A DNA stretch of 64,000 bases from Synechococcus sp. WH 8020 (lineage in GTDB: Bacteria; Cyanobacteriota; Cyanobacteriia; PCC-6307; Cyanobiaceae): positions 1,084,645 through 1,148,644 of the forward strand of contig NZ_CP011941.1 in NCBI RefSeq assembly GCF_001040845.1, given 5' to 3'. Under the pieces are notes generated by a model. That model was not told the DNA's origin. It saw only the letters and a list, made by a program, of their open reading frames with translations, and searched no databases. A program made the position numbers and the translations under genes. Within the stretch, counting starts at the first letter, position 1. Each line of letters begins with the position of its first letter. Of the stretch, positions 1-64,000 are shown piece after piece.

Positions 1-1
1 A

Positions 2-340
2 GAATTTTTGAAAGCTGACCTCCGCGGCATTGATCTCAGCGACACCGACCTACGTGGGGCTGTCATCAATACCTCTCAACTGCAGGGAGCTGATCTCCAT
101 GGAGCCAACCTTGAGGACGTGGTGGCGTTCTCAAGTCGATTTGATGAAACCGATTTAAGCGACGCAAACTTCACAAACGCGATGCTGATGCAAAGTCGGT
201 TTATGGATGCGCGCATTGATGGGACGGATTTCACCAACGCCGTGATCGATCTCACCCAGATAAAAGCCCTATGCGGACGTGCCAGCGGCGTGAACAGCGT
301 CAGTGGAGTCAGCACCCGCGAAAGCCTGGGTTGCCGCTGA
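2..340 (+). CDS. Pentapeptide-repeat protein (5' truncated)
   Basis: The reading frame is open to the window edge, so only the C-terminal 112 residues are seen. They show repeated A(D/N)LxX pentapeptides such as ADLRG, TDLRG, ADLHG, ANLED, TDLSD and ANFTN, which form a right-handed quadrilateral beta-helix in this family. A non-repeat tail ending near GCR closes the protein. Its stop TGA shares one base with the ATG of the downstream GTPase gene (TGATG), implying translational coupling. The molecular role of such proteins in cyanobacteria is mostly unknown. Confidence 0.85.
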   Translation, partial: EFLKADLRGIDLSDTDLRGAVINTSQLQGADLHGANLEDVVAFSSRFDETDLSDANFTNAMLMQSRFMDARIDGTDFTNAVIDLTQIKALCGRASGVNSVSGVSTRESLGCR

Positions 341-1428
341 TGTCTGAACGCCTTCCCGTCACCGTGATTACCGGCTTTCTTGGAGCCGGTAAGACAACAC
401 TGTTACGCCACTTATTGGTCCACAGTGGCCAACGCCTCGCGGTGATGGTCAACGAATTCGGAACCGTGGGGCTGGATGGCGATCTCATCCGAAGCTGCGG
501 TTTCTGCCCAGAGGATGAAATCGAGGGGCGTCTCGTTGAGCTGAACAACGGGTGTCTGTGCTGCACCGTGCAGGACGATTTTCTACCCACGATGGAAACG
601 CTGCTCGCTCGCGCTGATCAACTCGATGGAATCGTTGTTGAAACCAGTGGGTTAGCTCTTCCCAGGCCCCTGCTTCAGGCCCTCGAATGGCCTGCGATCC
701 GGGCTCGAGTGCACGTGAATGGGGTGGTCACTGTTGTGGATGGGGAAGCTCTGAACAACGGAAGTCCTGTCGGAGATCCAGAGGCGTTGGAACGGCAAAG
801 GCAAGAAGACCCAAGCCTGGACCACCTCACCGCCATTGATGAGTTGTTCGCCGATCAACTTCAATCCGCTGACCTGGTGTTGGTCAGCCGCTCTGATTGC
901 TTAGAGCCCACCGAACTAGACCAGATCCAGCAATCACTTGTCCCCAAGATCCGAACCGGTACAGCGGTGATCCCCATGAGTCGCGGTCAAGTTGACCCGA
1001 GCTTGCTTCTTGGCGTGGAGCGTCAGACGTCTGGCGAGCATGACCAGGCTCATGAGCATGACCATGAGCACCACAACCATGACCATCACGACCATGCGCA
1101 TGATCACCACGATCACACGCACTTAGATGTTGAGGGCGGCAATGTTCGTTTCGAAGGTGTGATTCAACGTGCGGATTTCGAGCGACTCCTTCCTCCTTTT
1201 GTGACCGAACATCAGGTGGTGCGCTTAAAGGGAAGAGTCTGGTTAGCTGGTAAATCTCTTCCTCTGCAAGTGCAAATGGTTGGTCCCCGCTTGGAGACTT
1301 GGTTTGAAGCGGCTCCTGATCAGGCCTGGACTCCTAAAAGTCAGTCAGGAGTGGATTTGGTTGTGATTGGATTTGATCCAACGGCCTCTGAAAAACTCAG
1401 CACCATTCTCCTTGATGCGACCAATTAA
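340..1428 (+). CDS. G3E-family (COG0523, CobW/ZNG1-like) metallochaperone GTPase with His-rich loop
   Basis: This 362-aa protein has a Walker A motif GFLGAGKTT at residues 12-20 and the family signature CLCC at 72-75, which binds the metal that gates GTPase activity. Residues about 233-263 form a His/Asp-rich run (HEHDHEHHNHDHH and more), typical of zinc or cobalt handling COG0523 proteins. A CobW C-terminal domain follows. COG0523 members deliver zinc or cobalt to client enzymes. The start was placed at ATG 340, which overlaps the upstream stop, rather than at 271, because the conserved fold begins at SERLPVTVITGF. The exact subgroup cannot be decided here. Confidence 0.9.
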   Translation: MSERLPVTVITGFLGAGKTTLLRHLLVHSGQRLAVMVNEFGTVGLDGDLIRSCGFCPEDEIEGRLVELNNGCLCCTVQDDFLPTMETLLARADQLDGIVVETSGLALPRPLLQALEWPAIRARVHVNGVVTVVDGEALNNGSPVGDPEALERQRQEDPSLDHLTAIDELFADQLQSADLVLVSRSDCLEPTELDQIQQSLVPKIRTGTAVIPMSRGQVDPSLLLGVERQTSGEHDQAHEHDHEHHNHDHHDHAHDHHDHTHLDVEGGNVRFEGVIQRADFERLLPPFVTEHQVVRLKGRVWLAGKSLPLQVQMVGPRLETWFEAAPDQAWTPKSQSGVDLVVIGFDPTASEKLSTILLDATN

Positions 1429-1552
1429 GTTCGAGGAACCACTCACAGATCGTCAAAATAGACCTGCCAAATCACTAACTCAACGGCTCTAACTTTCAGG
1501 TCTCGATGAAAGAGTAGGTGTCGATTAAATTCAAACTCAAGTCAAATCCTTC

Positions 1553-2185
1553 TCAGTCTTCAACAACCAATAAACGCACATCACTGACCTGGATCAACTG
1601 AGACAGCTCGAGCATGTCATGTTCACGAATCAGTCCGATACATCCCAAGGTGCCGCTGTTTCCATTGAGACCAGCACTTGGGTCTTGATGAATCCCAAGC
1701 ACCCTCCGGCCCGTGGTGAACGTCGGTTCGATGCCGATCCAAACCGGCCCTAATTCTGGATAAGCTCCCTTGGCAAGAGGCTCAACTGGTCCGAGGGTGT
1801 AGCTCCCGGCTGGCAAGGGAGCTTTGCTCCCCATCTGATCACGGTCTGCGTTCTGGCGATGAGCGCGACCACTCACGGCATCGAAATGACGCACCGGTTG
1901 CCCAGGGATCTCAAGCCGCAAATCCCAGATCGGATCTCCTGTGGAGCGGATCTGTCTCTTTGTCCGGTTCAGGACAAGCTGAGGCTCGGGATCCGGGATG
2001 GCGATCGGAGGCTCCAGAATCGCTAAAAGCCTTGAACTGACCTCAACGGGTTGAGGGCTGTTCAGCACAAACTCGTTGGCCTGACTTGGGGCACTGAATT
2101 CGAGACCTGCGCAGACAGCACCAAGGAGCAACACGCAAGGGGTGGCTCTACTCGCCAGCAGCTGAAAAGGCGCAGATCGGACCAT
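1553..2185 (-). CDS. Exported L,D-transpeptidase-like (YkuD) protein
   Basis: The 210-aa product has an N-terminal hydrophobic segment after a short positive stretch, consistent with export. The C-terminal half carries a YkuD-type active-site region: GIHQDP around residue 164 and then GTLGCIGL, where Cys is the expected nucleophile and His the base. The classical motif is SHGCIR, so Ser-His is replaced by Thr-Leu here. YkuD enzymes make 3-3 crosslinks in peptidoglycan or attach proteins to it. A second, more canonical YkuD gene lies at 26767-27240. Confidence 0.7.
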   Translation of the reverse strand: MVRSAPFQLLASRATPCVLLLGAVCAGLEFSAPSQANEFVLNSPQPVEVSSRLLAILEPPIAIPDPEPQLVLNRTKRQIRSTGDPIWDLRLEIPGQPVRHFDAVSGRAHRQNADRDQMGSKAPLPAGSYTLGPVEPLAKGAYPELGPVWIGIEPTFTTGRRVLGIHQDPSAGLNGNSGTLGCIGLIREHDMLELSQLIQVSDVRLLVVED

Positions 2186-2219
2186 CCGAAACGATCGAAA
2201 AACGTCCTTGTCTTAAGGG

Positions 2220-2249
2220 GTTTATTTATTTTTTTTGAAAAAAATAAAC
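2220..2249 (-). terminator. AT-only inverted repeat, possible terminator
   Basis: GTTTATT at 2220-2226 pairs with AATAAAC at 2243-2249, and the T-run and A-run between them extend the stem to a tiny loop. It lies just after the minus-strand methyltransferase gene and before the transpeptidase gene. The stem has almost no G or C, so termination strength is uncertain. Confidence 0.35.
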
Positions 2250-2265
2250 GGTTGTTCAGCTGGCC

Positions 2266-2844
2266 CTAACCCTTGCGCCAATCCAAGCCAGGAATCCCGG
2301 GCACGATTGCTGGTGTATGGGCGCAATACTGCAAGTAATCCGGATGGACGTTGCAGAGGCGCTCCTCTTCACGGTGGGCCTTGCCATTGAGCACCGCCAC
2401 CAAGAGCACAAACAACCCCAGGTGCAGCAGGCTGCCTTTGGCCAAAACCACGCCAAGGGAGCAAATCACAACAGCTCGATAGAGAGGGTGCCGGCAATGG
2501 CCATAGACCCCTGTCGTGATCAAAGCGGCCTTGGGCTTGGGATCCGGTAATGGAGAAAGGCTGGGGCCTAACGCCAGAAAACCCTGCACTGCCAGGCCAA
2601 GCCCAACAGCGAACACGATCAACCCTGTGACATGAAGCCAGACCGGCCAACTCCAGGCTTGGAAGAGCTCGGAGGGCCAGGTCGGAAGGATGTGCGCGCA
2701 GATCAGAACACCTTGCGCCAATAACCACCACTCACCCTTTTGATTGTTGAGCCATCCTCGCCAACTCAGACCCCAACCCTGAAAACTCTCACGCCAATCC
2801 ACCTGTTGCCGTGGCTTCTCGCAGGGACGGTCATTGTTTTGCAT
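2266..2844 (-). CDS. Membrane methyltransferase of the isoprenylcysteine/phospholipid methyltransferase type
   Basis: The 192-aa protein has four or so hydrophobic segments. Its C-terminal half carries the ICMT/PEMT S-adenosylmethionine pocket signature: a GxxxxxRHPLYR core (YGHCRHPLYRA) followed about 45 residues later by HREEERL. These enzymes methylate a lipid or prenylated substrate in the membrane; the substrate is unknown here. A second protein of related design occurs at 54327-54956. Confidence 0.75.
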   Translation of the reverse strand: MQNNDRPCEKPRQQVDWRESFQGWGLSWRGWLNNQKGEWWLLAQGVLICAHILPTWPSELFQAWSWPVWLHVTGLIVFAVGLGLAVQGFLALGPSLSPLPDPKPKAALITTGVYGHCRHPLYRAVVICSLGVVLAKGSLLHLGLFVLLVAVLNGKAHREEERLCNVHPDYLQYCAHTPAIVPGIPGLDWRKG

Positions 2845-2858
2845 GGAGATCTGCAGGA

Positions 2859-3203
2859 TTAGTCCATCGGCAGGTCGCCTCGGGCGCAGACCTCACCCCA
2901 GCAAAGCGCACCCTCATCGCTCCAACTGGCCTGCACGCTGTTCCAAGACGAGCGCTCATTGATCCGCATCCGCATCAAACCGGTGCCGTCATGCTCAAAC
3001 TGAATCCTCTGGTTGCTGAATGCCAAATTCCAGCGGCTACCCACGGGATCGGCCTCAAAACGGCATGGCTCCCATGCCTGATGGCTCCAGCGACATTCCA
3101 CATCAACGGCCAGCGGCTCAGCGTGTGAGAGCCGCATCAGACCTGGCGCAAGCAACACCAGGGGTGTGATCAACCTGAGTGTGAATCCGATGGATGGGAT
3201 CAC
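2859..3203 (-). CDS. Hypothetical exported protein
   Basis: This 114-aa protein starts with a hydrophobic signal-like segment (residues about 5-25, ending near SHAEP). The mature part contains four cysteines, in VECRW, EPCRF and LCWGEVCA, which suggests disulfides in the periplasm or thylakoid lumen. It lies 14 bases upstream of the methyltransferase gene on the same strand and may be co-transcribed. No family was recognised. Confidence 0.6.
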   Translation of the reverse strand: MIPSIGFTLRLITPLVLLAPGLMRLSHAEPLAVDVECRWSHQAWEPCRFEADPVGSRWNLAFSNQRIQFEHDGTGLMRMRINERSSWNSVQASWSDEGALCWGEVCARGDLPMD

Positions 3204-3304
3204 AGAAAAAGGACATGACGTCGTGGTCTGTTTTCAACGTGAAGAGAAAGGGGCTGGAACGGGACTACGGCCTGCCAAGATTTAACAATTCCTGCTCCGA
3301 GCCC

Positions 3305-3559
3305 GTGCCTCGTTATCAAGCTCGTGTTCTGGTGCATCTGCGCCCTTCTGTCCTCGATCCAGCCGGTGAGGCCACCCGTTCTGCTGCCAGTCGATTAGGG
3401 GTGCAGGGCATCGAGCGCCTCCGCATCGGCAAGGCTGTCGAACTTGAACTGGAGGCGTCTGATGAAGCCGATGCACGCCAACAGGTTGAGCTGTTGAGTG
3501 ATCGACTCCTCGCCAATCCTGTGATTGAGAACTGGACCCTGGAACTCAAGTTGTCATGA
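3305..3559 (+). CDS. purS: Phosphoribosylformylglycinamidine synthase subunit PurS
   Basis: This 84-aa protein is the small subunit of the PurSQL complex, which makes formylglycinamidine ribonucleotide in purine biosynthesis. PurS-like features are the opening strand [20 protein letters not shown] and the core [18 protein letters not shown]. The start was set at GTG 3305 because a longer frame from 3194 adds 37 residues absent from the family's usual 80-90 aa. The gene overlaps purQ by 4 bases (ATGA), as expected for a translationally coupled operon. Confidence 0.9.
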
Positions 3560-4206
3560 GCATTGGTGTTGTTGTCTTTCCTGGTTCCAATTGCGACCGG
3601 GATGTCCGTTGGGCAACCGAGGGGTGCCTTGGCATGCAAACCCGTTACCTCTGGCATGAGGAGACAGATCTGAGCGACCTCGACGCTGTGGTCCTACCGG
3701 GAGGGTTCAGTTATGGCGACTATTTGCGCTGCGGAGCCATCGCCAGGTTTGCCCCAGTGCTGGAATCCTTGATCGATTTCGCGAACAAAGGCGGGCGAGT
3801 ACTAGGCATCTGCAATGGATTTCAAGTGCTCACTGAGCTCGGCTTATTGCCAGGAGCACTCACGCGTAATAGCGGTCTCCATTTCATCTGCGAAGACGCT
3901 CCACTCAAGGTGGTGAGCGCTCGAACCCCCTGGTTGGCACACGAACAAGCAGGACGTGAAATCCAGCTGCCCATTGCCCATGGAGAGGGCCGTTATCAAT
4001 GCAGCGAAGACACGCTCAAAGCACTTCAAGACAACGACGGCATCGCGTTGAAATACAACAACAATCCCAATGGCTCCATTGCCGACATTGCCGGAATCAC
4101 GAATCCAGCGGGCAACGTGCTCGGATTGATGCCCCATCCTGAACGGGCCTGTGATCCTGCAACGGGTGGCATTGATGGACGTCGATTGCTGGAAGCCCTG
4201 ACCTAG
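3556..4206 (+). CDS. purQ: Phosphoribosylformylglycinamidine synthase, glutaminase subunit PurQ
   Basis: This 216-aa class I glutamine amidotransferase supplies ammonia to PurL. The opening [12 protein letters not shown], the oxyanion-hole motif [16 protein letters not shown], the nucleophile elbow LGICNGFQ (Cys near residue 86) and the catalytic HPE triad end (MPHPERA) are all visible and intact. The length matches bacterial PurQ. It follows purS with a 4-base overlap. purL is not in the window. Confidence 0.97.
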
Positions 4207-4505
4207 GAAGACGACCCATCCTGATCAGCTCTAGAAGAAAACAGAGAGCTCATGGGCATCAGTTCATTGACGCTAACTTGAGGAGAATTAAAGAAGACTA
4301 GTTTTTATCTGAAGCAGTCAAGCCAAACCATCATTGATCAGGCGTTATCGATAAGACCACTACAAGTATGAATCATGCATGATCGAGAGTTGCGAACTGA
4401 TCTTTACTGTTTCACCCGATTTTCAAGGCTGAGCTTGATTAATGGCTTTAAGCATGAAACCAATCAAATTGTCAGACTCCTGTTAGGTAGAGATGAAGGC
4501 CTTTG
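4207..4505. other. Intergenic region, nothing recognised
   Basis: About 300 AT-rich bases separate purQ from the peptidase gene. No convincing frame, hairpin with a T-run or known RNA was seen. The promoter of the downstream gene probably lies here. Confidence 0.4.
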
Positions 4506-5480
4506 ATGCATCGTCGATCATTTTTAAGGTTGGGAGTTCCAGCGGCCTTGGCGATGGCCGTTCCTTTTTCGACTCATGGTTTGGCAGCATCGACTCAAAC
4601 GAAGCCCCCACTTCGTCCGTTAAAGAAGGGCTCAAGACTTCGAGCCGTTAATGCCGGAACTTGGCTCGAGCCTGAAGCAGACTTTGGCCCGTTAGTGGAG
4701 CGCTGTGAAGCAGAGGGTTGGACGCTAGAAGTCCCAGAATCGGTCAAACGTCAGTGGAAATGGTTTTCGGGCACCGATCAACAGCGAGCCGATGATCTGG
4801 AGCGTGCCTGGAACAATCCTTCCCTTGATGGTCTGATTTATGTCGGTGCTGGCTGGGGAGGCGCCAGGGTGTTAGAAGCTGGCTTCCGCTTCCCCAATCG
4901 ACCGCTTTGGACCCTGGGGTTTTCTGACACCAGCTCGATGCTGATGGCGCAATGGTCCGCTGGCTTGCATGGCGCCATCCACGGATCCACCACTGGACCG
5001 GACCAACAGTGGGAACGAACGGTCCATCTCCTGAGAGGGGAACAGGTCGCTCCACTGCAAGGGCGTTCCGTCCGTTCCGGGGTGGCCAGAGGTCCGCTCG
5101 TGGTAACCAATCTCACGGTTGCAACCCATTTGATTGGCACACCCTGGTTCCCTGATCTGCGTGGATCAATCCTGGTCCTGGAAGATGTTGGAGAAGCTCC
5201 CTACAGAGTGGATCGCATGCTCACGCAATGGCGCAGCTCTGGAGTCCTGCGTGGCCTTGCTGGCGTCGCGACGGGACGATTCAGCTGGAAAGGGGAGGTC
5301 GAGCCAGGTGATTTTTCAATGGATGGGATCCTGGAGGAGCGACTGTCTGATCTCGGCATCCCCTTGGTCATGAATTTGCCCCTTGGGCATGGACTTCCCA
5401 ACATGGCTCTCCCCCTTGGTGCAGAAGCAACGCTCAACGCCAATCAAGGAACGCTGGTCCTGAATCCTGATCGCACGTAG
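4506..5480 (+). CDS. Peptidase S66 (LD-carboxypeptidase) family protein with twin-arginine-like signal
   Basis: This 324-aa protein begins with HRRSFLRLG followed by a hydrophobic stretch and an AxA-like cleavage region, resembling a Tat signal. The body matches muramoyltetrapeptide LD-carboxypeptidases: a substrate-binding DGLIYVGAGWGGARVL segment, the nucleophile region LGFSDTSSML, and the C-terminal LPLGHG with the catalytic His. LdcA enzymes trim the terminal D-alanine from murein tetrapeptides during recycling. Export would be unusual, since LdcA is classically cytoplasmic. ATG 4506 is preferred over the adjacent TTG 4503. Confidence 0.8.
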   Translation: MHRRSFLRLGVPAALAMAVPFSTHGLAASTQTKPPLRPLKKGSRLRAVNAGTWLEPEADFGPLVERCEAEGWTLEVPESVKRQWKWFSGTDQQRADDLERAWNNPSLDGLIYVGAGWGGARVLEAGFRFPNRPLWTLGFSDTSSMLMAQWSAGLHGAIHGSTTGPDQQWERTVHLLRGEQVAPLQGRSVRSGVARGPLVVTNLTVATHLIGTPWFPDLRGSILVLEDVGEAPYRVDRMLTQWRSSGVLRGLAGVATGRFSWKGEVEPGDFSMDGILEERLSDLGIPLVMNLPLGHGLPNMALPLGAEATLNANQGTLVLNPDRT

Positions 5481-5492
5481 CCATGAGGCCAT

Positions 5493-5517
5493 GAAAAAAG
5501 GGGGGCTGACGCCCCCC
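5493..5517 (-). terminator. Rho-independent terminator of the class II aldolase gene
   Basis: Six G at 5500-5505 pair with six C at 5512-5517 around a six-base loop. On the minus strand the stem is followed by a run of T (complement of the A-run at 5494-5499). It lies 25 bases past the aldolase stop. On the plus strand the following sequence is less T-rich, so any action on the peptidase gene is weaker. Confidence 0.85.
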
Positions 5518-5541
5518 GCTTTGTTGGTTTTGACCGAATAA

Positions 5542-6615
5542 TCAGGCAGCAACTGCTGTCTTGGGGTCAAGGGTGCCTTTTGCATAAAGGCCGGAATAGA
5601 AGTTGATGTCGCGCTGCTTGATCTTGCTGGCATTGCCGGCAGCCCAGAACTGCTGGTAGCGATCCAAGCAAACCTGCTTCATGTACTTACGAGCCGGCTT
5701 GTTGAAGTGACGGGGGTCAAAGTTGGCAGGATCAGCCATGGCTGCTTCACGCACGGCAGCGGTGAAGGCCAGACGGTTGTCGGTGTCGATGTTCACTTTG
5801 CGAACACCGTTACGGATGCCTTCCTGAATTTCTTCGACGGGAACGCCGTAGGTCTCAGGGATGGCACCGCCGTACTTGTTGATCATTTCCAACCATTCCT
5901 GGGGAACGGAGGAGGAGCCATGCATCACCAGATGGGTGTTGGGGATAGCTTTGTGGATTTCAGCAATACGGCTGATCGCAAGCACTTCACCCGTGGGCTT
6001 GCGGGTGAACTTGTAGGCACCGTGGCTTGTGCCGATGGCGATTGCCAAGGCATCCACCTTGGTCTTGGCGACGAAATCAGCAGCTTCAGCGGGATCGGTT
6101 AGCAGCTGATCCTTGGAAAGCTCACCTTCAAAACCGTGGCCGTCCTCGGCTTCGCCTTTACCGGTTTCAAGGGATCCAAGGCAACCCAATTCGCCTTCAA
6201 CACTCACGCCGATGGCATGGGCAACGTCGACCACTTCCTTGGTGACATTGACGTTGTAGTCGTAACTAGCAGGAGTCTTGGCATCAGCCTCAAGAGAACC
6301 GTCCATCATCACGGAGGTGAAGCCGTTCGCAGCTGCTCCAAAACAAGTTGCGGGGCTATTGCCGTGGTCCTGGTGCATCACGACAGGGATGTCGGGATAG
6401 GTCTCAACGGCCGCCAGGATCAGGTGACGCAGGAAATTCTCACCTGCATAAGTGCGGGCTCCACGTGAAGCCTGGAGGATCACAGGAGAGTCAGTCTCGT
6501 GAGCCGCCTCCATGATCGACTGCACCTGCTCAAGGTTGTTGACGTTGAAAGCAGGGATGCCGTAGCCGTTTTCCGCGGCATGGTCGAGCAGAAGTCGAAG
6601 CGGAACGAGCGCCAT
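5542..6615 (-). CDS. fba: Fructose-bisphosphate aldolase, class II
   Basis: This 357-aa zinc-dependent aldolase interconverts fructose-1,6-bisphosphate with the two triose phosphates and also acts on sedoheptulose-1,7-bisphosphate in the Calvin cycle of cyanobacteria. Zinc-site and active-site signatures include [11 protein letters not shown], the VSVEGELG segment, a GTSHGAYK loop and [10 protein letters not shown]. The length is that of the Calvin-cycle CbbA subgroup. A class I aldolase gene lies directly upstream on the same strand, 126 bases away. A strong terminator follows. Confidence 0.97.
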
Positions 6616-6741
6616 AGTGAAGTCCTAACGAAGGCCGATAAACGGACATGTGTCCGTAGCCGCGAGACTTTACAGTTGAGTCGTGTGAATGTCACGACAC
6701 TCTGTTGCAGAAAATGCTCCGGAGTGTCAGCGAATGATCAT

Positions 6742-7809
6742 TCAGTAGGTGTAACCGGCTACAAAAAGCTGCTCGTCTGATGAGGGTTGAGAGCCTGGTA
6801 CGTAACGCGCTTGCGAGGCCTCAGAGTTGGCTTTTGCCCGCGCAAGCAAGGCTGCCTGGCCAGCAACTTGGTCCTTACCAGCCCATGCCTTGAGGCAGGA
6901 ATGCTGCAAAGCGCGTCCATAGGAGAAGCCAAGATTCCATTGCGCTTTTCTTGAAATCTTGTTCATGTTGTTGAGATAGACAGACGCCGCTTCTTCACTC
7001 AAACCGCCTGATAAAAAGACAATTCCAGGAACACTTGCAGGAACACAACGCTCCAGTGTTCTCACGGTCATTTCTGCAACAATTTGAGGATCAGATTTCT
7101 GAGCACAATCAGCTCCTTGAATCGTCATCGAAGGCTTGAGAAGCGTTCCCTCGAGCAGAACTCCATTGAGCTGGCAAGCGAAGTACACCTCCTTAAGAAT
7201 CTGCTCTTGAACCGCTGCCGTGACTTCAATCGAATGATCACCATCCATCAAAATCTCAGGCTCAATGATTGGCACGAGACCTGATTCCTGAACGGATCGT
7301 GCATAACGCGCTAGGCCCCATGCATTTTCACGAATAGCCAGGTCAGAGGGACATCCATCAGCCGTGATCTGCAGCACAGCTCGCCATTTTGCAAAACGTG
7401 CGCCTTGGGCGTAATAATCTGCAGCCCGTTCCACCAAGCCATCCAAACCCGTACAAACGGTTTCAACGGATTGGGCGCCGGGCAAAGGGCAAAGGCCCTT
7501 ATCCACTTTGATACCAGGAATAATTCCCGCTTTATTTAATTTCTGAACCATTGTTTCGCCATCAACATGGCTCTGAAACAAGGTTTCTTCGTACAAGATT
7601 GCGCCACTAATAAATTCACCAAGGCCTGCCGTCGTAAACAGCATTCCTCTGTAGGCCTGACGATTGGCCTCAGTATTTTCAACTTGAATCCCACCTAGTC
7701 GCTTACCGATGGTCTTCGTGGATTCATCAACCGCAAGGATTCCCTTCCCCGACTCTGCCAAAGCGTTGGCTGTTGCAATTAACTCTTTGGAATAAGCGGA
7801 GAGAGACAT
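6742..7809 (-). CDS. Fructose-bisphosphate aldolase, class I
   Basis: This 355-aa metal-independent aldolase uses a Schiff-base lysine. Diagnostic segments are GKGILAVDEST near the N-terminus, VPIIEPEILMDGDH in the middle and the lysine strand LEGTLLKPSMT. The C-terminal half contains IVFLSGGLSEE and ends in Tyr, as in many class I enzymes where a C-terminal Tyr aids catalysis. It resembles eukaryotic and proteobacterial class I enzymes rather than the archaeal DhnA type. Its place beside a class II aldolase suggests backup under metal limitation, which is inference. Confidence 0.95.
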   Translation of the reverse strand: MSLSAYSKELIATANALAESGKGILAVDESTKTIGKRLGGIQVENTEANRQAYRGMLFTTAGLGEFISGAILYEETLFQSHVDGETMVQKLNKAGIIPGIKVDKGLCPLPGAQSVETVCTGLDGLVERAADYYAQGARFAKWRAVLQITADGCPSDLAIRENAWGLARYARSVQESGLVPIIEPEILMDGDHSIEVTAAVQEQILKEVYFACQLNGVLLEGTLLKPSMTIQGADCAQKSDPQIVAEMTVRTLERCVPASVPGIVFLSGGLSEEAASVYLNNMNKISRKAQWNLGFSYGRALQHSCLKAWAGKDQVAGQAALLARAKANSEASQARYVPGSQPSSDEQLFVAGYTY

Positions 7810-7942
7810 AGGGATGAAGCAACAACGACGAAAGCGCCAGAACTGTACACAGCAAATCTAGGTCGAAAAAAGATATTTGACGCCCAGGCAAGTATCCAAG
7901 GCCGCAGAGAAAATTGATTATTAATTCTTCAACCTGTCAAAT

Positions 7943-9031
7943 TCAATCGGTCCCTATGGTCGATTGATCACATGCTTGCTGACTGACCAGCCCCTCTGAA
8001 AGGCCAGGCACCATGGGAGCACCCGTTTGAATGCTGTGCGCCCACCAACTCTGGATGCGGGCCACGGGCGCCACTCGACCATCACTCCAGGTGGTGGTGA
8101 ACATGAACTCGGGGTCCGCCTCGATATTGCGAGTGGCCTCTCCCATCGGCGTGTGCCAGAGCCCAAAGCCATGGACATAATCCTTTTGGTTTGAGCTACC
8201 GAGGGTGAGGCTGCCATGAGATCCATAGATCTCGAGCCAGCAACCTCGACCATTGCGGGCCACAGACGCCAAATTGACCTGGGCTGGAACCCTCTGATCC
8301 GAGCGGCCCTGCCAATCGAGCTGCATCTGAATCAGCGAGACATCTTCAGCATCCACTGGCGCCATGCCCCCGCTGGGATGGGGACGCTCCTTAATCGACA
8401 CGCTATTGAGACCTTGAACGGATCGAATCGGTCCGATTAACCAAGCCAGCATGTCGAAAGCATGGGTACCAAGGGCACCGAGTACACCACCACCGGCCTC
8501 CCGTTGTGAATACCAGCTCCAGGGTCGAGACGCATCCGCACGGCTGCTCATCAACCAGTCGAGTTTCACCAGCCACGGAGTGCCCACGGCACCTGCCTTC
8601 AACATGCTCGCAGCCTGCATGAACAGAGGCACAGCCCGATACTCATAATCCACTGCAACACTGAGCCGGTTCTGAATGGCGAGGCGTTGGAGCTCGGCCA
8701 CCGATTCAGCCTTAAGAGCAACAGGCTTTTCAAGCAACAAGTGTTTGCCTGCTTTCAGCGCTTGAAGGGCTAACGCAAAGCGTGGCTCCGGAGGGGTGGC
8801 AATGATCACGGCCTGCACGCGAGGGTCGCTGAGCAAAGCCTCCCAATCTTGATAACCAGGGAGGTTGTGCTCAAGGCAGGCCTGATCGAGGCGTTCACGG
8901 CGGGGATGCCAGAGCGCTACCGCTTCCAGATCAGACTGAGCGGCAAGGGCTTGCAGATGAACCGATTCACCAAAGCCAAGACCCGCAATCGCCACTCCAA
9001 TGGGGGAAGGGCTTGAAGATGGGAGCGCCAT
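7943..9031 (-). CDS. Gfo/Idh/MocA-family oxidoreductase
   Basis: The 362-aa protein has an N-terminal Rossmann fold (VAIAGLGFGESVHLQAL), the family's EKPVAL motif after KAGKHLLL, and a C-terminal GFO_IDH_MocA domain with GGGVLGALGTHAFDML. Family members oxidise or reduce sugars and other polyols with NAD(P). The substrate cannot be read here. The start was set at ATG 9031, since the 23 residues before it have no family counterpart and would run through the space to the neighbouring gene. Confidence 0.88.
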   Translation of the reverse strand: MALPSSSPSPIGVAIAGLGFGESVHLQALAAQSDLEAVALWHPRRERLDQACLEHNLPGYQDWEALLSDPRVQAVIIATPPEPRFALALQALKAGKHLLLEKPVALKAESVAELQRLAIQNRLSVAVDYEYRAVPLFMQAASMLKAGAVGTPWLVKLDWLMSSRADASRPWSWYSQREAGGGVLGALGTHAFDMLAWLIGPIRSVQGLNSVSIKERPHPSGGMAPVDAEDVSLIQMQLDWQGRSDQRVPAQVNLASVARNGRGCWLEIYGSHGSLTLGSSNQKDYVHGFGLWHTPMGEATRNIEADPEFMFTTTWSDGRVAPVARIQSWWAHSIQTGAPMVPGLSEGLVSQQACDQSTIGTD

Positions 9032-9050
9032 AAGGGAGGCCGAGTTGGGA

Positions 9051-9449
9051 TCAGGACAGCGACGAAAGTTCGTCCGATGAGCACACACCGGAAAGAACAC
9101 CGTCGATCAAAGGATCAGAACCAGAAGGTTGCCATTCGGCCCTGAATTGAGGCAAACCATTTTTTTGCTTGTCTCGATACAGCTGTTGGCTGCAGTCAAT
9201 CTCCATCACGACAAGCGTTCCCAAAGCAGGGCGATCATCCTCCTGACGCAAGCTGTAGCGGCTCAGGACTGACACGGTGCCATCCTTCTTCAGCCGCAAA
9301 CTTCCGGCATCCCACCATTGCTGTCCCTCTCCACTGGAGGGCACTTCTCGCCATTCAACCTGACCTGCACAAACAGGAGCAGCACAAAGGATCAGGGCTA
9401 AAACAACTGCAGCCACCGGCCTCAAACGTGAGGACAAAACTCGAATCAT
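9051..9449 (-). CDS. Exported small protein, surface-adhesin E-like
   Basis: This 132-aa protein has a clear signal peptide ([17 protein letters not shown]) followed by an Adhesin_E-like pattern: strands around [27 protein letters not shown] and [13 protein letters not shown], with two later Cys. The family role is uncertain. It overlaps the end of accD by four bases on the same strand and so shares its transcript. The gene at 34336-34707 has a similar overall design. Confidence 0.65.
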
Positions 9450-10324
9450 GAGCTGGTGACCCGAGATTCACAACCGTGCAATCGGAGCAAACTCGCCAAA
9501 GTTGATCGCAATTGCGTACGCGGAACAATCGAATCCACGAATCCGTGGTCTTGCAGGTACTCGGCAGTCTGAAAATTATCCGGTAATTTTTCCCTCAAGG
9601 TCTGTTCAATCACGCGCCGCCCTGCAAAGCCAATCAGAGCTTTTGGCTCCGCCAAAATCAGATCTCCAAGCATCGCAAAACTTGCTGTGACGCCTCCGGT
9701 GGTGGGGTGAGTGAGCAATGGCATGTACAACACGCCCGCCTCGCGGTGACGTTCCAAAGCACCAGAAATCTTGGCCATCTGCATGAGGCTCAGCATGCCC
9801 TCCTGCATCCTCGCTCCACCGGATGCACACACAATCAGAAGTGGCAGCTTTTTAGCGGTCGCCTCTTCCACCAAGCGGGTGATCTTTTCACCAACCACCG
9901 AACCCATCGAACCGCCCATAAAACGGAAATCCATCACGGCAAGAGCCATAGGGATGCCCTCAACCTCACAGAGTCCAGTGATAACTCCGTCGCGAAGACC
10001 TGTGCTGGCTTGCGTTTCGCGCAGGCGGTCGGCATAGGCCCTGCGGTCTTTAAAACCCAATGGATCCGTGGGTTGAAGCTCTTGATCCATCGCCACGAAG
10101 CTGTTGGGATCCACCAACACCGCAATCCGCTCACTGCTATCGATGCGGTGGTGATACCCACAGTTGCTGCAAACACTGGCGTTGCTCAGCAGATCCTTGC
10201 GATACACCACCTGCCCACATTCCGGGCACTTGCTCCAAAGACCGTCCCCTTCATCGGGCTCTTGATTCACCTTGCCGACGTACTGACCCTTACGGCGGTC
10301 AGCGAACCAGTCGAACAAACTCAA
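9446..10324 (-). CDS. accD: Acetyl-CoA carboxylase carboxyltransferase subunit beta
   Basis: This 292-aa protein is the beta half of the carboxyltransferase that makes malonyl-CoA for fatty acid synthesis; it pairs with AccA. The N-terminal four-Cys zinc ribbon is intact (Cys 33, 36, 52, 55; CPECG and CSNCG). The crotonase-fold core includes [27 protein letters not shown] and [12 protein letters not shown]. The length matches cyanobacterial AccD. A small exported-protein gene is coupled downstream. Confidence 0.97.
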
Positions 10325-10520
10325 GGTTGATTACTCCTTAATGGCAACAGCAGATCTCAGTTGGCATTGGGGCTTTCGGTTTGTACGAGCGCCACATTGG
10401 GGAGATCCGAGAGTACGAATGATCAAGCCAAAGGCCTGAATCCTGTACCAATCCCCTCAGGCTAGGACAGGGATGTTGCAATCTCTCGGTGCAGCAGCCA
10501 GGGAGCTGATTTCTGTTCTT

Positions 10521-11360
10521 TTAAAGGCCACCAAACAGGCTGAACCATTGCTGGCCCCACCATTCAGGCCCACCGAGCCAGGTCAACCAAATCCCAAGGG
10601 CGATAAAAGGACCAAAGGGGAAGGGCTGTCTCGGCCCTAACCGTCCAGACACCCGTCCAATCGAGCCAAAGATTGCACCACTCAAAACGGCGATTGCCAA
10701 AGCAACCAAAACACCAACCAAGCCAAGCCAAGCTCCTGCAACAGCTGCCAATTTGGCGTCACCAAGTCCAAGAGCGGGTTGTCCAAGCATGCGCTCCGCA
10801 AGAGCGCTTAATCCTTCCAGCGCCAGCAATCCTGCTGATGCCGCCAACAAATGATTGAGAAGCATGGCACTGGCGTCTGGCCCAGGGATCACCAGAAAAA
10901 GAGCCCCGGTGAAGGCAAGGCCAAGCAACACCCCAATCCTGCAAAGAGGTTCGGGGAGCCAAAGATGGTCGATATCAATCAAGACCAATGGAAGTAGCAC
11001 GCTGATGAGAACAATTCCTGCCACCACATTGAGAAATGCCAGGCCTAATTGATCTGAAGCGGCGAGCAATCCATGGCCCCACAATGCGCTCAGCCAAAGG
11101 AGGGCGCTCAAAAGTTCCACCAATGGGTAACGGCTCGAAATGCCCTGATAGCAATCGCGACAACGTCCCTGAAGCCAGAGCCACCCCATCACCGGCACAT
11201 TGTCGTGCCAGCGCACGGCCTGCCCACACTTCGGGCAGTGGCTGCCGGGCCAAACCACTGATTCCCCGCGAGGCAATCGCCAGGCCACAACATTGGCAAA
11301 GCTCCCCACACAGGCTCCTGCCACCACAAGGCTCAGACCCAGGACACTGACACTGTTCAC
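10521..11360 (-). CDS. pilD: Prepilin peptidase / N-methyltransferase
   Basis: This 279-aa inner-membrane aspartyl protease cleaves type IV prepilin leaders and methylates the new N-terminus. The N-terminal cytoplasmic zinc site has two CxxC pairs (Cys 42, 45, 67, 70). The catalytic aspartates fit Asp129 in LVLIDID and Asp201 in the conserved GLGDAKL. About eight hydrophobic segments follow. It supports type IV pili or competence pseudopili; the pilin genes are not in this window. Confidence 0.93.
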   Translation of the reverse strand: MNSVSVLGLSLVVAGACVGSFANVVAWRLPRGESVVWPGSHCPKCGQAVRWHDNVPVMGWLWLQGRCRDCYQGISSRYPLVELLSALLWLSALWGHGLLAASDQLGLAFLNVVAGIVLISVLLPLVLIDIDHLWLPEPLCRIGVLLGLAFTGALFLVIPGPDASAMLLNHLLAASAGLLALEGLSALAERMLGQPALGLGDAKLAAVAGAWLGLVGVLVALAIAVLSGAIFGSIGRVSGRLGPRQPFPFGPFIALGIWLTWLGGPEWWGQQWFSLFGGL

Positions 11361-11596
11361 AGCCCTGACCCTCTTGGTCGCTCTCGCCAGCCACGCGGGC
11401 GCCGCAGTCGTCGACCGATCAGATCAATACTGATGAAATGTTCTTGAAGCAACAGTGTGGGGCTTTCGAATACAACCCTGCCCTCATCTAAATGCTCATT
11501 CACAACAACACCCATCGGTTCAAGCTGCTGCCCAGAGTCACTTAGGAAGCGAAAGTAGATCCGTCGTGCCAACGCGATCAGACGTCGACTATCCAC
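11357..11596 (-). CDS. Hypothetical protein coupled to pilD
   Basis: The C-terminal part (RIYFRFLSDSGQQLEPMG, then a basic tail RRLRRPRGWRERPRG) overlaps the pilD start by four bases, which suggests a real coupled gene. The frame is open up to ATG 11686, but that ATG sits in the loop of the prk terminator, so a start nearer GTG 11596 (79 aa) is more likely. No family was recognised. The start is uncertain. Confidence 0.5.
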   Translation of the reverse strand: MDSRRLIALARRIYFRFLSDSGQQLEPMGVVVNEHLDEGRVVFESPTLLLQEHFISIDLIGRRLRRPRGWRERPRGSGL

Positions 11597-11663
11597 TCTG
11601 TCCCAGCGCGGTGGAGGAGTTGATGATCGACTGGCACCTGCAATCTCAAAGGAGGGAGAGGAC

Positions 11664-11698
11664 AAAAAAAGGACCCACCTGATCATTCAGATGAGTCC
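11664..11698 (-). terminator. Rho-independent terminator of prk
   Basis: A 12-bp stem (11671-11682 with 11687-11698, ten pairs plus G-T type mismatches) closes a four-base loop. On the minus strand it is followed by seven T. It lies 40 bases after the prk stop codon. Confidence 0.88.
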
Positions 11699-11737
11699 AC
11701 GATAGATGTGATTGCTCGATGTGTTCGAGAGAAGCAA

Positions 11738-12640
11738 TCAGGAGACCTTGCTCTGCTCTTCAATCATGCGGTGAATGATGGGGGTCAAGATGAGTTCCAT
11801 CGCGAATCCCATCTTTCCGCCGTTCACAACAATGCTGGTGGGACTGCTCATGAAAGAGTCATGAATCATGCTCAGCAAATAGCTGAAATCAATTCCCCAC
11901 TTCTCACGAGCTCCCTTGCGGAAGTGAATGATGACGAAGCTTTCATCTGGGGTCGGGATGTTCCGACAGATGAATGGGTTTGAGGTATCAACCGTGGGCA
12001 CCCGCTGGAAATTGATGTCCGTGCGGCTGAATTGGGGACAGATGTGATTGATGTAATCCGGCATGCGGCGCAGGATCGTGTCAACGATCGCTTCGGCTGA
12101 GTAGCCACGCTCGGCATTGTCACGGTGAATTTTTTGAATCCACTCGAGATTGGTGATCGGAACAACACCCACCAGTAGATCGGCTAGAGAAGCCACGTCG
12201 TAGCCGTCTCCGACAACACCACCGTGAAGGCCTTCGTAGAACAACACGTCTGTGCCACCAGGAATGTCTTCCCAGGGGGTGAATTGGCCGGGTTCCAAGC
12301 TCACACCAAGGCGAGCATTGTGTTCAGCGGCCTCCTCTGGACTGTGGAGGTAGTAACGCTTCTGGCCTCCACCTGTTTCGCCATAGACGCGGAAGAGCTC
12401 TTCGAGCTTGTCGAAGAGGTTGGCTTCAGGACCGAAGTGGGAGAAATTCTCACCCTTCGCAAGCGATTCAGACATGGCGGTCTTCATCGCCATCCGCTCG
12501 AAGCGGTGGTAGCTATCGCCCTCCACTACTGCAGGAGTGATGTTCTCCCGAGCGAAGATGTGCTCAAAAGCCCTCTTGACAGTGCTTGTGCCTGCACCTG
12601 AGGAACCCGTGACAGCCACGACGGGGTGACGCTTCGACAT
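11738..12640 (-). CDS. prk: Phosphoribulokinase
   Basis: This 300-aa Calvin-cycle kinase phosphorylates ribulose-5-phosphate to the Rubisco substrate. The P-loop GSSGAGTSTVK lies at residues 12-22, followed by the VVEGDSYHR segment and VLFYEGLHGG. This is the shorter bacterial form: the P-loop shows no Cys pair of the kind that gives plant-type PRK its thioredoxin and CP12 control, so redox control by that route is doubtful. leuB lies upstream on the same strand, and a strong terminator follows. Confidence 0.93.
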   Translation of the reverse strand: MSKRHPVVAVTGSSGAGTSTVKRAFEHIFARENITPAVVEGDSYHRFERMAMKTAMSESLAKGENFSHFGPEANLFDKLEELFRVYGETGGGQKRYYLHSPEEAAEHNARLGVSLEPGQFTPWEDIPGGTDVLFYEGLHGGVVGDGYDVASLADLLVGVVPITNLEWIQKIHRDNAERGYSAEAIVDTILRRMPDYINHICPQFSRTDINFQRVPTVDTSNPFICRNIPTPDESFVIIHFRKGAREKWGIDFSYLLSMIHDSFMSSPTSIVVNGGKMGFAMELILTPIIHRMIEEQSKVS

Positions 12641-12714
12641 CGACGGAGGAGGAAATGGCCCGATGAGTTTGGCAGGTCAAAGGGCAAATTCCACATTTTT
12701 CCTGCCAGGTCGCA

Positions 12715-13788
12715 TCAGAGTGTCTTAAGAAGTTCCTCCCCCATCGCCTGACAGCCCAGAGCAGTACAGCCTTCAGACATCAAATCACCAGTACGGAATC
12801 CGGCTGCCAAAACACGATCAACAGCCCGTTCAAGATCGTCAGCAGCTGCATTTTGCTTGAGACCAGTCCGCAACATCATCGCTGCGGAGAGCACCATGGC
12901 CATCGGATTGGCCTTGTCTTGACCAGCGAGATCGGGGGCTGAGCCATGAACAGGTTCATAGAGACCTGGCCCCTCGCTTCCTAAAGAAGCTGAGGGAAGC
13001 ATGCCAATTGAGCCGGTGAGCATGGCCGAAATATCGCTGAGAATGTCTCCGAAAAGATTGCCGGTGAGCACCACATCGAACTGGCGAGGATCTCTCACCA
13101 GTTGCATCGCCGCATTGTCCACATAGAGGTGACTGACATCCACGGAGGCGTAGTCACTTTTCATTCCCTCCACGCGATCACGCCACAGTTGGCTGACGTC
13201 GAGCACATTGGCCTTATCCACCGAGCAGAGCTGACCGCGACGCTCTGCGGCGAGCTTGAACGCCACCCTCGCGATTCTGTCGATCTCAGAATCCGAGTAG
13301 GTCATGGTATTGAACGCACGCTCTTCACCATCAGCCTGCACCCGACCTTTCGGTTGACCGAAATAAATCCCGCCGGTGAGTTCCCTCACCACCATCAGAT
13401 CCACCCCTTCCACCACTTCAGGTCGCAGGCTGCTGGCACCAATCAGCGCTGGAACAATTTTGACTGGCCGGAGATTGGCGAAGAGTTCCATGCCCGAGCG
13501 CAGGGCTAGCAAGCCACTTTCAGGCCGTTGCTCCCGGGGCAACGAATCAAATCGAGGGCTCCCAATCGCTGCAAGCAAAACGGCATCGGCAGCCTTACAC
13601 GCTTCAAGGGTGCTCGCCGGTAACGGCTCACCGGTGGCATCGATGGCAGAGCCACCGATCGGCGCTTCACTGAATTCGAGCGAGAAACCATGACGCGAAG
13701 ACACGGCTTCAAGGAGCTGCTTCGCCACGGCAGTGATCTCTGGACCAATGCCGTCACCCGGAAGCAAAACAACGCGATGCTGTGGCAT
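12715..13788 (-). CDS. leuB: 3-isopropylmalate dehydrogenase
   Basis: This 357-aa enzyme oxidatively decarboxylates 3-isopropylmalate in leucine synthesis. Family marks are VVLLPGDGIGPEI at the N-terminus, the substrate-binding LRPVKI arginine, VVRELTGGIYFG, the lysine in SVDKANVL, and the metal-binding VVLTGNLFGDILSD. All expected residues are present. It is the last of a same-strand run with lpxD and proB upstream, with a 28-base gap to lpxD. Confidence 0.97.
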   Translation of the reverse strand: MPQHRVVLLPGDGIGPEITAVAKQLLEAVSSRHGFSLEFSEAPIGGSAIDATGEPLPASTLEACKAADAVLLAAIGSPRFDSLPREQRPESGLLALRSGMELFANLRPVKIVPALIGASSLRPEVVEGVDLMVVRELTGGIYFGQPKGRVQADGEERAFNTMTYSDSEIDRIARVAFKLAAERRGQLCSVDKANVLDVSQLWRDRVEGMKSDYASVDVSHLYVDNAAMQLVRDPRQFDVVLTGNLFGDILSDISAMLTGSIGMLPSASLGSEGPGLYEPVHGSAPDLAGQDKANPMAMVLSAAMMLRTGLKQNAAADDLERAVDRVLAAGFRTGDLMSEGCTALGCQAMGEELLKTL

Positions 13789-13816
13789 TGGTTCTCAGAG
13801 GGATGAACCTGCGAGG

Positions 13817-14857
13817 TTACTGAGCGGCTTTCTTCAGTTCACGGATCTGTTTCGCCATCTCAGGCAATTTGCTGAATGCTGCCGAACATCGCAGCCAAAG
13901 CCTGTTGGGAATCGCTGGATAGCCACTCACCACTTCACCAGACTCCACCTCACCATGAATCCCGCTCTTTGAACTCGCAATCGCACGATCACCGATGACC
14001 GCTCGGTTGGCCACACCAACCTGTCCAGCCAAAATCACCCCATTACCGAGGCGAGCACCCCCCGCAATCCCCACCTGCGAAGCCAAGGCACAGCCTCGTC
14101 CGGTGACAACGCCATGGCCGATTTGGACAAGATTATCGATCTTGGTTCCCGCCCCGATTCTGGTTTCACCAACGGATGGGCGATCAATCGTGCTTCCGCA
14201 ACCCACTTCAACACCCTCCTCCAGGACCACCAGACCCGTTTGAGGCATTTTTCGCCATCCCTTAGCAGTGGGAACAAATCCAAACCCCTCGGAGCCCACC
14301 ACGGCGTTGGAGTGAACCACGCAATGGCTGGCTAAACGCACTCCGGGATGAAGCACTGCATTCGCATGCAATTCGCAGAACTGACCAACCTTCACATCGC
14401 CGTAAATCACCACGCCAGCGTGAATGGTGCTGTTGGCACAGATGCGTGTGTCGTCACCGATGCAAACGTGAGGTCCTATCGAAACGCCAGCATCAATTTG
14501 AACCCTGTCACCGATCACCGCTGAAGGATGAATGGTTGCTTGTGTTCTGGGCCGAGGATGCAAACACTCGAGCGCTTCTGCAAAGGCCAAACGGGGATCA
14601 CGCATGACAGCCCAAGCCAAGCCGCGCTGCTTAGCCATGGCCTTGAGGTCATCCTGATTGGGAATCAAAACAGCGCCGACATGGCTGGTTTCCAGGCTCT
14701 GCATCAGAGCGTTGCCCTTTTCAAGAAAGCTGAGTTGATCGGCACCGGCTCTTTCCAAAGATGCTGCACCACGGAGCTCAGGATTGCTGCTGAGCTGATG
14801 CTCCAGCAGACCTGCCTCTCCGTCCTGAAGGACGGCGATTAACTGGCTGAAACGCAT
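13817..14857 (-). CDS. lpxD: UDP-3-O-acylglucosamine N-acyltransferase
   Basis: This 346-aa enzyme adds the second acyl chain in lipid A synthesis. An N-terminal uridine-binding domain precedes a left-handed beta-helix built from hexapeptides such as [12 protein letters not shown] and IGAGTK, with the catalytic-His segment [11 protein letters not shown]. The start was set at ATG 14857, which leaves a four-base gap to the proB stop. The longer frame to 14902 would overlap proB by 41 bases. Confidence 0.94.
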
Positions 14858-14861
14858 GGAT

Positions 14862-15977
14862 TCAGGGGTCTGGTGGGCGGATCGTAGGCGTGCTGAGGAC
14901 AAGCACGTCGCGATGAACCACCACAGGTGAGCTCCCTTGCCGGTCAGTGCGCGCCGGCTCTTTCACAAGACTTCGAAGGGTCTCACTACTGAGAGAGCTC
15001 AGGCCACGGGCCACTTCATGGCCTTCCTGATCAAGAATCCGAACAGGTTGGTTGGCCTGGAACTCCCCCTTTAAATCTGTGATCCCAACCAACAGCAAGG
15101 AGGCGCCTTTGTTGCAGAGCGCCTTGCAGGCGCCGCCATCGATTTGCAGGCTGCCCTGAGGTTGCAACGCATGGGCCAGCCAGCTTTTTCGAAGGCCAAG
15201 GGGCTGGGGATGGGGATGAAAGACCGTGCCTCCGCGCCCGCCCGCCAACATGGTTTCAAGCATGCGCTGATCACGACCATCCGCCAGATGCACGGTGATT
15301 CCGCTCGCGGTGGCGATCCGAGCGGCCGCGAGCTTGGTGGTCATCCCGCCGGTTCCCCAACGGCCTCCATCTCCTGCGCCCTGTTCGAGGGCCTGGAGTT
15401 CTGCTGGGTGATGCACGTCCGAAATCGGCCGAGCCGATGCATCACTGCGCGGATCAGCGGAATACAGGCGGTCGATATCGGTCAAAAGAATCAGATCGTC
15501 CGCATCAATCGCTGCTGCCACTAAGGCTGAGAGCGTGTCGTTGTCGCCAAAACGCAACTCCGCAGAAGACACCGTGTCGTTTTCATTGATCACGGGTAAA
15601 ACCTTCCATTCGATCAACTGATGCAGGGTTGCGGAGGCGTTGTGATAGCTCCGACTGTCGGCCAGGTCCGATCGGGTGAGAAGCACCTGCGCTACAGGGA
15701 TCCCATGGACTGCCATCGCATCTTCGTACAGAGCCATCAGATGGCCTTGACCGATCGCCGCAGCAGCTTGAAGACCGCTCAAGGTTGAAGGCCTGGCCTT
15801 CAGGCCAAGGCGCTGACATCCGAGGCCAACAGCCCCACTCGTGACTAAGACCACCCGGTCGCCTCGATGGAGACATTGGGCGAGGTTCAGACACAGAGCT
15901 GAGATCGCATCAGCAGTGCTGCGACTTTCCGTGCTGCGCAGCAAACTGGTCCCCACCTTCACCACCCGCAGGCTCAT
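14862..15977 (-). CDS. proB: Glutamate 5-kinase
   Basis: This 371-aa kinase begins proline synthesis. The amino-acid-kinase fold opens with [10 protein letters not shown], followed by [12 protein letters not shown], the INENDTVS motif and [13 protein letters not shown]-terminal PUA domain spans about the last 100 residues. The start at ATG 15977 overlaps the yqeG stop by four bases, so these two are coupled. The longer frame upstream adds 22 residues with no family match. Confidence 0.96.
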
Positions 15978-16486
15978 GCGAGGCCTGCTCCAAGCCAGCG
16001 GGCGAGTTGCCGCTCCAACACCTGAACACGATCGTGATGACAAGGTGTTCCGTCTTCTTTGAGGGGTCTCACCAAAACGGTATAGAGACCCAGTCGGTTT
16101 CCGGCAAGAACATCCGTAAACACGCGATCGCCCACCATGGCGATTTGCTCCGGTTTGAGATCTAGGGTCTCAATGACACGTCGGATCGCTCCGCGACGGG
16201 GTTTGGCAGCTGAGCTGGTAAATCCAATCCCAAGCTGATCAGCCACAGCCCCAATCCGCTGGCGGGAGGGATTGTTACTGATCAAGTGGAGGTGAGTATG
16301 GCGTTGAGCAGATTGGGCCCAGCGAAGAACCGAGGCAGGCAACTCAACATCGCGTCCTGGAAGCAGGGTGCGATCAACGTCAAGTAAAAGAACCTTGATG
16401 CCTCTGCCAAGTAAGGGCTCCAAGGGGAGATTGGCCAGGGTTAAGCCCGGATCCCAATCAGGTCGCAGCCAATCACGACGCATCAC
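15974..16486 (-). CDS. YqeG-family HAD IIIA phosphatase
   Basis: This 170-aa HAD-superfamily protein carries motif I as LLLDVDRTLLPG, with both aspartates present. Motif II is in HLISNNPS and the C-terminal motif is MVGDRVFTDVLAGNRLG. YqeG homologues dephosphorylate phosphatidylglycerophosphate in plants and cyanobacteria (PGPP1 type), which is family knowledge rather than proof here. A phosphatidyltransferase of the PgsA type at 24457-25005 would make its substrate. The gene overlaps both neighbours by four bases. Confidence 0.88.
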   Translation of the reverse strand: MMRRDWLRPDWDPGLTLANLPLEPLLGRGIKVLLLDVDRTLLPGRDVELPASVLRWAQSAQRHTHLHLISNNPSRQRIGAVADQLGIGFTSSAAKPRRGAIRRVIETLDLKPEQIAMVGDRVFTDVLAGNRLGLYTVLVRPLKEDGTPCHHDRVQVLERQLARWLGAGLA

Positions 16487-17028
16487 TCAGATAGCTCACG
16501 CTCATCAAGCTCAGCCTCGATTCGAGGTTGAATTTGGTCAAACTCATCCCCTTCCACCAAAACAGCAGCACCATCATCCATTCGGGCCACAACAAAAAAG
16601 GGATCTAAGGGGATGTAAAGCCCATATTCCAATTCATCAACCAAAAAGCTCACCAGCAATTCATAGGTCTCCGATTCATCGTCACCCGCCTCATCCTCAT
16701 CGAGATCTTCAGGATCGGGCTCATCGAGCTCACCATTCACCGTGAGTGTTACCGCGGAGCGCACGAGGGTGAGGTCATGCTCTTGGAGAACCACATCAGC
16801 AACCGAAAGAATCGGTTCATTGCTTGTGATGCTGTCAATGAGCTCAGGCTCCTCTCCATCCTTCAACCGAAACAGGCAGACCGGAGTGTCGACAGGAGTG
16901 AGTAACGCGTAATCCTGACCATCGAGGGGGATGAGCTGCTCAAGAAAACAAAGAAGATCACGCCCTTCACTGTCTTTCACCAGCAGAGTTGGCACGTCTC
17001 CGCTGTTGTTCGGGCCGCTAGAACTCAT
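16483..17028 (-). CDS. DUF3727 domain protein
   Basis: This acidic 181-aa protein has two similar beta-rich halves, each with a short D-x-x-G-R-like strand set (VKDSEGRDLLCFLEQLIPLDGQDYALL and a related later LVDELEYGLYIPLDPFFVVAR). The segment EPDPEDLDEDEAGDDESE between them is a charged linker. The family is widespread in cyanobacteria and plastids; function is unknown. It is coupled by a four-base overlap to yqeG. Confidence 0.75.
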   Translation of the reverse strand: MSSSGPNNSGDVPTLLVKDSEGRDLLCFLEQLIPLDGQDYALLTPVDTPVCLFRLKDGEEPELIDSITSNEPILSVADVVLQEHDLTLVRSAVTLTVNGELDEPDPEDLDEDEAGDDESETYELLVSFLVDELEYGLYIPLDPFFVVARMDDGAAVLVEGDEFDQIQPRIEAELDERELSE

Positions 17029-17047
17029 TGCTCAGGAATCAGTCCCT

Positions 17048-17524
17048 TCAGGATCCTTCATTGCCGACCGTCTCGCTAGCAGACGGGGTCGCCATGTCGA
17101 CCAGTTCAGGCTCTGGCCCATCAGCGATCCATTGCTCAAGGAGGAGTGAAGCGGCAGCACTATCGAGTCTGCCGCTGCGATCACCTTGTAAGCCATGACG
17201 TTCGGCCGCGGCCCAACTACTGCTGTGTTCATTGACGAGCGCAAGAGGCAGCTTTAAAGCCATGGCCAAGCGCTGGCCATAGCGCTGGCAATGGGCCGCT
17301 TGCTCTGTGAATTGACCCGCTGCGTCCAGAGGTAAGCCCACAACCAGGCCTTGCACTCGACGGGTCAGGCAAACCTGTTCCAAATGCCCAAGATCTTGCT
17401 TAAACGCCCTGCGTAAAAGTGCGGGGAGTGGACTCACGGTGATTCCTAACGCATCACAACCAGCCAGCCCAATGCGCTTTCGCCCCACATCAAGGCTCAA
17501 CATGGAACGGGGAGATGGGCTCAT
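17048..17524 (-). CDS. ruvX: Holliday-junction resolvase-like RuvX/YqgF
   Basis: This 158-aa RNase H-fold protein opens with LSLDVGRKRIGLAGCD, carrying the catalytic Asp. VVGLPLD and LVNEHSSS follow with the usual acidic residues, and a final D-A-A-S helix (RLDSAAASLLLEQW) supplies the last carboxylate. YqgF acts in pre-16S rRNA 5' processing in E. coli and may process Holliday junctions. It ends 19 bases before the DUF3727 start in the same operon-like run. Confidence 0.93.
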   Translation of the reverse strand: MSPSPRSMLSLDVGRKRIGLAGCDALGITVSPLPALLRRAFKQDLGHLEQVCLTRRVQGLVVGLPLDAAGQFTEQAAHCQRYGQRLAMALKLPLALVNEHSSSWAAAERHGLQGDRSGRLDSAAASLLLEQWIADGPEPELVDMATPSASETVGNEGS

Positions 17525-17526
17525 GA

Positions 17527-18591
17527 TCAGCGATCTCGTCCCAGTGTTGGCGTCGGCAAGGGGGGCTGCTGCGGCTGGAGACGACCCAGCATCGATTCGA
17601 GGGGACGAAGACCACTGAGCTCTCGGCTGCCAAGTTTGCGCCAGAGGCTGCGGCCGAGGACGAGCTGGGTGTGCTGCAACTGGAATCCAGAGCGCTGAAC
17701 GATGGTCTGGAGACGGTCATCCTCCCCATCGACCAGAAGTTCAGGGGCTGGCTGAAGCCGGGCCAAGCGCTTCAAGGCAGGGGGTAGGGCCTCCGTGAGG
17801 CGCTCATCCCAGGCCAAACCACGCAACAGCTCAAGCCTTGGTGTGGCAAAGCCAGAGGGTCTTGCAACCAATCCTGCAAGAACTTGATTTTGATCGGAGT
17901 CGATCTGCTCTAAGAGTCCGCACCCCTTGGAACCTTGATCCACCAGGTCTTGCCATTGGCGATCAAGAAGTTGCCGATGGTGCGTCGAACAACAGGCTTG
18001 CTCGAGAGCCAGCAGTTGTCTTGCAGTGCTGTTGTCGAGAGGGCGCCAACGACAGTTAGGCGGCAGTTCAGAGATGGATGCGCCTGAGAGGGAGGAAGGG
18101 TCGACCCGCCAAATCCCAAGCCTCCTCAGCGGTTGAAATCCCAGTTCTCGGGACAGATCGAGCTGATCTTGATCGTTGCTATCGCAACTGATCAACCAAC
18201 TCTGTGAACGGGCGACTCCATCGCTGAGCGCCTCATGCAGCAACTGCCTGATCACCGAAATTCTGCTGGTGCATCTTGGCTCTACCCGTTCCTCGAGTTC
18301 GAGCTGCCAGCAGCTACGACGACGATTCAGAGACCGCAAAACCACCAGGGAGAGCAATTGGTCAGCTCTTGTTTCGTCTTGCTCCAGAGCAACGAGCACT
18401 CTCAGCTTGCGGAGAAGCCAGCTCTGGAGAATCATCGCCTGCGGTTGATCGGCCCATTGGTTCGATGAACTGACCTCAGCAGACGTCAATAGCAGACGCA
18501 AGTTGGCTGCGCTAAGAGCTTCCACCCGTAGAGAGCTGCCGGATGCTTGATCCACATCGCGTCCGCCGTAGGTCTTTAATGTATCGCTCAC
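17527..18591 (-). CDS. Hypothetical protein, weak acyltransferase-like features
   Basis: This 354-aa protein has no transmembrane segments. Its middle portion (LEQACCSTHHRQLLDRQW, then VLAGLVARPSG) and the C-terminal PELLVDGEDDRLQTIVQRSGFQLQHTQ loosely resemble the GNAT fold, but the acetyl-CoA loop (Q/RxxGxG/A) is not evident. It lies two bases upstream of ruvX on the same strand and is Leu/Arg-rich. I would keep it as conserved hypothetical. Confidence 0.6.
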   Translation of the reverse strand: MSDTLKTYGGRDVDQASGSSLRVEALSAANLRLLLTSAEVSSSNQWADQPQAMILQSWLLRKLRVLVALEQDETRADQLLSLVVLRSLNRRRSCWQLELEERVEPRCTSRISVIRQLLHEALSDGVARSQSWLISCDSNDQDQLDLSRELGFQPLRRLGIWRVDPSSLSGASISELPPNCRWRPLDNSTARQLLALEQACCSTHHRQLLDRQWQDLVDQGSKGCGLLEQIDSDQNQVLAGLVARPSGFATPRLELLRGLAWDERLTEALPPALKRLARLQPAPELLVDGEDDRLQTIVQRSGFQLQHTQLVLGRSLWRKLGSRELSGLRPLESMLGRLQPQQPPLPTPTLGRDR

Positions 18592-18608
18592 TTCGAGCAG
18601 CCGAGGAT

Positions 18609-19775
18609 TTAGGCAGGTCGAACCAACACAAGAGGCGTGCGTTCGTTGGCATTACCAGCAGGGTTTGGCTTCAGGGCACGGTGGAGCAACGCTTCATCGC
18701 AACCACGACTGGAAGCCAGCACTTTGACCCGACCTAGATCGTTGACATCAACGATTGCCACCGACACGCCCAGAGACTCAGCGGCAGCATTGCAAAGCTC
18801 TGAGGGAGAGTCCGGACCAAGAACAATCGTTTGGTCATAGGGAGGTGTGGTGCCTGTGATGTCGTCAATGAGTCGTGCTTGATCACCAGCAAGTCGATAG
18901 AACCAACCCTTCTGACCCACGAGTTTTAAAACAAACCCCACACTCCAAGCCACCAGAACACGTGTAGGACCGACCTGATCGATCAACGTTTGAAGGCCAC
19001 AGGCTGTTGCGAGGCTGCTGGTGGGATGAAACACACGGCAGAGCAAGCGGGCGATCCAACTTGGCTGAACAGTGGAGGGGTGAGCGTATCGGCCTTGAAT
19101 CACAGCAACCGGCGTTTCCCCAATCGTGAGGACATCTCCAGGCTGAAGCAGACCACTTGCGTAATGCTTCAGCACATCAACCGTGTCATCTAAAGGACCG
19201 AGCAAATGCGTCTTGATGGGTAACACCGCGCATCCATCACCCTGACGAAATGACGCATGAGCCACCTGAAGCGGTTCGGGTTGACGGGTAGGAACCACCA
19301 TGCCCTGTCGACGATGTAAACGGCCAAACGGCCCATAATTCACCCACTGCACATCAACCCAAACGCTGTCGACGCGATCTTTGATCGCAACCTCTTGATC
19401 CGCACTGACTGTGAGTTTCACCTTCACCTGAGTGCTCTGACGACCTTTCACGATGTAAGCGGCCCAATACCCATCAGGTCGTGCGTGCTCATCAGGGTGC
19501 TGCGCTGTGATGCTGGTTTGGACGTTGAGTGAACTGAGGTCGTTATTTCCGAGCAATGTGGGGATTACTTCAAGTTCCGGCACCATGACTTCCATGCGCT
19601 GATGCGGATTCGTGATCGTCAACAAGCCCTCAAGAACGAGGCTTTTTGGCGTGTGTTGCACTTGCCAATCGTGAGCGCGTAATTGAAGGGGTGACGCAGG
19701 TCTGAGCCTGTGCCGCGCCTCAATCCAAAGCACACCGATGCCGAGCAGGAGCAAGATCAGCAGCAGCGTGCACAT
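18609..19775 (-). CDS. F420-0:gamma-glutamyl ligase-like membrane-anchored protein
   Basis: The 388-aa protein begins with a membrane anchor (LLLILLLLGIGVLWIEA). The C-terminal half resembles the CofE-like fold: LLQPGDVLTIGETPVAV, the ARLIDDITGTTPPYD segment and VAIVDVNDLGRVKVL. CofE adds glutamates to coenzyme F420, but cyanobacterial homologues are fused to an unrelated N-terminal region and their substrate is not established. The N-terminal 200 residues are beta-rich and unrecognised. Confidence 0.7.
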   Translation of the reverse strand: MCTLLLILLLLGIGVLWIEARHRLRPASPLQLRAHDWQVQHTPKSLVLEGLLTITNPHQRMEVMVPELEVIPTLLGNNDLSSLNVQTSITAQHPDEHARPDGYWAAYIVKGRQSTQVKVKLTVSADQEVAIKDRVDSVWVDVQWVNYGPFGRLHRRQGMVVPTRQPEPLQVAHASFRQGDGCAVLPIKTHLLGPLDDTVDVLKHYASGLLQPGDVLTIGETPVAVIQGRYAHPSTVQPSWIARLLCRVFHPTSSLATACGLQTLIDQVGPTRVLVAWSVGFVLKLVGQKGWFYRLAGDQARLIDDITGTTPPYDQTIVLGPDSPSELCNAAAESLGVSVAIVDVNDLGRVKVLASSRGCDEALLHRALKPNPAGNANERTPLVLVRPA

Positions 19776-19834
19776 AGGAAAACGGTCAGCGGACCGGAAA
19801 CAATCAAGCAGCGTAAAGCGTTCCCGTGGATTGA

Positions 19835-20371
19835 TCAGCGCGAGAGCACTTCTGTATTGAGCTCGTTGAAACTGATGCTGGTGCTGCCCTGGGCAGGTGC
19901 CTCAATTCCAGTGGCTGCGCTGATGGCAGCGTTGATGGCTTCAAGAGGAACCTGTCCGTCCTCATCGAGCAGGACATTGCCCTTTCCATCGATCACCACA
20001 ACCTGCGGGATCGTGCCATGCCAATAGGTTGCTGGTTCGGATGGGTCTTGGCTGTCCTCACCTTGAAAGGCATCGGTGGTAAACGGCAGAAGATCCAGCT
20101 CACGTCCCCACAAGCGCTGAAGTTCAGACACAACAGGGGAAAAAATCTTGCTGTTGCTGCTGTCATCCAAGTAAAAGACGATCACGCTGGTGCGTTCGTT
20201 CTCTAAAGCGTCTTTCAGGGTTGTCGGAGGTGGAACAAGCGACCCATTACCTGCATACAGCGCAAAAATATTGCCGTCATAACTATCGGTGTCCCTAGCT
20301 GCCTCGGAAGGGCTTGCAAGCAGCAGCAAACTCAACCCCACAGCGATGAGAGAACGCAGGACCGGGCGCAT
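19835..20371 (-). CDS. Exported thioredoxin-fold protein, thylakoid PSI-accumulation-factor-like
   Basis: This 178-aa protein has a signal peptide (LIAVGLSLLLLASPSEA) and a thioredoxin-like core: strand SVIVFYLDDSSNSK, then a GTIPQVVVIDGKGNVL segment with the cis-Pro position. The CxxC pair is absent (DDSS instead), so it is not a redox enzyme. It resembles the cyanobacterial family annotated as a thylakoid photosystem I accumulation factor. The start was set at ATG 20371, giving a compact signal peptide. Confidence 0.7.
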   Translation of the reverse strand: MRPVLRSLIAVGLSLLLLASPSEAARDTDSYDGNIFALYAGNGSLVPPPTTLKDALENERTSVIVFYLDDSSNSKIFSPVVSELQRLWGRELDLLPFTTDAFQGEDSQDPSEPATYWHGTIPQVVVIDGKGNVLLDEDGQVPLEAINAAISAATGIEAPAQGSTSISFNELNTEVLSR

Positions 20372-20427
20372 GATGCTGAGCAGAGGCATGGTGCTGAACA
20401 GTGGAAGCAGCATTCTGACCGCTTGGA

Positions 20428-22083
20428 TCAGCTGCGGTTGAAGCTGCGGCCCATTCCTTGAGCGATGCCTCGACCCACCAGTCCAATGGCCCGACCAATC
20501 ACTTGGGTGAGAACAACCGCCAGCAAATCACCCACTCTGCGGACGAGAAGTTGAACCTGAGGAGCCAGGGCATCCCGCGCCTCTAGCAGAAGAGCAACCT
20601 GTTGTTGCCACCAGCCAAGACGACGCAACTCTTCGTCTCTGGGTTCGGTTAGCAGCAACGGTGCAATCGTTCCATTGTTGAGTTGATAGAGAAGCCGCTG
20701 GCTTTCGTAGAGGCGAATCGGACGTTGAATCCAGGTTTGCCAACGAGACTGGGTATTGAGTTGGTTGCGTAGACGTTCCAGCTCTCTGGTCGAGATCAAG
20801 CGTTGCTCTAACAGATAGCGCCTCAACTCAGGCCAATCTCCACAGACGCCAAGTAACTCAGAGCCAATCAGTTCCGCTGTGCGCACCAACCAGTTGCTCA
20901 CCAACGTTTCAAGCTGCAGCAAGGCGCGGGGATCATCGGCTGGCAACAGCTGTCCATCGACCAAAACAGGCTGGTTGTCAAGGAAAGGAGCCAGCATCCG
21001 CTTCGGATTTGGCAGTTCCTCATCCATGTCTTCGAGCTCGGTATTGAGAAGCAGGTGATCGGCCACACCGCTTAATTCCTCTCCCATGGGAAGGCGGACG
21101 TAATGACCCGCCATCGTGCATAAAGCCTGCTGACGCAATTCAGGTTGCAGAGCCTGCCAGTGCTCCGAAAGAGCCTGATCGGATCGCTTTTCGACGCAAG
21201 CCTGCTGATCGAGGCGCAACCTTTGCAAAACTGCATTGAGCTGATCCAAAAGGGCAAGCAAGAGCTCGCGTCGTCTCTCAGGCTGAAGACCTTCAATCGC
21301 CAGCATCTGACCGGTCGCGTTGCTGAGACCTCCAGTGACCGCCGTTTCAAGGCGTTGATGAATGGCGTTCCACACCGCAGCACCATTTCTCTCCTTTAAC
21401 TGAATCGAAGTTCCTGGAGGTTCACGGAAGGGAGACGATTGTTGGAGGGGAACAGAAGCTTCAAGCCCCAATTGCAATGGACCCCAAAGCCAGAGCAACA
21501 GCTGACGGGCACTGCGCAATTCACGACAACGTCCCTCCAGCATGAATCGCAGCATCGGATTCTCTGGTGGTGGATTCAACAGGACCTCGATCAAGCGCAG
21601 GTCATGATTGATTTGTTGAAGCCCAGTCATCAACAACCAAGACCCAAGCCCTGGTGACTGGACAGGTTCAAACGACTCGGACGAGGGGTGCGTCGTCAAT
21701 TCGACCACCCTGCCCCCAGAGAGCAGCGTCTCAATGCTCTGCTGCAATTGCGTGAGATCAGGGTCTTGAAGCAATCCCGCGCAGTCCAGGGAAAGAAGAT
21801 CAGTGGGATCGCAAGGGAGGGTCGCGGGGAGCAACAACAGCAGAGGAGCTGATCCCCAACGGCTTTGAAGCTTGATGACTTCGAGCTGAAGAAGGGCCGG
21901 AGATGCAACCGTTTCAATGGACCAGATCACAAGATCAGGTTGTCCATCCAGCTGATCTGTTGAAACAGAGACCACTATCTCTTTGTTGCCAGCCAGCCCC
22001 GACAAAAGTGATTCAGCAAGCAGATTCCTTGCGATAAGCAAAATCTTGTTTGGAATCCCGTTCACCGCTGTAATCCGTTCCAC
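20428..22083 (-). CDS. DUF3685 cyanobacterial protein
   Basis: The protein (about 551 aa) has an N-terminal receiver-like half (KILLIARNLLAESLLSGLAG, then PDLVIWSIE) and a long helical C-terminal half ending in a hydrophobic segment (VGDLLAVVLTQVIGRAIGLVG). This matches the cyanobacterial DUF3685 family as I know it; function is unknown. It follows the Fur-type gene on the same strand. The frame opens at TTG 22128, but that codon lies at the edge of a perfect hairpin, so GTG 22083 or 22065 is more likely. Confidence 0.72.
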   Translation of the reverse strand: MERITAVNGIPNKILLIARNLLAESLLSGLAGNKEIVVSVSTDQLDGQPDLVIWSIETVASPALLQLEVIKLQSRWGSAPLLLLLPATLPCDPTDLLSLDCAGLLQDPDLTQLQQSIETLLSGGRVVELTTHPSSESFEPVQSPGLGSWLLMTGLQQINHDLRLIEVLLNPPPENPMLRFMLEGRCRELRSARQLLLWLWGPLQLGLEASVPLQQSSPFREPPGTSIQLKERNGAAVWNAIHQRLETAVTGGLSNATGQMLAIEGLQPERRRELLLALLDQLNAVLQRLRLDQQACVEKRSDQALSEHWQALQPELRQQALCTMAGHYVRLPMGEELSGVADHLLLNTELEDMDEELPNPKRMLAPFLDNQPVLVDGQLLPADDPRALLQLETLVSNWLVRTAELIGSELLGVCGDWPELRRYLLEQRLISTRELERLRNQLNTQSRWQTWIQRPIRLYESQRLLYQLNNGTIAPLLLTEPRDEELRRLGWWQQQVALLLEARDALAPQVQLLVRRVGDLLAVVLTQVIGRAIGLVGRGIAQGMGRSFNRS

Positions 22084-22106
22084 ACGAATGATCGCAAGGA
22101 ATTGGT

Positions 22107-22126
22107 GCAGGAGCAAATGCTCCTGC
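22107..22126 (-). promoter_or_regulatory. Perfect 8-bp hairpin between the Fur-type gene and the DUF3685 gene
   Basis: Positions 22107-22114 and 22119-22126 are perfectly complementary around a four-base AAAT loop. There is no T-run after it on the minus strand, so it is more likely an RNA leader or mRNA-processing structure than a terminator. It lies nine bases after the regulator's stop codon. Confidence 0.5.
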
Positions 22127-22134
22127 AAGAATCA

Positions 22135-22599
22135 TCAGCGCCCATCTAACTCTCTAGGCCGTCCACTGAGTTGAAGGGTGTAGGCCTCAATTGTGTAACC
22201 AGTGCGCTCCTCGATTTCCCGCACGAGTTCATCAGGCAGTTGAACATCGAGATCCTCAATGCGTCCAGTCTCGAGGCAGGTGAGATGACTGTGGGGGTCA
22301 CTTCGGTAGCCGTAAAGGCGACCACTGGCCCGATCCAGACATTCGATCACCCCAGCTCTCTGGAGAGCTTCGAGGTTTTGATACACCGATGTATGCCCAA
22401 TTCGTCGACCTTGATCATTCAACTTTTCAAAAATATCTCTGGCGCTCAAATGGCTGGCTTCAGTCCAAAGCAGATCAAGAACCATCCGCCGCTGCTGACT
22501 GAGGCGCATCCCAAGCTTTCGGCACAACTCAAAAGTGGCTTGGAGTCCACTGGATGCAGCGGACAATTCCGAACGTTGATTCCTGCTATCGACCGCCAC
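22135..22599 (-). CDS. Fur-family metalloregulator, PerR-like
   Basis: This 154-aa protein has the Fur winged helix (LSQQRRMVLDLLW, HLSARDIFEKL, GHTSVYQNLEAL) and a dimer domain with a DPHSHLTC metal site. The two CxxC zinc pairs of Fur and Zur are absent; only single Cys are seen in LTCLETG and IECLD. That pattern is closer to cyanobacterial PerR-like proteins. It might still sense iron or zinc. It is separated from hisA by about 90 bases. No autoregulatory palindrome was clear upstream. Confidence 0.85.
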   Translation of the reverse strand: MAVDSRNQRSELSAASSGLQATFELCRKLGMRLSQQRRMVLDLLWTEASHLSARDIFEKLNDQGRRIGHTSVYQNLEALQRAGVIECLDRASGRLYGYRSDPHSHLTCLETGRIEDLDVQLPDELVREIEERTGYTIEAYTLQLSGRPRELDGR

Positions 22600-22690
22600 T
22601 AATGCAACTTTATTAATCGCATCTTAAAACCCTATTCAAGACTTCGTTGAACACAAGGAGCATCCAGGGTTCCAATGAATTCAATTCGTA

Positions 22691-23461
22691 TCAAGCGATC
22701 GTGCTGCTGTGATCACTCAGAGGGTCTTGCAGACGTCCCTCACCAATCGCCTGGATAGCTTCATGCAAGTCGACGCGACCATCGTAGAGCGCTCGACCCA
22801 CGATGACTCCCTCCACACCCAACGGTTCCAGGGCTAGGAGCGAAAGCAGATCTGCCATGCACCCCACGCCTCCAGAGGCGATGACGGGCACCTCACTCGC
22901 TTGAGCCATGGCACGCAATGCTTCCAGATTCGGACCAGCCAACGTGCCATCCGTTGCAATATCGGTGCTGATAATGGCCGCGATGCCCGCCGTACTCAAA
23001 TGCTGAGCCAGAGCCGTGGCCTCCACGTCGCTCTCTTCCACCCAGCCACGCGTGGCGACAAGCCCATTGCGTGCATCAATGCCCACCACAATTTTGTGAG
23101 GGTGGCGGCGAGCAAGGGTCCTCACCAACTCGGGGTTCTCAAGCGCCACGGTGCCGAGAATGACCCGATCCAGTCCACAACTGAGCAGCTCTTCAGCCCG
23201 CTCCAACGACCGCACTCCGCCACCCAGTTGCACGGGAATCGATAACTCTTTGGCAATCAAGCGAACCGCTTGATCATTGATGGGCTGACCACTGCGCGCA
23301 CCATCGAGATCCACCAAATGGAGGCGGGTTGCACCCTGTTTCACCCAGTGTTGAGCCTGTGCAAGTGGATCGTCGCTAAAGCGAGTGACCTGGTCGTAGT
23401 CACCCTGATGCAGACGAACACAGCTTCCCTGCAACAGGTCGATGGCGGGGATGATCTCCAT
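22691..23461 (-). CDS. hisA: 1-(5-phosphoribosyl)-5-[(5-phosphoribosylamino)methylideneamino]imidazole-4-carboxamide isomerase
   Basis: This 256-aa TIM-barrel enzyme of histidine synthesis isomerises ProFAR to PRFAR. The two catalytic aspartates sit in MEIIPAIDLLQG (Asp8) and IISTDIATDGT. Phosphate-binding loops are VQLGGGVRS and VIASGGVG. The length is normal. It is divergent from the epimerase gene that starts 107 bases away on the plus strand. Confidence 0.97.
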   Translation of the reverse strand: MEIIPAIDLLQGSCVRLHQGDYDQVTRFSDDPLAQAQHWVKQGATRLHLVDLDGARSGQPINDQAVRLIAKELSIPVQLGGGVRSLERAEELLSCGLDRVILGTVALENPELVRTLARRHPHKIVVGIDARNGLVATRGWVEESDVEATALAQHLSTAGIAAIISTDIATDGTLAGPNLEALRAMAQASEVPVIASGGVGCMADLLSLLALEPLGVEGVIVGRALYDGRVDLHEAIQAIGEGRLQDPLSDHSSTIA

Positions 23462-23567
23462 GACGCCCGTGGCACGTTTCTCTCTCCCATCCTGCAGGCC
23501 AGGGGGTCAAGCTTCATGCCTGCGGTTGAATGGGCGCGCTTCAATGGCTGGGTTGAGCGCCTTGCTG

Positions 23568-24491
23568 ATGAAGATTCTCGTAATGGGTGGCACCCGCTTT
23601 GTTGGGAAGCCATTGGTCGCAAGGCTTCAGGACCAGGGGCATGCACTCACCCTGTTCACACGAGGTCGCCTTCCCTCACCCGACGGAGTGGAGTCAGTTC
23701 AAGGAGATCGCAGCGTTGATGCCGATCTCGAACAACTCAAGGGACGCGGCTTTGAGGTCATCATCGACAGCTCGGGACGCACTTTGGACGACAGTCGTCG
23801 CGTCTTAGCGATGACAGGCGCCCCCACCCATCGCTTTCTATACGTGAGTTCCGCCGGGGTCTATGCCGCATCGACGCAATGGCCGTTGGATGAAACAGCT
23901 GAGATCGATCCCGCCAGTCGACATTCCGGCAAGGCTGACACCGAACAATGGCTCCAAGAGCAGGGGATCCCCTTCACCAGCTTCCGTCCCACCTACATCG
24001 TGGGGCCTGGGAATTACAACCCAGTGGAGCGCTGGTTCTTTGACCGAATCGTGAATAATCAGCCGATTCCCCTTCCAGGATCAGGAGACACCATCACCCA
24101 GATCGGCCATGCAGAAGACCTTGCTGAGGCGATGGCTCGCTCGCTTGAGGTGGATGCAGCTTGCAATCGGATCTACAACTGCAGCGCAAGCCAGGGCATC
24201 AGCTTCCGCGGCTTGATCGAAGCGGCAGCCGTGGCCTGTGGGCGAGACCCTCAAAGCTTGGATTTACGACCATTCGACCCCAGTGGACTGGACCCCAAAG
24301 CGCGCAAGGCCTTCCCTCTAAGGCTGAGTCACTTTTTGACCGACACCACCAGGGTCAGGCGTGAGCTGGCTTGGGCGCCGCGGTTTGACGCTTGTGCCTG
24401 TCTTGTTGACAGTTATCAACGGGAGTACAAAGACCAACCCACATCCAATCCAGACTTCAGCGCTGACCAGGCTTTGATCGGTAAGGCTTGA
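23568..24491 (+). CDS. NAD-dependent epimerase/dehydratase, CSP41-like
   Basis: This 307-aa extended short-chain dehydrogenase has the nucleotide loop GGTRFVG at residues 7-13, and YVSSAGVY around the catalytic Ser. The tail pattern (SFRPTYIVGPGNYNPVERWFFDR) matches the CSP41b/NAD-epimerase-like group of cyanobacteria and plastids, which bind RNA in chloroplasts. The YxxxK catalytic pair of true epimerases is not obvious. The start was set at ATG 23568; the longer frame has no fold-like sequence before it. Its 3' end overlaps the convergent phosphatidyltransferase gene by 35 bases. Confidence 0.87.
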   Translation: MKILVMGGTRFVGKPLVARLQDQGHALTLFTRGRLPSPDGVESVQGDRSVDADLEQLKGRGFEVIIDSSGRTLDDSRRVLAMTGAPTHRFLYVSSAGVYAASTQWPLDETAEIDPASRHSGKADTEQWLQEQGIPFTSFRPTYIVGPGNYNPVERWFFDRIVNNQPIPLPGSGDTITQIGHAEDLAEAMARSLEVDAACNRIYNCSASQGISFRGLIEAAAVACGRDPQSLDLRPFDPSGLDPKARKAFPLRLSHFLTDTTRVRRELAWAPRFDACACLVDSYQREYKDQPTSNPDFSADQALIGKA

Positions 24492-25005
24492 GATACCCCC
24501 AAGCTGACCACAAAGCCAAAACCAACGAGGGCCAAAACATACCCACGCCAACCACTCTTAAAGCTTGAACGAGTGCTGGATCTCCCCACAACGGGGGCCA
24601 AAGCATGAGGGCAAGGCTGAGGAATTGGAGGATTGTTTTCGCTTTACCTGCAGCGGATGCTGGTGCCCCATCACTGCTGTCACCACGCCAGCCAGAGATC
24701 AGCAATTCACGGGCCAGCAAAAGCCAAACCGCCCAGACCGGAAGGATTCCTTCTGCCGCCAACCAGATCAGCGGTGCGCTGATCAACAACTTGTCAGCGA
24801 GAGGGTCAAGCCGGGCACCCCAGGTGCTGCCACCGTCGGCACGTCTCGCCAACCACCCATCCGCTGCATCGCTCCAGCCTCCAAGCAACAAGAACCACCA
24901 GGCCAACGCGTCGTATTGCAACGCCAAAGCGAGAAGAAGCGGGAGTCCCATCAGGGCTCGCGCCAGGGTGAGTCGATCGGCCCAGAGGCGCCATGGAGAG
25001 ATCAA
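24457..25005 (-). CDS. pgsA: CDP-alcohol phosphatidyltransferase, PgsA-like
   Basis: This 182-aa membrane enzyme carries the CDP-alcohol phosphatidyltransferase signature: DG at the start of DGWLARR, eight residues, a Gly, then DPLADK with the last two Asp. It is most likely phosphatidylglycerophosphate synthase; phosphatidylglycerol is essential for cyanobacterial photosystems. Four to six hydrophobic segments are present. YqeG (15974-16486) would be the matching phosphatase. It overlaps the epimerase gene tail-to-tail. Confidence 0.85.
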   Translation of the reverse strand: MISPWRLWADRLTLARALMGLPLLLALALQYDALAWWFLLLGGWSDAADGWLARRADGGSTWGARLDPLADKLLISAPLIWLAAEGILPVWAVWLLLARELLISGWRGDSSDGAPASAAGKAKTILQFLSLALMLWPPLWGDPALVQALRVVGVGMFWPSLVLALWSAWGYLKPYRSKPGQR

Positions 25006-25036
25006 GGATCAGAATGCATTGAGATGCGTGGATTCC

Positions 25037-25507
25037 ATGGTGCTTCAGCAGACGGTCAAGGAGGTGATGTCATCCCCCGTATTGACTGTGACACCAGAAA
25101 CGTCATTAAAAGATGCCGTGAGTCTGCTGAGCGATCACCACATCAGTGGCCTGCCGGTGGTGAATGAGAGCGGCCTTCTGATCGGTGAGCTCACGGAACA
25201 AGACCTCATGGTTCGTGAAAGCGGAGTCGATGCCGGCCCCTACGTGATGCTTTTGGACAGCGTGATCTATCTGAAGAACCCGCTCAACTGGGACAAACAG
25301 GTTCATCAGGTCCTTGGCACCACTGTTGGCGATCTGATGGGACGTGACCTTCACAGCTGTTCAGAAAGTCTCCCTCTTCCCAAAGCAGCATCGTTACTGC
25401 ATGAGCGCAGCACCCAGCGACTGATTGTGGTGGACGACAACAAACACCCCGTGGGTGTGCTGACACGGGGTGACATCGTCCGAGCCCTAGCCTCAGGGCA
25501 GCCTTAG
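25037..25507 (+). CDS. CBS-domain pair protein
   Basis: This 156-aa protein consists of two CBS domains: VKEVMSSPVLTVTPETSLKDAV to ISGLPVVNESGLLIGELTEQDL (residues about 5-60), and VGDLMGRDLHSC to VVDDNKHPVGVLTRGDIVRAL (about 95-150). Such pairs bind adenine nucleotides and often regulate partners, including thioredoxin in plastids (CBSX). The start was set at ATG 25037, 31 bases past the divergent pgsA start. The 3' end overlaps the following minus-strand gene by four bases. Confidence 0.88.
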   Translation: MVLQQTVKEVMSSPVLTVTPETSLKDAVSLLSDHHISGLPVVNESGLLIGELTEQDLMVRESGVDAGPYVMLLDSVIYLKNPLNWDKQVHQVLGTTVGDLMGRDLHSCSESLPLPKAASLLHERSTQRLIVVDDNKHPVGVLTRGDIVRALASGQP

Positions 25508-26688
25508 CGAGACGCGAGTGGCTTGATTCGAATCGCCACAGGCTTGATAAAACGGAACTCCACCAGATCTCCGAGCGCTAGCTCATCAAACACTTTTCCA
25601 GGCATTCGCTTGCGGACGTCGAGATTGTGAATCTTCCCGAATGGCCCGCGAAGACTCAAGGTGCGATCGGTCCGCGAAATCCTCACCACTTCGGCACTGC
25701 CTGTCACCATCGCCACGCGAGTGCCCTTGGGAACGGGACCAAAATCGCCTGCAATTTCAACATCCTGGCGCTCAAAACTGAGAGCTTTGTTCGTGGCAGG
25801 TCGAAGGTCAACCACCAACCCATCCAGGATGTCGATCGCAATCTCTGTTCCTGGACTCAACTTCAAGCTGTTGAGGTCCACAGCTGAAGTCACAAGAAGG
25901 TTGTGGCCTTCAGGGCCTTCAATTTCCAGCACCTTCTGATCTGGAAGAAGGCGGGTCACGGTTGCGTGGAGATGGGTGATCTCAAACGACTCAAGAAGTT
26001 CCGCCTTCAGGGTGGATCCTGAACGAAGCAGATTGGCCTTTAAGGGTGCCGTTAAAGCAGAAGGGCGGCTTGCAGAGCTAGCTAATTTGCGAACGTCAAC
26101 AGCGATGGGCTGCACCAACCGGAAATCAACGAACTCGCCAACGTTCAAATCCTCAAGAGGATCATTTTCTGGGGTTCTTAAAACGTCGAGATTATTGATA
26201 CCTCCAAACGGACCCATCAGGTACAGGCTTCCATCCTGACGGTCAAGCTTGACCACCCTTCCCGTACCTGAGGCAAGGGCAACGCGCATTCCTTTCTTCA
26301 ATCTCCCCATGTCACGAGGAAGAATGATGTCTTCACGACTAAAGCTCAAATCTTGATCTTGGCTCGGCTCAAGGTCGATCAACAATCCATCGAGAACGGA
26401 CAGGCTGACCTCATCTCCAGGTTCTAAACCAAGGGGCGCTAGATCCAGACCAACCGTATAAACCTCGGTGTGCCCTTCTGGATCAACAATTTCGATCACT
26501 TTTTCTTTGGCCAGAGCTTCGCTAACAGTGCCTGTCAGCTCCGTCACCTCAAAACCAGCCAGTTGCTCTTCATTGAATCCAGCCAGAGCACGCTGGGGGC
26601 AGATCACAGCTGAAGCCAGCAAGGTGCAGATCAGCAGCACTCGGCCATGGAGTTGTTGACGGGTCTTCTGGCGCGATGTGCGGATCAT
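25504..26688 (-). CDS. Exported protein of two tandem homologous domains, function unknown
   Basis: The 394-aa product has a signal peptide (VLLICTLLASAVICPQRALA). Two copies of one roughly 158-residue unit follow, at about 46-203 and 235-393. They share the sequence order FEVT/FEIT, PEGH, a V-L-D-G-L strand, FSRED/FERQD, KKGMRVALASGT/PKGTRVAMVTGS and MGPFGGINNLDV/RGPFGKIHNLDV, and end in VxxKLAS/IxPLAS. The pattern suggests two OB- or barrel-like beta domains. No known family was recognised. It overlaps the CBS gene end by four bases. Confidence 0.7.
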   Translation of the reverse strand: MIRTSRQKTRQQLHGRVLLICTLLASAVICPQRALAGFNEEQLAGFEVTELTGTVSEALAKEKVIEIVDPEGHTEVYTVGLDLAPLGLEPGDEVSLSVLDGLLIDLEPSQDQDLSFSREDIILPRDMGRLKKGMRVALASGTGRVVKLDRQDGSLYLMGPFGGINNLDVLRTPENDPLEDLNVGEFVDFRLVQPIAVDVRKLASSASRPSALTAPLKANLLRSGSTLKAELLESFEITHLHATVTRLLPDQKVLEIEGPEGHNLLVTSAVDLNSLKLSPGTEIAIDILDGLVVDLRPATNKALSFERQDVEIAGDFGPVPKGTRVAMVTGSAEVVRISRTDRTLSLRGPFGKIHNLDVRKRMPGKVFDELALGDLVEFRFIKPVAIRIKPLASR

Positions 26689-26766
26689 TGGTTGGTGATC
26701 AAACGTGCAGAGACGGTAGCTCCCTATTTTAATGAGTCAAAATACGCACACTTTTGCTTGCGGCGC

Positions 26767-27240
26767 ATGTCAAGTTCCTGGATACGCCGAGTGGCTCTTT
26801 GCATCGGTCTCGCGGTGGTTGCTTCGGCGACGCAGCTACCAGCCCGCGCTGAGAAGAGCATCGAAATCAGCTTGAAGGATCGTTATTTGAAGCTGCTGGA
26901 TTCCGGGGTTGTGGTCGCTCGCTATCCCGTTGCCATTGGAGCGCCTGAATCACCAACGCCAGCAGGGAGCTACGAGATCACCCGCATGGAAGATGCGCCG
27001 GTTTATCACAAGAAAGGAAAGGTCATCGCACCTGGTCCCAAGAATCCTGTTGGAGTGCGTTACATGGCCTACTTCCAGCTTGGATCCGGTGAATACGCCA
27101 TCCACGGAACAGCCTGGCCCAACTGGGTCAATCTCAGAGCTGCTGTCAGTCTTGGCTGCATTCGCATGCTCAACAAAGACGTGATCACCCTGTTCAATCA
27201 AGTGGACGTCGGAACTCCCGTCGTTGTGACATCCAAATAA
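26767..27240 (+). CDS. L,D-transpeptidase (YkuD family)
   Basis: This 157-aa exported enzyme begins with a signal peptide (VALCIGLAVVASATQLPARA). The YkuD catalytic motif is complete: YAIHGTAWP and, 15 residues on, SLGCIRM with the nucleophilic Cys. It probably cleaves or crosslinks peptidoglycan peptides. ATG 26767 is chosen because the signal peptide starts there; an ATG 120 bases upstream has no signal. A small exported-protein gene follows 15 bases downstream. Confidence 0.88.
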   Translation: MSSSWIRRVALCIGLAVVASATQLPARAEKSIEISLKDRYLKLLDSGVVVARYPVAIGAPESPTPAGSYEITRMEDAPVYHKKGKVIAPGPKNPVGVRYMAYFQLGSGEYAIHGTAWPNWVNLRAAVSLGCIRMLNKDVITLFNQVDVGTPVVVTSK

Positions 27241-27255
27241 ACCCACCATCAAGCC

Positions 27256-27534
27256 ATGCGTTTCAATCCACTCCTGTTGGTTGCGATTTCAGCTTGCATC
27301 GCCGCCCCCGTTCAATCTCAAAGCGCATCCGGCCGAGAGATGCCAGAACAACAATTTTTAGATCAAGTTGAAGCCCCTGGACATGTTCTGATTTCAGCCC
27401 GTGGTGCTGACGCGGTCAACGCTGAAGCCAGGCGCAAAGGCCTCAAGTTTCCAGCTGTGGGCTATTGGTCTCCCGACGACGTGTGTTTCAGCAAGCCACC
27501 CAAGGGAGATTGCAATGGATTGTTCACCCGGTGA
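27256..27534 (+). CDS. Small exported hypothetical protein
   Basis: A 92-aa product with a signal peptide (LLVAISACIAAPVQSQ). The mature part is short and contains two Cys near the end (DVCFSKPPKGDC), suitable for a disulfide. It follows the transpeptidase by 15 bases and may be in one transcript. No family recognised. Confidence 0.6.
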   Translation: MRFNPLLLVAISACIAAPVQSQSASGREMPEQQFLDQVEAPGHVLISARGADAVNAEARRKGLKFPAVGYWSPDDVCFSKPPKGDCNGLFTR

Positions 27535-27552
27535 AGCGCATCAAGAGAGCGA

Positions 27553-29103
27553 TCAAGGCAAGGGCGGAGGAGGGAGCACCGGTGGAGGTGGTGCTCCGTA
27601 AATGATGGTCATCTCGTCCTCCGCTGACGACGCCGATTCCTGCTCCTCAACCCCTGATGTTGGTGGGATGGGTTTAGGCCAGGCGTCAGGATCCTCCGGA
27701 AGGATCTGATCCTCCTGCAGCAAGACGGGCGGAGGCAGGTCGGGAGGAAGATCGAAATCCCATGACGGAGACTCAGCCGCTGAGTTGAGCGGCTCCTCCA
27801 GTTCGGTCTCTACGTCCGACCGTTCTCGAAGCACGAGTGGGTCGGCGGTAATCGGAGGTTCCCGCAGCGGTTGCCTCATCGGCACCTTTTCGGTGACAGG
27901 GGTGGTCTGATTGTGATCGAGACGTGGTGTGCGCTTAGGCGCCCAGATCATGCGCGCAACTGGCTCAACACCTTGCTCCATCACACGGTTCAAACCAGCC
28001 AAAGCACGATCCATGAGCTGCCCCCCATAGAAGAACGCACAGTCGGATGCACCATCACAGCGCTTGCTGGACTCGATGCGTCTGGTCAAATCAGCCATCA
28101 TCCCTCCTTCCAGTGGGACTCGACGCTTACTCAGCCGAAGTAGGTAGGGGACATGCACAAAACTGGTGGCGCCACCACTAATCCAGTTGGCATCCTCTTC
28201 GGTGAAACCTTTCACTCCAGGAATGATCAGACGACTCTTCGAGGCGTGATCAGGCATATAAGCCGCCACAAGACCCCGCCTGCGTGCAAGATCCTTCGTT
28301 TGTTCAAGAGTGAGACCGTCTTTACTCATCAGCATTTCAATTCGACCATCGGCCTTCAAGCCATAGACCATCCGAATCCGTGGCAGGTAATAACGAATCC
28401 GTTGCCCCATGCTGATGCTGTAAGCCCCCTTGTAGCTCTCAGGTGGCTCCTCAAGGTCGTTGTAGATGCTGTGCAGCCCCCCCACAAACATGTCGTAGGT
28501 GTTGGCGCGATCGGGAGTTAGCTCTCCATATCCAAAATCAACGGTTCCATCCTTGAGGATGCCGATAAAGGCACGTTGTCTTGAGGCCGTGCGATTGCGA
28601 CCACGCCACACCCTGCTGCCAAGCTTCAAATCTCCAAGGGGAACGGTGATTTCCTGACCAAATTCATCAATATGCCGCTCATACATCGGGCCTGAGACGT
28701 AGGCGAGAGCAGCAGTGTCTTCAAAGGCATCCTGTTCACGATCCCAACCTTCCAGGAGGCCTAGCCGCACATCGCGAGGGTCGAAATCAAGTGCATACAC
28801 CTCATCATCGGGTTGATAAGCAAAAGGCCCCGCCACAGAGTTAGAGGTTTCAGTGGGCTCGGGCTCGGTTGCGATCTGCTTTTTATCGGGATTTCCAGGC
28901 GCCAGAGCTATCAAACCCGTGAAGACCGTGACAGGAAGCCCCACGATCAGCCAACGCTTGCGCCAAAGGATCGAACGCTGGGGCTTTGATTTGGGCTTAC
29001 GCCTCTTCTTCTTCGAAGAGATCTCAGCAGCAATCGCTGTCGTCCGATTGCGAATCACCGGACCAGCCTTTTTTTTCGAGCTCGGGATTCTGGGTTCTGC
29101 CAA
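27553..29103 (-). CDS. Large membrane-anchored hypothetical protein with proline-rich tail
   Basis: This 516-aa protein has a strongly basic N-terminus (SSKKKRRKPKSK) and one transmembrane segment near residues 52-68 (LIVGLPVTVFTGLIALA). The C-terminus is proline-rich (PPPPVLPPPPLP). The middle region includes SRVWRGRNRTASRQRAFIG and GYGELTPDRANTYDMFVGG, with conserved-looking Gly and aromatic residues. The fold might be a periplasmic domain of the phosphodiester-glycosidase type, but I cannot show that. Its start overlaps the metallophosphoesterase gene by 49 bases. Confidence 0.6.
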   Translation of the reverse strand: MAEPRIPSSKKKAGPVIRNRTTAIAAEISSKKKRRKPKSKPQRSILWRKRWLIVGLPVTVFTGLIALAPGNPDKKQIATEPEPTETSNSVAGPFAYQPDDEVYALDFDPRDVRLGLLEGWDREQDAFEDTAALAYVSGPMYERHIDEFGQEITVPLGDLKLGSRVWRGRNRTASRQRAFIGILKDGTVDFGYGELTPDRANTYDMFVGGLHSIYNDLEEPPESYKGAYSISMGQRIRYYLPRIRMVYGLKADGRIEMLMSKDGLTLEQTKDLARRRGLVAAYMPDHASKSRLIIPGVKGFTEEDANWISGGATSFVHVPYLLRLSKRRVPLEGGMMADLTRRIESSKRCDGASDCAFFYGGQLMDRALAGLNRVMEQGVEPVARMIWAPKRTPRLDHNQTTPVTEKVPMRQPLREPPITADPLVLRERSDVETELEEPLNSAAESPSWDFDLPPDLPPPVLLQEDQILPEDPDAWPKPIPPTSGVEEQESASSAEDEMTIIYGAPPPPVLPPPPLP

Positions 29104-29879
29104 GGAACAATGGTGCCCTCAGCCACCAACCATTTGCGGTCAAGCTGATCGCATTCTTGCCCTCCCGTCAACTCACCAAAGGCCGGAATCAACAATCTCG
29201 CCTCAGAAGAGTCGTAGGCAAAGCAGGGAAGACGAAGGCGATCACTCCCAGAGCTGAGGTTCGCAACAGGATGAAGGTGGCCGCAAATATTAAGCAAACG
29301 ATCGTGTTGGCAGGAAGAAGCGGGTGCATGCTCCGGTTCATGGCTGAGCCAAAGTTGCCCGAGGCGATAACTCGGTTGCTGAATCAAACCCAACATGCGG
29401 CAGTGACGATCATGGTTGCCACCTACCAGGGTGATGGGGCAACCAGTGAGCTCAGGAAGTGCCGCCAGCGTCTCGCGAAGCGAGGAGGTCAACCCAAGGG
29501 GGCCGTGGACGAGATCCCCAAGGATGATGAGCGTCTTGGGCTGTAGCCGTTCGCAGAGGTCAAGCAACGGATTCAACGTGCCGCGATCCCCATCACTCGG
29601 TAAGGGAATGCCATGGGCTTGAAACACTTCGGCTTTGCCCAAATGCAGATCGGCAATCAAAAGCTCATGCCCTTCAGGTCGCCAGAGAGCCTTTTCAGCA
29701 AGAAATTCAAGCCGCTCCTGCTGCCAGCTCCAGCACAGGCCATACCCTTCTCGCCGAGGTTCACCGTGTCTTGGCTGGATCAACTCTGATTTCACAAGAT
29801 GCGTCCGCAACGACAACCTGGTCACTTCAGGATGACGATCATCGCTAAGACGAGGAGTCAGGGCACTGTTTGATTGCAA
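29055..29879 (-). CDS. Metallophosphoesterase, PdeM-like (ligase-associated DNA damage response type)
   Basis: This 274-aa phosphoesterase shows the full metal-site series: IADLHLGK, ILGDLVHG, GNHDR, LSHEP and CGHLHP. The pattern and order match PdeM-type enzymes, a family named for its link to DNA ligase/exonuclease clusters in other bacteria; that context is absent here. The first 45 residues before EGYGLCWSWQ are not family-like, so the start may be downstream. Substrate is unknown. Confidence 0.78.
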   Translation of the reverse strand: MQSNSALTPRLSDDRHPEVTRLSLRTHLVKSELIQPRHGEPRREGYGLCWSWQQERLEFLAEKALWRPEGHELLIADLHLGKAEVFQAHGIPLPSDGDRGTLNPLLDLCERLQPKTLIILGDLVHGPLGLTSSLRETLAALPELTGCPITLVGGNHDRHCRMLGLIQQPSYRLGQLWLSHEPEHAPASSCQHDRLLNICGHLHPVANLSSGSDRLRLPCFAYDSSEARLLIPAFGELTGGQECDQLDRKWLVAEGTIVPWQNPESRARKKRLVR

Positions 29880-29957
29880 TTATCACGCAAGTGTTCCCTA
29901 GAGAGTTCCCTCCAGACAGGCGTAATGAGAGTCTTTGAAGGATGACGCATTAGAACG

Positions 29958-30038
29958 ATGACCCTGGCATTGCTATTTGCCCTCCTTGGATCGCTGATCG
30001 CCATGGGATTCATTATTCGTCGCCTCGAAAGGGGCTGA
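29958..30038 (+). CDS. 26-aa single-pass membrane peptide
   Basis: An ATG-started frame of 26 codons encodes a hydrophobic stretch (LALLFALLGSLIAMGFII) followed by a basic end (RRLERG). This is a classic tiny membrane protein design. It sits 17 bases before the channel gene on the same strand and may be co-transcribed. No match to known photosystem or cytochrome b6f small subunits was recognised. Confidence 0.5.
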   Translation: MTLALLFALLGSLIAMGFIIRRLERG

Positions 30039-30054
30039 TCAGGCCGAGGTTGTC

Positions 30055-31119
30055 GTGTTACGTACGCTTTTGCTCACAGGAATCGTCCTGATTTCACTCC
30101 CCATTCAGACAGTCGCTAAAGAGTTGCGGGTGGGAGTGAGTGGATCTCCTCCATTTGTCATGGATGAGGATGGCAAACTGAGCGGGATCAGTATTGAAAT
30201 TTGGAAGGACGTTGCAAAGCGTCTCGATCAACCCTACAAATTTGTTATTCAGCCAAACACCAATGCGAATGTAAAAGCTGTTGCTGATGGCAGTGTTGAT
30301 CTCGCCATCGGTCCAATCAGCATTACTCCAAACCGATTAGCGAATCCAAAAATTGATTTTACGCAACCGTATTTTCATGGCTACGAGGGCTTACTGATCC
30401 CTCAGAAACCCCCTGGAATCATCACACGTCTACGTCCATTTATTGGCTGGGCTGCGTTGTCATCAGTCGGCATCCTTGTTTCGCTTCTATTTATTTTTGG
30501 AAATCTGATTTGGCTGGCTGAGCGACGCAAAAACACGGAACAATTTCCACGCCAATATCTACATGGCGTTGGGAACGGAATGTGGTTTGGGCTGGTCACA
30601 CTGACCACAGTCGGATACGGAGATCGAGCGCCACTTTCAAGAACTGGCCGCACCATTGCAGGAATTTGGATGGTGATGTCACTTGTGGCAGTCTCATCAA
30701 TCACAGCAGGACTGGCTTCGGCATTTACCTTGTCTCTCGCAGAACTTGCTCCTTCAGCAATTCGAAACAAAGCAGATTTAAGAGGTAAAAAAATCGCCGT
30801 TGTAGAAGGGACTACAAGCCTTAGATGGGGGAAATTATACGATATCAATCCGGTCTTAACAAAGAATTTAAACGAAGGAATCAATATTCTAAAGCAAGGA
30901 AAAGTCGAGGGGGTTATTTTTGACGCAGCACCTCTACGCCACTACCTCAAAGAAAACGAAATGAGCAAATTAAAACTAGCAAACTTTCCATTGGCTATTC
31001 AGACCTATGGCTTCGTACTGCCGATGGGCAGCCCATTAAGAAACCCACTCAATATTGAGTTGTTAGGCATGGAACGCAACGGTGAAACACAAAGAATTGA
31101 AAGCAATTTATTAGATTGA
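30055..31119 (+). CDS. GluR0-like ligand-gated potassium channel
   Basis: The 354-aa protein is a bacterial ionotropic glutamate receptor. After a signal peptide (1-20) comes the S1 half of a periplasmic ligand-binding lobe (about 24-115, LRVGVSGSPPFV). Then follow TM1 (about 131-155), a pore helix with the selectivity filter TTVGYGD (184-190) and TM2 (about 200-222). The S2 half (about 237-350) contains KIAVVEGTTS. The filter is potassium-selective by homology to GluR0. The GTG 30055 start has GAGG upstream. The ligand is unknown. Confidence 0.92.
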   Translation: MLRTLLLTGIVLISLPIQTVAKELRVGVSGSPPFVMDEDGKLSGISIEIWKDVAKRLDQPYKFVIQPNTNANVKAVADGSVDLAIGPISITPNRLANPKIDFTQPYFHGYEGLLIPQKPPGIITRLRPFIGWAALSSVGILVSLLFIFGNLIWLAERRKNTEQFPRQYLHGVGNGMWFGLVTLTTVGYGDRAPLSRTGRTIAGIWMVMSLVAVSSITAGLASAFTLSLAELAPSAIRNKADLRGKKIAVVEGTTSLRWGKLYDINPVLTKNLNEGINILKQGKVEGVIFDAAPLRHYLKENEMSKLKLANFPLAIQTYGFVLPMGSPLRNPLNIELLGMERNGETQRIESNLLD

Positions 31120-31127
31120 GCACTCTT

Positions 31128-31451
31128 TTACCGAATAACAGTGTGACGCCTTAAACCATCCTCTATCAGAAATGTTGCCAAACTGCTACAGCTCCTCCCT
31201 TCCTTAAGGGCTTGTTGTTTGAGCCGGCTCATAATGCCAGCAGGAAGAGTCACGTTGAGACGCTCAGACGTGGCCGACTCGGCCACTTGGCCTGCACTGA
31301 TTGAAGAGTCCACAGGAGCCAGCTGATCCTGCAACTCATGCAGAAGACTTTCTAAAAACGACACGTTGACGTTACGCCTAAGGTACGTAAGCGTATCGTA
31401 GCAATGGATCAGGTTCGGGTTAGTCTTCTTAGTGCAAAAAGGGAAGGCCAA
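31128..31451 (-). CDS. Small ribbon-helix-helix-type protein
   Basis: The C-terminal half of this 107-aa protein reads as a ribbon-helix-helix DNA-binding fold: a strand RLNVTLPAG, then helices IMSRLKQQALKEG and SSLATFLIEDGLRR. Such proteins are often antitoxins or CopG-like repressors. No adjacent toxin gene is seen. It lies tail-to-tail with the channel gene and divergent from the fusion gene at 31460. Confidence 0.6.
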   Translation of the reverse strand: MAFPFCTKKTNPNLIHCYDTLTYLRRNVNVSFLESLLHELQDQLAPVDSSISAGQVAESATSERLNVTLPAGIMSRLKQQALKEGRSCSSLATFLIEDGLRRHTVIR

Positions 31452-31459
31452 CTCGACGA

Positions 31460-32056
31460 ATGGATACGCTGACGCTTCATCTTGAGCCAGGCCAAGACCT
31501 ACTGCGATCCGTTGCTGAGGTAGCCCAAGAGAAGAGGATCAGCGGATTTTTATTAGGAGTTGTTGGAAATCTATCAAAGGCATCCTTTCAATGCCCTGGA
31601 CGAGATAAGCCAACAGTTCTAGAAGGTGAACTTGAAATCATCACCTTAAATGGAACCTTTGATGCAGATGGAGTTCATCTCCACTTAAGTCTTTCTGATG
31701 GTGCATGTCAGGTTTGGGGAGGCCATCTCGAACCAGGCTCACTGATAATGAAAGGCGCAGATCTTCTACTGGGGGTTCTCAAACAGGGTCAAGAAGCAGG
31801 ACAACGAGCCAAAACACGGCTAGAGATCGCAGTGCTGCCAGGATGTCCATGGTGCGACAGTGGGCTGCGACTCTTAGAGGCTTACAAGATTCCACACAAA
31901 GTCATTACTGTAGATAATGACCTCACCTTTCAACAGTGTAAGCAACGCAGTGGGATGAATACCTTCCCACAAGTGTTTATTGATGGAGCCACGGTGGGTG
32001 GTTTCGATAGCCTGGAAAAGCTGCAACGTTCAGGCGAATTGCTCTCACTAAAATAA
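31460..32056 (+). CDS. Fusion of a DUF296 (PPC) domain and a glutaredoxin
   Basis: This 198-aa protein joins two domains. Residues 1-110 match DUF296/PPC: LTLHLEPGQDLLRSV, then ISGFLLGVVGNLSKASFQ, with VHLHLSLSDG and GGHLEPGS ahead of a hydrophobic LIMKGADLLLGVL. Residues 118-198 are a glutaredoxin with active site CPWC at 129-132, the TFPQVF cis-Pro at 170 and a GG at 180-181 for glutathione binding. PPC domains occur alone or in plant AT-hook proteins, so the fusion is unusual. The role of the PPC half here is unknown. Confidence 0.85.
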   Translation: MDTLTLHLEPGQDLLRSVAEVAQEKRISGFLLGVVGNLSKASFQCPGRDKPTVLEGELEIITLNGTFDADGVHLHLSLSDGACQVWGGHLEPGSLIMKGADLLLGVLKQGQEAGQRAKTRLEIAVLPGCPWCDSGLRLLEAYKIPHKVITVDNDLTFQQCKQRSGMNTFPQVFIDGATVGGFDSLEKLQRSGELLSLK

Positions 32057-32171
32057 GTGATCAATCATCAAATCTAGATGTCAAGTCAACGACCAGTGTT
32101 AACGATCAAGAGTTGAGGGCCTGAGCAACATCGAGGCCCATTGGCCTAATCATTTCACTTAAGTTCGATCG

Positions 32172-32360
32172 TCACTTCTCTCTAAACTGCTGCTTTTCAT
32201 GGAGCAACTCAGTTTCTAATTGATGAATCAACTTCGTGACAAGCGCCTGAAATTCGGGCTGGCAACCACGAAATGCAGCTTTGTGGCGAATCGGCTCGTT
32301 TCGCGTTCGTAGATCCGTCAGCATCAGCTGCAAGGCATCAATTTTTGCTGTGAAATTCAT
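32172..32360 (-). CDS. Small coiled-coil hypothetical protein
   Basis: A 62-aa frame from ATG 32360 (or 67 aa from 32375) encodes a charged helical protein (ALQLMLTDLRTRNEPIR; LIHQLETELLHEKQQ). No family recognised. Codon use is similar to neighbours, and no overlapping gene competes with it. Confidence 0.5.
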   Translation of the reverse strand: MNFTAKIDALQLMLTDLRTRNEPIRHKAAFRGCQPEFQALVTKLIHQLETELLHEKQQFREK

Positions 32361-32661
32361 GGCTGAGCTTGTCACACAAAAGAGGCTATGACACCGTTGG
32401 GATCTTGAAAAGCATTTGTAACCGAAGCAGGGGAATAAGGCCTAACAAAAGAAAGCCAGTCAACCAAGGGAAAAGGAAAGCTGAATCTGAATCACAAATC
32501 TAAGATCAACAGACTCGTTAAATCAGCAAAAAGCCAGAATTAAATCAACAAGAACATGATCCAGCAGCGATCAGATAGTCGGCGAACCAACGATTAAATA
32601 GTATAATCTAACCACACAAGACGCACACTGCAGGGTTAATATCCCCAGGAGAGAACAGTCA

Positions 32662-32880
32662 ATGCCCAACCGATGCTGCCCGCGCTGTGGATCAACCTCC
32701 CTTCGGGCTGATCGCTCCCTTGGTGGACGCATCGTTTGCACTAGTTGTGGTGCTTCAGTGGGTCAAGGACAAATCTATAGAGCCAATCAACAGTCATTCC
32801 GCACAGCCAACCGCCAATGGATTTGGTGGACACTTGGACTGGGAACATTGTTGATGATAATCATCGCTCAATCAAACTAA
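32662..32880 (+). CDS. Small zinc-ribbon membrane protein
   Basis: This 72-aa protein starts with a two-CxxC zinc ribbon (CCPRCG and CTSCG) and ends in a transmembrane helix (WIWWTLGLGTLLMIIIAQS). The ribbon resembles the TFIIB-type zf ribbon. A Shine-Dalgarno-like GGAG occurs 10 bases before ATG. Function unknown. Confidence 0.75.
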   Translation: MPNRCCPRCGSTSLRADRSLGGRIVCTSCGASVGQGQIYRANQQSFRTANRQWIWWTLGLGTLLMIIIAQSN

Positions 32881-33020
32881 TGTAATTCACAAAAACAAAA
32901 TCAGGAGTTGAAAACTAAATCAGTTCAATCTGCAAAGGCAGGCAACAATTTATTTAATAACCTAGAGATTTGATAGAAAGCACAAAGAAACTTTCAGTCA
33001 AGTTTTGATAGCTTAAGAAA

Positions 33021-33533
33021 TCAGAGGACAGTGAAATATCTCCATGGAATACCAAAGGTGGCCAATGCATGACCGTTGTCCCCCGTATCTACAGGAAAAA
33101 CTGCTGCAATCGCCAATTCGTCATCCTCAAAACAGGTTCGAGATTTGACAACAAAACTTGCCAAATCATCAGCACCCCACATCAAGGTTCCCGCTTGTTT
33201 TTCTTCTTGATAGTCATCAAACACAACTGAAAACTCTTTTCCATTCTGGCCATTTAGCATTTGATCGATAGCGGCATCAGAACCACGGTCAGGATATAGA
33301 TCAAATAACTGACGCATCAAAGGGTGATCAATCTTGGTGGAGACACGCAAAACATTACCCAAACTTCCAACAGATGATTGAGTTAACACAGGTGGCTCTT
33401 GTCGAGCATCAATGACAGCTACTGGAAGGTTGAAGTCCCAGACCAGGCGCTTTTTCACGTCAGCAGCAATCACCGCCAGAGGATCAGCCAACTCCTCCAC
33501 CAATCGTTTCACTCGGTCTTCTGAAATGGTCAT
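33021..33533 (-). CDS. Hypothetical soluble protein
   Basis: This 170-aa protein is acidic and has no signal or membrane segment. It contains VKKRLVWDFNLPVAVIDARQEPP and AGTLMWGADDLASFVV but no motif I recognise. ATG 33533 is the only good start. Neighbouring regions hold no operon partner. Confidence 0.6.
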   Translation of the reverse strand: MTISEDRVKRLVEELADPLAVIAADVKKRLVWDFNLPVAVIDARQEPPVLTQSSVGSLGNVLRVSTKIDHPLMRQLFDLYPDRGSDAAIDQMLNGQNGKEFSVVFDDYQEEKQAGTLMWGADDLASFVVKSRTCFEDDELAIAAVFPVDTGDNGHALATFGIPWRYFTVL

Positions 33534-33898
33534 GGGTACAAATTAACAGTTAGAAACGACAACTGAGCAAAGCAACGAGGCTCAGATCGCTCAACGGCAA
33601 CAAAGGAACATATACAAAAAATATAAGCGATCAATTTACAACAGAAAAGAGGCCTCAAAATCAATGCACCTCGCTCAGAACAATTAGGTATCCAGTACGA
33701 ATCAATCAATCAAGAGAGAACGGTCACCCGAGCCATCAATACTTTCTAAACAGCTCAGAATCAGGAAATCATATCGGCAATCCCAAAAGGGGAGCATGCC
33801 TTAACCACAAAATCAAAACACAAGCATTTGTCGATAAAATCAACTTAGAAAGAACAAGTCGATTGACAATCAGATGCCATCCCTAATAATTTTAAAAA
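33534..33898. other. Intergenic region, nothing recognised
   Basis: About 365 AT-rich bases without a convincing frame, repeat or hairpin with a T-run. It separates the hypothetical gene from a tiny membrane-protein gene, both on the minus strand. Confidence 0.4.
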
Positions 33899-34015
33899 TC
33901 AAACAAGTGAATCTGCATACATCCACATCGCAGTCATCACGCCTACAGCAATGGTGATCATCAGCACGCTCATGCTTATGGTATTGAAACGAATACGCCT
34001 TTGAATTTCAGCCAT
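33899..34015 (-). CDS. 38-aa single-pass membrane protein
   Basis: An ATG frame of 38 codons gives AEIQRRIRFNTISM followed by a hydrophobic helix (SVLMITIAVGVMTAMWMY). An AGGG sequence lies 11 bases before ATG. The amphipathic basic head and single helix are common among tiny picocyanobacterial membrane proteins. No family name is known to me. Confidence 0.65.
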   Translation of the reverse strand: MAEIQRRIRFNTISMSVLMITIAVGVMTAMWMYADSLV

Positions 34016-34181
34016 AACTTTTACCCTGAAAGCTCACATGACAATACGACGAATAAAAGTCTGTGACGAGTTCTTATTATTCCTTCGTGAAAGAGATATC
34101 TCGGTGGATCATCTACGGCATAAAATCCAGTGAGACCAAAGGATCTCAAGAATTGCAAGCAAAGCCGTGTCCGCCGAACAG

Positions 34182-34301
34182 ATGAGGGAGAACGTGCGTG
34201 CATTGAGCAGTAATCAGCAAAAGAAACGGTTCCAGGAAGGAACGCACCATCAATGGATCGCATTCAATGCCAACCAGCCATGGCCACTAGTATGGATTTA
34301 A
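34182..34301 (+). CDS. Small hypothetical protein
   Basis: The frame (39 aa from ATG 34182, or 44 aa from GTG 34167) encodes MRENVRALSSNQQKKRFQ and ends in PWPLVWI. It is not the reverse complement of any better gene; a minus-strand frame there lacks typical protein features. The start is uncertain, and so is reality. Confidence 0.4.
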   Translation: MRENVRALSSNQQKKRFQEGTHHQWIAFNANQPWPLVWI

Positions 34302-34335
34302 CCGTGTGTAGAATTTGCCGAGCACAGATAACGGA

Positions 34336-34707
34336 ATGCAGGCACTCATCCGTAAAAAGCAGGCTTTTTTAATTACGCTGCTAACGGGAATAACACTATT
34401 GAATCCTGCATCTGCAGACAACAAAAAAAGTCAAGATTGGATTCAGATTGGACTGTCAGAAGAGTTCGAAGAGATCTCTATCAAAAACATCAGAAAATTG
34501 GGCAACAAAGAGTTCTCCTATCAGAACAAAGACAATACAATTATTCTTGTAAAATGCGATGACGAAAAAATCCTAGTACGATATTGGTACTTTACCAAGA
34601 TTGAAAGCACTAACCCTAGAGAATCCACTAGAAAGATGCAGTGGCATAGGGCAGAACCTAAATCACAAACAGAAATAGAGAGCGAGTTCGTATGTGATTA
34701 CGGCTAA
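34336..34707 (+). CDS. Exported hypothetical protein
   Basis: From ATG 34336, 123 aa with a signal peptide (AFLITLLTGITLLNPASA). The mature part has paired Cys (LVKCDDE and EFVCDYG) and the RKMQWHRAEPKS segment. Its design is like the adhesin E-like protein at 9051-9449, which has similar length, strand pattern and Cys spacing, though sequence identity is low. Confidence 0.6.
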   Translation: MQALIRKKQAFLITLLTGITLLNPASADNKKSQDWIQIGLSEEFEEISIKNIRKLGNKEFSYQNKDNTIILVKCDDEKILVRYWYFTKIESTNPRESTRKMQWHRAEPKSQTEIESEFVCDYG

Positions 34708-34818
34708 AGCGCAAGAGATTAACTCCATAGGCTTGTTTCACTCATCAAAAATCGAACAAAGCGAATCAAATGATGCCTCCAACAGGAGGAAGAGGAGCTG
34801 AAACCCACAGTTGACGTT

Positions 34819-34853
34819 AAAAAAAATCCTCTACTCCTTGAAGAGCAGAGGAT
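34819..34853 (-). terminator. Rho-independent terminator of the first cytochrome c6 gene
   Basis: An 11-bp stem with one mismatch (ATCCTCT arm at 34826-34836, AGAGGAT arm ending at 34853) is followed on the minus strand by eight T (complement of 34819-34826). It lies 46 bases beyond the cytochrome stop codon. Confidence 0.88.
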
Positions 34854-34898
34854 AGAAAAAAACAACGATAGGCTTTTAAGAAAAAACCAGACCTGCTA

Positions 34899-35240
34899 TC
34901 AAGACCAGCCTTTCACCGATTGAGATTCAACATAAGCGGCAACATCACTGATATCGTCGCTTCCAAGTTTGGAGCCAAAGGCGGGCATACCGTTTTTACC
35001 GTTGGTGACTTGGTAAACGATGGCCGACTCATGACCATCGTTGTAATCAGTCAAGTAGGCCTTCAGGTCATCCTGCTTCAAAGTGCGCTGGCCATTCACC
35101 ACATTCCCTCCACCCATATGGCATGCAGCGCAATTGGCAGAAAACACCTGCTCTCCATGGGCAACATCTGCAGCAAAGGCAAAGGAAGGCATCATGAACC
35201 CAATGAGGGCAACCAAAGCGACTGAAATGATGTGACGCAT
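34899..35240 (-). CDS. petJ: Cytochrome c6
   Basis: This 113-aa protein has a signal peptide ([17 protein letters not shown]), a heme site CAACH near residue 37 and a distal Met in [12 protein letters not shown]. Cytochrome c6 carries electrons from cytochrome b6f to photosystem I in the thylakoid lumen. Its gene is followed by a strong terminator. A second, divergent copy is at 43037-43378, so this copy is the likelier photosynthetic carrier. Confidence 0.95.
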
Positions 35241-35375
35241 GACTCAAATTAATGACACATAATTCTCCCTCAAATGAGACCATTCCATGCACGCTGAGAT
35301 AGAGCTTTATTTTTGTTTTGTAAAGTCAGAGCCAAAATCGAACAAACTAACTGTTGATCCTTGATCGACTAAGCC

Positions 35376-35864
35376 ATGTTTCGAACTGTGCACTCCGCAC
35401 TTTTCGCCTTCGCACTGGTGGCCTGCTTCGTTTTTGTTCCGTCCACAGCGATCGCTTGCGTTGAAGGCTTGGCTTGGGGGATGCCCCAATCAGAGATCAA
35501 CGACCACCTCGATGGGGCGGCCATCAGACAGGAAGACCTCAACCATCAACGTTTGATCGCACGCAACGTCCATCTCGATCAATTACCTGTTCCTCAGCTC
35601 ACATTGGATATGAACGATCAGGGAGGACTTGAATCACTGGCCTACGAATTCAGCATGGATGACATGACAGAAGTTCTTGCTGGTTTAAGGGCTCGGCACG
35701 GCAAGCCCATCAGCACATCGATTCAAGAAGCTGACTATGAGGATCAGCTCTGGGTTTGGAACACAGGTGAAGACCTGATCACAGCCGTGAAGCGAACGAG
35801 CGGGACTGTCCAAAAATTTCTGATTGGCTACCGACCAAGCCGACTCAAACCTGAAATGCTTTAA
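35376..35864 (+). CDS. Exported hypothetical protein
   Basis: The 162-aa product has a signal peptide (LFAFALVACFVFVPSTAIA) ending just before a Cys-Val. The mature protein begins CVEGLAWGMPQSEINDHL, which resembles repeated GMs-type sensor proteins, and later has VWNTGEDLITAVKRTSG. No family recognised. It is divergent from the cytochrome gene. Confidence 0.65.
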   Translation: MFRTVHSALFAFALVACFVFVPSTAIACVEGLAWGMPQSEINDHLDGAAIRQEDLNHQRLIARNVHLDQLPVPQLTLDMNDQGGLESLAYEFSMDDMTEVLAGLRARHGKPISTSIQEADYEDQLWVWNTGEDLITAVKRTSGTVQKFLIGYRPSRLKPEML

Positions 35865-36034
35865 ATCCCAATCGATTTCGCAGCATCAAGAACATTAGCC
35901 AGCATTGTGGTCGTTGCTTAAACCCCTTGAAAAGAGATAGTTGCTTGCAAAGCCCAAACGAAAAAGTCTGAATCAGCCTCTCATCCCCTTCAAAGGTTGC
36001 TATCAATTCAAAGAAGATGCGGTGCCATCAGCTG

Positions 36035-36229
36035 ATGAGCGATTTTTTTCACTTTCTGGAAAGCTGGAGATGGCCTATAGCAATCGTCCTTTCCATGTAT
36101 TTTGTGAGTCGTGCCCTCATCATGGTTGCAAGAATGGGGATCCGAGTTGAAATCTTCACGCGTCTACCCATTCTTGTAGGAACTGGAAGAGAACCCATCA
36201 AAGCAGAAGTGGGAAAAGTGCGGATCTAA
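36035..36229 (+). CDS. Small single-pass membrane protein
   Basis: The 64-aa product from ATG 36035 holds a transmembrane helix (WPIAIVLSMYFVSRALIMVA) and a cytoplasmic or lumenal tail ending in VGKVRI. A longer frame to ATG 36017 adds six residues. Another overlapping frame at 35941-36150 is less protein-like. Function unknown. Confidence 0.5.
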   Translation: MSDFFHFLESWRWPIAIVLSMYFVSRALIMVARMGIRVEIFTRLPILVGTGREPIKAEVGKVRI

Positions 36230-36256
36230 GAGACACACACTTAAGACATCTTCGTT

Positions 36257-36541
36257 TCAGAGTCTCTCGATCTCTCGATTGATCTCCGCTTCACTAAACG
36301 AGTGACGATGGGGATGAGTGATTTTCCAGCCTTGAATCAAGAGTGCGATCCCCCAGCCGAAGAGAGGGTAGATCGGCCAGAAAAATCCAAATCCAGTTAA
36401 AGACCACACCACAATCAAAAGACCATTGACCCAGAGGTAATTGATCACCTGATGGCGATAGGCCCTCTTGCGGCTGAGACGGCTAATAGCTAGATGACGA
36501 GAGTCATGATCGTAATCAAACGTATCTGAAGATCTAGTCAT
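36257..36541 (-). CDS. 2TM-domain protein
   Basis: From ATG 36541, 94 aa with two hydrophobic helices (VINYLWVNGLLIVVWSL and IYPLFGWGIALLIQGW) separated by a short turn and preceded by a KRAYRHQ patch. This resembles the 2TM domain. It lies 16 bases after the outer-membrane protein gene, in the same direction. Role unknown. Confidence 0.7.
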   Translation of the reverse strand: MTRSSDTFDYDHDSRHLAISRLSRKRAYRHQVINYLWVNGLLIVVWSLTGFGFFWPIYPLFGWGIALLIQGWKITHPHRHSFSEAEINREIERL

Positions 36542-36557
36542 TGCAGAGGAATTAAAA

Positions 36558-37496
36558 TTAGAAGCTAAAGCTAACACCCGTACCAATATGATGCTGCCAA
36601 CCTATTCCCCAACCACCTGCTTTGCGCTCATCGGTGCTGTAGATAGGCTCCCAATGAGCAAATAAGACGACTTGGTCATTAATCGGATATTCAAGAGCAA
36701 TTTCTCCACCCCAGTCAGTTCGTTGCGATAGACCTGAATAGTCTCCTGGAGTGTAAAAACGTGGTCCTCCCGTGAGAGTCACATTTAACAAATCAATGTT
36801 GAAGCCAAAACCAAGCCATGTATCAGTGTAATTACCTAAATAGGTTCCGTCACTTTCCCATCCACTACGATTTTCAGCTGAAATAAAGATGCCATCTGCA
36901 ATTGATTCCAGCCCGTCACCCAGTGCAAAATTTAGATCACCATCTCCAAATGCATAAGCTAGTTTGGCGCCAACTTCATGCTTCAGCCCCTTAGTATCTT
37001 CAGCGATACTGGAAGTGACGTAGTAAGGCTTCCAATCAATTGATATAGAGAAACGATCATTGGGCTGATATCTGGCTGCTAAATAAGCTTTTGCATCAAC
37101 CCTTCGAAAGGGTGCACCTGATTCTTCCTCTTCTTCCTCTTCACCTTCTTCCTCAATTTCAACCCTTCCATAAAAGTGCTCCGCTTCCCCGTAAACAGCA
37201 GCAGGTCCGATCAGTGCTTCAATCGCAAAAGCACCATCGTTCTCGAGCCCCCACTCAAAAACACCTCCAAACTGAAGATCAATAGCGTAATGCCTGGGTT
37301 CACCTTCTAGGTTGTCTTCTAGTCCTGCATGACCTTCGATGGTCAGGACGGGCGAAGCTTTAAATTCTCCAGCTTCTAATGATTCACCACCTGCAGCGCC
37401 ATGAGCTCTTACGGCTGTAAAAGATGAAGTAGAAACGACAAGAAATGCAGCCGAAGCACCAATGCGAACGAGTGGTCGAATGAATGATGAAAACAT
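36558..37496 (-). CDS. Outer-membrane beta-barrel protein with acidic loop, in zinc locus
   Basis: This 312-aa protein has a signal peptide, alternating amphipathic strands and a C-terminal aromatic F (GTGVSFSF), as expected for an outer-membrane barrel. Residues 113-125 are almost all Glu, a likely extracellular metal-binding loop. There are also His near residues 32, 56, 69 and 107. It lies 39 bases downstream of znuA and probably shares its Zur-controlled transcript. A role as a zinc porin or sensor is inference. Confidence 0.7.
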   Translation of the reverse strand: MFSSFIRPLVRIGASAAFLVVSTSSFTAVRAHGAAGGESLEAGEFKASPVLTIEGHAGLEDNLEGEPRHYAIDLQFGGVFEWGLENDGAFAIEALIGPAAVYGEAEHFYGRVEIEEEGEEEEEEESGAPFRRVDAKAYLAARYQPNDRFSISIDWKPYYVTSSIAEDTKGLKHEVGAKLAYAFGDGDLNFALGDGLESIADGIFISAENRSGWESDGTYLGNYTDTWLGFGFNIDLLNVTLTGGPRFYTPGDYSGLSQRTDWGGEIALEYPINDQVVLFAHWEPIYSTDERKAGGWGIGWQHHIGTGVSFSF

Positions 37497-37535
37497 GAAA
37501 TTGATGAGATAAGGATGCAATAGAATGAACGCTAA

Positions 37536-38432
37536 TTATCTAATAGAGGACCATTGCTTTTGCAATCTGCTAGCAGCGGCTTCATTACAACTACCACCTT
37601 GAGCCACTACAAAAATACAAACATTGCTCGTAGCTGTTTGCACCAAACTTTTCCCTGGGGCTTGACCATCAGCAAAAAGAGATTGCTTTGCTATTGGAAC
37701 CCCGCTGCTACGACTAATCCGTCGCATCGTTTTAGAGGGAGGAAGTGACTCAGGGAAAATGGCCTTGCTTCCAGATGCTTTGATCGACTTGCTAATCGCT
37801 GACAAGCTGGAGGGTCGCAACGTCCCACCCGTGGTGTAGTCATCCAGAACGGGAAGCTCACGAACGCCGTAACGGTTAGCCAAGAAAGAAAAAGCTCGAT
37901 GACCGGTCACAAGGACGCGCTGCTGTTCTGGAACAGTTGCGACCTGTTGACCAATCCATCCCCCAAGAGAGGCAAGAACGCGATCGGCCTTCGCGCGACG
38001 CTGATCAATCTGAGTCTCACCATTGACATCAAACAGCGGTTTCAAACTCGATGCCACGGTATTAGCCATGGCAATCACATTGGCTGGATCATGCCAAATA
38101 TGGGGATCTTTTAAAGAGTTGTTGGGGACAGCAATATTTCCAACTTTGACAACATTCCCAGGGGTTCTGATTTTATTTAACGCCGGCGTGAGGTTGTACC
38201 CGTTCAAAAGCACAATTTTAGCTTTCGCAAGATTTTGACGATCAGCTGGACGCAACGCCAAGGTGTGGGGATCTGACCCTGGTTTGATCAAACAGATCAC
38301 TTTTGCTTGGTCCCCCACCAAGGTGCGCGTGAGATCGCAAAGGATCCCATCGGCGGCCACCACGGTTGGAGTCGCCACATTGGAAGCCGCAAGCAGGAGA
38401 CTTGCCAACGGTAAGGACGCGGGCAGGGGCAC
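37536..38432 (-). CDS. znuA: Zinc ABC transporter substrate-binding protein
   Basis: This 298-aa cluster A-I (ZnuA/TroA) protein has the expected zinc ligands: His56 (DPHT), His114 in HIWHDP, His178 in TGHRAFSFL and Asp255 in LFADG. The third-ligand His is typical of zinc binders, whereas manganese binders have Glu there. The usual His-rich loop between ligands one and two is absent. The gene is preceded by a Fur/Zur-like palindrome at 38457-38471. It is downstream of znuCB, but the box suggests an extra promoter. Confidence 0.9.
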   Translation of the reverse strand: MPLPASLPLASLLLAASNVATPTVVAADGILCDLTRTLVGDQAKVICLIKPGSDPHTLALRPADRQNLAKAKIVLLNGYNLTPALNKIRTPGNVVKVGNIAVPNNSLKDPHIWHDPANVIAMANTVASSLKPLFDVNGETQIDQRRAKADRVLASLGGWIGQQVATVPEQQRVLVTGHRAFSFLANRYGVRELPVLDDYTTGGTLRPSSLSAISKSIKASGSKAIFPESLPPSKTMRRISRSSGVPIAKQSLFADGQAPGKSLVQTATSNVCIFVVAQGGSCNEAAASRLQKQWSSIR

Positions 38433-38456
38433 TTAAGAAGGATGAATTCATCGGAA

Positions 38457-38471
38457 CGATAATCATTCTCA
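38457..38471 (-). promoter_or_regulatory. Zur-box-like palindrome upstream of znuA
   Basis: On the minus strand the 15 bases TGAGAATGATTATCG agree at 13 positions with the Fur-family zinc box form TGATAATnATTATCA. It lies 25 bases before the znuA start. A Zur repressor itself is not encoded in this window unless the Fur-type protein at 22135 serves that role. Confidence 0.7.
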
Positions 38472-38480
38472 AATATTTGT

Positions 38481-39263
38481 CTAGGTCTTTCTCCAGGCCA
38501 ATGGGCAAAGCAAGACAACGCACGCCACGCCGATTAACGGTCCTGGCGGGAGATTAAGAGGCAAGGCCAAAAGGAAACCTCCGCCACTCAGGGCCAAACC
38601 CACCACAGCTGCCTGGACCATCGCCGCTCGAAGACTTCTCACCCGACGAAGCCCTGGAAGAACGGGAGCACACAGCAAACCAATCACCAAAATCACTCCC
38701 ACTGCTGCCATTGCACTAACAATCACCACAGCCGTTACCGCAGATAGGGCAAGCCGTAGACCTCGCACTGGTAATCCCGCCGCCGCCGCACCCTCTGGAT
38801 CAACGCCCAAATAGACAAGCTGCCGATAGCGAGTACCAAGAAGCAAAGCCACAGCAAGGCAAGCAAACATCACCCGACCCACGTCGAGCCAACCCACCGT
38901 GAGCAAGTCACCAAACAGCAAGGCCTCGAGGTCCAGGCGCAAACTCAGCAAGGGGATGAGCAAGACTCCGAGCCCAAGAAAACCAGCGAGCACGGTATTG
39001 ATGACAGCTTCCTCATTCAGCTTCGAGCTTCGCTGCAATCGTTCCGCCAATAGAGAACCAAGAATGCCGCTGATCACGCCCCCCACTGCTGGGTCAAAAC
39101 CAAAGGCCACCGATAATGCCAATCCTGGAAGCACGGCATGGGAAATGAGGTTGGCCTGAAGAACGCGGCGCTGGGTGACTAAGAGAGTCCCTGTGACAGG
39201 ACACAAAATCCCCACCAAAAGTGCCATCAACAGAGGCAACAACCAAAAAACGATCTCATCCAC
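38481..39263 (-). CDS. znuB: Zinc ABC transporter permease
   Basis: This 260-aa ABC-3 family permease has about eight hydrophobic helices. Family marks include VTQRRVLQANLISHAVLPGLALS near the N-terminus and NTVLAGFLGLGVLL. It forms the channel for the zinc importer with ZnuC and ZnuA. It overlaps znuC by eight bases. Downstream, 48 bases separate it from znuA. Confidence 0.92.
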   Translation of the reverse strand: MDEIVFWLLPLLMALLVGILCPVTGTLLVTQRRVLQANLISHAVLPGLALSVAFGFDPAVGGVISGILGSLLAERLQRSSKLNEEAVINTVLAGFLGLGVLLIPLLSLRLDLEALLFGDLLTVGWLDVGRVMFACLAVALLLGTRYRQLVYLGVDPEGAAAAGLPVRGLRLALSAVTAVVIVSAMAAVGVILVIGLLCAPVLPGLRRVRSLRAAMVQAAVVGLALSGGGFLLALPLNLPPGPLIGVACVVLLCPLAWRKT

Positions 39264-40008
39264 AGTGATGATTTCCCGGATTGACCAAACCTTTGAGAGC
39301 GCGTCTCACCTCAGCAGGAGGGCCATCCGCAAGAACCCGCCGATCAACCACGATGACGCGGTCGTAGGAATCAAGCGCCTCCCCCCAGTCATGACTGCTC
39401 ACCAGCAAGGTATGCCCGGTATCAGCCAACTGCCGCATCAGCAGTAAAAGCTGATCCCTGGAAGGAGGATCGATCGCCGCACAGGGTTCATCGAGAAGAA
39501 GCATGCGAGAGGGTTGAACAAGCGAACGGGCCAGCAATGCACGTTGCTGTTGTCCACCCGAAAGAGCATCAAGGCGTCTGTTCGCAAGATCAGCAATCCC
39601 AACACGTTGCAATGCTGCCTCCCGATCGCAACATCCAAAAGAGCGGCTATTCATCAAGCCAAGATCAACAAGATCACGCACGCTGATGGGGAACGACCAA
39701 TCAATCCGACTGCGCTGAGGCATCAACACCACCCGTTCACGACATGTCTCGATCGGATCCCCATCGCAGTAAACCGAGCCACTTGAAGGATGCAGTTGCC
39801 CCTGAAGTACATGCAGAAGTGTGGATTTACCGGCTCCATTCGCACCAACAAGCGCCGTCAATGTGCCTGAATGCAGCTTCAGTGAGACGTTTTCAAGCAC
39901 GACGCGATCGCCGTACTGCACATCGACACCCTCTGCTCTCAGGACTGGCTCTTTCAAGATCGAACCGTCAAGTTGGCTCAACCTATCGACGGACCTGATG
40001 AAATTCAT
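39256..40008 (-). CDS. znuC: Zinc ABC transporter ATP-binding protein
   Basis: The 250-aa ATPase has Walker A GANGAGKST, the signature LSGGQQQR, Walker B MLLLDEP and the switch His (SSHDWGE). It powers the ZnuB channel. The start was set at ATG 40008. A longer frame to 40089 overlaps the upstream gene by 107 bases and has no ABC features. The chosen start still overlaps by 26 bases, showing tight packing. Confidence 0.9.
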   Translation of the reverse strand: MNFIRSVDRLSQLDGSILKEPVLRAEGVDVQYGDRVVLENVSLKLHSGTLTALVGANGAGKSTLLHVLQGQLHPSSGSVYCDGDPIETCRERVVLMPQRSRIDWSFPISVRDLVDLGLMNSRSFGCCDREAALQRVGIADLANRRLDALSGGQQQRALLARSLVQPSRMLLLDEPCAAIDPPSRDQLLLLMRQLADTGHTLLVSSHDWGEALDSYDRVIVVDRRVLADGPPAEVRRALKGLVNPGNHHCG

Positions 40009-41371
40009 CCAAGTCACCACCGGCCGGTAACCATCGTGCCAAGACAACTTGAGGCTTAAGAAGCTCAAACTCCAAACTGCTGCCATCAATTAGGGCAGCT
40101 CGGCGTTTGGCACCATCCCCATCTGTCATCACTGTGAGAAGACGATTCGTGGCGGGATCCACATCAAGTACCGCTCCTGAAGCCAAATACCATCCAGGGA
40201 AATACCTGCGCTTAAGCACTGATCCAGAGCTATTCACAAGCAGTAGTTCATCGCGAAGAGTGGGCGATGCATCACGAAGAACAATCCAAATTTTTTCGCC
40301 CCGGTTATCGCAAGCCGTTGCCATGACCCCCTCCTCCCCCAACCAAACCTGGCGTGGGGGCTGTCCAGGAATCACCAGCTCTATCGATCGTCGATAATCA
40401 GGCCAATTCCTTAACAAAACCGCGCGACCGGAGCCAGAACAAAACGACTTAAGTTCCCGACTTCCAGGAAGGCTTTGTGGAGAATTCCCTGTTTTTTTAG
40501 GGTTCATTGGAAGCAGGTCAAGACCTTCATAGGAAGGAACAACCAAGCCACTGCCATCAGGAAGAAGACGGATCGGGCCTGCAACCTCCAGATCGAGGTC
40601 ACGACGCTTGGCATTAGCCGAACGAATCCAGGTTCGGTCACTACCAACTTCAATACCGCCAACTTGCACAAGTAATTCCCCGCGCTGATTACTACTTAAA
40701 TGGGCAAACAAAAGTGATCCAGACGCCAATGATTGGATGGCACCTGGAAGAGGATCTGCCAAACCTTGCGCTTGATCGCTGATCGCCCGAGGACTGAGTT
40801 GGCGGAGCAACACCTCCAGCTTGGATGGATCGTGATCAGTCACGAAAGCAACGCCCTCTCCATTGCCAAGAGGCTCGATCTGAAGAATCCGCTGCTCGAC
40901 AGACGACAACGGCAACCAACTGCCATCCTCACGACGCAATTTCAACTGCTCTCCGTCCTCCTCGACCATCACCGCCAAGAGATAAGAACGAGGGTCCCAC
41001 CAAATGGAACGGTTTGGCAGTGCAAGGCCCCGTTGATCACGCCCGGCAAGAACAAGCTTCTGGGGCGAACGAATCAGGGCACCAGGATCGAGGAGCAAAC
41101 GAAACTGGTCCTGCTGACCAAACCACTGATGGGGCTGATGAGGCAGAAGGCGACTGTTTTCAGCCACCGACTTACGGTCCATCGCCCGACTAAAGCGCAC
41201 ATCAAGAGCTGCAGCGCCTGAACGAATGGATTGAATCGCGACGGATCGCAAACGCGGGGGACGACGCAACAAAATCTGCTGCTGGATCAAAGCGACAAGA
41301 CCCAAGCCCATCAAAGCGATGCTCAAGAGTCGAACCTTGCCAGTGGATGAGCCAAACCCCGTTGAGCTCAT
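39983..41371 (-). CDS. Unknown membrane-anchored beta-rich protein inside the zinc operon
   Basis: This 462-aa protein begins with a single membrane anchor (LLSIALMGLGLVALIQQQILL). The rest is predicted to be beta-rich with repeated strands, e.g. IWWDPRSYLLAVMVEEDG, GSLLFAHLSS, GLVVPSYEGLDLLP and RLLTVMTDGDG, suggesting a propeller. The start codon overlaps the previous gene's stop by four bases and its 3' end overlaps znuC by 26. Genomic context points to metal homeostasis; no function is known to me. Confidence 0.72.
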   Translation of the reverse strand: MSSTGFGSSTGKVRLLSIALMGLGLVALIQQQILLRRPPRLRSVAIQSIRSGAAALDVRFSRAMDRKSVAENSRLLPHQPHQWFGQQDQFRLLLDPGALIRSPQKLVLAGRDQRGLALPNRSIWWDPRSYLLAVMVEEDGEQLKLRREDGSWLPLSSVEQRILQIEPLGNGEGVAFVTDHDPSKLEVLLRQLSPRAISDQAQGLADPLPGAIQSLASGSLLFAHLSSNQRGELLVQVGGIEVGSDRTWIRSANAKRRDLDLEVAGPIRLLPDGSGLVVPSYEGLDLLPMNPKKTGNSPQSLPGSRELKSFCSGSGRAVLLRNWPDYRRSIELVIPGQPPRQVWLGEEGVMATACDNRGEKIWIVLRDASPTLRDELLLVNSSGSVLKRRYFPGWYLASGAVLDVDPATNRLLTVMTDGDGAKRRAALIDGSSLEFELLKPQVVLARWLPAGGDLDEFHQVRR

Positions 41372-42057
41372 GGTTCCAGAGGCCGCTCAGGTCGGGGGAT
41401 GGCTGTAATTGTGCTGGGCTTCACCACATTGATGAGCAGTCCATCCCTCATCTTTGTCGTCATCGTTCCCTCGATCGCCAGCCATTCATCCGGCTTCGGA
41501 TCCGCGGTTGCAGGCCAGTCAATTGGAAGACCAGCAGGAGTTGCATCAGCCAGACAGCACCGCACCGTGAGGCGGGCGAGCTGGGGTTGACTCCCTCGTC
41601 GTTGAAGCACAAAGCCACTAATCCGCACGGGATCTCCTGCATGCAAATTGGGGTCGGGTTGACTGCGCAACAACCGCACCCATTCCGTCAACGTGCGTTG
41701 TTCTGGCGGAAGGAAAAAACTCAATCGCGGCGCCTCAGGCAAATTTTCACTGCGATTCGCTGCCAAATCACTGAAGGAAGGTGATGGGGGAAACAACAAA
41801 ACCAAACAGGCCACCGCGATCGAAATCAGCCAACTCAGAGGCGCTAACGGAGTTTTCAAGCGTGAAGCAAAGCGCAGCTGAACAGCACCGAGCACCATCA
41901 GAACAAATCCAGCAATCGCAACCACCGGGTGGAACAACGCATTGAGAAGCAGATCCAAACGAGCGGACACAGTGCTCCAGACCAAGACCCATCCCCAAAG
42001 CAACAAAACAAGGGGGGGAAGATATCGCGTTTGTCGAATTCGGTTCAGACGTGCCAT
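41368..42057 (-). CDS. TIGR03943-like (YcgQ-type) membrane protein
   Basis: This 229-aa protein has two N-terminal helices (LPPLVLLLWGWVLVWSTV and VVAIAGFVLMVLGAVQL), a third near residue 80, and a C-terminal soluble beta domain (DPVRISGFVLQ, VRCCLADATPAGLPI, WLAIEGTM). This matches the TIGR03943 family, which is commonly paired with the YraQ/DUF318 permease found just upstream here. In other bacteria such pairs sit in zinc-responsive regions. Start at ATG 42057 is four bases after the permease stop. Confidence 0.82.
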   Translation of the reverse strand: MARLNRIRQTRYLPPLVLLLWGWVLVWSTVSARLDLLLNALFHPVVAIAGFVLMVLGAVQLRFASRLKTPLAPLSWLISIAVACLVLLFPPSPSFSDLAANRSENLPEAPRLSFFLPPEQRTLTEWVRLLRSQPDPNLHAGDPVRISGFVLQRRGSQPQLARLTVRCCLADATPAGLPIDWPATADPKPDEWLAIEGTMTTKMRDGLLINVVKPSTITAIPRPERPLEP

Positions 42058-42061
42058 CGCG

Positions 42062-43021
42062 TTACAACAGCACAAGATTGACCCACTGGCCGATCAATAA
42101 AACGAGCAACGAGGCTGCAACTGCGGTGATGGCAATGGCTCGCGTTGAAAGAAGCACAGTGAACAAGCCAGCAAGCTTGAGGTCGACCACTGGACCGAGA
42201 AGCAGAAAGGCCAACAAGGCTCCAGGCGTGACCTGGGCGGCAAAGCCAAGGGCAAGAAATGCATCAACGCTGGAACAGACCGAAACCACCAGTGCCAGAA
42301 GCATGAGAGCTAGCACCGAAACGGTTGGGCCTGAACCCAAAGCCAACAACCAACTGCGCGGCAACCAAGTTTGAACCGCAGCAGCGAGAGCACAACCCAA
42401 CACCAGCAAGGTGAGCAGGCTCAAAAATTCACGCGTGCTGTGTTGCAGCAGCTCCGCAGGGCGAAGCGGAACCGCTTCCAGCCGAGGTTCAGAATCATTG
42501 ATGTTCACTCCAACCAGCCCACTTCGACGTTCAAGCAGTCCCACACGCGAGAGGGGTTGGCTCAGTCTTCGCTCCTCGAGCAAGGCAGACGCCAACAAGC
42601 TGGATTCAGGCAGCAACCCCAAAAGAGCACTGAGCCCGATGGCAATCAGAAAAGCACCCATGGGTCTCCCCCAAAGCAACCAGGTCTGATCAGGGAAAGC
42701 AGCCCAAGTACTGGCTAAGACAATTGGATTGAGAACTGGCGCTGCGAACAAAAAACCAAAACCGGTGCCCAACGGTGCTCCGCTAGCAAGCAGACGTCTG
42801 GCAACTGGAACGTTCCCACATTCACAGGCGGGCAACGCGAAACCGAGCAAGGCTCCAACCACTGGAGCAAGCAGGGGATGGCGTGGCGAACGCTTGATCC
42901 ATGTTGACTGGGGGACAAGCCATCTCGCCAAACCAGCAATCGAAACGCCCAGAAGTAAGAAAGGAAGCGCTTCGATTAACAGACCTTGAAAAATGGCCCA
43001 GCCAGTGGCGAAACGTGTCAT
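42062..43021 (-). CDS. YraQ/DUF318-family permease
   Basis: The 319-aa membrane protein has about eight helices. The signature Cys-containing loop is LGFALPACECGNVPVARRL, and the second half repeats the topology with LALVVSVCSSVDAFLALGFA. In this family the cysteine loop is conserved, and the substrate is unproven but likely a metal or metal complex. ATG 43021 is preferred over the adjacent TTG at 43024. It follows the cytochrome c6 gene by 15 bases. Confidence 0.85.
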   Translation of the reverse strand: MTRFATGWAIFQGLLIEALPFLLLGVSIAGLARWLVPQSTWIKRSPRHPLLAPVVGALLGFALPACECGNVPVARRLLASGAPLGTGFGFLFAAPVLNPIVLASTWAAFPDQTWLLWGRPMGAFLIAIGLSALLGLLPESSLLASALLEERRLSQPLSRVGLLERRSGLVGVNINDSEPRLEAVPLRPAELLQHSTREFLSLLTLLVLGCALAAAVQTWLPRSWLLALGSGPTVSVLALMLLALVVSVCSSVDAFLALGFAAQVTPGALLAFLLLGPVVDLKLAGLFTVLLSTRAIAITAVAASLLVLLIGQWVNLVLL

Positions 43022-43036
43022 CAACGCTTGGAGCAG

Positions 43037-43378
43037 CTAACTCCAGCCATGGCTGGCTTGATCTTCCACGTAGGCCGCAACATCCGCAATTTCATTTTCA
43101 CTCAGCACATCCAAGAATGCAGGCATTGCATTACGCCCATAGGTCACTTGAGCCACAATTCCAGTCTCATGACCGGTGATGTAGTTGGGGAGAAAGGCCT
43201 CAAGGTCGTCCTGCCGCAAAGTCCTCTCACTCTTCACAATATTTCCACCGCCGGCATGGCATGCGGCGCAATTGGTAGTGAAAATCTGACCACCCCTCAC
43301 CGTGTCAGACGCCATTGCACGCAGGGGCATGCTCAAGACCAGCACCAAAGCAAAAGCAACGGAGAGCAAAAAACGCAT
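43037..43378 (-). CDS. Second cytochrome c6, head of the zinc gene run
   Basis: This 113-aa protein is a paralogue of the cytochrome at 34899-35240, with signal peptide (AFALVLVLSMPLRAMA), heme site CAACH and distal Met in GRNAMPAF. The sequence differs in charge (LRQDDLEAFLPNYITGHETG). It is only 15 bases upstream of the YraQ-type permease, so it may be co-transcribed with the zinc uptake genes. A partial Fur-box half (TGAGAATG) lies 23 bases before it. Confidence 0.9.
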   Translation of the reverse strand: MRFLLSVAFALVLVLSMPLRAMASDTVRGGQIFTTNCAACHAGGGNIVKSERTLRQDDLEAFLPNYITGHETGIVAQVTYGRNAMPAFLDVLSENEIADVAAYVEDQASHGWS

Positions 43379-43470
43379 GGTGCCTCATATCAATTGTCAC
43401 CATTCTCAGGAGATCTGAAGCACCGGTGGTGACGTTGCTGCAGATCGTTATGGAATGACTCTGAGAGTGG

Positions 43471-44103
43471 TTAAGCCACCAGTGCAGCCCAAGCGAAAGC
43501 TCCGCCAACACCGATCCAAATCCCTGCAGCAACACGCTTGCCCTGGTCGCCAAGAGCATTCAACAATCGCTTCGAGCCAAGGCTGACAGCTAGAAGCAAG
43601 GCGCCTTGGGCAATCAAAAGGCCTAAGAAGTAAGTGAGGAGAGGCGTGGATTCAGCTCCAACAATCGCCCCACCTAGCAGATACCCATGCAATCCAATCA
43701 CCGGCAGTAAAAGTCCTGCAGGAATGAAATTGAGAGCGATCAAACCCTCAACCAGCAAACTCAGTGAGACGAGCGCCTCACCAGCAGGCTCAAGACTGGT
43801 GGGAAGGGGAAAGAGTTGCATCAAGACCGCGCCTCCAAGGGCGAATGCCAAAAGGGGAAGAATCCAAGCCATTGGGCGCCTAAGTCCGATAAATCCAATT
43901 GCCAGCAGAAAGAGGAGATGGTCAGGGCCGAGCAGGGGGTGGCCAATTCCACTGAGCAATCCCTGCAGCGCATTGATTTCACCTCCTTCCGGCATCGCGA
44001 AGGGGTGGTGGGCAACAGCGGGCCCAGCCGTCGCGAGTAACAACCCAGCTACAGCAAAAACTCCGAGACCGCGAAAGAGTCTGATGATTCGTTTGGACGT
44101 CAA
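43471..44103 (-). CDS. HupE/UreJ-family cobalt/nickel permease, B12-riboswitch controlled
   Basis: This 210-aa protein has a cleavable signal (FAVAGLLLATAGPAVA) then HHPFAMPEGG and the family signature GHPLLGPDH with metal-binding His and Asp, followed by about six helices. HupE proteins import nickel or cobalt. A full cobalamin riboswitch is directly upstream, so cobalt for B12 is the likely substrate. The start is TTG 44103, with GAGGA nine bases before. Nickel for NiFe-SOD or urease is an alternative. Confidence 0.85.
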   Translation of the reverse strand: MTSKRIIRLFRGLGVFAVAGLLLATAGPAVAHHPFAMPEGGEINALQGLLSGIGHPLLGPDHLLFLLAIGFIGLRRPMAWILPLLAFALGGAVLMQLFPLPTSLEPAGEALVSLSLLVEGLIALNFIPAGLLLPVIGLHGYLLGGAIVGAESTPLLTYFLGLLIAQGALLLAVSLGSKRLLNALGDQGKRVAAGIWIGVGGAFAWAALVA

Positions 44104-44130
44104 TGGTCGATCCTCGTCGATTGAACAAAA

Positions 44131-44250
44131 ATCGGCGGGCGTTCTGACTTCTGCTGAAGAGTTTTCAGCAGTTCACAGCTGCGGGACAGCGACGGAATTT
44201 CACCGTTCTTTCCCCGTTACCTCTAGTGACTGAATCCCACTAGAACCGAT
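44131..44250 (-). ncRNA. Cobalamin riboswitch
   Basis: The minus strand reads the conserved core GGTGAAATTCC, then CTGTCCCGCAGCTGTGA, then AAGTCAGAACGCCCGCC, in the right order. P1 closes by ATCGG (44246-44250) with CCGAT (44131-44135). The HupE start follows 27 bases later, near GAGGA, fitting translational control. Class and ligand preference are not resolved. Confidence 0.92.
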
Positions 44251-44274
44251 GAACTGGTTTACGTCAGTTCCAAT

Positions 44275-44559
44275 TCAGTGTCCTGCACTGGAACCGTGGT
44301 TATGAGTGTTGCAAGGCATCCATTTGGCCCCCATCTGATGGGCCCCCTTGCAGTTGAACAAAGTTGCGGCCTCCTCGGCTTCCGCCTTCGTGTCATACAT
44401 CGCTTTGATGGGCTCAGTACCAGGTTTCGCTGGGGAGGGATCCTTCCCCATCGAAAGCAACGTTCTGCTGTGGTCAGAACCGATCTCGTGATGAGCAATT
44501 GCCGGAGTCGTCAAAGCCAGCAAGCTCAAGAGCAGTCCAGCGGATGGGGTGAGACGCAT
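44275..44559 (-). CDS. DUF3721-domain exported small protein
   Basis: The 94-aa product has a signal peptide (LLLSLLALTTPAIA) and a DUF3721 core, MYDTKAEAEEAATLFNC then GAHQMGAKWMPC. His and Cys residues (HHEIGSDH, MPCNTHNHG) could bind metal. It is preceded by a 16-bp palindrome resembling the znuA box. The start was set at ATG 44559. Its function is unknown. Confidence 0.8.
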   Translation of the reverse strand: MRLTPSAGLLLSLLALTTPAIAHHEIGSDHSRTLLSMGKDPSPAKPGTEPIKAMYDTKAEAEEAATLFNCKGAHQMGAKWMPCNTHNHGSSAGH

Positions 44560-44652
44560 CTCAGGTTTGATTGCAACTCTCTGATTTTGATGCATCAGGC
44601 GCCGCTGGACAGGTTCCGCTAAACGCTGGGCTTCGTACGGTGCTGAATGTGA

Positions 44653-44668
44653 TTGAGAATGATCTCAA
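44653..44668 (-). promoter_or_regulatory. Fur/Zur-like palindrome upstream of the DUF3721 gene
   Basis: TTGAGA and TCTCAA form a perfect 6+6 inverted repeat around ATGA. Its first 11 bases (TTGAGAATGAT) are identical to the minus-strand znuA box region. It lies 94 bases before the DUF3721 start and 31 bases past the mntB stop. Confidence 0.6.
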
Positions 44669-44698
44669 CGCTTCCATCCCACAGCTCACAAGCGGATC

Positions 44699-45565
44699 TT
44701 ATGGATTGGGCAATCTTGAGATTGGCATCGACGATGCAAATCGATGGCGCAAAATCCCATGCTTAGGAGCAAAGAGGAACGCCATCACAAATAAACCTGT
44801 CTGTACAAGAACGATGCAACCAGCTGGGGAGCTATCAGTCCAATAACTTGTGTACACACCAAGAAGACTGGAAAGAATGCTGCTGCCAATCGCCAACCAA
44901 CTCATTCGATCAAAGCGATCTGTTAGTAGATAAGCAGTAGCCCCAGGAGTGACCAGCATGGCAACCACCAAAATGATGCCTACTGTTTGTAAACCAGCAA
45001 CCGCAGCAAGAGAGAGCACGGAGAGCAGCAGGTAATGGAGAACACCGGTGTTGATTCCAATCGAACGTGCATGCGTCGGGTCAAAACAAAACAACAACAG
45101 ATCACGACGCAATAACAAAAGAACAGCCGTTACAAGACCTGAAATGAGTAGCGTTTGTTGAATATCAGCAATAGAAATACCAAGCACATTGCCAAAAAGA
45201 ATATGAGTAAGATCAATATTGCTCCGCGTCTTCGAGACCAGCACCAGTCCTAAAGCGAAGAAACCAGTAAAAACAAGGCCTATCACCGTATCTTCCTTGA
45301 TTCGGGATTTCTGCTTGACGAAGCCAATCATGGCAACTGATCCCACACCGAAGACAAAGGCCCCAACCGAAAAAGGCAGTCCTATGGCATAGGCCAGGAT
45401 GACCCCTGGCAACACTGAATGAGAAACCGCATCACCCATCAGCGCCCAGCCTTTGAGGGTCATGTAGCAAGAAAGGAGACCACAAACACCACCAACGGTC
45501 GCACTGATCAACAGAGCCCGCACCATGAAGGCGTGATGAAGTGGCTCGAGCAAAAATGTATTCAA
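44699..45565 (-). CDS. mntB: Manganese ABC transporter permease
   Basis: The 288-aa ABC-3 permease has eight to nine helices, with CYMTLKGWALMGDAVSHSVLPGVILAYA near the N-terminus and LVSKTRSNIDLTHILFGNVLGIS typical of MntB/TroC-type proteins. It overlaps the ATPase gene by four bases. It is assigned to manganese because the cognate binding protein has a Glu ligand. Confidence 0.88.
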   Translation of the reverse strand: MNTFLLEPLHHAFMVRALLISATVGGVCGLLSCYMTLKGWALMGDAVSHSVLPGVILAYAIGLPFSVGAFVFGVGSVAMIGFVKQKSRIKEDTVIGLVFTGFFALGLVLVSKTRSNIDLTHILFGNVLGISIADIQQTLLISGLVTAVLLLLRRDLLLFCFDPTHARSIGINTGVLHYLLLSVLSLAAVAGLQTVGIILVVAMLVTPGATAYLLTDRFDRMSWLAIGSSILSSLLGVYTSYWTDSSPAGCIVLVQTGLFVMAFLFAPKHGILRHRFASSMPISRLPNP

Positions 45566-46332
45566 ACGTCCTCCGAGGAACTATTTCCGGTCAACAAATC
45601 CGGAGGGAGGCCCCCAAAGGCCAAAGAAAGATTTTCTGGAGTAAACACCTCTGACGTTTCACCGTAAGCCAAGACCGTTTTATTGATTAGAACTGTTAGA
45701 TCGCAAAAGTCTCTGACATGACTGAGATCATGCGTTGAAATCAAAATGGTGCGTCCTTCCTTACGCAACTGGAAAAAGAGCTCTGCCATCAACTTCTCGG
45801 TACGAACGTCCACGCCATTGAAGGGTTCGTCCAACAACAACACCGATGCGCGCTGTGCAATGGCTCTTGCCAAAAAGGTCCGTTTACGTTGGCCACCGGA
45901 GAGAGCAGCGATCGGACGATCCCTTAGATCAAGAAGCTCAACGCGCTCAAGGGCATGTCGAACCGCAACCCTGTCTGACTGCCGTGGGATCCGCAGCACA
46001 TTCATGGCTCCATAGCGGCCCATCATCACCACATCCCAAACAGAGATCGGAAAATCGCAATCGATCCCTTCGTTCTGGGGGACGTAGGCAACAGCTTGAT
46101 CTCGCTGAGCCCTAGACACACTGCGTCCGTTGATTTTGATGTGTCCACGCGAGGGACGAATAAAGCCAGTGAGGGCCTTGAAAAGGGTCGATTTACCAGA
46201 CCCATTCATCCCTACCAATCCACAGATACATCCCGAAGGCAGATGAAGAGAAGCGTCGTAGAGAGCAACTGTGCCGTTGTAGTCAACACAGATCTGATCT
46301 GCCTCGATCCGCATCAATTCACTCTGGGTCAT
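45562..46332 (-). CDS. mntA: Manganese ABC transporter ATP-binding protein
   Basis: This 256-aa ATPase carries Walker A GMNGSGKST, signature LSGGQRKRT, Walker B VLLLDEP and switch His in STHDLSH. It overlaps mntC by four bases and mntB by four bases, so the operon order is mntC-mntA-mntB. Its domain composition is normal. Confidence 0.9.
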   Translation of the reverse strand: MTQSELMRIEADQICVDYNGTVALYDASLHLPSGCICGLVGMNGSGKSTLFKALTGFIRPSRGHIKINGRSVSRAQRDQAVAYVPQNEGIDCDFPISVWDVVMMGRYGAMNVLRIPRQSDRVAVRHALERVELLDLRDRPIAALSGGQRKRTFLARAIAQRASVLLLDEPFNGVDVRTEKLMAELFFQLRKEGRTILISTHDLSHVRDFCDLTVLINKTVLAYGETSEVFTPENLSLAFGGLPPDLLTGNSSSEDV

Positions 46333-47300
46333 GAGGACTTTTCGGCGGAAGCAGCCAACCCCTGCCTAAGAAGTTTCACATTGTGGCGTTGAAGGTCGAG
46401 CAGAGTTGGCGCAGGACCGTTGCGTTTTGATAGAGAGTCCACATAGAAGCTGCCACCAAAGCGAGCGCCTGAAGCACGAGCCACCTCTCGTTGGGCTTTA
46501 TCACTCACGGTGGTTTCACAAAACACCGCAGGAACTTGATCTCTCTTCACACGCTCGATCAACCTAGCCATTCGTCTCGGAGTGATCTGGCTTTCAGCAT
46601 TAACAGGCCACAAATAAGCCTCCTCAAATCCATAATCTTGAGCTAAATAAGAAAATGCACCTTCACAGCTGACCAAAACCCGCTGTTTTTTGGGAATAGC
46701 AGCGAGGAGGTTTCGTAACTCGGTATCCAAGTTTTCCAATTGGAGCTTGTAGCGTTTGCCATTGTCTCGATAGATCTGGGATCCCTCTGGATCAAGATCA
46801 GAAAAGGCATCGACGAGTTGATCAACATATCCCTGAGCCCGTAAAGGTGACATCCAGGCATGGGGATTGGGCTTACCGGCATAGACATCACCCTCAATGA
46901 GCAATGGCTGCATCCCCTGGGTGAGAGTGACAGTGGGCACATCTCCAGCTGATTGAACAAAGCGACGGGCCCAAAGTTCTAATCCCAACCCATTTTCAAC
47001 GATTAAATCTGCTCCTGATGCTTGTTCTAAGTCCTTAGGAGAAGGCTCATAACCATGAATTTCTGCACCCGGTTTGGTAATCGATTTCACCTGCAAACGA
47101 TCACCAGCCACCTGACGAGCCATATCAGCAAGGATCGTAAATGTTGTCAAAACGACTGGACGATCATCAGAAGCGGTGCTGGTTTTATCAGTTAAATCAC
47201 CTTGTTTTGAGCATGCAACAACTAAAGGCAAGGCGACGGCAAGAGTTGTCACCTGCCGCAGAAGACGTGATCTCAATGTCTTTGACAGAAAGTTGTTCAT
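46329..47300 (-). CDS. mntC: Manganese-binding lipoprotein of the ABC importer
   Basis: This 323-aa cluster A-I protein has a lipobox with Cys30 (LVVACS), then ligands His82 (EIHGYEP), His147 (NPHAWMSP), Glu213 (SCEGAFSYL) and Asp288 (YVDSLS). The Glu in place of the third His is the manganese signature known from Synechocystis MntC. The neighbouring znuA has His there, so the two importers differ in metal. ATG 47300 is preferred over TTG 47309. No Fur-type box is seen upstream. Confidence 0.92.
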   Translation of the reverse strand: MNNFLSKTLRSRLLRQVTTLAVALPLVVACSKQGDLTDKTSTASDDRPVVLTTFTILADMARQVAGDRLQVKSITKPGAEIHGYEPSPKDLEQASGADLIVENGLGLELWARRFVQSAGDVPTVTLTQGMQPLLIEGDVYAGKPNPHAWMSPLRAQGYVDQLVDAFSDLDPEGSQIYRDNGKRYKLQLENLDTELRNLLAAIPKKQRVLVSCEGAFSYLAQDYGFEEAYLWPVNAESQITPRRMARLIERVKRDQVPAVFCETTVSDKAQREVARASGARFGGSFYVDSLSKRNGPAPTLLDLQRHNVKLLRQGLAASAEKSS

Positions 47301-47342
47301 AGTCTTCAAAAGTATTAAATCAGCAAGTCGAAGAACATTGAT

Positions 47343-47501
47343 TTATGAAGATGATTTTGCTCCACCAGACCCTCGTCGGCGTCTACAGCGCTCTGAGCAG
47401 TAACGAACCTCCCCCCAAACGTCCTTCCATTTGCGACGCCATTGGAAAGGGCGACCACAAACAACGCATATTTTTGTGGGGCGATCCAGTGGTGGCACCA
47501 T
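47343..47501 (-). CDS. DUF2256 small zinc-ribbon protein
   Basis: A 52-aa frame encodes [16 protein letters not shown] then [12 protein letters not shown], the typical DUF2256 pattern with four Cys in two CxxC-like pairs. Cyanobacterial members are near photolyase or cryptochrome genes. The start is ATG 47501; the stop TAA at 47343-47345. A plus-strand frame covering the same bases is a shadow. The gene begins the minus-strand group upstream of mntC. Confidence 0.85.
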
Positions 47502-47743
47502 CAGGCAGTCAAACCGATATGGGAAGGCTGAACAGGATTTGAAAACCTCCAGATTTCTATCCTAAAGGCTGACGATGCTGGAACGAGACCACAGAACCAG
47601 GTACAACAGAATTCAATCAAAATGGCCTCAAATCAAGGCGTACTAACGCCAAAACAATAGTCCAACTTTATTGCTTTAATGAATAAAATAAGATCGTTAT
47701 TTTGGTCAACCCAGCAAACGCATATCAGCCAACACTTTGATCC

Positions 47744-47929
47744 CTAGGAGTCGTCATCAGATGAATCTGTCCAGCGCCGCTCCACTTGAACAAACAGCAG
47801 CCAGGCCAAGGATGCTTCTGCTCCCGTAACCCAATCCGAGCGCAGCAACGCCACCAATGCCAAAGTGCTTGCCACGATTCGCAATGCTCGTAGGCCAAAT
47901 CGGCTGTACTGGCGCAAGCGATCGTTCAT
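47744..47929 (-). CDS. Small membrane hypothetical protein
   Basis: From ATG 47929, 61 aa: a basic amphipathic head (NDRLRQYSRFGLRALRIV) then a hydrophobic helix (ASTLALVALLRSDW) and an acidic tail ending SSDDDS. It resembles the small-membrane design common in picocyanobacteria. A competing frame at 47757-48074 is less convincing. Function unknown. Confidence 0.55.
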   Translation of the reverse strand: MNDRLRQYSRFGLRALRIVASTLALVALLRSDWVTGAEASLAWLLFVQVERRWTDSSDDDS

Positions 47930-48082
47930 AGCTGAAGGCAAGAGGCATCGGCATCAAAACCAAACGGAGCGAAGGGAGAAGCCCAGCCGCTGCCATCACT
48001 GAGCTGAGGGGAACCGAACGAAAAATTGCACGCGGTCGCGAACCCTGACGCATAGCTTTACAGAACTTCATCACACCGCGCC

Positions 48083-48241
48083 ATGGTCGAGATTTATTTA
48101 GAGGCCACCTTGCACAACCAAATCAGTGTTGAGCACTATCGCGAAGTTTTGCTGAACCGCGGATTGGACGAGACAGACCAAAAACTGAGGAGCAATCTGC
48201 TGAAACGCATTGAAGCCGGAACGATTCAGCTGTCATCCTGA
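48083..48241 (+). CDS. Small hypothetical protein
   Basis: A clean ATG frame of 52 codons gives a soluble helical protein (MVEIYLEATLHNQISVEHYR then LLKRIEAGTIQLSS). No obvious family. The next small gene follows in 22 bases, so they may be co-transcribed. Confidence 0.6.
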   Translation: MVEIYLEATLHNQISVEHYREVLLNRGLDETDQKLRSNLLKRIEAGTIQLSS

Positions 48242-48263
48242 CTAATCTGTTCAAGCAGATCTT

Positions 48264-48362
48264 ATGTTCCAAACCAATGACCCCCGCTTCTGGAGAGCGG
48301 TTATCGGAATCATTTCATTGACATTAAGCTGCGCACTGGCTTGGCTGATCCTTAAACTCTGA
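48264..48362 (+). CDS. 32-aa membrane peptide
   Basis: ATG to TGA encodes FQTNDPRFWRAVIGIISLTLS followed by CALAWLILKL: one transmembrane helix with a charged head. It follows the previous small gene by 22 bases. It lies in a cluster of similar tiny membrane genes. Function unknown. Confidence 0.55.
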   Translation: MFQTNDPRFWRAVIGIISLTLSCALAWLILKL

Positions 48363-48443
48363 TTTTTTTGATCAATCAGGGGCTTAATGCTACAAACCTC
48401 AACCAAAACCAGAAATTCAGAGAATTGGAAAACAATTGCCCTC

Positions 48444-48797
48444 CTAAAAAAGAAAATTTGCAAGAATCATCATCAAAAATCCAAAAGCTAAAATTGATAA
48501 AATCAGCAAAAAAATCAGAGTGCTGCCAGCAATCAAGGCGAAACGTTTTGCTGTGCCTGGAAACAGTAGATAAAAACTAAGAGCTGCCGCAAGTCCCCAA
48601 AGAGGTGGAATCAAGACACACACCCCGGTCAAAACAACGAGACGCACGCTTCGATGTCGTTGCTGTTCGATCAGCCTCAACGATTGAGTCTCCTCCTCTT
48701 CCAAGGCCAAACGCTCTTCATCGCTGAGCCAGCGTCCGAACTGTTGCGCCTGCTTGAACTCACGTTCAAGTTTGTCCGTGCTGGGAAAAGGATCCAT
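48444..48797 (-). CDS. Small membrane hypothetical protein
   Basis: This 117-aa protein has an N-terminal acidic coiled-coil (EREFKQAQQFGRWLSDEERLAL) and two hydrophobic hairpin helices (VLTGVCVLIPPLWGLAAALS and FALIAGSTLIFLLILSILAFGF). No family recognised. Its start overlaps the plus-strand frame at 48778 by about 20 bases. Confidence 0.6.
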   Translation of the reverse strand: MDPFPSTDKLEREFKQAQQFGRWLSDEERLALEEEETQSLRLIEQQRHRSVRLVVLTGVCVLIPPLWGLAAALSFYLLFPGTAKRFALIAGSTLIFLLILSILAFGFLMMILANFLF

Positions 48798-49002
48798 CGA
48801 ACTAATTTATCGCCGTTTTCAACGGGGGCTTCGCTCCCAGGCCCGTTCGAGTGACTCTCTGATCGCTTTGCTCGAAGGCTCAGCCAATCCATTGTTTCGA
48901 CGAAAGGCTGCTGTAATCCGCCAGAAACGGGTCGCGCAAGCAATCGCGACGACGAACCAAGCGAACAAGATCCAGGCAGAACCGTGCACGACAACGTTGT
49001 GA
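48778..49002 (+). CDS. Small hypothetical protein (possible)
   Basis: From GTG 48778, 74 aa: IELIYRRFQRGLRSQARSSD, then LEGSANPLFRRKAAVIRQ and a basic tail. The arginine-rich, helix-like composition looks protein-like, but the start is doubtful and it overlaps the divergent gene start by 20 bases. Confidence 0.4.
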   Translation: MLGKGSIELIYRRFQRGLRSQARSSDSLIALLEGSANPLFRRKAAVIRQKRVAQAIATTNQANKIQAEPCTTTL

Positions 49003-49037
49003 ATACCCCCATGATGGTGGTTGTGGGGATTTCGTCG

Positions 49038-49136
49038 ATGAACGGCAAGCTCGTAGTTGGGGCCATCGCACTGTTTGTGAGCGCAGTTGCGATCTATGAA
49101 TTCTTGTTGTTGAGAGGGTTAGCACCCTCGAGCTGA
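49038..49136 (+). CDS. 32-aa single-pass membrane peptide
   Basis: The start ATG 49038 has GGGGA seven bases upstream. The product is NGKLVVGAIALFVSAVAIYEFLLLRG plus a short tail. It is a typical tiny membrane protein. The 3' end overlaps the convergent gene at 49094 by 43 bases. An upstream in-frame ATG at 49011 would add nine residues. Confidence 0.6.
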   Translation: MNGKLVVGAIALFVSAVAIYEFLLLRGLAPSS

Positions 49137-49489
49137 GCCACACAGGAATACGTTTCAATGGACGCTTTCCTTTGGCGGAATTCAGGATGATCAACATCCT
49201 CCACCCGCCACCACCAACGCCCATCGGTGTAGCTGGGTGGACCAGCATTGTTGGTGCGTGGCAGTTGCAAGTTGAGGTCTCGCCAGTGGAGAACAATCCC
49301 ATCGCCAGGCACGGTTCCATCAGAACTATTGGGGATCGGTTCCAAAACAGTGCCGATTGCCTCCTGACCCAAATTGGTCCGCTCGGCAGTCAGCAGGTCT
49401 CCCTCACACCAATAGCTTTCAGCAAAGACAGCAGTACATGGGGCGAGCCAAAACAACACCCCCAGGCAAAACGAAAACAGAGAGCGCAA
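49094..49489 (-). CDS. Exported hypothetical protein
   Basis: This 131-aa protein has a signal peptide (SFCLGVLFWLAPCTAVFA) and two further Cys (YWCEGD and YSCVAQ) in the mature part, with RDLNLQLPR and GRWWWRVEDVDH segments. It is probably secreted to the lumen or periplasm. No family recognised. It is convergent with the 32-aa gene and divergent from the membrane gene at 49559. Confidence 0.55.
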   Translation of the reverse strand: MRSLFSFCLGVLFWLAPCTAVFAESYWCEGDLLTAERTNLGQEAIGTVLEPIPNSSDGTVPGDGIVLHWRDLNLQLPRTNNAGPPSYTDGRWWWRVEDVDHPEFRQRKASIETYSCVAQLEGANPLNNKNS

Positions 49490-49558
49490 AGCGAGCGAAG
49501 TCGTTCACACCACCCAAGCACCAAACACGACAGAGTGTTGTGAAGTCGGAGCCTATTG

Positions 49559-49855
49559 ATGATCCCTACGAAAGATCAGGTGCTCGCCGCATCCGCTGGC
49601 TGGGTGGCCGTTGTCTTGAATGTGGTGCCCGGACTTGGAGCCGGTTACTTATATCAACGACGTTGGAAGGCTTACTGGATCACCTCCGTACTGGCCACAA
49701 CCTGGTTTGTTGCTGGTGCCGTGTTAGCTCAGGACGCCGCAACGGCAGCTGAACCACAAAACCAACTCGTTGGACTGATCGGTTTGATGGTGCTCGCCGC
49801 TGTAACCAGCGCTGAAGCAGGCATCGCTGTGAAGGCAGTCCGTCAAAACAGCTAA
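49559..49855 (+). CDS. Small two- to three-helix membrane protein
   Basis: This 98-aa product has hydrophobic segments VLAASAGWVAVVLNVVPGLGAGYL, WITSVLATTWFVAGAVLA and LVGLIGLMVLAAVTSAEAGIAV. The segment GYLYQRRWKAYW resembles GYxYQRRWxxx patterns seen in TM2-like proteins. ATG 49559 is preferred over TTG 49556. The stop overlaps the next start (TAATG), so the two genes are coupled. Confidence 0.7.
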   Translation: MIPTKDQVLAASAGWVAVVLNVVPGLGAGYLYQRRWKAYWITSVLATTWFVAGAVLAQDAATAAEPQNQLVGLIGLMVLAAVTSAEAGIAVKAVRQNS

Positions 49856-50592
49856 TGCAGACCAGCCCGAATGCGGTACTCCGCTTCTGGTTTCATGACT
49901 GTCGCCCGCACCAATGGTTTCGCAGAAATGCAGACTTTGACGCAGTGGTGTTGAGACGCTTCGGCAAGCTCACATGCTCAGCCTTGGGGGGTGAACTCAG
50001 CCACTGGGAGCAGAACGCGACCGGTGCACTAGCGCTGGTTTTGATGATGGATCAATTCACGCGACAACTGTGGAGAGATGAACCCAGAGCCTTCGCTGGC
50101 GATGCTCACGCCCTAAGGCTTACCCACAAAGCGATCGAGGAAGGATGGATCGCCCAAGAACCAGAACAGGTGCGTCGCCAGTTTTGGTTAATGCCGATGC
50201 TCCACAGCGAGGAGTTAGCAGACATTGAGGACGCGGTTTCCTTCCTGGAGCGTTGGAGCGACCCAGCCACAGTTGCAGTCGCTTGTCGCAACAAGACCTT
50301 GATCCAACGCTTTGGACGTTATCCCCAACGCAATGCGGCACTGGGCAGACTCTCCACTCATGAGGAGTTGAGGTTTTTAAAGGATTGGCATTCACGTACC
50401 AAACAGAAACGATTCCAATTTCACGCTTGTGACCAATGCTCTAGACAAGGTCCAATTCACTACAGAGTGAAAACAGCAGAGCAACCAAATTGGCAATTTG
50501 CATGCCCTAGCTGCTGGAACAATCTGCAACACCAACCTGGTTATCAATACGGGGGAACGCGAAAAGCAAACCGTCGTGAGCGACAACGTTGA
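49855..50592 (+). CDS. DUF924 protein with C-terminal zinc ribbon
   Basis: The 245-aa protein begins with the DUF924 region: VLRFWFHDCRPHQWFRRN, then LVLMMDQFTRQLWRDEPRAF and QRFGRYPQRNAALGR. It ends with four Cys (Cys192, 195, 217, 220; CDQCS and CPSCW), a zinc-ribbon-like extension not part of the usual family. The family has no clear function. It overlaps the previous gene by one base, as TAATG. Confidence 0.82.
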   Translation: MQTSPNAVLRFWFHDCRPHQWFRRNADFDAVVLRRFGKLTCSALGGELSHWEQNATGALALVLMMDQFTRQLWRDEPRAFAGDAHALRLTHKAIEEGWIAQEPEQVRRQFWLMPMLHSEELADIEDAVSFLERWSDPATVAVACRNKTLIQRFGRYPQRNAALGRLSTHEELRFLKDWHSRTKQKRFQFHACDQCSRQGPIHYRVKTAEQPNWQFACPSCWNNLQHQPGYQYGGTRKANRRERQR

Positions 50593-50735
50593 TGCGCCAT
50601 GAATTCATCACATCAACCAGTGAGAATGAAAAAGCTCTGAAAACAAAAAAGCAATGCGAAGCCTCTTTACCTCTCCATGAACAAAACCTGTCTTGGACCC
50701 GTGGGATAAGGGTTAAGCGTGATGGCTTTAAAACC

Positions 50736-50894
50736 ATGAGCCCGATGTTTCAGTGTTTGCTCTGTCGGCAAACGATCGAACGTTCAACCCGTGCCTATTG
50801 GAAACATAAGGGGCATCTGCTTTGCTCCACCTGCAAAGACAACATCGAGGCAGAAGTTCGTCAAAGTAGGCAGCAGACGCCGCCAAGCTCTTGA
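50736..50894 (+). CDS. Small zinc-ribbon protein
   Basis: From ATG 50736, 52 aa with FQCLLCRQTIE and HLLCSTCKDNI, two CxxC pairs forming a compact zinc ribbon. The long upstream extension of the frame has no motif. Its stop overlaps the next gene's likely TTG start, so they may be coupled. Confidence 0.6.
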   Translation: MSPMFQCLLCRQTIERSTRAYWKHKGHLLCSTCKDNIEAEVRQSRQQTPPSS

Positions 50895-52114
50895 ACCTGA
50901 TCCAGATTGTGGCTTGGGTTGCAGGCATGACAGCTCTAGCGGCTGGGATAGGCCTAACCATCCTTCTCTTAGGCCTACAACGCGTCTTTGCCTCAGCTCC
51001 AACGCTCTGGCACAACAACGATGAGCAGATCACGGACACCAGTCTCACCGTTGTCATCCCAGCCTTCAACGAGGCGAACAACATTGAGGCTTGTCTGACT
51101 CACGTACTGATGTCAGACAAGCCGTGTTCTCACTGGGAGGTGTTGGTTGTCGACGATCAGTCCAGCGACAACACCGTCGAGATTGCGGAACAGACAATCT
51201 GTACCGTCGCTAGTGCTGACCAACCCTGTGCAGCCGTTCTCCAAGCTGGCCCGCGACCGACAGGAGAGCGCTGGGTGGGAAAAAACTGGGGTTGCAGCCA
51301 AGCCATGGAGCGGGTCCGAAGCGAATGGGTGCTGTTCATTGACGCCGATGTGACCTTGGCGCCCGATGCCATCCGTCGCGCACTCCACCAGAGCATCAAC
51401 GAAAATGCCGATTTGTTCAGCTTGGCTCCACGTTTGACCTGTGGATGTCTTGCCGAATGGATGGTCCAACCGATCATTGCGAGCTTGTTAGGACTTGGAT
51501 TTCCGATCCTTGAAGCCAATGACCCTGCTTCAAAGGTGGCCTTTGCTGCAGGCCCTTTCATGTTGTTCCGCAGAAGCAGCTACAACTCCATCGGCGGCCA
51601 CAGGGCCCTCGCAGGAGAGGTTGTGGAGGATCTGGCCTTGGCGCGTCGGATTAAGGAGGGGGGATTCCGCTTGAGATACGTCCTTGGCATTGATGCCGTC
51701 GATTTACAGATGTACGCCAATTTCGAGGCTCTCTGGGAAGGCTGGAGCAAGAACTGGTTTCTCGGTCTAGATCGCAGCATCAGCAAATCCCTGGGAGCTG
51801 GAGGTGTGGTGCTGTTGATGTTCACGCTGCCATGGCTCCTTCTACCGACCAGCCTGACGATGGCGTTTCTGAGCAACCACGATCAGATCCTATGGCTCAT
51901 TGATGCGGGTTTCGGATTGATTGCAATCTTGATGCAGCTCAGCGTTCGCCTCTGGACCCAAGCCCGTTTTTCGGTGCCATTGCGACACTGGTGGCTGATG
52001 GGCATCGGCGGAGTGATCATCGGGCTGATCGCACCCACTTCCGTTTGGAAAAGCTTGACGGGGAGGGGCTGGACCTGGAAAGGACGATCCCTTGCAGAGG
52101 CTCAGGCGCTCTAG
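50891..52114 (+). CDS. Family 2 glycosyltransferase, CruG/HpnB-like
   Basis: The 407-aa membrane protein has N-terminal and C-terminal hydrophobic helices and a central GT-A fold: TVVIPAFNEANNIEACL, VVDDQSSDNT, the WVLFIDADVTLAPDA acidic motif and a D-L-A-L-A-R-R-I helix for the acceptor. It resembles hopanoid and carotenoid glycosyltransferases (HpnB, CruG). Substrate cannot be decided. The start is TTG 50891, with ATG 50927 as an alternative. It is the last gene of the short run starting at 49559. Confidence 0.85.
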   Translation: MNLIQIVAWVAGMTALAAGIGLTILLLGLQRVFASAPTLWHNNDEQITDTSLTVVIPAFNEANNIEACLTHVLMSDKPCSHWEVLVVDDQSSDNTVEIAEQTICTVASADQPCAAVLQAGPRPTGERWVGKNWGCSQAMERVRSEWVLFIDADVTLAPDAIRRALHQSINENADLFSLAPRLTCGCLAEWMVQPIIASLLGLGFPILEANDPASKVAFAAGPFMLFRRSSYNSIGGHRALAGEVVEDLALARRIKEGGFRLRYVLGIDAVDLQMYANFEALWEGWSKNWFLGLDRSISKSLGAGGVVLLMFTLPWLLLPTSLTMAFLSNHDQILWLIDAGFGLIAILMQLSVRLWTQARFSVPLRHWWLMGIGGVIIGLIAPTSVWKSLTGRGWTWKGRSLAEAQAL

Positions 52115-52162
52115 CGGTTAGAGCCACTATCCAGACAAAATAAAAGCAACCGTACAAACCCC

Positions 52163-52690
52163 ATGTACCGACTTGGTGCACTCTTGGCTCTGTGCCTGGC
52201 ATTGCTGATGCCTGCAACAGTGCAAGCCAGCACAATTGAACTCACGATGAATCTCATCAACACCGAGGGAATCGGTGAATCCATCGGCACGATCAGTGCC
52301 CGGGATACAGACCAAGGCTTGGTGATCATTCCTGAACTCAGTGGCTTGAGCGAGGGCGAGCATGGGTTCCACTTGCATGCCGGCGATCAGTGCGCTCCAC
52401 AAACCAACTCCGAAGGAGCCTCCATTGCAGGGCTGGCAGCTCTAGGACATTGGGATCCAGACGAAACCAACACCCATCTCGGACCTTTTGGGAATGGACA
52501 TCGCGGTGATCTCAGTCGATTAGTGGTGGACCGAGATGGCAACACCACAACAAGCGTGGTGGCACCACGACTTAAGGCCTCCGATCTTCGCGGCCGCGCT
52601 CTTGTGGTGCATGCAGGGGGAGACACCTACTCCGACACGCCACCGCTGGGAGGAGGCGGTGCTCGAATCGCCTGCGGTGTGGCGTCTTGA
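52163..52690 (+). CDS. sodC: Copper/zinc superoxide dismutase
   Basis: This 175-aa exported enzyme has a signal peptide (LLALCLALLMPATVQA), metal ligands in GFHLHAGDQC, THLGPFGNGHRGDL and LVVHAGGDTYSD, and the PPLGGGGARIACGV closing motif. The Cys in DQCAP and IACGV form the conserved disulfide. It detoxifies superoxide in the periplasm or lumen. Its stop lies one base inside the next gene. Confidence 0.94.
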   Translation: MYRLGALLALCLALLMPATVQASTIELTMNLINTEGIGESIGTISARDTDQGLVIIPELSGLSEGEHGFHLHAGDQCAPQTNSEGASIAGLAALGHWDPDETNTHLGPFGNGHRGDLSRLVVDRDGNTTTSVVAPRLKASDLRGRALVVHAGGDTYSDTPPLGGGGARIACGVAS

Positions 52691-53502
52691 GCTCATCTCG
52701 CCTGCTCCTCATTCATCCCATTGGCGTTGGCCTATCCAGTCGATTTTGGGATCGATTCATCACCTGTTGGCGAGCCTCTGACCACACGACTACCTTGCTC
52801 GCACCTGACCTGCTCGGTTGCGGAGTCAATGAGCATTCCAATCAACAGCTTGCCCCCGAAGATTGGGCGACATCACTGATCGATCTGCTGAGAGAACACA
52901 ACAACACCCCAGCGATTCTTGTCTCACAAGGAGCGTCGCTTCCAATCGCTTTAGCTGTGATCGAGATCGCCCCTGAACTCGTGGCTGGCTTGATCGCGAT
53001 CAGCCCACCAAGCTGGCGCATTCTTGAGGAACCTTTTCCAAGAATGCAATCGCAACTCCTCTGGAGATTGCTGTTTCAAGGAGCAATCGGGTCTCTGTTT
53101 TTCCGCTACGCACGCCGCCGCAAATTTTTAAAATCATTTTCGGTCACTAATTTATTTGCAAGCTACGAAAATGTTGATGCTGAATGGCTCGACATGCTGG
53201 AACAAGAAGCAGCCAATATGACGACACGCTGGGCAACATTTTCCTTTTTAGCTGGTTTTTGGAGACGCAACTGGACCAAGCAATGGCAAGACATCAAGAA
53301 ACCTATATGGCTGCTATTCGGGCAGGAGGCAACCGGGATTGGCCGTTCCGAGTATTGGGATGATGCACAAGATCGCATCGACACTTATGCGCGGGAGATG
53401 CCGAATGCTTCGAGTGCAACGATTCGCGGGAGAAACGTTCTTCCCTATGAATCAACGGCTGAGTGTGTGAGCCAACTCCAAAGCTGGTTGCTGCACAACT
53501 AA
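52687..53502 (+). CDS. Alpha/beta-hydrolase fold protein
   Basis: The 271-aa protein follows the fold: LLLIHPIGVG oxyanion region, TTTLLAPDLLGCG, and nucleophile elbow LVSQGAS. The first Gly of the usual GxSxG is replaced by Leu. The Asp and His would be in LLFGQEATG and near NVLPYE, where a catalytic His is not clear, so it may be inactive or a carrier. Related plant and cyanobacterial proteins bind lipids. Its likely TTG start overlaps the sodC stop. Confidence 0.75.
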   Translation: MSSSRLLLIHPIGVGLSSRFWDRFITCWRASDHTTTLLAPDLLGCGVNEHSNQQLAPEDWATSLIDLLREHNNTPAILVSQGASLPIALAVIEIAPELVAGLIAISPPSWRILEEPFPRMQSQLLWRLLFQGAIGSLFFRYARRRKFLKSFSVTNLFASYENVDAEWLDMLEQEAANMTTRWATFSFLAGFWRRNWTKQWQDIKKPIWLLFGQEATGIGRSEYWDDAQDRIDTYAREMPNASSATIRGRNVLPYESTAECVSQLQSWLLHN

Positions 53503-53567
53503 ACCTGCATCAAATCCAGCACGAGCGCGACACTCTGCGAGCGCTCTCCTAAGCCAATGGCTGACCT

Positions 53568-53771
53568 TCATGGGGGGGAGACGTCACGCATGGCCTCAGA
53601 TGGATTCAATGAACGCGCTAAAGCCAACAGGCCAGCGGCAAGCACAGTTTCACCTTCAAGCTGCATCATGCGGTGGAGGCTGATGACCTCGCTGTAATCA
53701 GCAGCAGCAGTTCCATTGATCAGACCGCGAGCGGTGCATCGAGCCACAGCCAGTTGAAGGGAGATCGTCAT
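53568..53771 (-). CDS. Conserved small hypothetical protein
   Basis: The 67-aa soluble protein reads TISLQLAVARCTARGLINGT, then SEVISLHRMMQLEGETVLAAGLL. Its sequence looks protein-like with amphipathic helices. The start is ATG 53771. No family name known to me. It sits alone between plus-strand genes. Confidence 0.6.
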   Translation of the reverse strand: MTISLQLAVARCTARGLINGTAAADYSEVISLHRMMQLEGETVLAAGLLALARSLNPSEAMRDVSPP

Positions 53772-53880
53772 GATCTAAAGCTGGCCCAAAGGATCAGCAA
53801 AACCACCGAAGCTTCCAGTTTCCAGCTGATTCACAAACACAAATCAGCAACAAACCTGTTAACGTTTCTTAACATCAGGG

Positions 53881-54138
53881 ATGTATGGCATGCTTTCGAC
53901 ACTTTTCCCCTTGGCCTACGGGACTGTCTTCGTATTCCTTTTGATTCAAGCCTTTCGGATGATGCGCTTGAGCCCTGGCCCCTCTAGCCCTGCTCATTCA
54001 AGACGCCGCGCAGACCGTACTGGACTGTTGACAACCCATCCAGAACTGCTTGATGCGAATGGATCCATCACAGATGAAGACCTGTTGGTAGTCCACTTCC
54101 CAGGCTTGGACCAACCTGAGGCTTCCCTCACGGATTGA
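53881..54138 (+). CDS. DUF2973 membrane protein
   Basis: This 85-aa protein has one helix (LSTLFPLAYGTVFVFLLIQAF) followed by a cytosolic stretch with TTHPELLDANGSITDEDLLVV, the DUF2973 signature. It occurs widely in cyanobacteria; function unknown. ATG 53890 is another possible start. A 43-aa membrane gene follows after 46 bases. Confidence 0.82.
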   Translation: MYGMLSTLFPLAYGTVFVFLLIQAFRMMRLSPGPSSPAHSRRRADRTGLLTTHPELLDANGSITDEDLLVVHFPGLDQPEASLTD

Positions 54139-54184
54139 AGATCCGCAAAGCCGCATTCAGAATGGGGGAACAACTCTCGAGCCC

Positions 54185-54316
54185 ATGACCCTCAACCATT
54201 TTCTGATCTTCTTAATTATCGGAATTGCCATAGCAGTGATAACAAGCGCAACTTGGATTTGGTGGATACTTGCGATCTGCACAGCCTTGGTTGTTATTAA
54301 ACTTTTAATGAAATAA
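54185..54316 (+). CDS. 43-aa membrane protein
   Basis: An uninterrupted ATG frame encodes two hydrophobic stretches, FLIFLIIGIAIAVITSA and WIWWILAICTALVVIKLL. The length and composition suit a small membrane protein. It lies 10 bases before the gene at 54327 on the same strand. Confidence 0.55.
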   Translation: MTLNHFLIFLIIGIAIAVITSATWIWWILAICTALVVIKLLMK

Positions 54317-54326
54317 CTCGTCAGAC

Positions 54327-54956
54327 ATGGCAACGCAATTAACAGCAATCAACTGGGCCAAAGTGGTCACAATTGCACTAATTCTCTTATTAATCCCACT
54401 CTTTGGCATCCATGGGCAGCGACAGATACTCTACGCATGCATGCACATCAGCTACTGCATATGGTGGCTTCTAGAACAAAAAATCTATCCTGATCGTTGC
54501 AAGCAGATTTTCACAGAAAAGGTTGATACCAGTGCATTCATAGGGGCACTCCTTATTGTTGGTATTTTTTATTCACTACCAGCCATTTTAGCTTTCACAA
54601 ATCCGACAGAGATCTCGATAGCAGCAACCGCAACTGCCATTCCACTTTTTTACTTTGGCAGCTTGATTAATACCGCCGCCGACATCCAGAAAACAACAGA
54701 AAAAGCAGCTGGCACAGGCTTGGTTCGCACGGGCATCTGGAGCGGGGTAAGGCATGTCAATTACACAGGTGATTTAATGCGTTATTTAAGTTTTAGCGTT
54801 GTAGCCGGATCCCTTTGGGCATTTTTAGTGCCATTATCAATCTTCGTTTTATATGTACAGAGAATCCGAGACAAGGAATCTTCGATGAAAAACAAATATC
54901 AAGACTTCTCAGATTACAAATCAAAAAGTTTTCGTTTGATCCCTGGAATTTGGTAA
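54327..54956 (+). CDS. Membrane methyltransferase or DUF1295-like protein
   Basis: The 209-aa protein has four to six helices. Its C-terminal half includes RTGIWSGVRHVNYTGDLMRYLSF, a variant of the ICMT/DUF1295 nucleotide pocket, followed by IRDKESSMKNKYQDFSDYKSKS. The family includes steroid reductase-like and isoprenylcysteine methyltransferase proteins. Substrate is unknown. A similar but more canonical one is at 2266-2844. Confidence 0.7.
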   Translation: MATQLTAINWAKVVTIALILLLIPLFGIHGQRQILYACMHISYCIWWLLEQKIYPDRCKQIFTEKVDTSAFIGALLIVGIFYSLPAILAFTNPTEISIAATATAIPLFYFGSLINTAADIQKTTEKAAGTGLVRTGIWSGVRHVNYTGDLMRYLSFSVVAGSLWAFLVPLSIFVLYVQRIRDKESSMKNKYQDFSDYKSKSFRLIPGIW

Positions 54957-54966
54957 GAATGAACTC

Positions 54967-55377
54967 ATGGTTAAATCAATCCTCAATATTCTTTGGGTCA
55001 TCCTTGGCGGATTGCCCATGGCATTGGGCTGGTGGTTAGCGGGTCTTGTCTCTGCCATCAGCATCGTGGGCCTTCCATGGAGCCGATCATGTTTTGTGAT
55101 TGGTAAATTTGCTCTGTGGCCTTTTGGTTATGAAGCTATCAACCGACGCGATCTGAGCGGACGCATTGATCTAGGCACAGGCCAAATGGGACTCATCGGA
55201 AATGTAATTTGGTTTTTAGTGGCGGGCTGGTGGTTAGCGATTGGCCATCTCACCTCAGCACTGGCATGCTTCGTCTCCATCATTGGGATCCCCTTCGGAA
55301 TTCAACACATCAAACTCGCTCTGATTGCCATAGCTCCGATCGGAATGACCATCGTTCCAGCTCAACGCACGAACTAA
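54967..55377 (+). CDS. YccF-domain membrane protein
   Basis: This 136-aa protein contains two copies of the YccF unit: NILWVILGGLPMALGWWLAGLVS and GNVIWFLVAGWWLAIGHLTSAL, each followed by a GIP-type helix (IVGLPWSRSCFVIGKFAL; IIGIPFGIQHIKLAL). About four helices result. Function unknown. It follows the previous gene by 10 bases. Confidence 0.87.
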   Translation: MVKSILNILWVILGGLPMALGWWLAGLVSAISIVGLPWSRSCFVIGKFALWPFGYEAINRRDLSGRIDLGTGQMGLIGNVIWFLVAGWWLAIGHLTSALACFVSIIGIPFGIQHIKLALIAIAPIGMTIVPAQRTN

Positions 55378-55408
55378 TCCAGAGGAGCTATCCACGAGGC
55401 ACAAAACC

Positions 55409-55522
55409 ATGAATCCAGAAGTCCGACAATTCGTGATCGCTCAGCTTTTGGTGATCGTGATTCCTGTTGGAACCCTGTTTGCAATCTGGATCAGCATGCT
55501 GCGCTGGAATGACAAACACTGA
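55409..55522 (+). CDS. 37-aa single-pass membrane protein
   Basis: The ATG frame encodes NPEVRQFVIAQLLVIVIPVG then TLFAIWISMLRWNDKH. It is a typical tiny membrane peptide with a charged tail. It lies 31 bases after the yccF-like gene, suggesting co-transcription. Confidence 0.6.
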   Translation: MNPEVRQFVIAQLLVIVIPVGTLFAIWISMLRWNDKH

Positions 55523-55615
55523 GGGAGGGGATGAGACAGCTTGCAACTGAGGTGGTCCTTCAGGACATCCGTTGCCAAGCTGCAAACAACGAGCTTGCCA
55601 ATAATCAGAATTGCA

Positions 55616-55843
55616 ATGAACATTCCAAGCGACTTTCAAGCCTTTTCCAACGTCCACGCCATCAGAGACGGCAGTGCATTCATCAATGTGCTCGGCTGGA
55701 TGTGGACCGAAGACAAAGGCGTCCAGTATCTCGCCTGGGACGGAAGCATCTACTCAGCAAGTTCGATCGACGGGATCAGCCCGCAAGCGTCACACCAGAT
55801 GTATCGAACAGCAAACTCCCTGGAAAAGCTGGCGGATCAGTAG
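55616..55843 (+). CDS. Small hypothetical protein
   Basis: From ATG 55616, 75 aa with WMWTEDKGVQYLAWDGSIYS, a beta-like aromatic stretch. The longer frame upstream (to 55541) adds no recognisable domain. Function unknown. Confidence 0.55.
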   Translation: MNIPSDFQAFSNVHAIRDGSAFINVLGWMWTEDKGVQYLAWDGSIYSASSIDGISPQASHQMYRTANSLEKLADQ

Positions 55844-55910
55844 GCAAACGGACAGGGTTGCAAACTGACAGCAAAACGTGCCAGAACGAAGGAACGCATG
55901 TCTTTGGCAG

Positions 55911-56141
55911 ATGACCAGCACAGCTCAACGCACGATTCAGACCACAACAGGCGAAGACATGCTGATTGATGCCTTACGAGGGATCAAAACAAAACCAGAG
56001 CTCAAGCTCTTGCAAGAGCGGCTGACATCCAACCCAGCCAATCCTCCACTGTTCAATTGGGTTTGCAACTTATTGATCGAACGACGGATCTCGCGAGGTC
56101 TAGCCGCGCGGGTTTTGTCGCAATTGCATGACGAGGAGTAG
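55911..56141 (+). CDS. Small helical hypothetical protein
   Basis: From ATG 55911, 76 aa: GEDMLIDALRGIKTKPELKL then ISRGLAARVLSQLHDEE. No signal or membrane helix. No family recognised. Confidence 0.5.
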   Translation: MTSTAQRTIQTTTGEDMLIDALRGIKTKPELKLLQERLTSNPANPPLFNWVCNLLIERRISRGLAARVLSQLHDEE

Positions 56142-56514
56142 GCCGATTAGGCCAGAGACCGGTGGAGGCCCAAGCGTCCCTGTTCCGCCTGATGGCTTTG
56201 GATACAGAAACTCAGGATCCAGCACATCAGTAAGACCTCTCACAAAAAAGTTAAGGACCGACAACCTAGAGGCAGAAAGATCTAAGCCACATCATCAACG
56301 GGAAAACCAACAGCAAAGGGAAAGAGAAGGAAGGGACAGAGAGGCTGTAGCTTAAGCAGTCAAAATCCATAAAAACACAAAGAAGGACAACAAACGACTC
56401 GATCGACATCAGCAGCAGGACGGAAGAAATACACAAATGGAAGTCAAATCAATCCAATAAGTTGACTTAGATAAGGATGGGCTGTTAGTAATAGTTTGTT
56501 GAAGCTTTTCTCAA
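56142..56514. other. Intergenic region, nothing recognised
   Basis: About 370 bases. An arginine-rich plus-strand frame (56128-56355) looks non-coding and is rejected. The promoter of the cyAbrB gene probably lies near the end. Confidence 0.45.
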
Positions 56515-56880
56515 ATGCTGACTGGTGCAGACCTGCTCGCTAAGGTCAAAGACCTTGGCGATGTATCCAAAACCGATTTAGCCACGCAGTGCGGCTATGT
56601 TTCCCAGAAGAAGGATGGAAGTAATCGAGTGAACTTCACGGCATTTTATGAAGCTCTTCTCAATGCAAAAGGCATTGATCTCGGTGGCGGAGCAGGGGGA
56701 ATTGGTAAAGGTGGACGAAAACTGAGCTACATCGCCAAAGTTCAAGGCAATGGAAATCTGTTGATCGGAAAAGCCTATACAGCAATGCTTGAGCTCAATC
56801 CTGGCGACAATTTCACCATCAAACTAGGGCGAAAGCAAATTCGACTGATCCCAGAAGGCACGGAAGACACCGAAGAATAA
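56515..56880 (+). CDS. cyAbrB-type transcriptional regulator
   Basis: The 121-aa protein matches the cyanobacterial AbrB family: N-terminal GADLLAKVKDLGDVSKTDLA, the RVNFTAFYEALLNAKGI part, then the AbrB-like DNA-binding GKGGRKLSYIAKVQGNGNLLI. Members regulate nitrogen, carbon and stress genes in cyanobacteria. The acidic tail (EGTEDTEE) is common. The gene is followed by a strong terminator. Confidence 0.93.
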   Translation: MLTGADLLAKVKDLGDVSKTDLATQCGYVSQKKDGSNRVNFTAFYEALLNAKGIDLGGGAGGIGKGGRKLSYIAKVQGNGNLLIGKAYTAMLELNPGDNFTIKLGRKQIRLIPEGTEDTEE

Positions 56881-56898
56881 TCGCTATCAGCGAACAAT

Positions 56899-56931
56899 AA
56901 AAAAGAGGCTTGCTTTGCTAGCCTCTTTTTT
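56899..56931 (+). terminator. Rho-independent terminator of the cyAbrB gene
   Basis: An 11-bp stem pairs AAAAAAGAGGC (56899-56909) with GCCTCTTTTTT (56921-56931) around an 11-base loop. The T-run makes it a good plus-strand terminator, 19 bases after the stop. By its symmetry it may also act on the minus strand. Confidence 0.9.
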
Positions 56932-57102
56932 ATTGCAAATGATTTTTAAAACATTTTAGAAAGCAATTGGCAAACAATCAAATTATTGATCGCAATAATT
57001 TTGACAGCCAATGACTTGAAGAGGGAAAAAGATCAAACAAAGATCAACGTTGACAAGCAAGAGGCTGCGACAGCCAATCCAGCCTTAGAGAATAAAGCGT
57101 CG

Positions 57103-57297
57103 TCAAACGTTGTCCCATTTAATTTTCCCGTCAAGGAGCTCCATCAGTTCCTCAAGCTTTTGATTCGTCACGCGAACATCTGCAGCATCTGGCATAGTGC
57201 CCTCCTCGATGAGAACGTTGTAGTGCTCTCGACACATATTGCGAAGTTCCTGCAAGCGCTTCTTGGTAATGGTGCGCTTCTCTTCTGCTGTTGCCAT
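57103..57297 (-). CDS. Small charged hypothetical protein
   Basis: The 64-aa protein is helical and charged (EEKRTITKKRLQELRNMCREH, then NQKLEELMELLDGKIKW). It looks like a coiled-coil adaptor. No family recognised. It is the first gene in the sparse island. Confidence 0.6.
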   Translation of the reverse strand: MATAEEKRTITKKRLQELRNMCREHYNVLIEEGTMPDAADVRVTNQKLEELMELLDGKIKWDNV

Positions 57298-58088
57298 GCT
57301 TGAATCCTTGACCTATGGACAGTCTGCCTTATGGGGCGCAACCGAAGACTGACCTGGGCCAGTGAGCTCATCAACCTAATCACTGAGAACACCTAGGAAA
57401 TCAACGAAAAAGCCGAGGAGAGACCGCAGAAAGACGACAATCACCCGCGACGATGCTCAGCCAATGGAATATTCCAGCGAAAAAACGATAAAGCGGTGCT
57501 TCAAAAACACTTTGTACAAACAAAACACTTCTACAAAGGCGCAATCAGAACATCGAATACGTCACAACACATCCATATGAAGAAAATTTGATCAACACAC
57601 ACTCATTAAGCCTTGAGGCAAAACGCCGATCCCGTAACCGGGTGTCGCCTGTCATTGGCTATGACGAGTCGCCCACTTTGCATGGCGACTCCGACTCTCG
57701 ATTTCCCAACGACGCCACTCCGTTGCAGAAGCAGGTGCCGCAGACGACATCAAGGCTGGATCAGTCCAATAGTCAGGTGAATCGAGAGTGGATTGATCGA
57801 TAGGGCAACAGGGTCCGTGGATCACGCCAGATAACTACAGATTTTCTTTATCTTGCCTCCCTGGGCTGCCGTTTCGCAATGCTTGCGAGAAAGAATTCAC
57901 TTCACCACCCTGGACAAGGGGCAAGGCATTCAGAGTCGCACAGCGCAGCACTCTCCCTAGAGAGCCTTGGATCAGGGAAAACCAATGAGGAAACAGCGAA
58001 TTACAGAATTTCTGAAGGGTAAAGCCAAGAATGAGCCCGTTCTGAGTTCAAGATCCAACGTAAGCTCAAATACCTAATTGATTGGTCG
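57298..58088. other. Gene-sparse stretch with one perfect hairpin
   Basis: About 790 bases without a convincing gene. GAGTCGCC (57666-57673) and GGCGACTC (57684-57691) form a perfect 8-bp stem with a 10-base loop but no T-run. A frame at 57588-57803 is rejected on composition. Confidence 0.4.
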
Positions 58089-58250
58089 ATGTCCGCACCT
58101 CTTCAGAAATATGAGTTGTCGTCGATGAAGTGGGCGTCGAATGGAGAGCTCTCGACTTATGACATCCATAAGTTGCTTAGGAAAATGAATCAGGCACAAG
58201 CTTTTGAGCGACAAATCCGGTGCCTGGAACCCACAGAAAATCCAAAATAA
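58089..58250 (+). CDS. Small hypothetical protein
   Basis: A clean ATG frame of 53 codons reads SAPLQKYELSSMKWASNGEL, then DIHKLLRKMNQAQAFERQIRC. It is helical, soluble and without clear family. It competes with a minus-strand frame that looks like a shadow. Confidence 0.45.
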   Translation: MSAPLQKYELSSMKWASNGELSTYDIHKLLRKMNQAQAFERQIRCLEPTENPK

Positions 58251-58438
58251 TTTGGATGCGGACACTCAGAAGAGAGTTCAACTCTTGGCATAGATACGCG
58301 CTAATTCAAGTGAAACTAAATAAAAAATACAGAAATGCTTTTGAATAGTCAAAAAATTTTTCTGATCCCAAGGTTAATCAGTAGATCGAACGTTTTTTAG
58401 CCAATCAAGGCCAGCATATCAATAACGGAAAAAGCTTG

Positions 58439-58702
58439 ATGTACACGATTGAACACTTGTCTGATGAAAGCTGGACACCTGAAGTAACCAGAGAGACCGA
58501 GTTCAAAGCATTTGTAGATGCTCGGACCAAGTGCTTGGCTACAGGGAAGATTTATAGAGTCGTGGACGACAAACGGAATGTAAGATATAAGATACACAAT
58601 CACTCTCGATGCCTGCAAAAAGCAACTTTTTTCAAATCATTAATTGCTTATGCCTCAAGGTCGTACCTGCAAGGCTGGGAGAGCCTCTTGCAGCTCGTCT
58701 GA
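58439..58702 (+). CDS. Small hypothetical protein
   Basis: From ATG 58439 (87 aa): YTIEHLSDESWTPEVTRETEFKA, then RTKCLATGKIYRVVDDKRNVRY. The sequence resembles a small domain with alternating strands. The 3' half overlaps a convincing minus-strand membrane gene by 48 bases, so the true stop is unaffected but reality is uncertain. Confidence 0.45.
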   Translation: MYTIEHLSDESWTPEVTRETEFKAFVDARTKCLATGKIYRVVDDKRNVRYKIHNHSRCLQKATFFKSLIAYASRSYLQGWESLLQLV

Positions 58703-58804
58703 AGAATCAGAATCGCTAATGCCATTGGTCAGCTGAAATGCTAAAGCAGCTAAGCCAAGAAAAGCCAAAATAACGACTATGAGCAAAATTTTTGTTGGTG
58801 ACAT
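58655..58804 (-). CDS. 49-aa single-pass membrane protein
   Basis: ATG 58804 starts SPTKILLIVVILAFLGLAALAF, an ideal signal-anchor helix, followed by an acidic tail (SDSDSSDELQEAL). No family name known. It is one of the more believable genes in the island. Confidence 0.6.
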   Translation of the reverse strand: MSPTKILLIVVILAFLGLAALAFQLTNGISDSDSSDELQEALPALQVRP

Positions 58805-59042
58805 GAACGGCAGTAGTTTCTTTGGAATCTAGGATATCGATAAAAATTCAGGCCATTCACCTCTCTTAAAGCATTAAGCCACCAGACTGAAGACAAATCA
58901 TGAAGTCCAATGGCTGATTCGTCCAATGGAGTATTAATCGAATCCTTAATCAATAAAGACTTCGACGAAAGGACATAAGCCTACCGAGGCATAAAAAAAC
59001 AGACTTATCAAAGAATCCTAATAAACCACGTCCATCGCAGAC

Positions 59043-59067
59043 AAAAAACCGCTCATCGCAAGAGCGG
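59043..59067 (-). terminator. Orphan terminator-like hairpin
   Basis: CCGCTC (59049-59054) pairs with GAGCGG (59062-59067) and is followed on the minus strand by six T. The only frame feeding into it is a 14-codon one (59089-59133). This suggests a small RNA or a very short transcript. Confidence 0.6.
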
Positions 59068-59157
59068 CCTCTAACCAAGCAATCCCCATCACCCGGCCTT
59101 TTGCACCACATGGAGATGTGATGTGTAGATCATAGTGACAACACACTCAAGCAGAGC

Positions 59158-59265
59158 ATGAGTATCGATTCACTCAAGATTGTGACTAAATTATGTAAAG
59201 CAGTCACAAGGAAGATCAAGCAAAAAGAAGAAGCAGATCAACGACTCATACGATGTATGCAGTGA
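59158..59265 (+). CDS. 35-aa charged peptide (possible)
   Basis: The ATG frame encodes SIDSLKIVTKLCKAVTRKIK then QKEEADQRLIRCMQ, a basic helix. There is little to support it beyond composition. Start and reality are uncertain. Confidence 0.3.
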   Translation: MSIDSLKIVTKLCKAVTRKIKQKEEADQRLIRCMQ

Positions 59266-59396
59266 GGAGATAGCAAACAGCATCTTCTCACCTCTGTTAC
59301 TGATACTAAAGATGGATTCAGCTCATTTAGGGGAACGCAATAAGTTTCTGACTTGAAGAACCAACATCCTAAATAACCCACAACTCAAGCAAAGAG

Positions 59397-59609
59397 TTAA
59401 GTCATTACAATTGAGTATTCAACTCGCTCATCGGAGCAGCATAAATCCCCATAAAAGCTCTCTAGCTCATCATAGGCATCGTCGTAGCAAGTAAACCTTA
59501 ACTGAGTGATCGAATCTTCCTGAAGATCATCACGAACAATACGATAGATAGGATCGTCTTCATCTGGCATTGCATTCGGCCGAAGAGCCTCACCTGATTC
59601 ATTTTTCAT
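59397..59609 (-). CDS. Small acidic hypothetical protein
   Basis: The 70-aa protein reads NAMPDEDDPIYRIVRDDLQED, then ITQLRFTCYDDAYDELESF. Its pI is low and it has three Cys near the C-terminus. No family recognised. Confidence 0.5.
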   Translation of the reverse strand: MKNESGEALRPNAMPDEDDPIYRIVRDDLQEDSITQLRFTCYDDAYDELESFYGDLCCSDERVEYSIVMT

Positions 59610-59697
59610 AAAGTCGCATTATCAGCCAACAAAGTAATAATACAATCAGAAAGAACCCTGAGTTGAAATAGATTGAAAGCAATTTACTTCCATTGAA

Positions 59698-59982
59698 TCA
59701 AGAAACGTCTACACCCTTTCCGGATAAAAAAGCAAATCGATAACGTATCGCTTCGGCATCAGGCTTTGGAGTCTCATAGCTCCAAGCCACATTCGTCAGA
59801 ATTTGCTCATCAACAATCAAATCCCAGTAGCGAGCCTTACCCTTCCAACCACACACCGTCGTGTGCCGAGAGTCGCGAAAGTATTGAACTTGCATTGATT
59901 CACGGGGAAAATAAGGATTTCCATCGACATAAACGATATCGTCGCTTTCAGCAAGAACACTACCGTTGAAAATTGCTTTCAT
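59698..59982 (-). CDS. DUF427-domain protein
   Basis: The 94-aa protein matches DUF427: MKAIFNGSVLAESDD, then YFPRESMQVQYFRDSRHTTVC, GWKGKARYWDL and NVAWSYETPKPDA. The family is widespread in bacteria and fungi with a small beta-barrel fold; function is unknown. It is the only clear family member in this island. Confidence 0.9.
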   Translation of the reverse strand: MKAIFNGSVLAESDDIVYVDGNPYFPRESMQVQYFRDSRHTTVCGWKGKARYWDLIVDEQILTNVAWSYETPKPDAEAIRYRFAFLSGKGVDVS

Positions 59983-60287
59983 TGAAAACCAGTTTTTTCC
60001 ATATTAAGTAGCAATGTGCTGAGGTGTGAGAATTCGCATCACAAACACCAATGAAGCCGGGTCAGGAGATGTCCAATAAAATGATCAAACTCAGACTCAC
60101 TTCATAAATTCTTAAAGGAAAATTCTAATCTATGTTGCTAAACATCAACTCATCGACGTTATGAGATCAGACAACGAACCAGATTTTTATTCTCTACAAA
60201 AATCTATTTCGATCTGAAAAGGAACAAGAGAAAAAGGAGCGCAATGGTCCGATGTTGACTTAGACCATGAGTAACTGAGTCAATCCA

Positions 60288-60452
60288 GTGGCCTTTCTCA
60301 GCAGAATTTGCGCAACATCCAAAGGTTCAACAATCGATGCCGTTGGGAATGGGAAATACCGAGTCTGTGACAAGGAATTAACTTGTTCAGAGGTTGATGG
60401 ATTGTGGAAAGCCTATGAAGTGCTAAGAACTCAGGAGCAGCGAGTGAGCTAA
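60288..60452 (+). CDS. Small hypothetical protein (possible)
   Basis: From GTG 60288, 54 aa: AFLSRICATSKGSTIDAVGN, then LTCSEVDGLWKAYEVLRTQEQ. The C-terminal half has a plausible helix. GTG start is unusual and no ribosome site is clear. Confidence 0.35.
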   Translation: MAFLSRICATSKGSTIDAVGNGKYRVCDKELTCSEVDGLWKAYEVLRTQEQRVS

Positions 60453-60557
60453 CAGTTGTGTGGCAGTCCACTTCTCTGAACCGGCTTCCACTCCAACAAA
60501 ACGGTTAGCGCATCAGCAATCTCAGTAGCAAACAGACGTGACCCCAAATCCTTGGGG

Positions 60558-60944
60558 TCAGTAACATGCATCCCCTTGCTTGAGCTTATATGCAGCTTCA
60601 GGGTATGCATTCTTCCAGATAACGCAATTCTTCTCTTCCTGAGACAAACTTGTAAATTCATTTACGGGAGAGGAAGGAGTGGCTGGTAGATCTTTATCTT
60701 GCAGCGGTTTAACATCAGCTGCTTGTGACTTTTCGACACTATTATGAGTTTCACGATCAAGGAATGATTCTTCCAAATAAGGTTTTGACTCGGATTGAGT
60801 CACTTCCCGCTGGGGTGAATCCAACTGTATTTCACTATGGAATTGAGTTCCGATTAAAGTCGAGCCAAGATAAAAGCCTATTAAGGAGAAACCGATTCCT
60901 ACCAATAATTCGATTCTGTTAACTGAGCGCAATTTTTTGAGCAT
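60558..60944 (-). CDS. Membrane-anchored hypothetical protein
   Basis: This 128-aa protein has a membrane anchor (ELLVGIGFSLIGFYLGSTLIG), then a polar low-complexity linker and a C-terminal EEKNCVIWKNAYPEAAYKLKQGDACY with two Cys. It is likely exposed on the outer side. No family recognised. Confidence 0.55.
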   Translation of the reverse strand: MLKKLRSVNRIELLVGIGFSLIGFYLGSTLIGTQFHSEIQLDSPQREVTQSESKPYLEESFLDRETHNSVEKSQAADVKPLQDKDLPATPSSPVNEFTSLSQEEKNCVIWKNAYPEAAYKLKQGDACY

Positions 60945-61401
60945 ATTCTTCCCACAACCCTACAAACAAACATTAGAAATAAAATTATCTCAAGTCAAGC
61001 TTTGACGACTAAAATTATTCTATGATTTCAAGAAATAAGCAAAAATGCCTAACCAAAGATGGGGCAATCATCCCCTGGATTGAGCATCATCTTTACTCTG
61101 AACCCAAGCAATGACTTCAAAAGACTAAAAAAAAGACCAAACCTCGCTTAACCGAAAATGCATGATTAAATTTCCAAAAAAATTCAGCAGAAAGGGTTAA
61201 CAGCATAATACTTGGAAGGAATAGTCAATCAAAAAGATTTTTCGGACTAATCAATGATCCAAACAAAAAGACTCAAACAGAGATCCAGTGAAACAGATTC
61301 TAGACTTAGCCTTTAGGCGAAAATTTGAATAATCAGCTTCAATTCATATCAAACAATCTCGCCATGCGTAGAGGTGCAGTTGTCACACCTCTCAACCATG
61401 A
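60945..61401. other. Gene-sparse AT-rich stretch
   Basis: About 450 bases with no convincing frame, repeat or terminator on either strand. Composition is AT-richer than the flanks. Confidence 0.4.
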
Positions 61402-61641
61402 TCAACGATGGCGACCAAGAGGTTCAATCCAATCGACCAGCACCTCACGATGATGCAGCCAGCGTTCTGAGACACGACAACCAAGATTGACCTGACCCTC
61501 GTCCATAAGACGGCCTAAACGAATAGCAGCTGCTTCTTCAGGCCGTGAAAAGGTCTGAAGGTGATTTGTCAACCATGTAACCTCATCTTCCGTAATGACC
61601 CCCGTAGAAAGGGTTTCGAGCACAAGTTCGCCAACGGTCAT
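61402..61641 (-). CDS. Small hypothetical protein
   Basis: The 79-aa protein from ATG 61641 reads VGELVLETLSTGVITEDEVTWL, then FSRPEEAAAIRLGRLMDEGQV. It is a helical, acidic protein whose short helices resemble a small DNA- or protein-binding domain. The longer frame to 61710 looks non-coding. Confidence 0.6.
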   Translation of the reverse strand: MTVGELVLETLSTGVITEDEVTWLTNHLQTFSRPEEAAAIRLGRLMDEGQVNLGCRVSERWLHHREVLVDWIEPLGRHR

Positions 61642-61745
61642 GGGATTTGTAACAACATCGTTACATCCTGGCGCAACGGCGGCCCAACCGTGGCCCCCAT
61701 TCCTCATCAAGAGTTTTTAGGCTGGCTCTCCCTACAGGAAAATTC

Positions 61746-61904
61746 ATGCAAGCCACTCTTGCTCAGCAATTCGAAACAGAATCAATCAAGAGACAAATTG
61801 ACTCGACGACTGATTTGGCTGAACTCCAAGCACTAGCCAGACATCTTGCAGATCTCTATCTGAAGCAACGCGTTGCCACTGCCTGGGTCATAGCAAATAA
61901 GTGA
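61746..61904 (+). CDS. Small helical hypothetical protein
   Basis: The ATG frame gives QATLAQQFETESIKRQIDST, then LAELQALARHLADLYLKQRVAT. Two amphipathic helices with Leu heptads suggest a coiled-coil, similar in size to phycobilisome-degradation proteins of the NblA kind, though the match is not shown. It is divergent from the gene at 61402. Confidence 0.6.
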   Translation: MQATLAQQFETESIKRQIDSTTDLAELQALARHLADLYLKQRVATAWVIANK

Positions 61905-62483
61905 TTTAACCAATTTCAAGTTCTTCTTTTTGAAGGACTCTTAATGTGTTGCTTTGGTCTCAAGATTTAACACCAGTGCCCCCTGATTCGATAGAGACGA
62001 AAAGGCATTTTCACCAGATTGACGAAAACATATTGACGACTGATACACCATAAAAATCAGGCTCTCAGAAAAAGCTTCTTCAAATGATTCGAGCTCACAG
62101 TGACCTATGACCACCTGTCAAGCAAGATTCAGCGCTTATCAATTGCCCGTTTGCCTTACAGACCCCCGTCCACATCCGGTCCCTCCCAAAAACCTTGAGA
62201 CATTTTGAGGCGACTGCTCAAGGGATTGGACGTCCCTCACCAGATCAAAGCTGAAAGACGGTTCCAAGCACGCTGGCTGGATGCTCAGACTGCTCTGCAG
62301 TTCGACGCTCTAGCTGAGCAATCATCACGAGATGAGCCGTGAATCGAATCGCTGACAGCAACGCCAAGCCAATACAGAGAGGACAGTGAGTCAAAGTCAT
62401 AAAGACAATTTTGGAGCCAGTTCATGCCTCTGACTCCGATCCTTGCCATTTCTTGACTTAATGGAAGATTCGACAGCTGATCT
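61905..62483. other. Gene-sparse stretch
   Basis: About 580 bases. Two overlapping short plus-strand frames (62107-62208 and 62205-62342, joined by TTGA) are only weak candidates. No terminator or RNA was seen. Confidence 0.35.
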
Positions 62484-62672
62484 TCAGAAGCGGCACCCAA
62501 CCTCATGGATGAGGTCAATACTGTTGGGCCATCGCCGAATGTGCTCATAAAACTCCATGGCAAGGATGCGAGCCTCCCAAGCGTCGGACGCGTAGAAACA
62601 AGCCTCCTGTTTGCTGCCATCAGACATCTTGTAGCGAATCGTGAAATGTTTGTAGTGACTGAAATAAGCCAT
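62484..62672 (-). CDS. Small hypothetical protein
   Basis: The 62-aa protein reads AYFSHYKHFTIRYKMSDGSKQ, then YASDAWEARILAMEFYEHI. It is a small alpha/beta domain-like sequence. It starts three bases after the previous gene's stop, in one transcript. Many similar short paralogues occur in marine Synechococcus as I recall, but I cannot name the family. Confidence 0.65.
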   Translation of the reverse strand: MAYFSHYKHFTIRYKMSDGSKQEACFYASDAWEARILAMEFYEHIRRWPNSIDLIHEVGCRF

Positions 62673-62675
62673 CGG

Positions 62676-62882
62676 TTAAGCCACCATTTCGTGATCAGTC
62701 TGAATCGCGGTCGAGCCAGAGCGATTCATGATGCAAACCATCTCATCCAAAGGGTTGAGGACTCTCGCAGATTGTCCCTCCTGTTGGCTGAGGGCATGAG
62801 CAGCTCCAAAAGCCTCGATTTCAGTGGCTCTGGATCCATGATCCGTCCAGCCGGAGGAGCCCAGCTCTTGAATTCTGTACAT
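62676..62882 (-). CDS. Small hypothetical protein
   Basis: From ATG 62882, 68 aa: YRIQELGSSGWTDHGSRATEI, then VLNPLDEMVCIMNRSG. The longer frame to 63128 is less plausible. It lies three bases upstream of the 62-aa gene; their small alpha/beta design is similar. Confidence 0.6.
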   Translation of the reverse strand: MYRIQELGSSGWTDHGSRATEIEAFGAAHALSQQEGQSARVLNPLDEMVCIMNRSGSTAIQTDHEMVA

Positions 62883-63087
62883 CAATGACGATTCGTATGT
62901 ACACAACTTATGCACCCAACCTGCAAAACACGGTACAAACCACCCACATTGATCAGAAGTCTTCGGGATCACGGATGATTGATGTGGTGATAGACACAAA
63001 TAAACGCGATTTTTCAAGATTTCATCACATTCAAAGGAAATACAAGCGACGAATAGAACTCGTTGGGCATGCATGCAAAAGACCAAT

Positions 63088-63116
63088 AAAAAGGCCGTGA
63101 CCCCCCGGCCACGGCC
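63088..63116 (-). terminator. Terminator after the Nif11-type gene
   Basis: GGCCGTG (63093-63099) pairs with CACGGCC (63110-63116) around a 10-base C-rich loop. It is followed on the minus strand by TTTTTATT. It lies 108 bases past the Nif11-like gene's stop. Confidence 0.8.
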
Positions 63117-63223
63117 CACGAGACGCATTCATTGAGCTTGATCTGAACCCTTCCAATTGGGCTCTTTCGTTATGGCGCATGCAATCTCCCAGATACATCA
63201 GTGTTTGTACTCAGAAGCTTCAC

Positions 63224-63442
63224 TCAGTAACGGTGTGGATATTCACCAGGATGATCGACACGATGAACCCTCATCCCTTTTAAAGACTTACCGGATAGCA
63301 ACAGCAGCTCGCTACCAGACACGGGATAGCCGAGCTCCTGAGCGATCATTGCAACCTCAGCAGCTGTCATTGCCGACTGAACGCGGCTTTGCAAACGAGA
63401 ATCCCTTTGCAAGTGCACCAAAAAGGACTGGAGAGAGCTCAA
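63224..63442 (-). CDS. Nif11-domain small protein
   Basis: This 72-aa protein has a Nif11-like N-terminal helix bundle (SLQSFLVHLQRDSRLQSRVQ, then AEVAMIAQELGYPVSGSELLLL) and a short tail KGMRVHRVDHPGEYPHRY without Cys. Nif11-type leaders precede lanthipeptide and other RiPP precursors (prochlorosins). This member has no Cys core, so it is likely a non-RiPP paralogue. No modification enzyme is in the window. Confidence 0.85.
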   Translation of the reverse strand: MSSLQSFLVHLQRDSRLQSRVQSAMTAAEVAMIAQELGYPVSGSELLLLSGKSLKGMRVHRVDHPGEYPHRY

Positions 63443-63588
63443 ATCAGATGTCCCATGTCCTTTTTTCCGCTAGTGAATCACGAAAGGGAACCACGACGAG
63501 AGTCGACGCAAGCACAAGAACAACCGGAATGACCAACTGAAGCGGTCATGACATGACGGGCAAGGGTCGATGGAGTACGAATCAAGGC

Positions 63589-64000
63589 ATGACCCATCAC
63601 CCATCTCCAGCGATTGCTGGCCGAGAAACCGATTTGCATTCCCTTTTGCAGAATCGCAAGCCTATCTGGATACAACACACAAATCTGAGGCTTGAGGGGA
63701 TCAGCTCAGCGTTCGCCTGTGCCCTGCACATGCATCAGCCCACGATCCCTGCCGGCAAAAGCGGAGAACTGGTCTCCCATTTGCAATACATGGTTGAAAA
63801 CCAGGGGGAAGGCGACAACCACAACGCGGAGCCCTTCGCGCAGTGCTATCGACGCATGGCTGATCTCATTCCTCAGCTGATCAGCGAAGGATGCAATCCG
63901 CGAATCATGCTCGATTATTCCGGCAACCTTCTCTGGGGAGTTCACCAGATGGGTCGTGAAGACATCACAGGCTCACTGCGCCATCTCGCCTGTGATCCGA
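63589..64000 (+). CDS. Glycoside hydrolase family 57-like protein (3' truncated)
   Basis: The first 137 codons are seen. After a leader of about 45 residues comes CALHMHQPTIPAGKSGE, the GH57-type His-x-His-Gln start, then GDNHNAEPFAQCYRRMADL and IMLDYSGNLLWG. GH57 enzymes act on alpha-glucans, including glycogen branching. The start was set at ATG 63589. The rest lies outside the window. Confidence 0.78.
   Translation, partial: MTHHPSPAIAGRETDLHSLLQNRKPIWIQHTNLRLEGISSAFACALHMHQPTIPAGKSGELVSHLQYMVENQGEGDNHNAEPFAQCYRRMADLIPQLISEGCNPRIMLDYSGNLLWGVHQMGREDITGSLRHLACDP

Follow-up and report, generated by a model that had tools for sequence, protein, structure and literature searches.

A run of metal transport genes in Synechococcus sp. 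WH 8020 raises the question of which of its members belong to one response. The abstract of PMC9337993 states that it is not known how Synechococcus manages at ultra-low zinc. A preliminary description of the window (the whole stretch of DNA analysed, 64,000 nucleotides) had proposed a coordinated response to metal scarcity, in which the uptake of manganese, zinc and cobalt would be tied to an electron carrier. Here, we read the run as a zinc-acquisition locus with the uptake route laid out below, in which the genus-level neighbours mntCAB (manganese) and the B12-riboswitch hupE (cobalt) are independent. We assign this reading a probability of roughly 0.55.

Gene content and linkage

Open reading frames and profile matches place all previously named genes on the minus strand, in the order stated before. 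The run starts with a mntC-type substrate-binding protein (46329..47309, PF01297), which we take to be of the manganese type from its ligand positions (Glu as third ligand, SCEGAF), and continues with a mntA-type ATPase (45562..46332, profile match), a mntB-type permease (44699..45565, PF00950) and an exported DUF3721 protein with a CKGAHQMGAKWMPCNTH motif (44275..44595, PF12518). A cobalamin riboswitch (44117..44265, Rfam RF00174) is confirmed, its 54.4 bits exceeding the gathering threshold of 31.5, and lies directly 5' of a HupE/UreJ permease (43471..44103, profile match) with a putative role in cobalt uptake (PMC4284471, accessible part). The cytochrome c6 paralogue (43037..43378) is located 12 bp upstream of yraQ; the genome has four such matches in all. 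In the alignment, a non-coding block 5' of the c6 gene (43389..43420) is kept in the window and four relatives and changed in L012. Then follow three genes, here termed the triad: the YraQ/ArsP_1 permease (42062..43024; PF03773, 4e-54; 184.2 bits for ArsP_1, cut-off 32.3), its TIGR03943 partner (41368..42075; 169.3 bits, cut-off 88.8) and a third protein, previously listed as 'anchored' (39983..41371, AF2 model and alignments). The proposed YraQ-TIGR03943 pair is confirmed, both scores being over the family cut-offs and the genes adjacent. znuC (39256..39981, PF00005), with an inferred TTG start at 39981, begins one base past the stop of the 'anchored' gene. Together with znuB (38481..39263, PF00950) and znuA (37536..38432, PF01297) it completes a ZnuABC set of cluster A-I binding protein, ATPase and ABC-3 permease. 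ZnuA is presumably of the zinc type, given its three His ligand positions (DPHTL, DPHIWHD, TGHRAF). The run ends with a znuA-linked putative outer-membrane barrel with C-terminal Phe (36558..37520, ATG at 37496 being the likely start) and a 2TM-domain protein (36257..36586, PF13239). The coupled overlaps noted before were found for mntC/mntA, mntA/mntB, yraQ/TIGR03943, TIGR03943/'anchored' and znuC/znuB.

Gene order was compared in 126 picocyanobacterial loci (143 candidates minus 17 duplicates), 27 from the genus and 99 others, of which 25 and 49, respectively, had full flanks; the loci share kinship, so counts are not independent. The order mntCAB-DUF3721-(hupE)-c6-yraQ-triad-znu is retained in much of the genus, and 22 of the 25 full-flank genus loci have an mntB ortholog at most 6 kb away. 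Both observations favour a single metal-scarcity island, where the three uptake systems and the electron carrier would respond jointly. Outside the genus, however, the full-flank loci contained an mntB ortholog within 6 kb in 3/49 cases, hupE within 6 kb in 0/49 and c6 within 1 kb in 0/49. All 99 non-genus loci taken together yielded six mntB orthologs, one hupE (L053) and no c6. The position of hupE varies within the genus as well: among the 23 loci fetched first, it adjoins c6 in 7, lies on the opposite strand past the barrel or znuA in 6, and was not within the fetched stretch in 10. Moreover, hupE is under its own B12 riboswitch, and the island holds just one Zur-type site of at least 10/12. 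Thus mntCAB, hupE and c6 are neighbours within the genus and seldom outside, where the clusters occur mostly separately, an outcome that the preliminary description had itself named as counting against its proposal. Whole-island co-regulation was rejected because linkage is lost outside the genus, and a joint response appears very improbable. Of the coordination first proposed, the zinc part held, with a conserved box at znuA-barrel and a triad tied to zur, znu or cobW, whereas the manganese, cobalt and electron-carrier part did not.

Zur-type boxes and the znuA-linked barrel

The sequence CGATAATCATTCTCA (38457..38471, minus strand), 5' of znuA, matches 11 of the 12 fixed positions of TGANAATNATTNTCA, which we take to be the Zur box consensus, in agreement with the box suggested before. 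It is the sole site of at least 10/12 within the 13.2 kb scanned (shuffles average 0.73 such sites). The chance of a match of at least 11/12 within a 240-bp upstream stretch is 0.0004, and that of at least 10/12 within the window's stretch is 0.0052. A zur homologue (64% identity) is present in the genome (G000:C1:2036751-2037110), and Zur control is predicted in this strain. Most genus loci have a Zur-type box 5' of znuA, and sites of at least 10/12 were found at 63 of 68 znuA-barrel pairs. In L240, where the barrel gene is away from znuA, a pair of overlapping 10/12 sites immediately precedes the barrel start (chance 0.002); in L023-L025 a 10-11/12 site lies between divergent znuA and yraQ. 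The second Zur-like palindrome, located 5' of DUF3721 (44654..44668), reached at best 9/12 and is not retained in the six aligned relatives; for this lack of conservation it was rejected as a Zur box. Within the same 13.2 kb of the window, no site of at least 10/12 was found upstream of c6-yraQ or DUF3721, and znuCB had no such box of its own.

Among 74 distinct barrel genes, 68 stand directly downstream of znuA. Most family members carry a hypervariable loop that is rich in His, Asp and Glu and 15-166 residues long. In 71 complete loops, His accounts for 28.9% and Asp+Glu for 44.5% of residues, compared to 3.2% and 13.6% in the barrel remainder, and Cys is absent from the loop composition. 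The acidic loop described before is real in the window, where it is poly-Glu and free of His (37110..37160, minus strand, alignment of relatives), but it is an exception in a family in which most relatives are His/Asp-rich. Some relatives share the His-free poly-Glu form. Judged from the sequence comparison, the window's loop is a swapped allele, and the exchange of barrel alleles conflicts with the flanking tree (AU p 2.5e-5).

Such exchange would also be expected if the barrel were a surface target of phage or grazers, its loop varying for that reason and metal binding being secondary. Consistent with this possibility, 26 of the 35 members aligned match PF24653, a cyanophage outer-membrane-like barrel, at E values down to 1.9e-8, with the window's barrel at 25.1 bits, under the cut-off of 27. 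However, the loop composition is narrow, the barrel is tightly linked to znuA, and no barrel relative was found in phage records, PHROGs or viral contigs. We therefore regard the surface-target explanation as unlikely. A phage origin was rejected, since viral contigs contained no relative of the propeller (see below) or the barrel.

The barrel had no Pfam match other than PF24653 at E 0.1 or better, and the TonB-dependent plug PF07715 was absent from it. The same plug was not found in 24 of 24 genus genomes (including that of the window, G000), nor in 57 of 61 family genomes. That no plug was found in the genus makes the barrel the best candidate for outer-membrane zinc capture, a function predicted from sequence.

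The YraQ-TIGR03943-propeller triad

The triad is complete in 120 of the 126 loci (27/27 in the genus, 93/99 in the others). Of the 49 full-flank loci outside the genus, 43 have zur, znu or cobW within 6 kb of the triad, and 6 have none of the three. In 33 of the 99 non-genus loci zur is at most 170 bp away, and 16 of these also have cobW within 1.2 kb. In the window and close relatives znuCB follows the triad almost without a gap, in the window on the same strand. Alignments revealed invariant residues in YraQ (C67-E68-C69, C250, D254) and in the third protein (C311, C354), and a C173-C174 pair in at least 97% of rows for the TIGR03943 partner. AF2 (pLDDT 92.6) modelled the third protein with a TM helix, an Ig-like domain and a beta-propeller, suggesting a membrane-anchored protein. 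The YraQ model was weaker (79.5) and matched no solved fold at E 0.001 or better.

Both window proteins score as members of the YraQ (PF03773)/TIGR03943 pair, and TIGR03943 also matches in the controls Bacillus subtilis and Synechococcus elongatus. The set described here differs from this pair in the third gene (Ig/propeller), attached in many cyanobacteria, and, in picocyanobacteria, in its tie to zur, znu or cobW. Among 40 TIGR03943 contexts from other cyanobacteria, 25 contain a distant relative of the third protein. A zinc link was looked for in these 40 contexts and not found: near the triad, zur was matched once and ZnuA and ZnuB not at all, in a search whose picocyanobacterial queries could overlook divergent forms. 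No such genes are named where PMC4628125 (accessible part) deals with the Zur regulon of PCC 7002.

We also considered the triad as a plain ZnuBC replacement. By hand count, 43 of 180 family genomes lack a good match to znuB (E above 1e-30); YraQ is present in 37 of the 43, and the other 6 are without either. The znuB/YraQ counts do not show displacement, because many znuB-less loci have another metal ABC system beside the triad, and the idea was rejected.

Alternatively, the triad might export or detoxify zinc or another thiophilic metal, its placement reflecting homeostasis and not uptake. Growth under stress by zinc or copper requires SO_0444, like YraQ a member of the ArsP_1 superfamily and a proposed Cu/Zn efflux protein (PMC3219624, accessible part). 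The Zur of WH8102 is, in addition, an activator of bmtA, which sequesters zinc present in excess (PMC9337993, accessible part); a Zur box is therefore no proof of induction in scarcity. However, the window's YraQ reaches 74.5 bits with the SO_0444 model NF033936, far below the cut-off of 300, its gene context is different, and the near-gapless run into znuCB argues against a role in efflux. Taken together, export seems somewhat unlikely.

A candidate zinc route and related systems

The favoured reading, a zinc-acquisition locus, builds on observations of the genes present, their linkage, the Zur-type boxes, the composition of the loop and the exchange of alleles, and on the TonB-receptor plug not having been found. 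When zinc is scarce, zinc-free Zur would let go of znuA-barrel. The barrel, in its inferred topology, would capture or admit zinc at the surface without TonB, and in most strains its His/Asp-rich loop would serve as a chelating antenna through putative zinc binding. ZnuA would pick up zinc in the periplasm and ZnuBC would bring it in. YraQ-TIGR03943 and the anchored propeller may form a second zinc-handling membrane complex, whose predicted direction of transport is inward: most likely import, or hand-over from periplasm to cytoplasm via the conserved Cys motifs.

A zur mutant of WH8102 shows increased synw0968-0973 (PMC9337993, accessible part). Mapped by gene order in related genomes, synw0972 should be the barrel and synw0973 the propeller; if so, the TIGR03943 and yraQ orthologues would fall outside the Zur-responsive genes named in that part. 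The WH8102 locus resembles the window in a znuA that carries a Zur box, in znuBC and in neighbours that are up in the zur mutant. It differs in that the window's znuCB shares the strand of the triad, stands behind it and is without its own box, and the accessible text does not describe the neighbours as barrel or propeller.

Like the ZnuD-type and Anabaena TonB-dependent receptors, the barrel is a putative outer-membrane protein made with a zinc ABC system, but it has about 300 residues and is plug-free, in a genus where no plug was found. ZnuD, a TonB-dependent zinc receptor, has a His-rich loop. The Anabaena transporters are Zur-regulated (PMC10957091, accessible part). AztD, which serves the importer AztABCD as zinc chaperone (PMC7463823, accessible part), is likewise a beta-propeller next to a zinc ABC system of cluster A-I and matched the third triad protein with Z 19.5. 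The latter differs by its membrane anchor, Ig-like domain and two invariant Cys. Kinship with AztD was not adopted: this is a match of fold only, tied with many unrelated propellers, peptidase and dehydrogenase ones among them.

Among the matches listed, the open-licence literature had nothing on the triad, DUF3721 or a His-loop barrel in the locus, which is weak evidence of absence. The accessible parts of PMC2770081 and PMC12058595 contain nothing on these genes; that of PMC8374608 mentions CC9311, and no use for the locus was found in it.

We tentatively suggest that in picocyanobacteria without TonB-dependent receptors zinc might enter by a Zur-controlled barrel that needs no TonB and has a strain-exchanged His/Asp antenna loop of variable length, and then by ZnuABC and an undescribed cyanobacterial triad permease. 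The barrel and the triad are named, deletable genes for the outer-membrane zinc question in Synechococcus, and they offer identities for the uncharacterized Zur-responsive neighbours of znuABC (PMC9337993, accessible part). The series of loop lengths and the His-free alleles are natural variants with which to ask whether loop chemistry tracks zinc supply.

The island and its conservation within the genus

The island is encoded on the minus strand and is transcribed from window position 47309 to 36257. The gene order is mntC-A-B, DUF3721, a cobalamin riboswitch, hupE, cytochrome c6, yraQ (ArsP_1), TIGR03943, a 462-residue anchored protein without a Pfam family, znuC, znuB, znuA, an outer-membrane barrel and a 2TM protein. 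This confirmed the gene set and order of the preliminary description. Here, yraQ, TIGR03943 and the gene of the anchored protein are referred to as the triad. Elsewhere in the 2.66-Mb single-contig genome lies another cluster A-I metal ABC system, the third (L002, G000:C1:888730-892581). On both sides of the island (window 31000-37000 and 54000-63000) GC content is ∼41-48%, compared to 50-59% in most of the remaining sequence; these flanks are possibly variable regions.

Two cytochrome c6 genes lie 8 kb apart in the window (34899-35240 and 43037-43378), and the genome contains four matches in total, including G000:C1:1224114 and 1235292. In both window copies, the Gln of the QVT motif that precedes the heme-ligand Met is retained; low-potential c6A differs at this position. 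Upstream of c6-yraQ, a non-coding block (43389-43420) is strongly conserved in the window and four aligned relatives having hupE, and is changed in locus L012. The DUF3721 protein (44275-44595) carries a Cys/His motif. Matches to DUF3721, at times two, were also found directly before yraQ in several non-genus genomes (L039, L064, L097, L104 and L108, listed with the window gene). No paper using the name DUF3721 was among the matches listed from open-licence PMC full texts.

For the genus comparison, ∼10 kb on each side of yraQ were taken from 23 other genomes and island genes were placed by tblastn. The triad was complete in all 23 loci. It was directly followed by znuC and znuB in 16, preceded by c6 in 16 and by mntB within ∼6 kb in 20. 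The hupE gene was located between DUF3721 and c6 in 7 loci, past the barrel or znuA on the opposite strand in 6, and was not seen within the fetched stretch in 10. A B12 riboswitch accompanied hupE in the window and five relatives, while the sixth relative scanned (L104) had no hupE match. The hupE riboswitch of marine cyanobacteria is already on record (PMC4284471).

Neighbourhood and proteins of the triad

The genus set was extended by 40 family loci, taken from ∼100 non-genus yraQ matches, and by 80 named loci, the best of 122 obtained via the anchored protein. Once 17 duplicates had been discarded, the set comprised 126 loci (27 from the genus, not counting the window, and 99 from outside). 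All three triad genes were present in 27/27 genus and 93/99 non-genus loci. Three of the six incomplete triads run off the sequence edge (L112, L135, L136), and three lack the third gene (L055, L056, L057); the contig of L056 stops 228 bases past TIGR03943.

Loci flanked by 6 kb or more at each end were compared (25 genus, 49 non-genus). In the genus, znu, the mntB ortholog and DUF3721 were each found in 22, hupE in 14 and c6 within 1 kb in 17. Outside the genus, zur was found in 33, a znu ortholog in 24, cobW in 16 and any metal ABC gene in 39, and at least one of zur, znu and cobW in 43/49. The mntB ortholog occurred in 3 of these 49, DUF3721 in 5, and neither hupE nor c6 within 1 kb in any. 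With short flanks included, the 99 non-genus loci contained zur in 67, znu in 39, cobW in 35, the mntB ortholog in 6 and hupE in one (L053). In 33 of the 99, zur was at most 170 bp from the triad, and in 16 of those 33 cobW was also within 1.2 kb (e.g. L048). We put the probability that a single-copy gene of a 2.7-Mb genome lands by chance in a stretch of this size at <1%, although the loci share descent and their counts are not independent trials. The triad is therefore linked to zinc genes much more broadly than to Mn or Co genes, and the single coordinated Mn, Zn, Co and electron-carrier response to metal scarcity proposed initially is not supported. Picocyanobacterial triad loci were also found in records titled Bifidobacterium breve MAG (L106) and Prochlorococcus marinus MIT 9215 MAG (L079), which we suspect to be mislabelled bins.

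AlphaFold2 modelling of the third triad protein on 64 sequences (mean pLDDT 92.6) predicted a TM helix (10-36) and a beta-propeller (126-452). From the strands and an FSRPM motif, we read residues ∼40-125 as a putative Ig-like part. With Foldseek and VIA-align, many propellers matched the protein, and AztD did not stand out among them. Invariant residues were C311 and C354 in the third protein (64 sequences) and C67-E68-C69, C250 and D254 in YraQ (49 sequences); C173-C174 of TIGR03943 was present in at least 97% of 73 rows.

TIGR03943 was detected in 102/244 cyanobacterial genomes. We analyzed 40 of these matches outside the family, from 39 genomes. A YraQ profile match was present in 27 contexts and a propeller profile match in 25, and a blastp family of 25 loci lay a median 0.72 kb past the start of the TIGR03943 match. 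Thus, the triad looks old within cyanobacteria. A zur match was near the triad in one of the 40 contexts, and the zinc neighbourhood was seen only among picocyanobacteria.

Zur-type sites and the znuA-linked barrel

Sites were scored by the fixed positions matched (of 12) in a Zur consensus. The sole island site of at least 10/12 lies upstream of znuA, and the Zur-like palindrome initially noted at DUF3721 was not conserved. The znuA box was kept across the genus loci scanned, apart from L012, in which the search placed neither znuABC nor the barrel next to the triad, and L028, which gave no znuA match in the scan. Additional sites were found at the znuC start in L013-L022 (9-11/12) and between divergent znuA and yraQ in L023-L025 (10-11/12).

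The barrel was found in 60/180 family genomes (14/34 genera) and in 9/244 genomes phylum-wide, all nine within this family. For 68 of 74 distinct barrel proteins, the window's included, znuA was the immediate upstream neighbour, co-oriented and no more than 400 bp away; it was downstream of none of the 74. The exceptions were L081, L085 and L091 (truncated), L049, L224 and L240. An automatic scan detected a box of at least 10/12 in 63 of the 68 pairs, the others being L030, L079, L222, L239 and L243; the L030 box was missed owing to the match start, and a separate scan gave a 12/12 site. The barrel of L240 (genome G004) is on its own, away from znuA, and two overlapping 10/12 sites sit just upstream of its start (chance 0.002), evidence in favour of the barrel itself being under Zur control. 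The best site at L224, likewise alone, was 8/12. In G004, an opposite-strand 552-residue protein, porin-like by eye, occupies the place that the barrel has after znuA in relatives (L021 15024-16682).

A C-terminal Phe, usual for barrels, ends 71 of 75 listed sequences (window's entered twice). The variable loop, aligned to window barrel residues 121-137, was complete in 71 sequences, with 15-166 residues (median 54), 28.9% His, 44.5% Asp+Glu and no Cys; 43 of the 71 had at least 10 His. Long barrel loops generally face outward, and by this rule the loop would be extracellular. His-free loops were found in the window, L007, L009, L011 and L240, which the barrel tree places together (100/100), with a long branch leading to L240. 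The flanking-gene tree rejects a clade of the window, L007, L009 and L011 (log-likelihood 254.6 lower, AU p 2.5e-5). Thus, closely related strains have swapped barrel alleles.

All 24 genus genomes searched lacked a match to the TonB-receptor plug (PF07715), whereas in Anabaena TonB-dependent transporters are under Zur control (PMC10957091). Among 61 family genomes, four contained the plug (G027, G039, G059, G080), none of them among the barrel matches.

Zur response in strain WH8102

In WH8102, synw0968-0973 are up in a zur mutant and synw0970-0973 also in low zinc; synw0968, synw0972 and synw0973 were termed uncharacterized (PMC9337993). The RNA-seq libraries were strand-specific, the counting option being unstated. 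The order seen in L030 and further genus-g3 genomes runs small ORF, znuB, znuC / znuA, barrel and then a convergent propeller gene. By this order, synw0972 should be the barrel and synw0973 the propeller, WH8102 itself lying outside the genomes compared; an additional ORF between the two genes in L032 makes the assignment less than certain. A 77-residue membrane-like ORF after znuB in L030 (16132-16365) is probably the synw0968 counterpart. The presumed TIGR03943 and yraQ counterparts are not among the responding genes named in the sections of the study considered here (PMC9337993), an argument against the entire triad being Zur-controlled in WH8102.

Biochemical roles of the barrel and the triad are what we infer from these data. 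Comparative genomics gives good support to a zinc locus that includes two little-described components, a His-loop barrel and the YraQ/TIGR03943/propeller triad.
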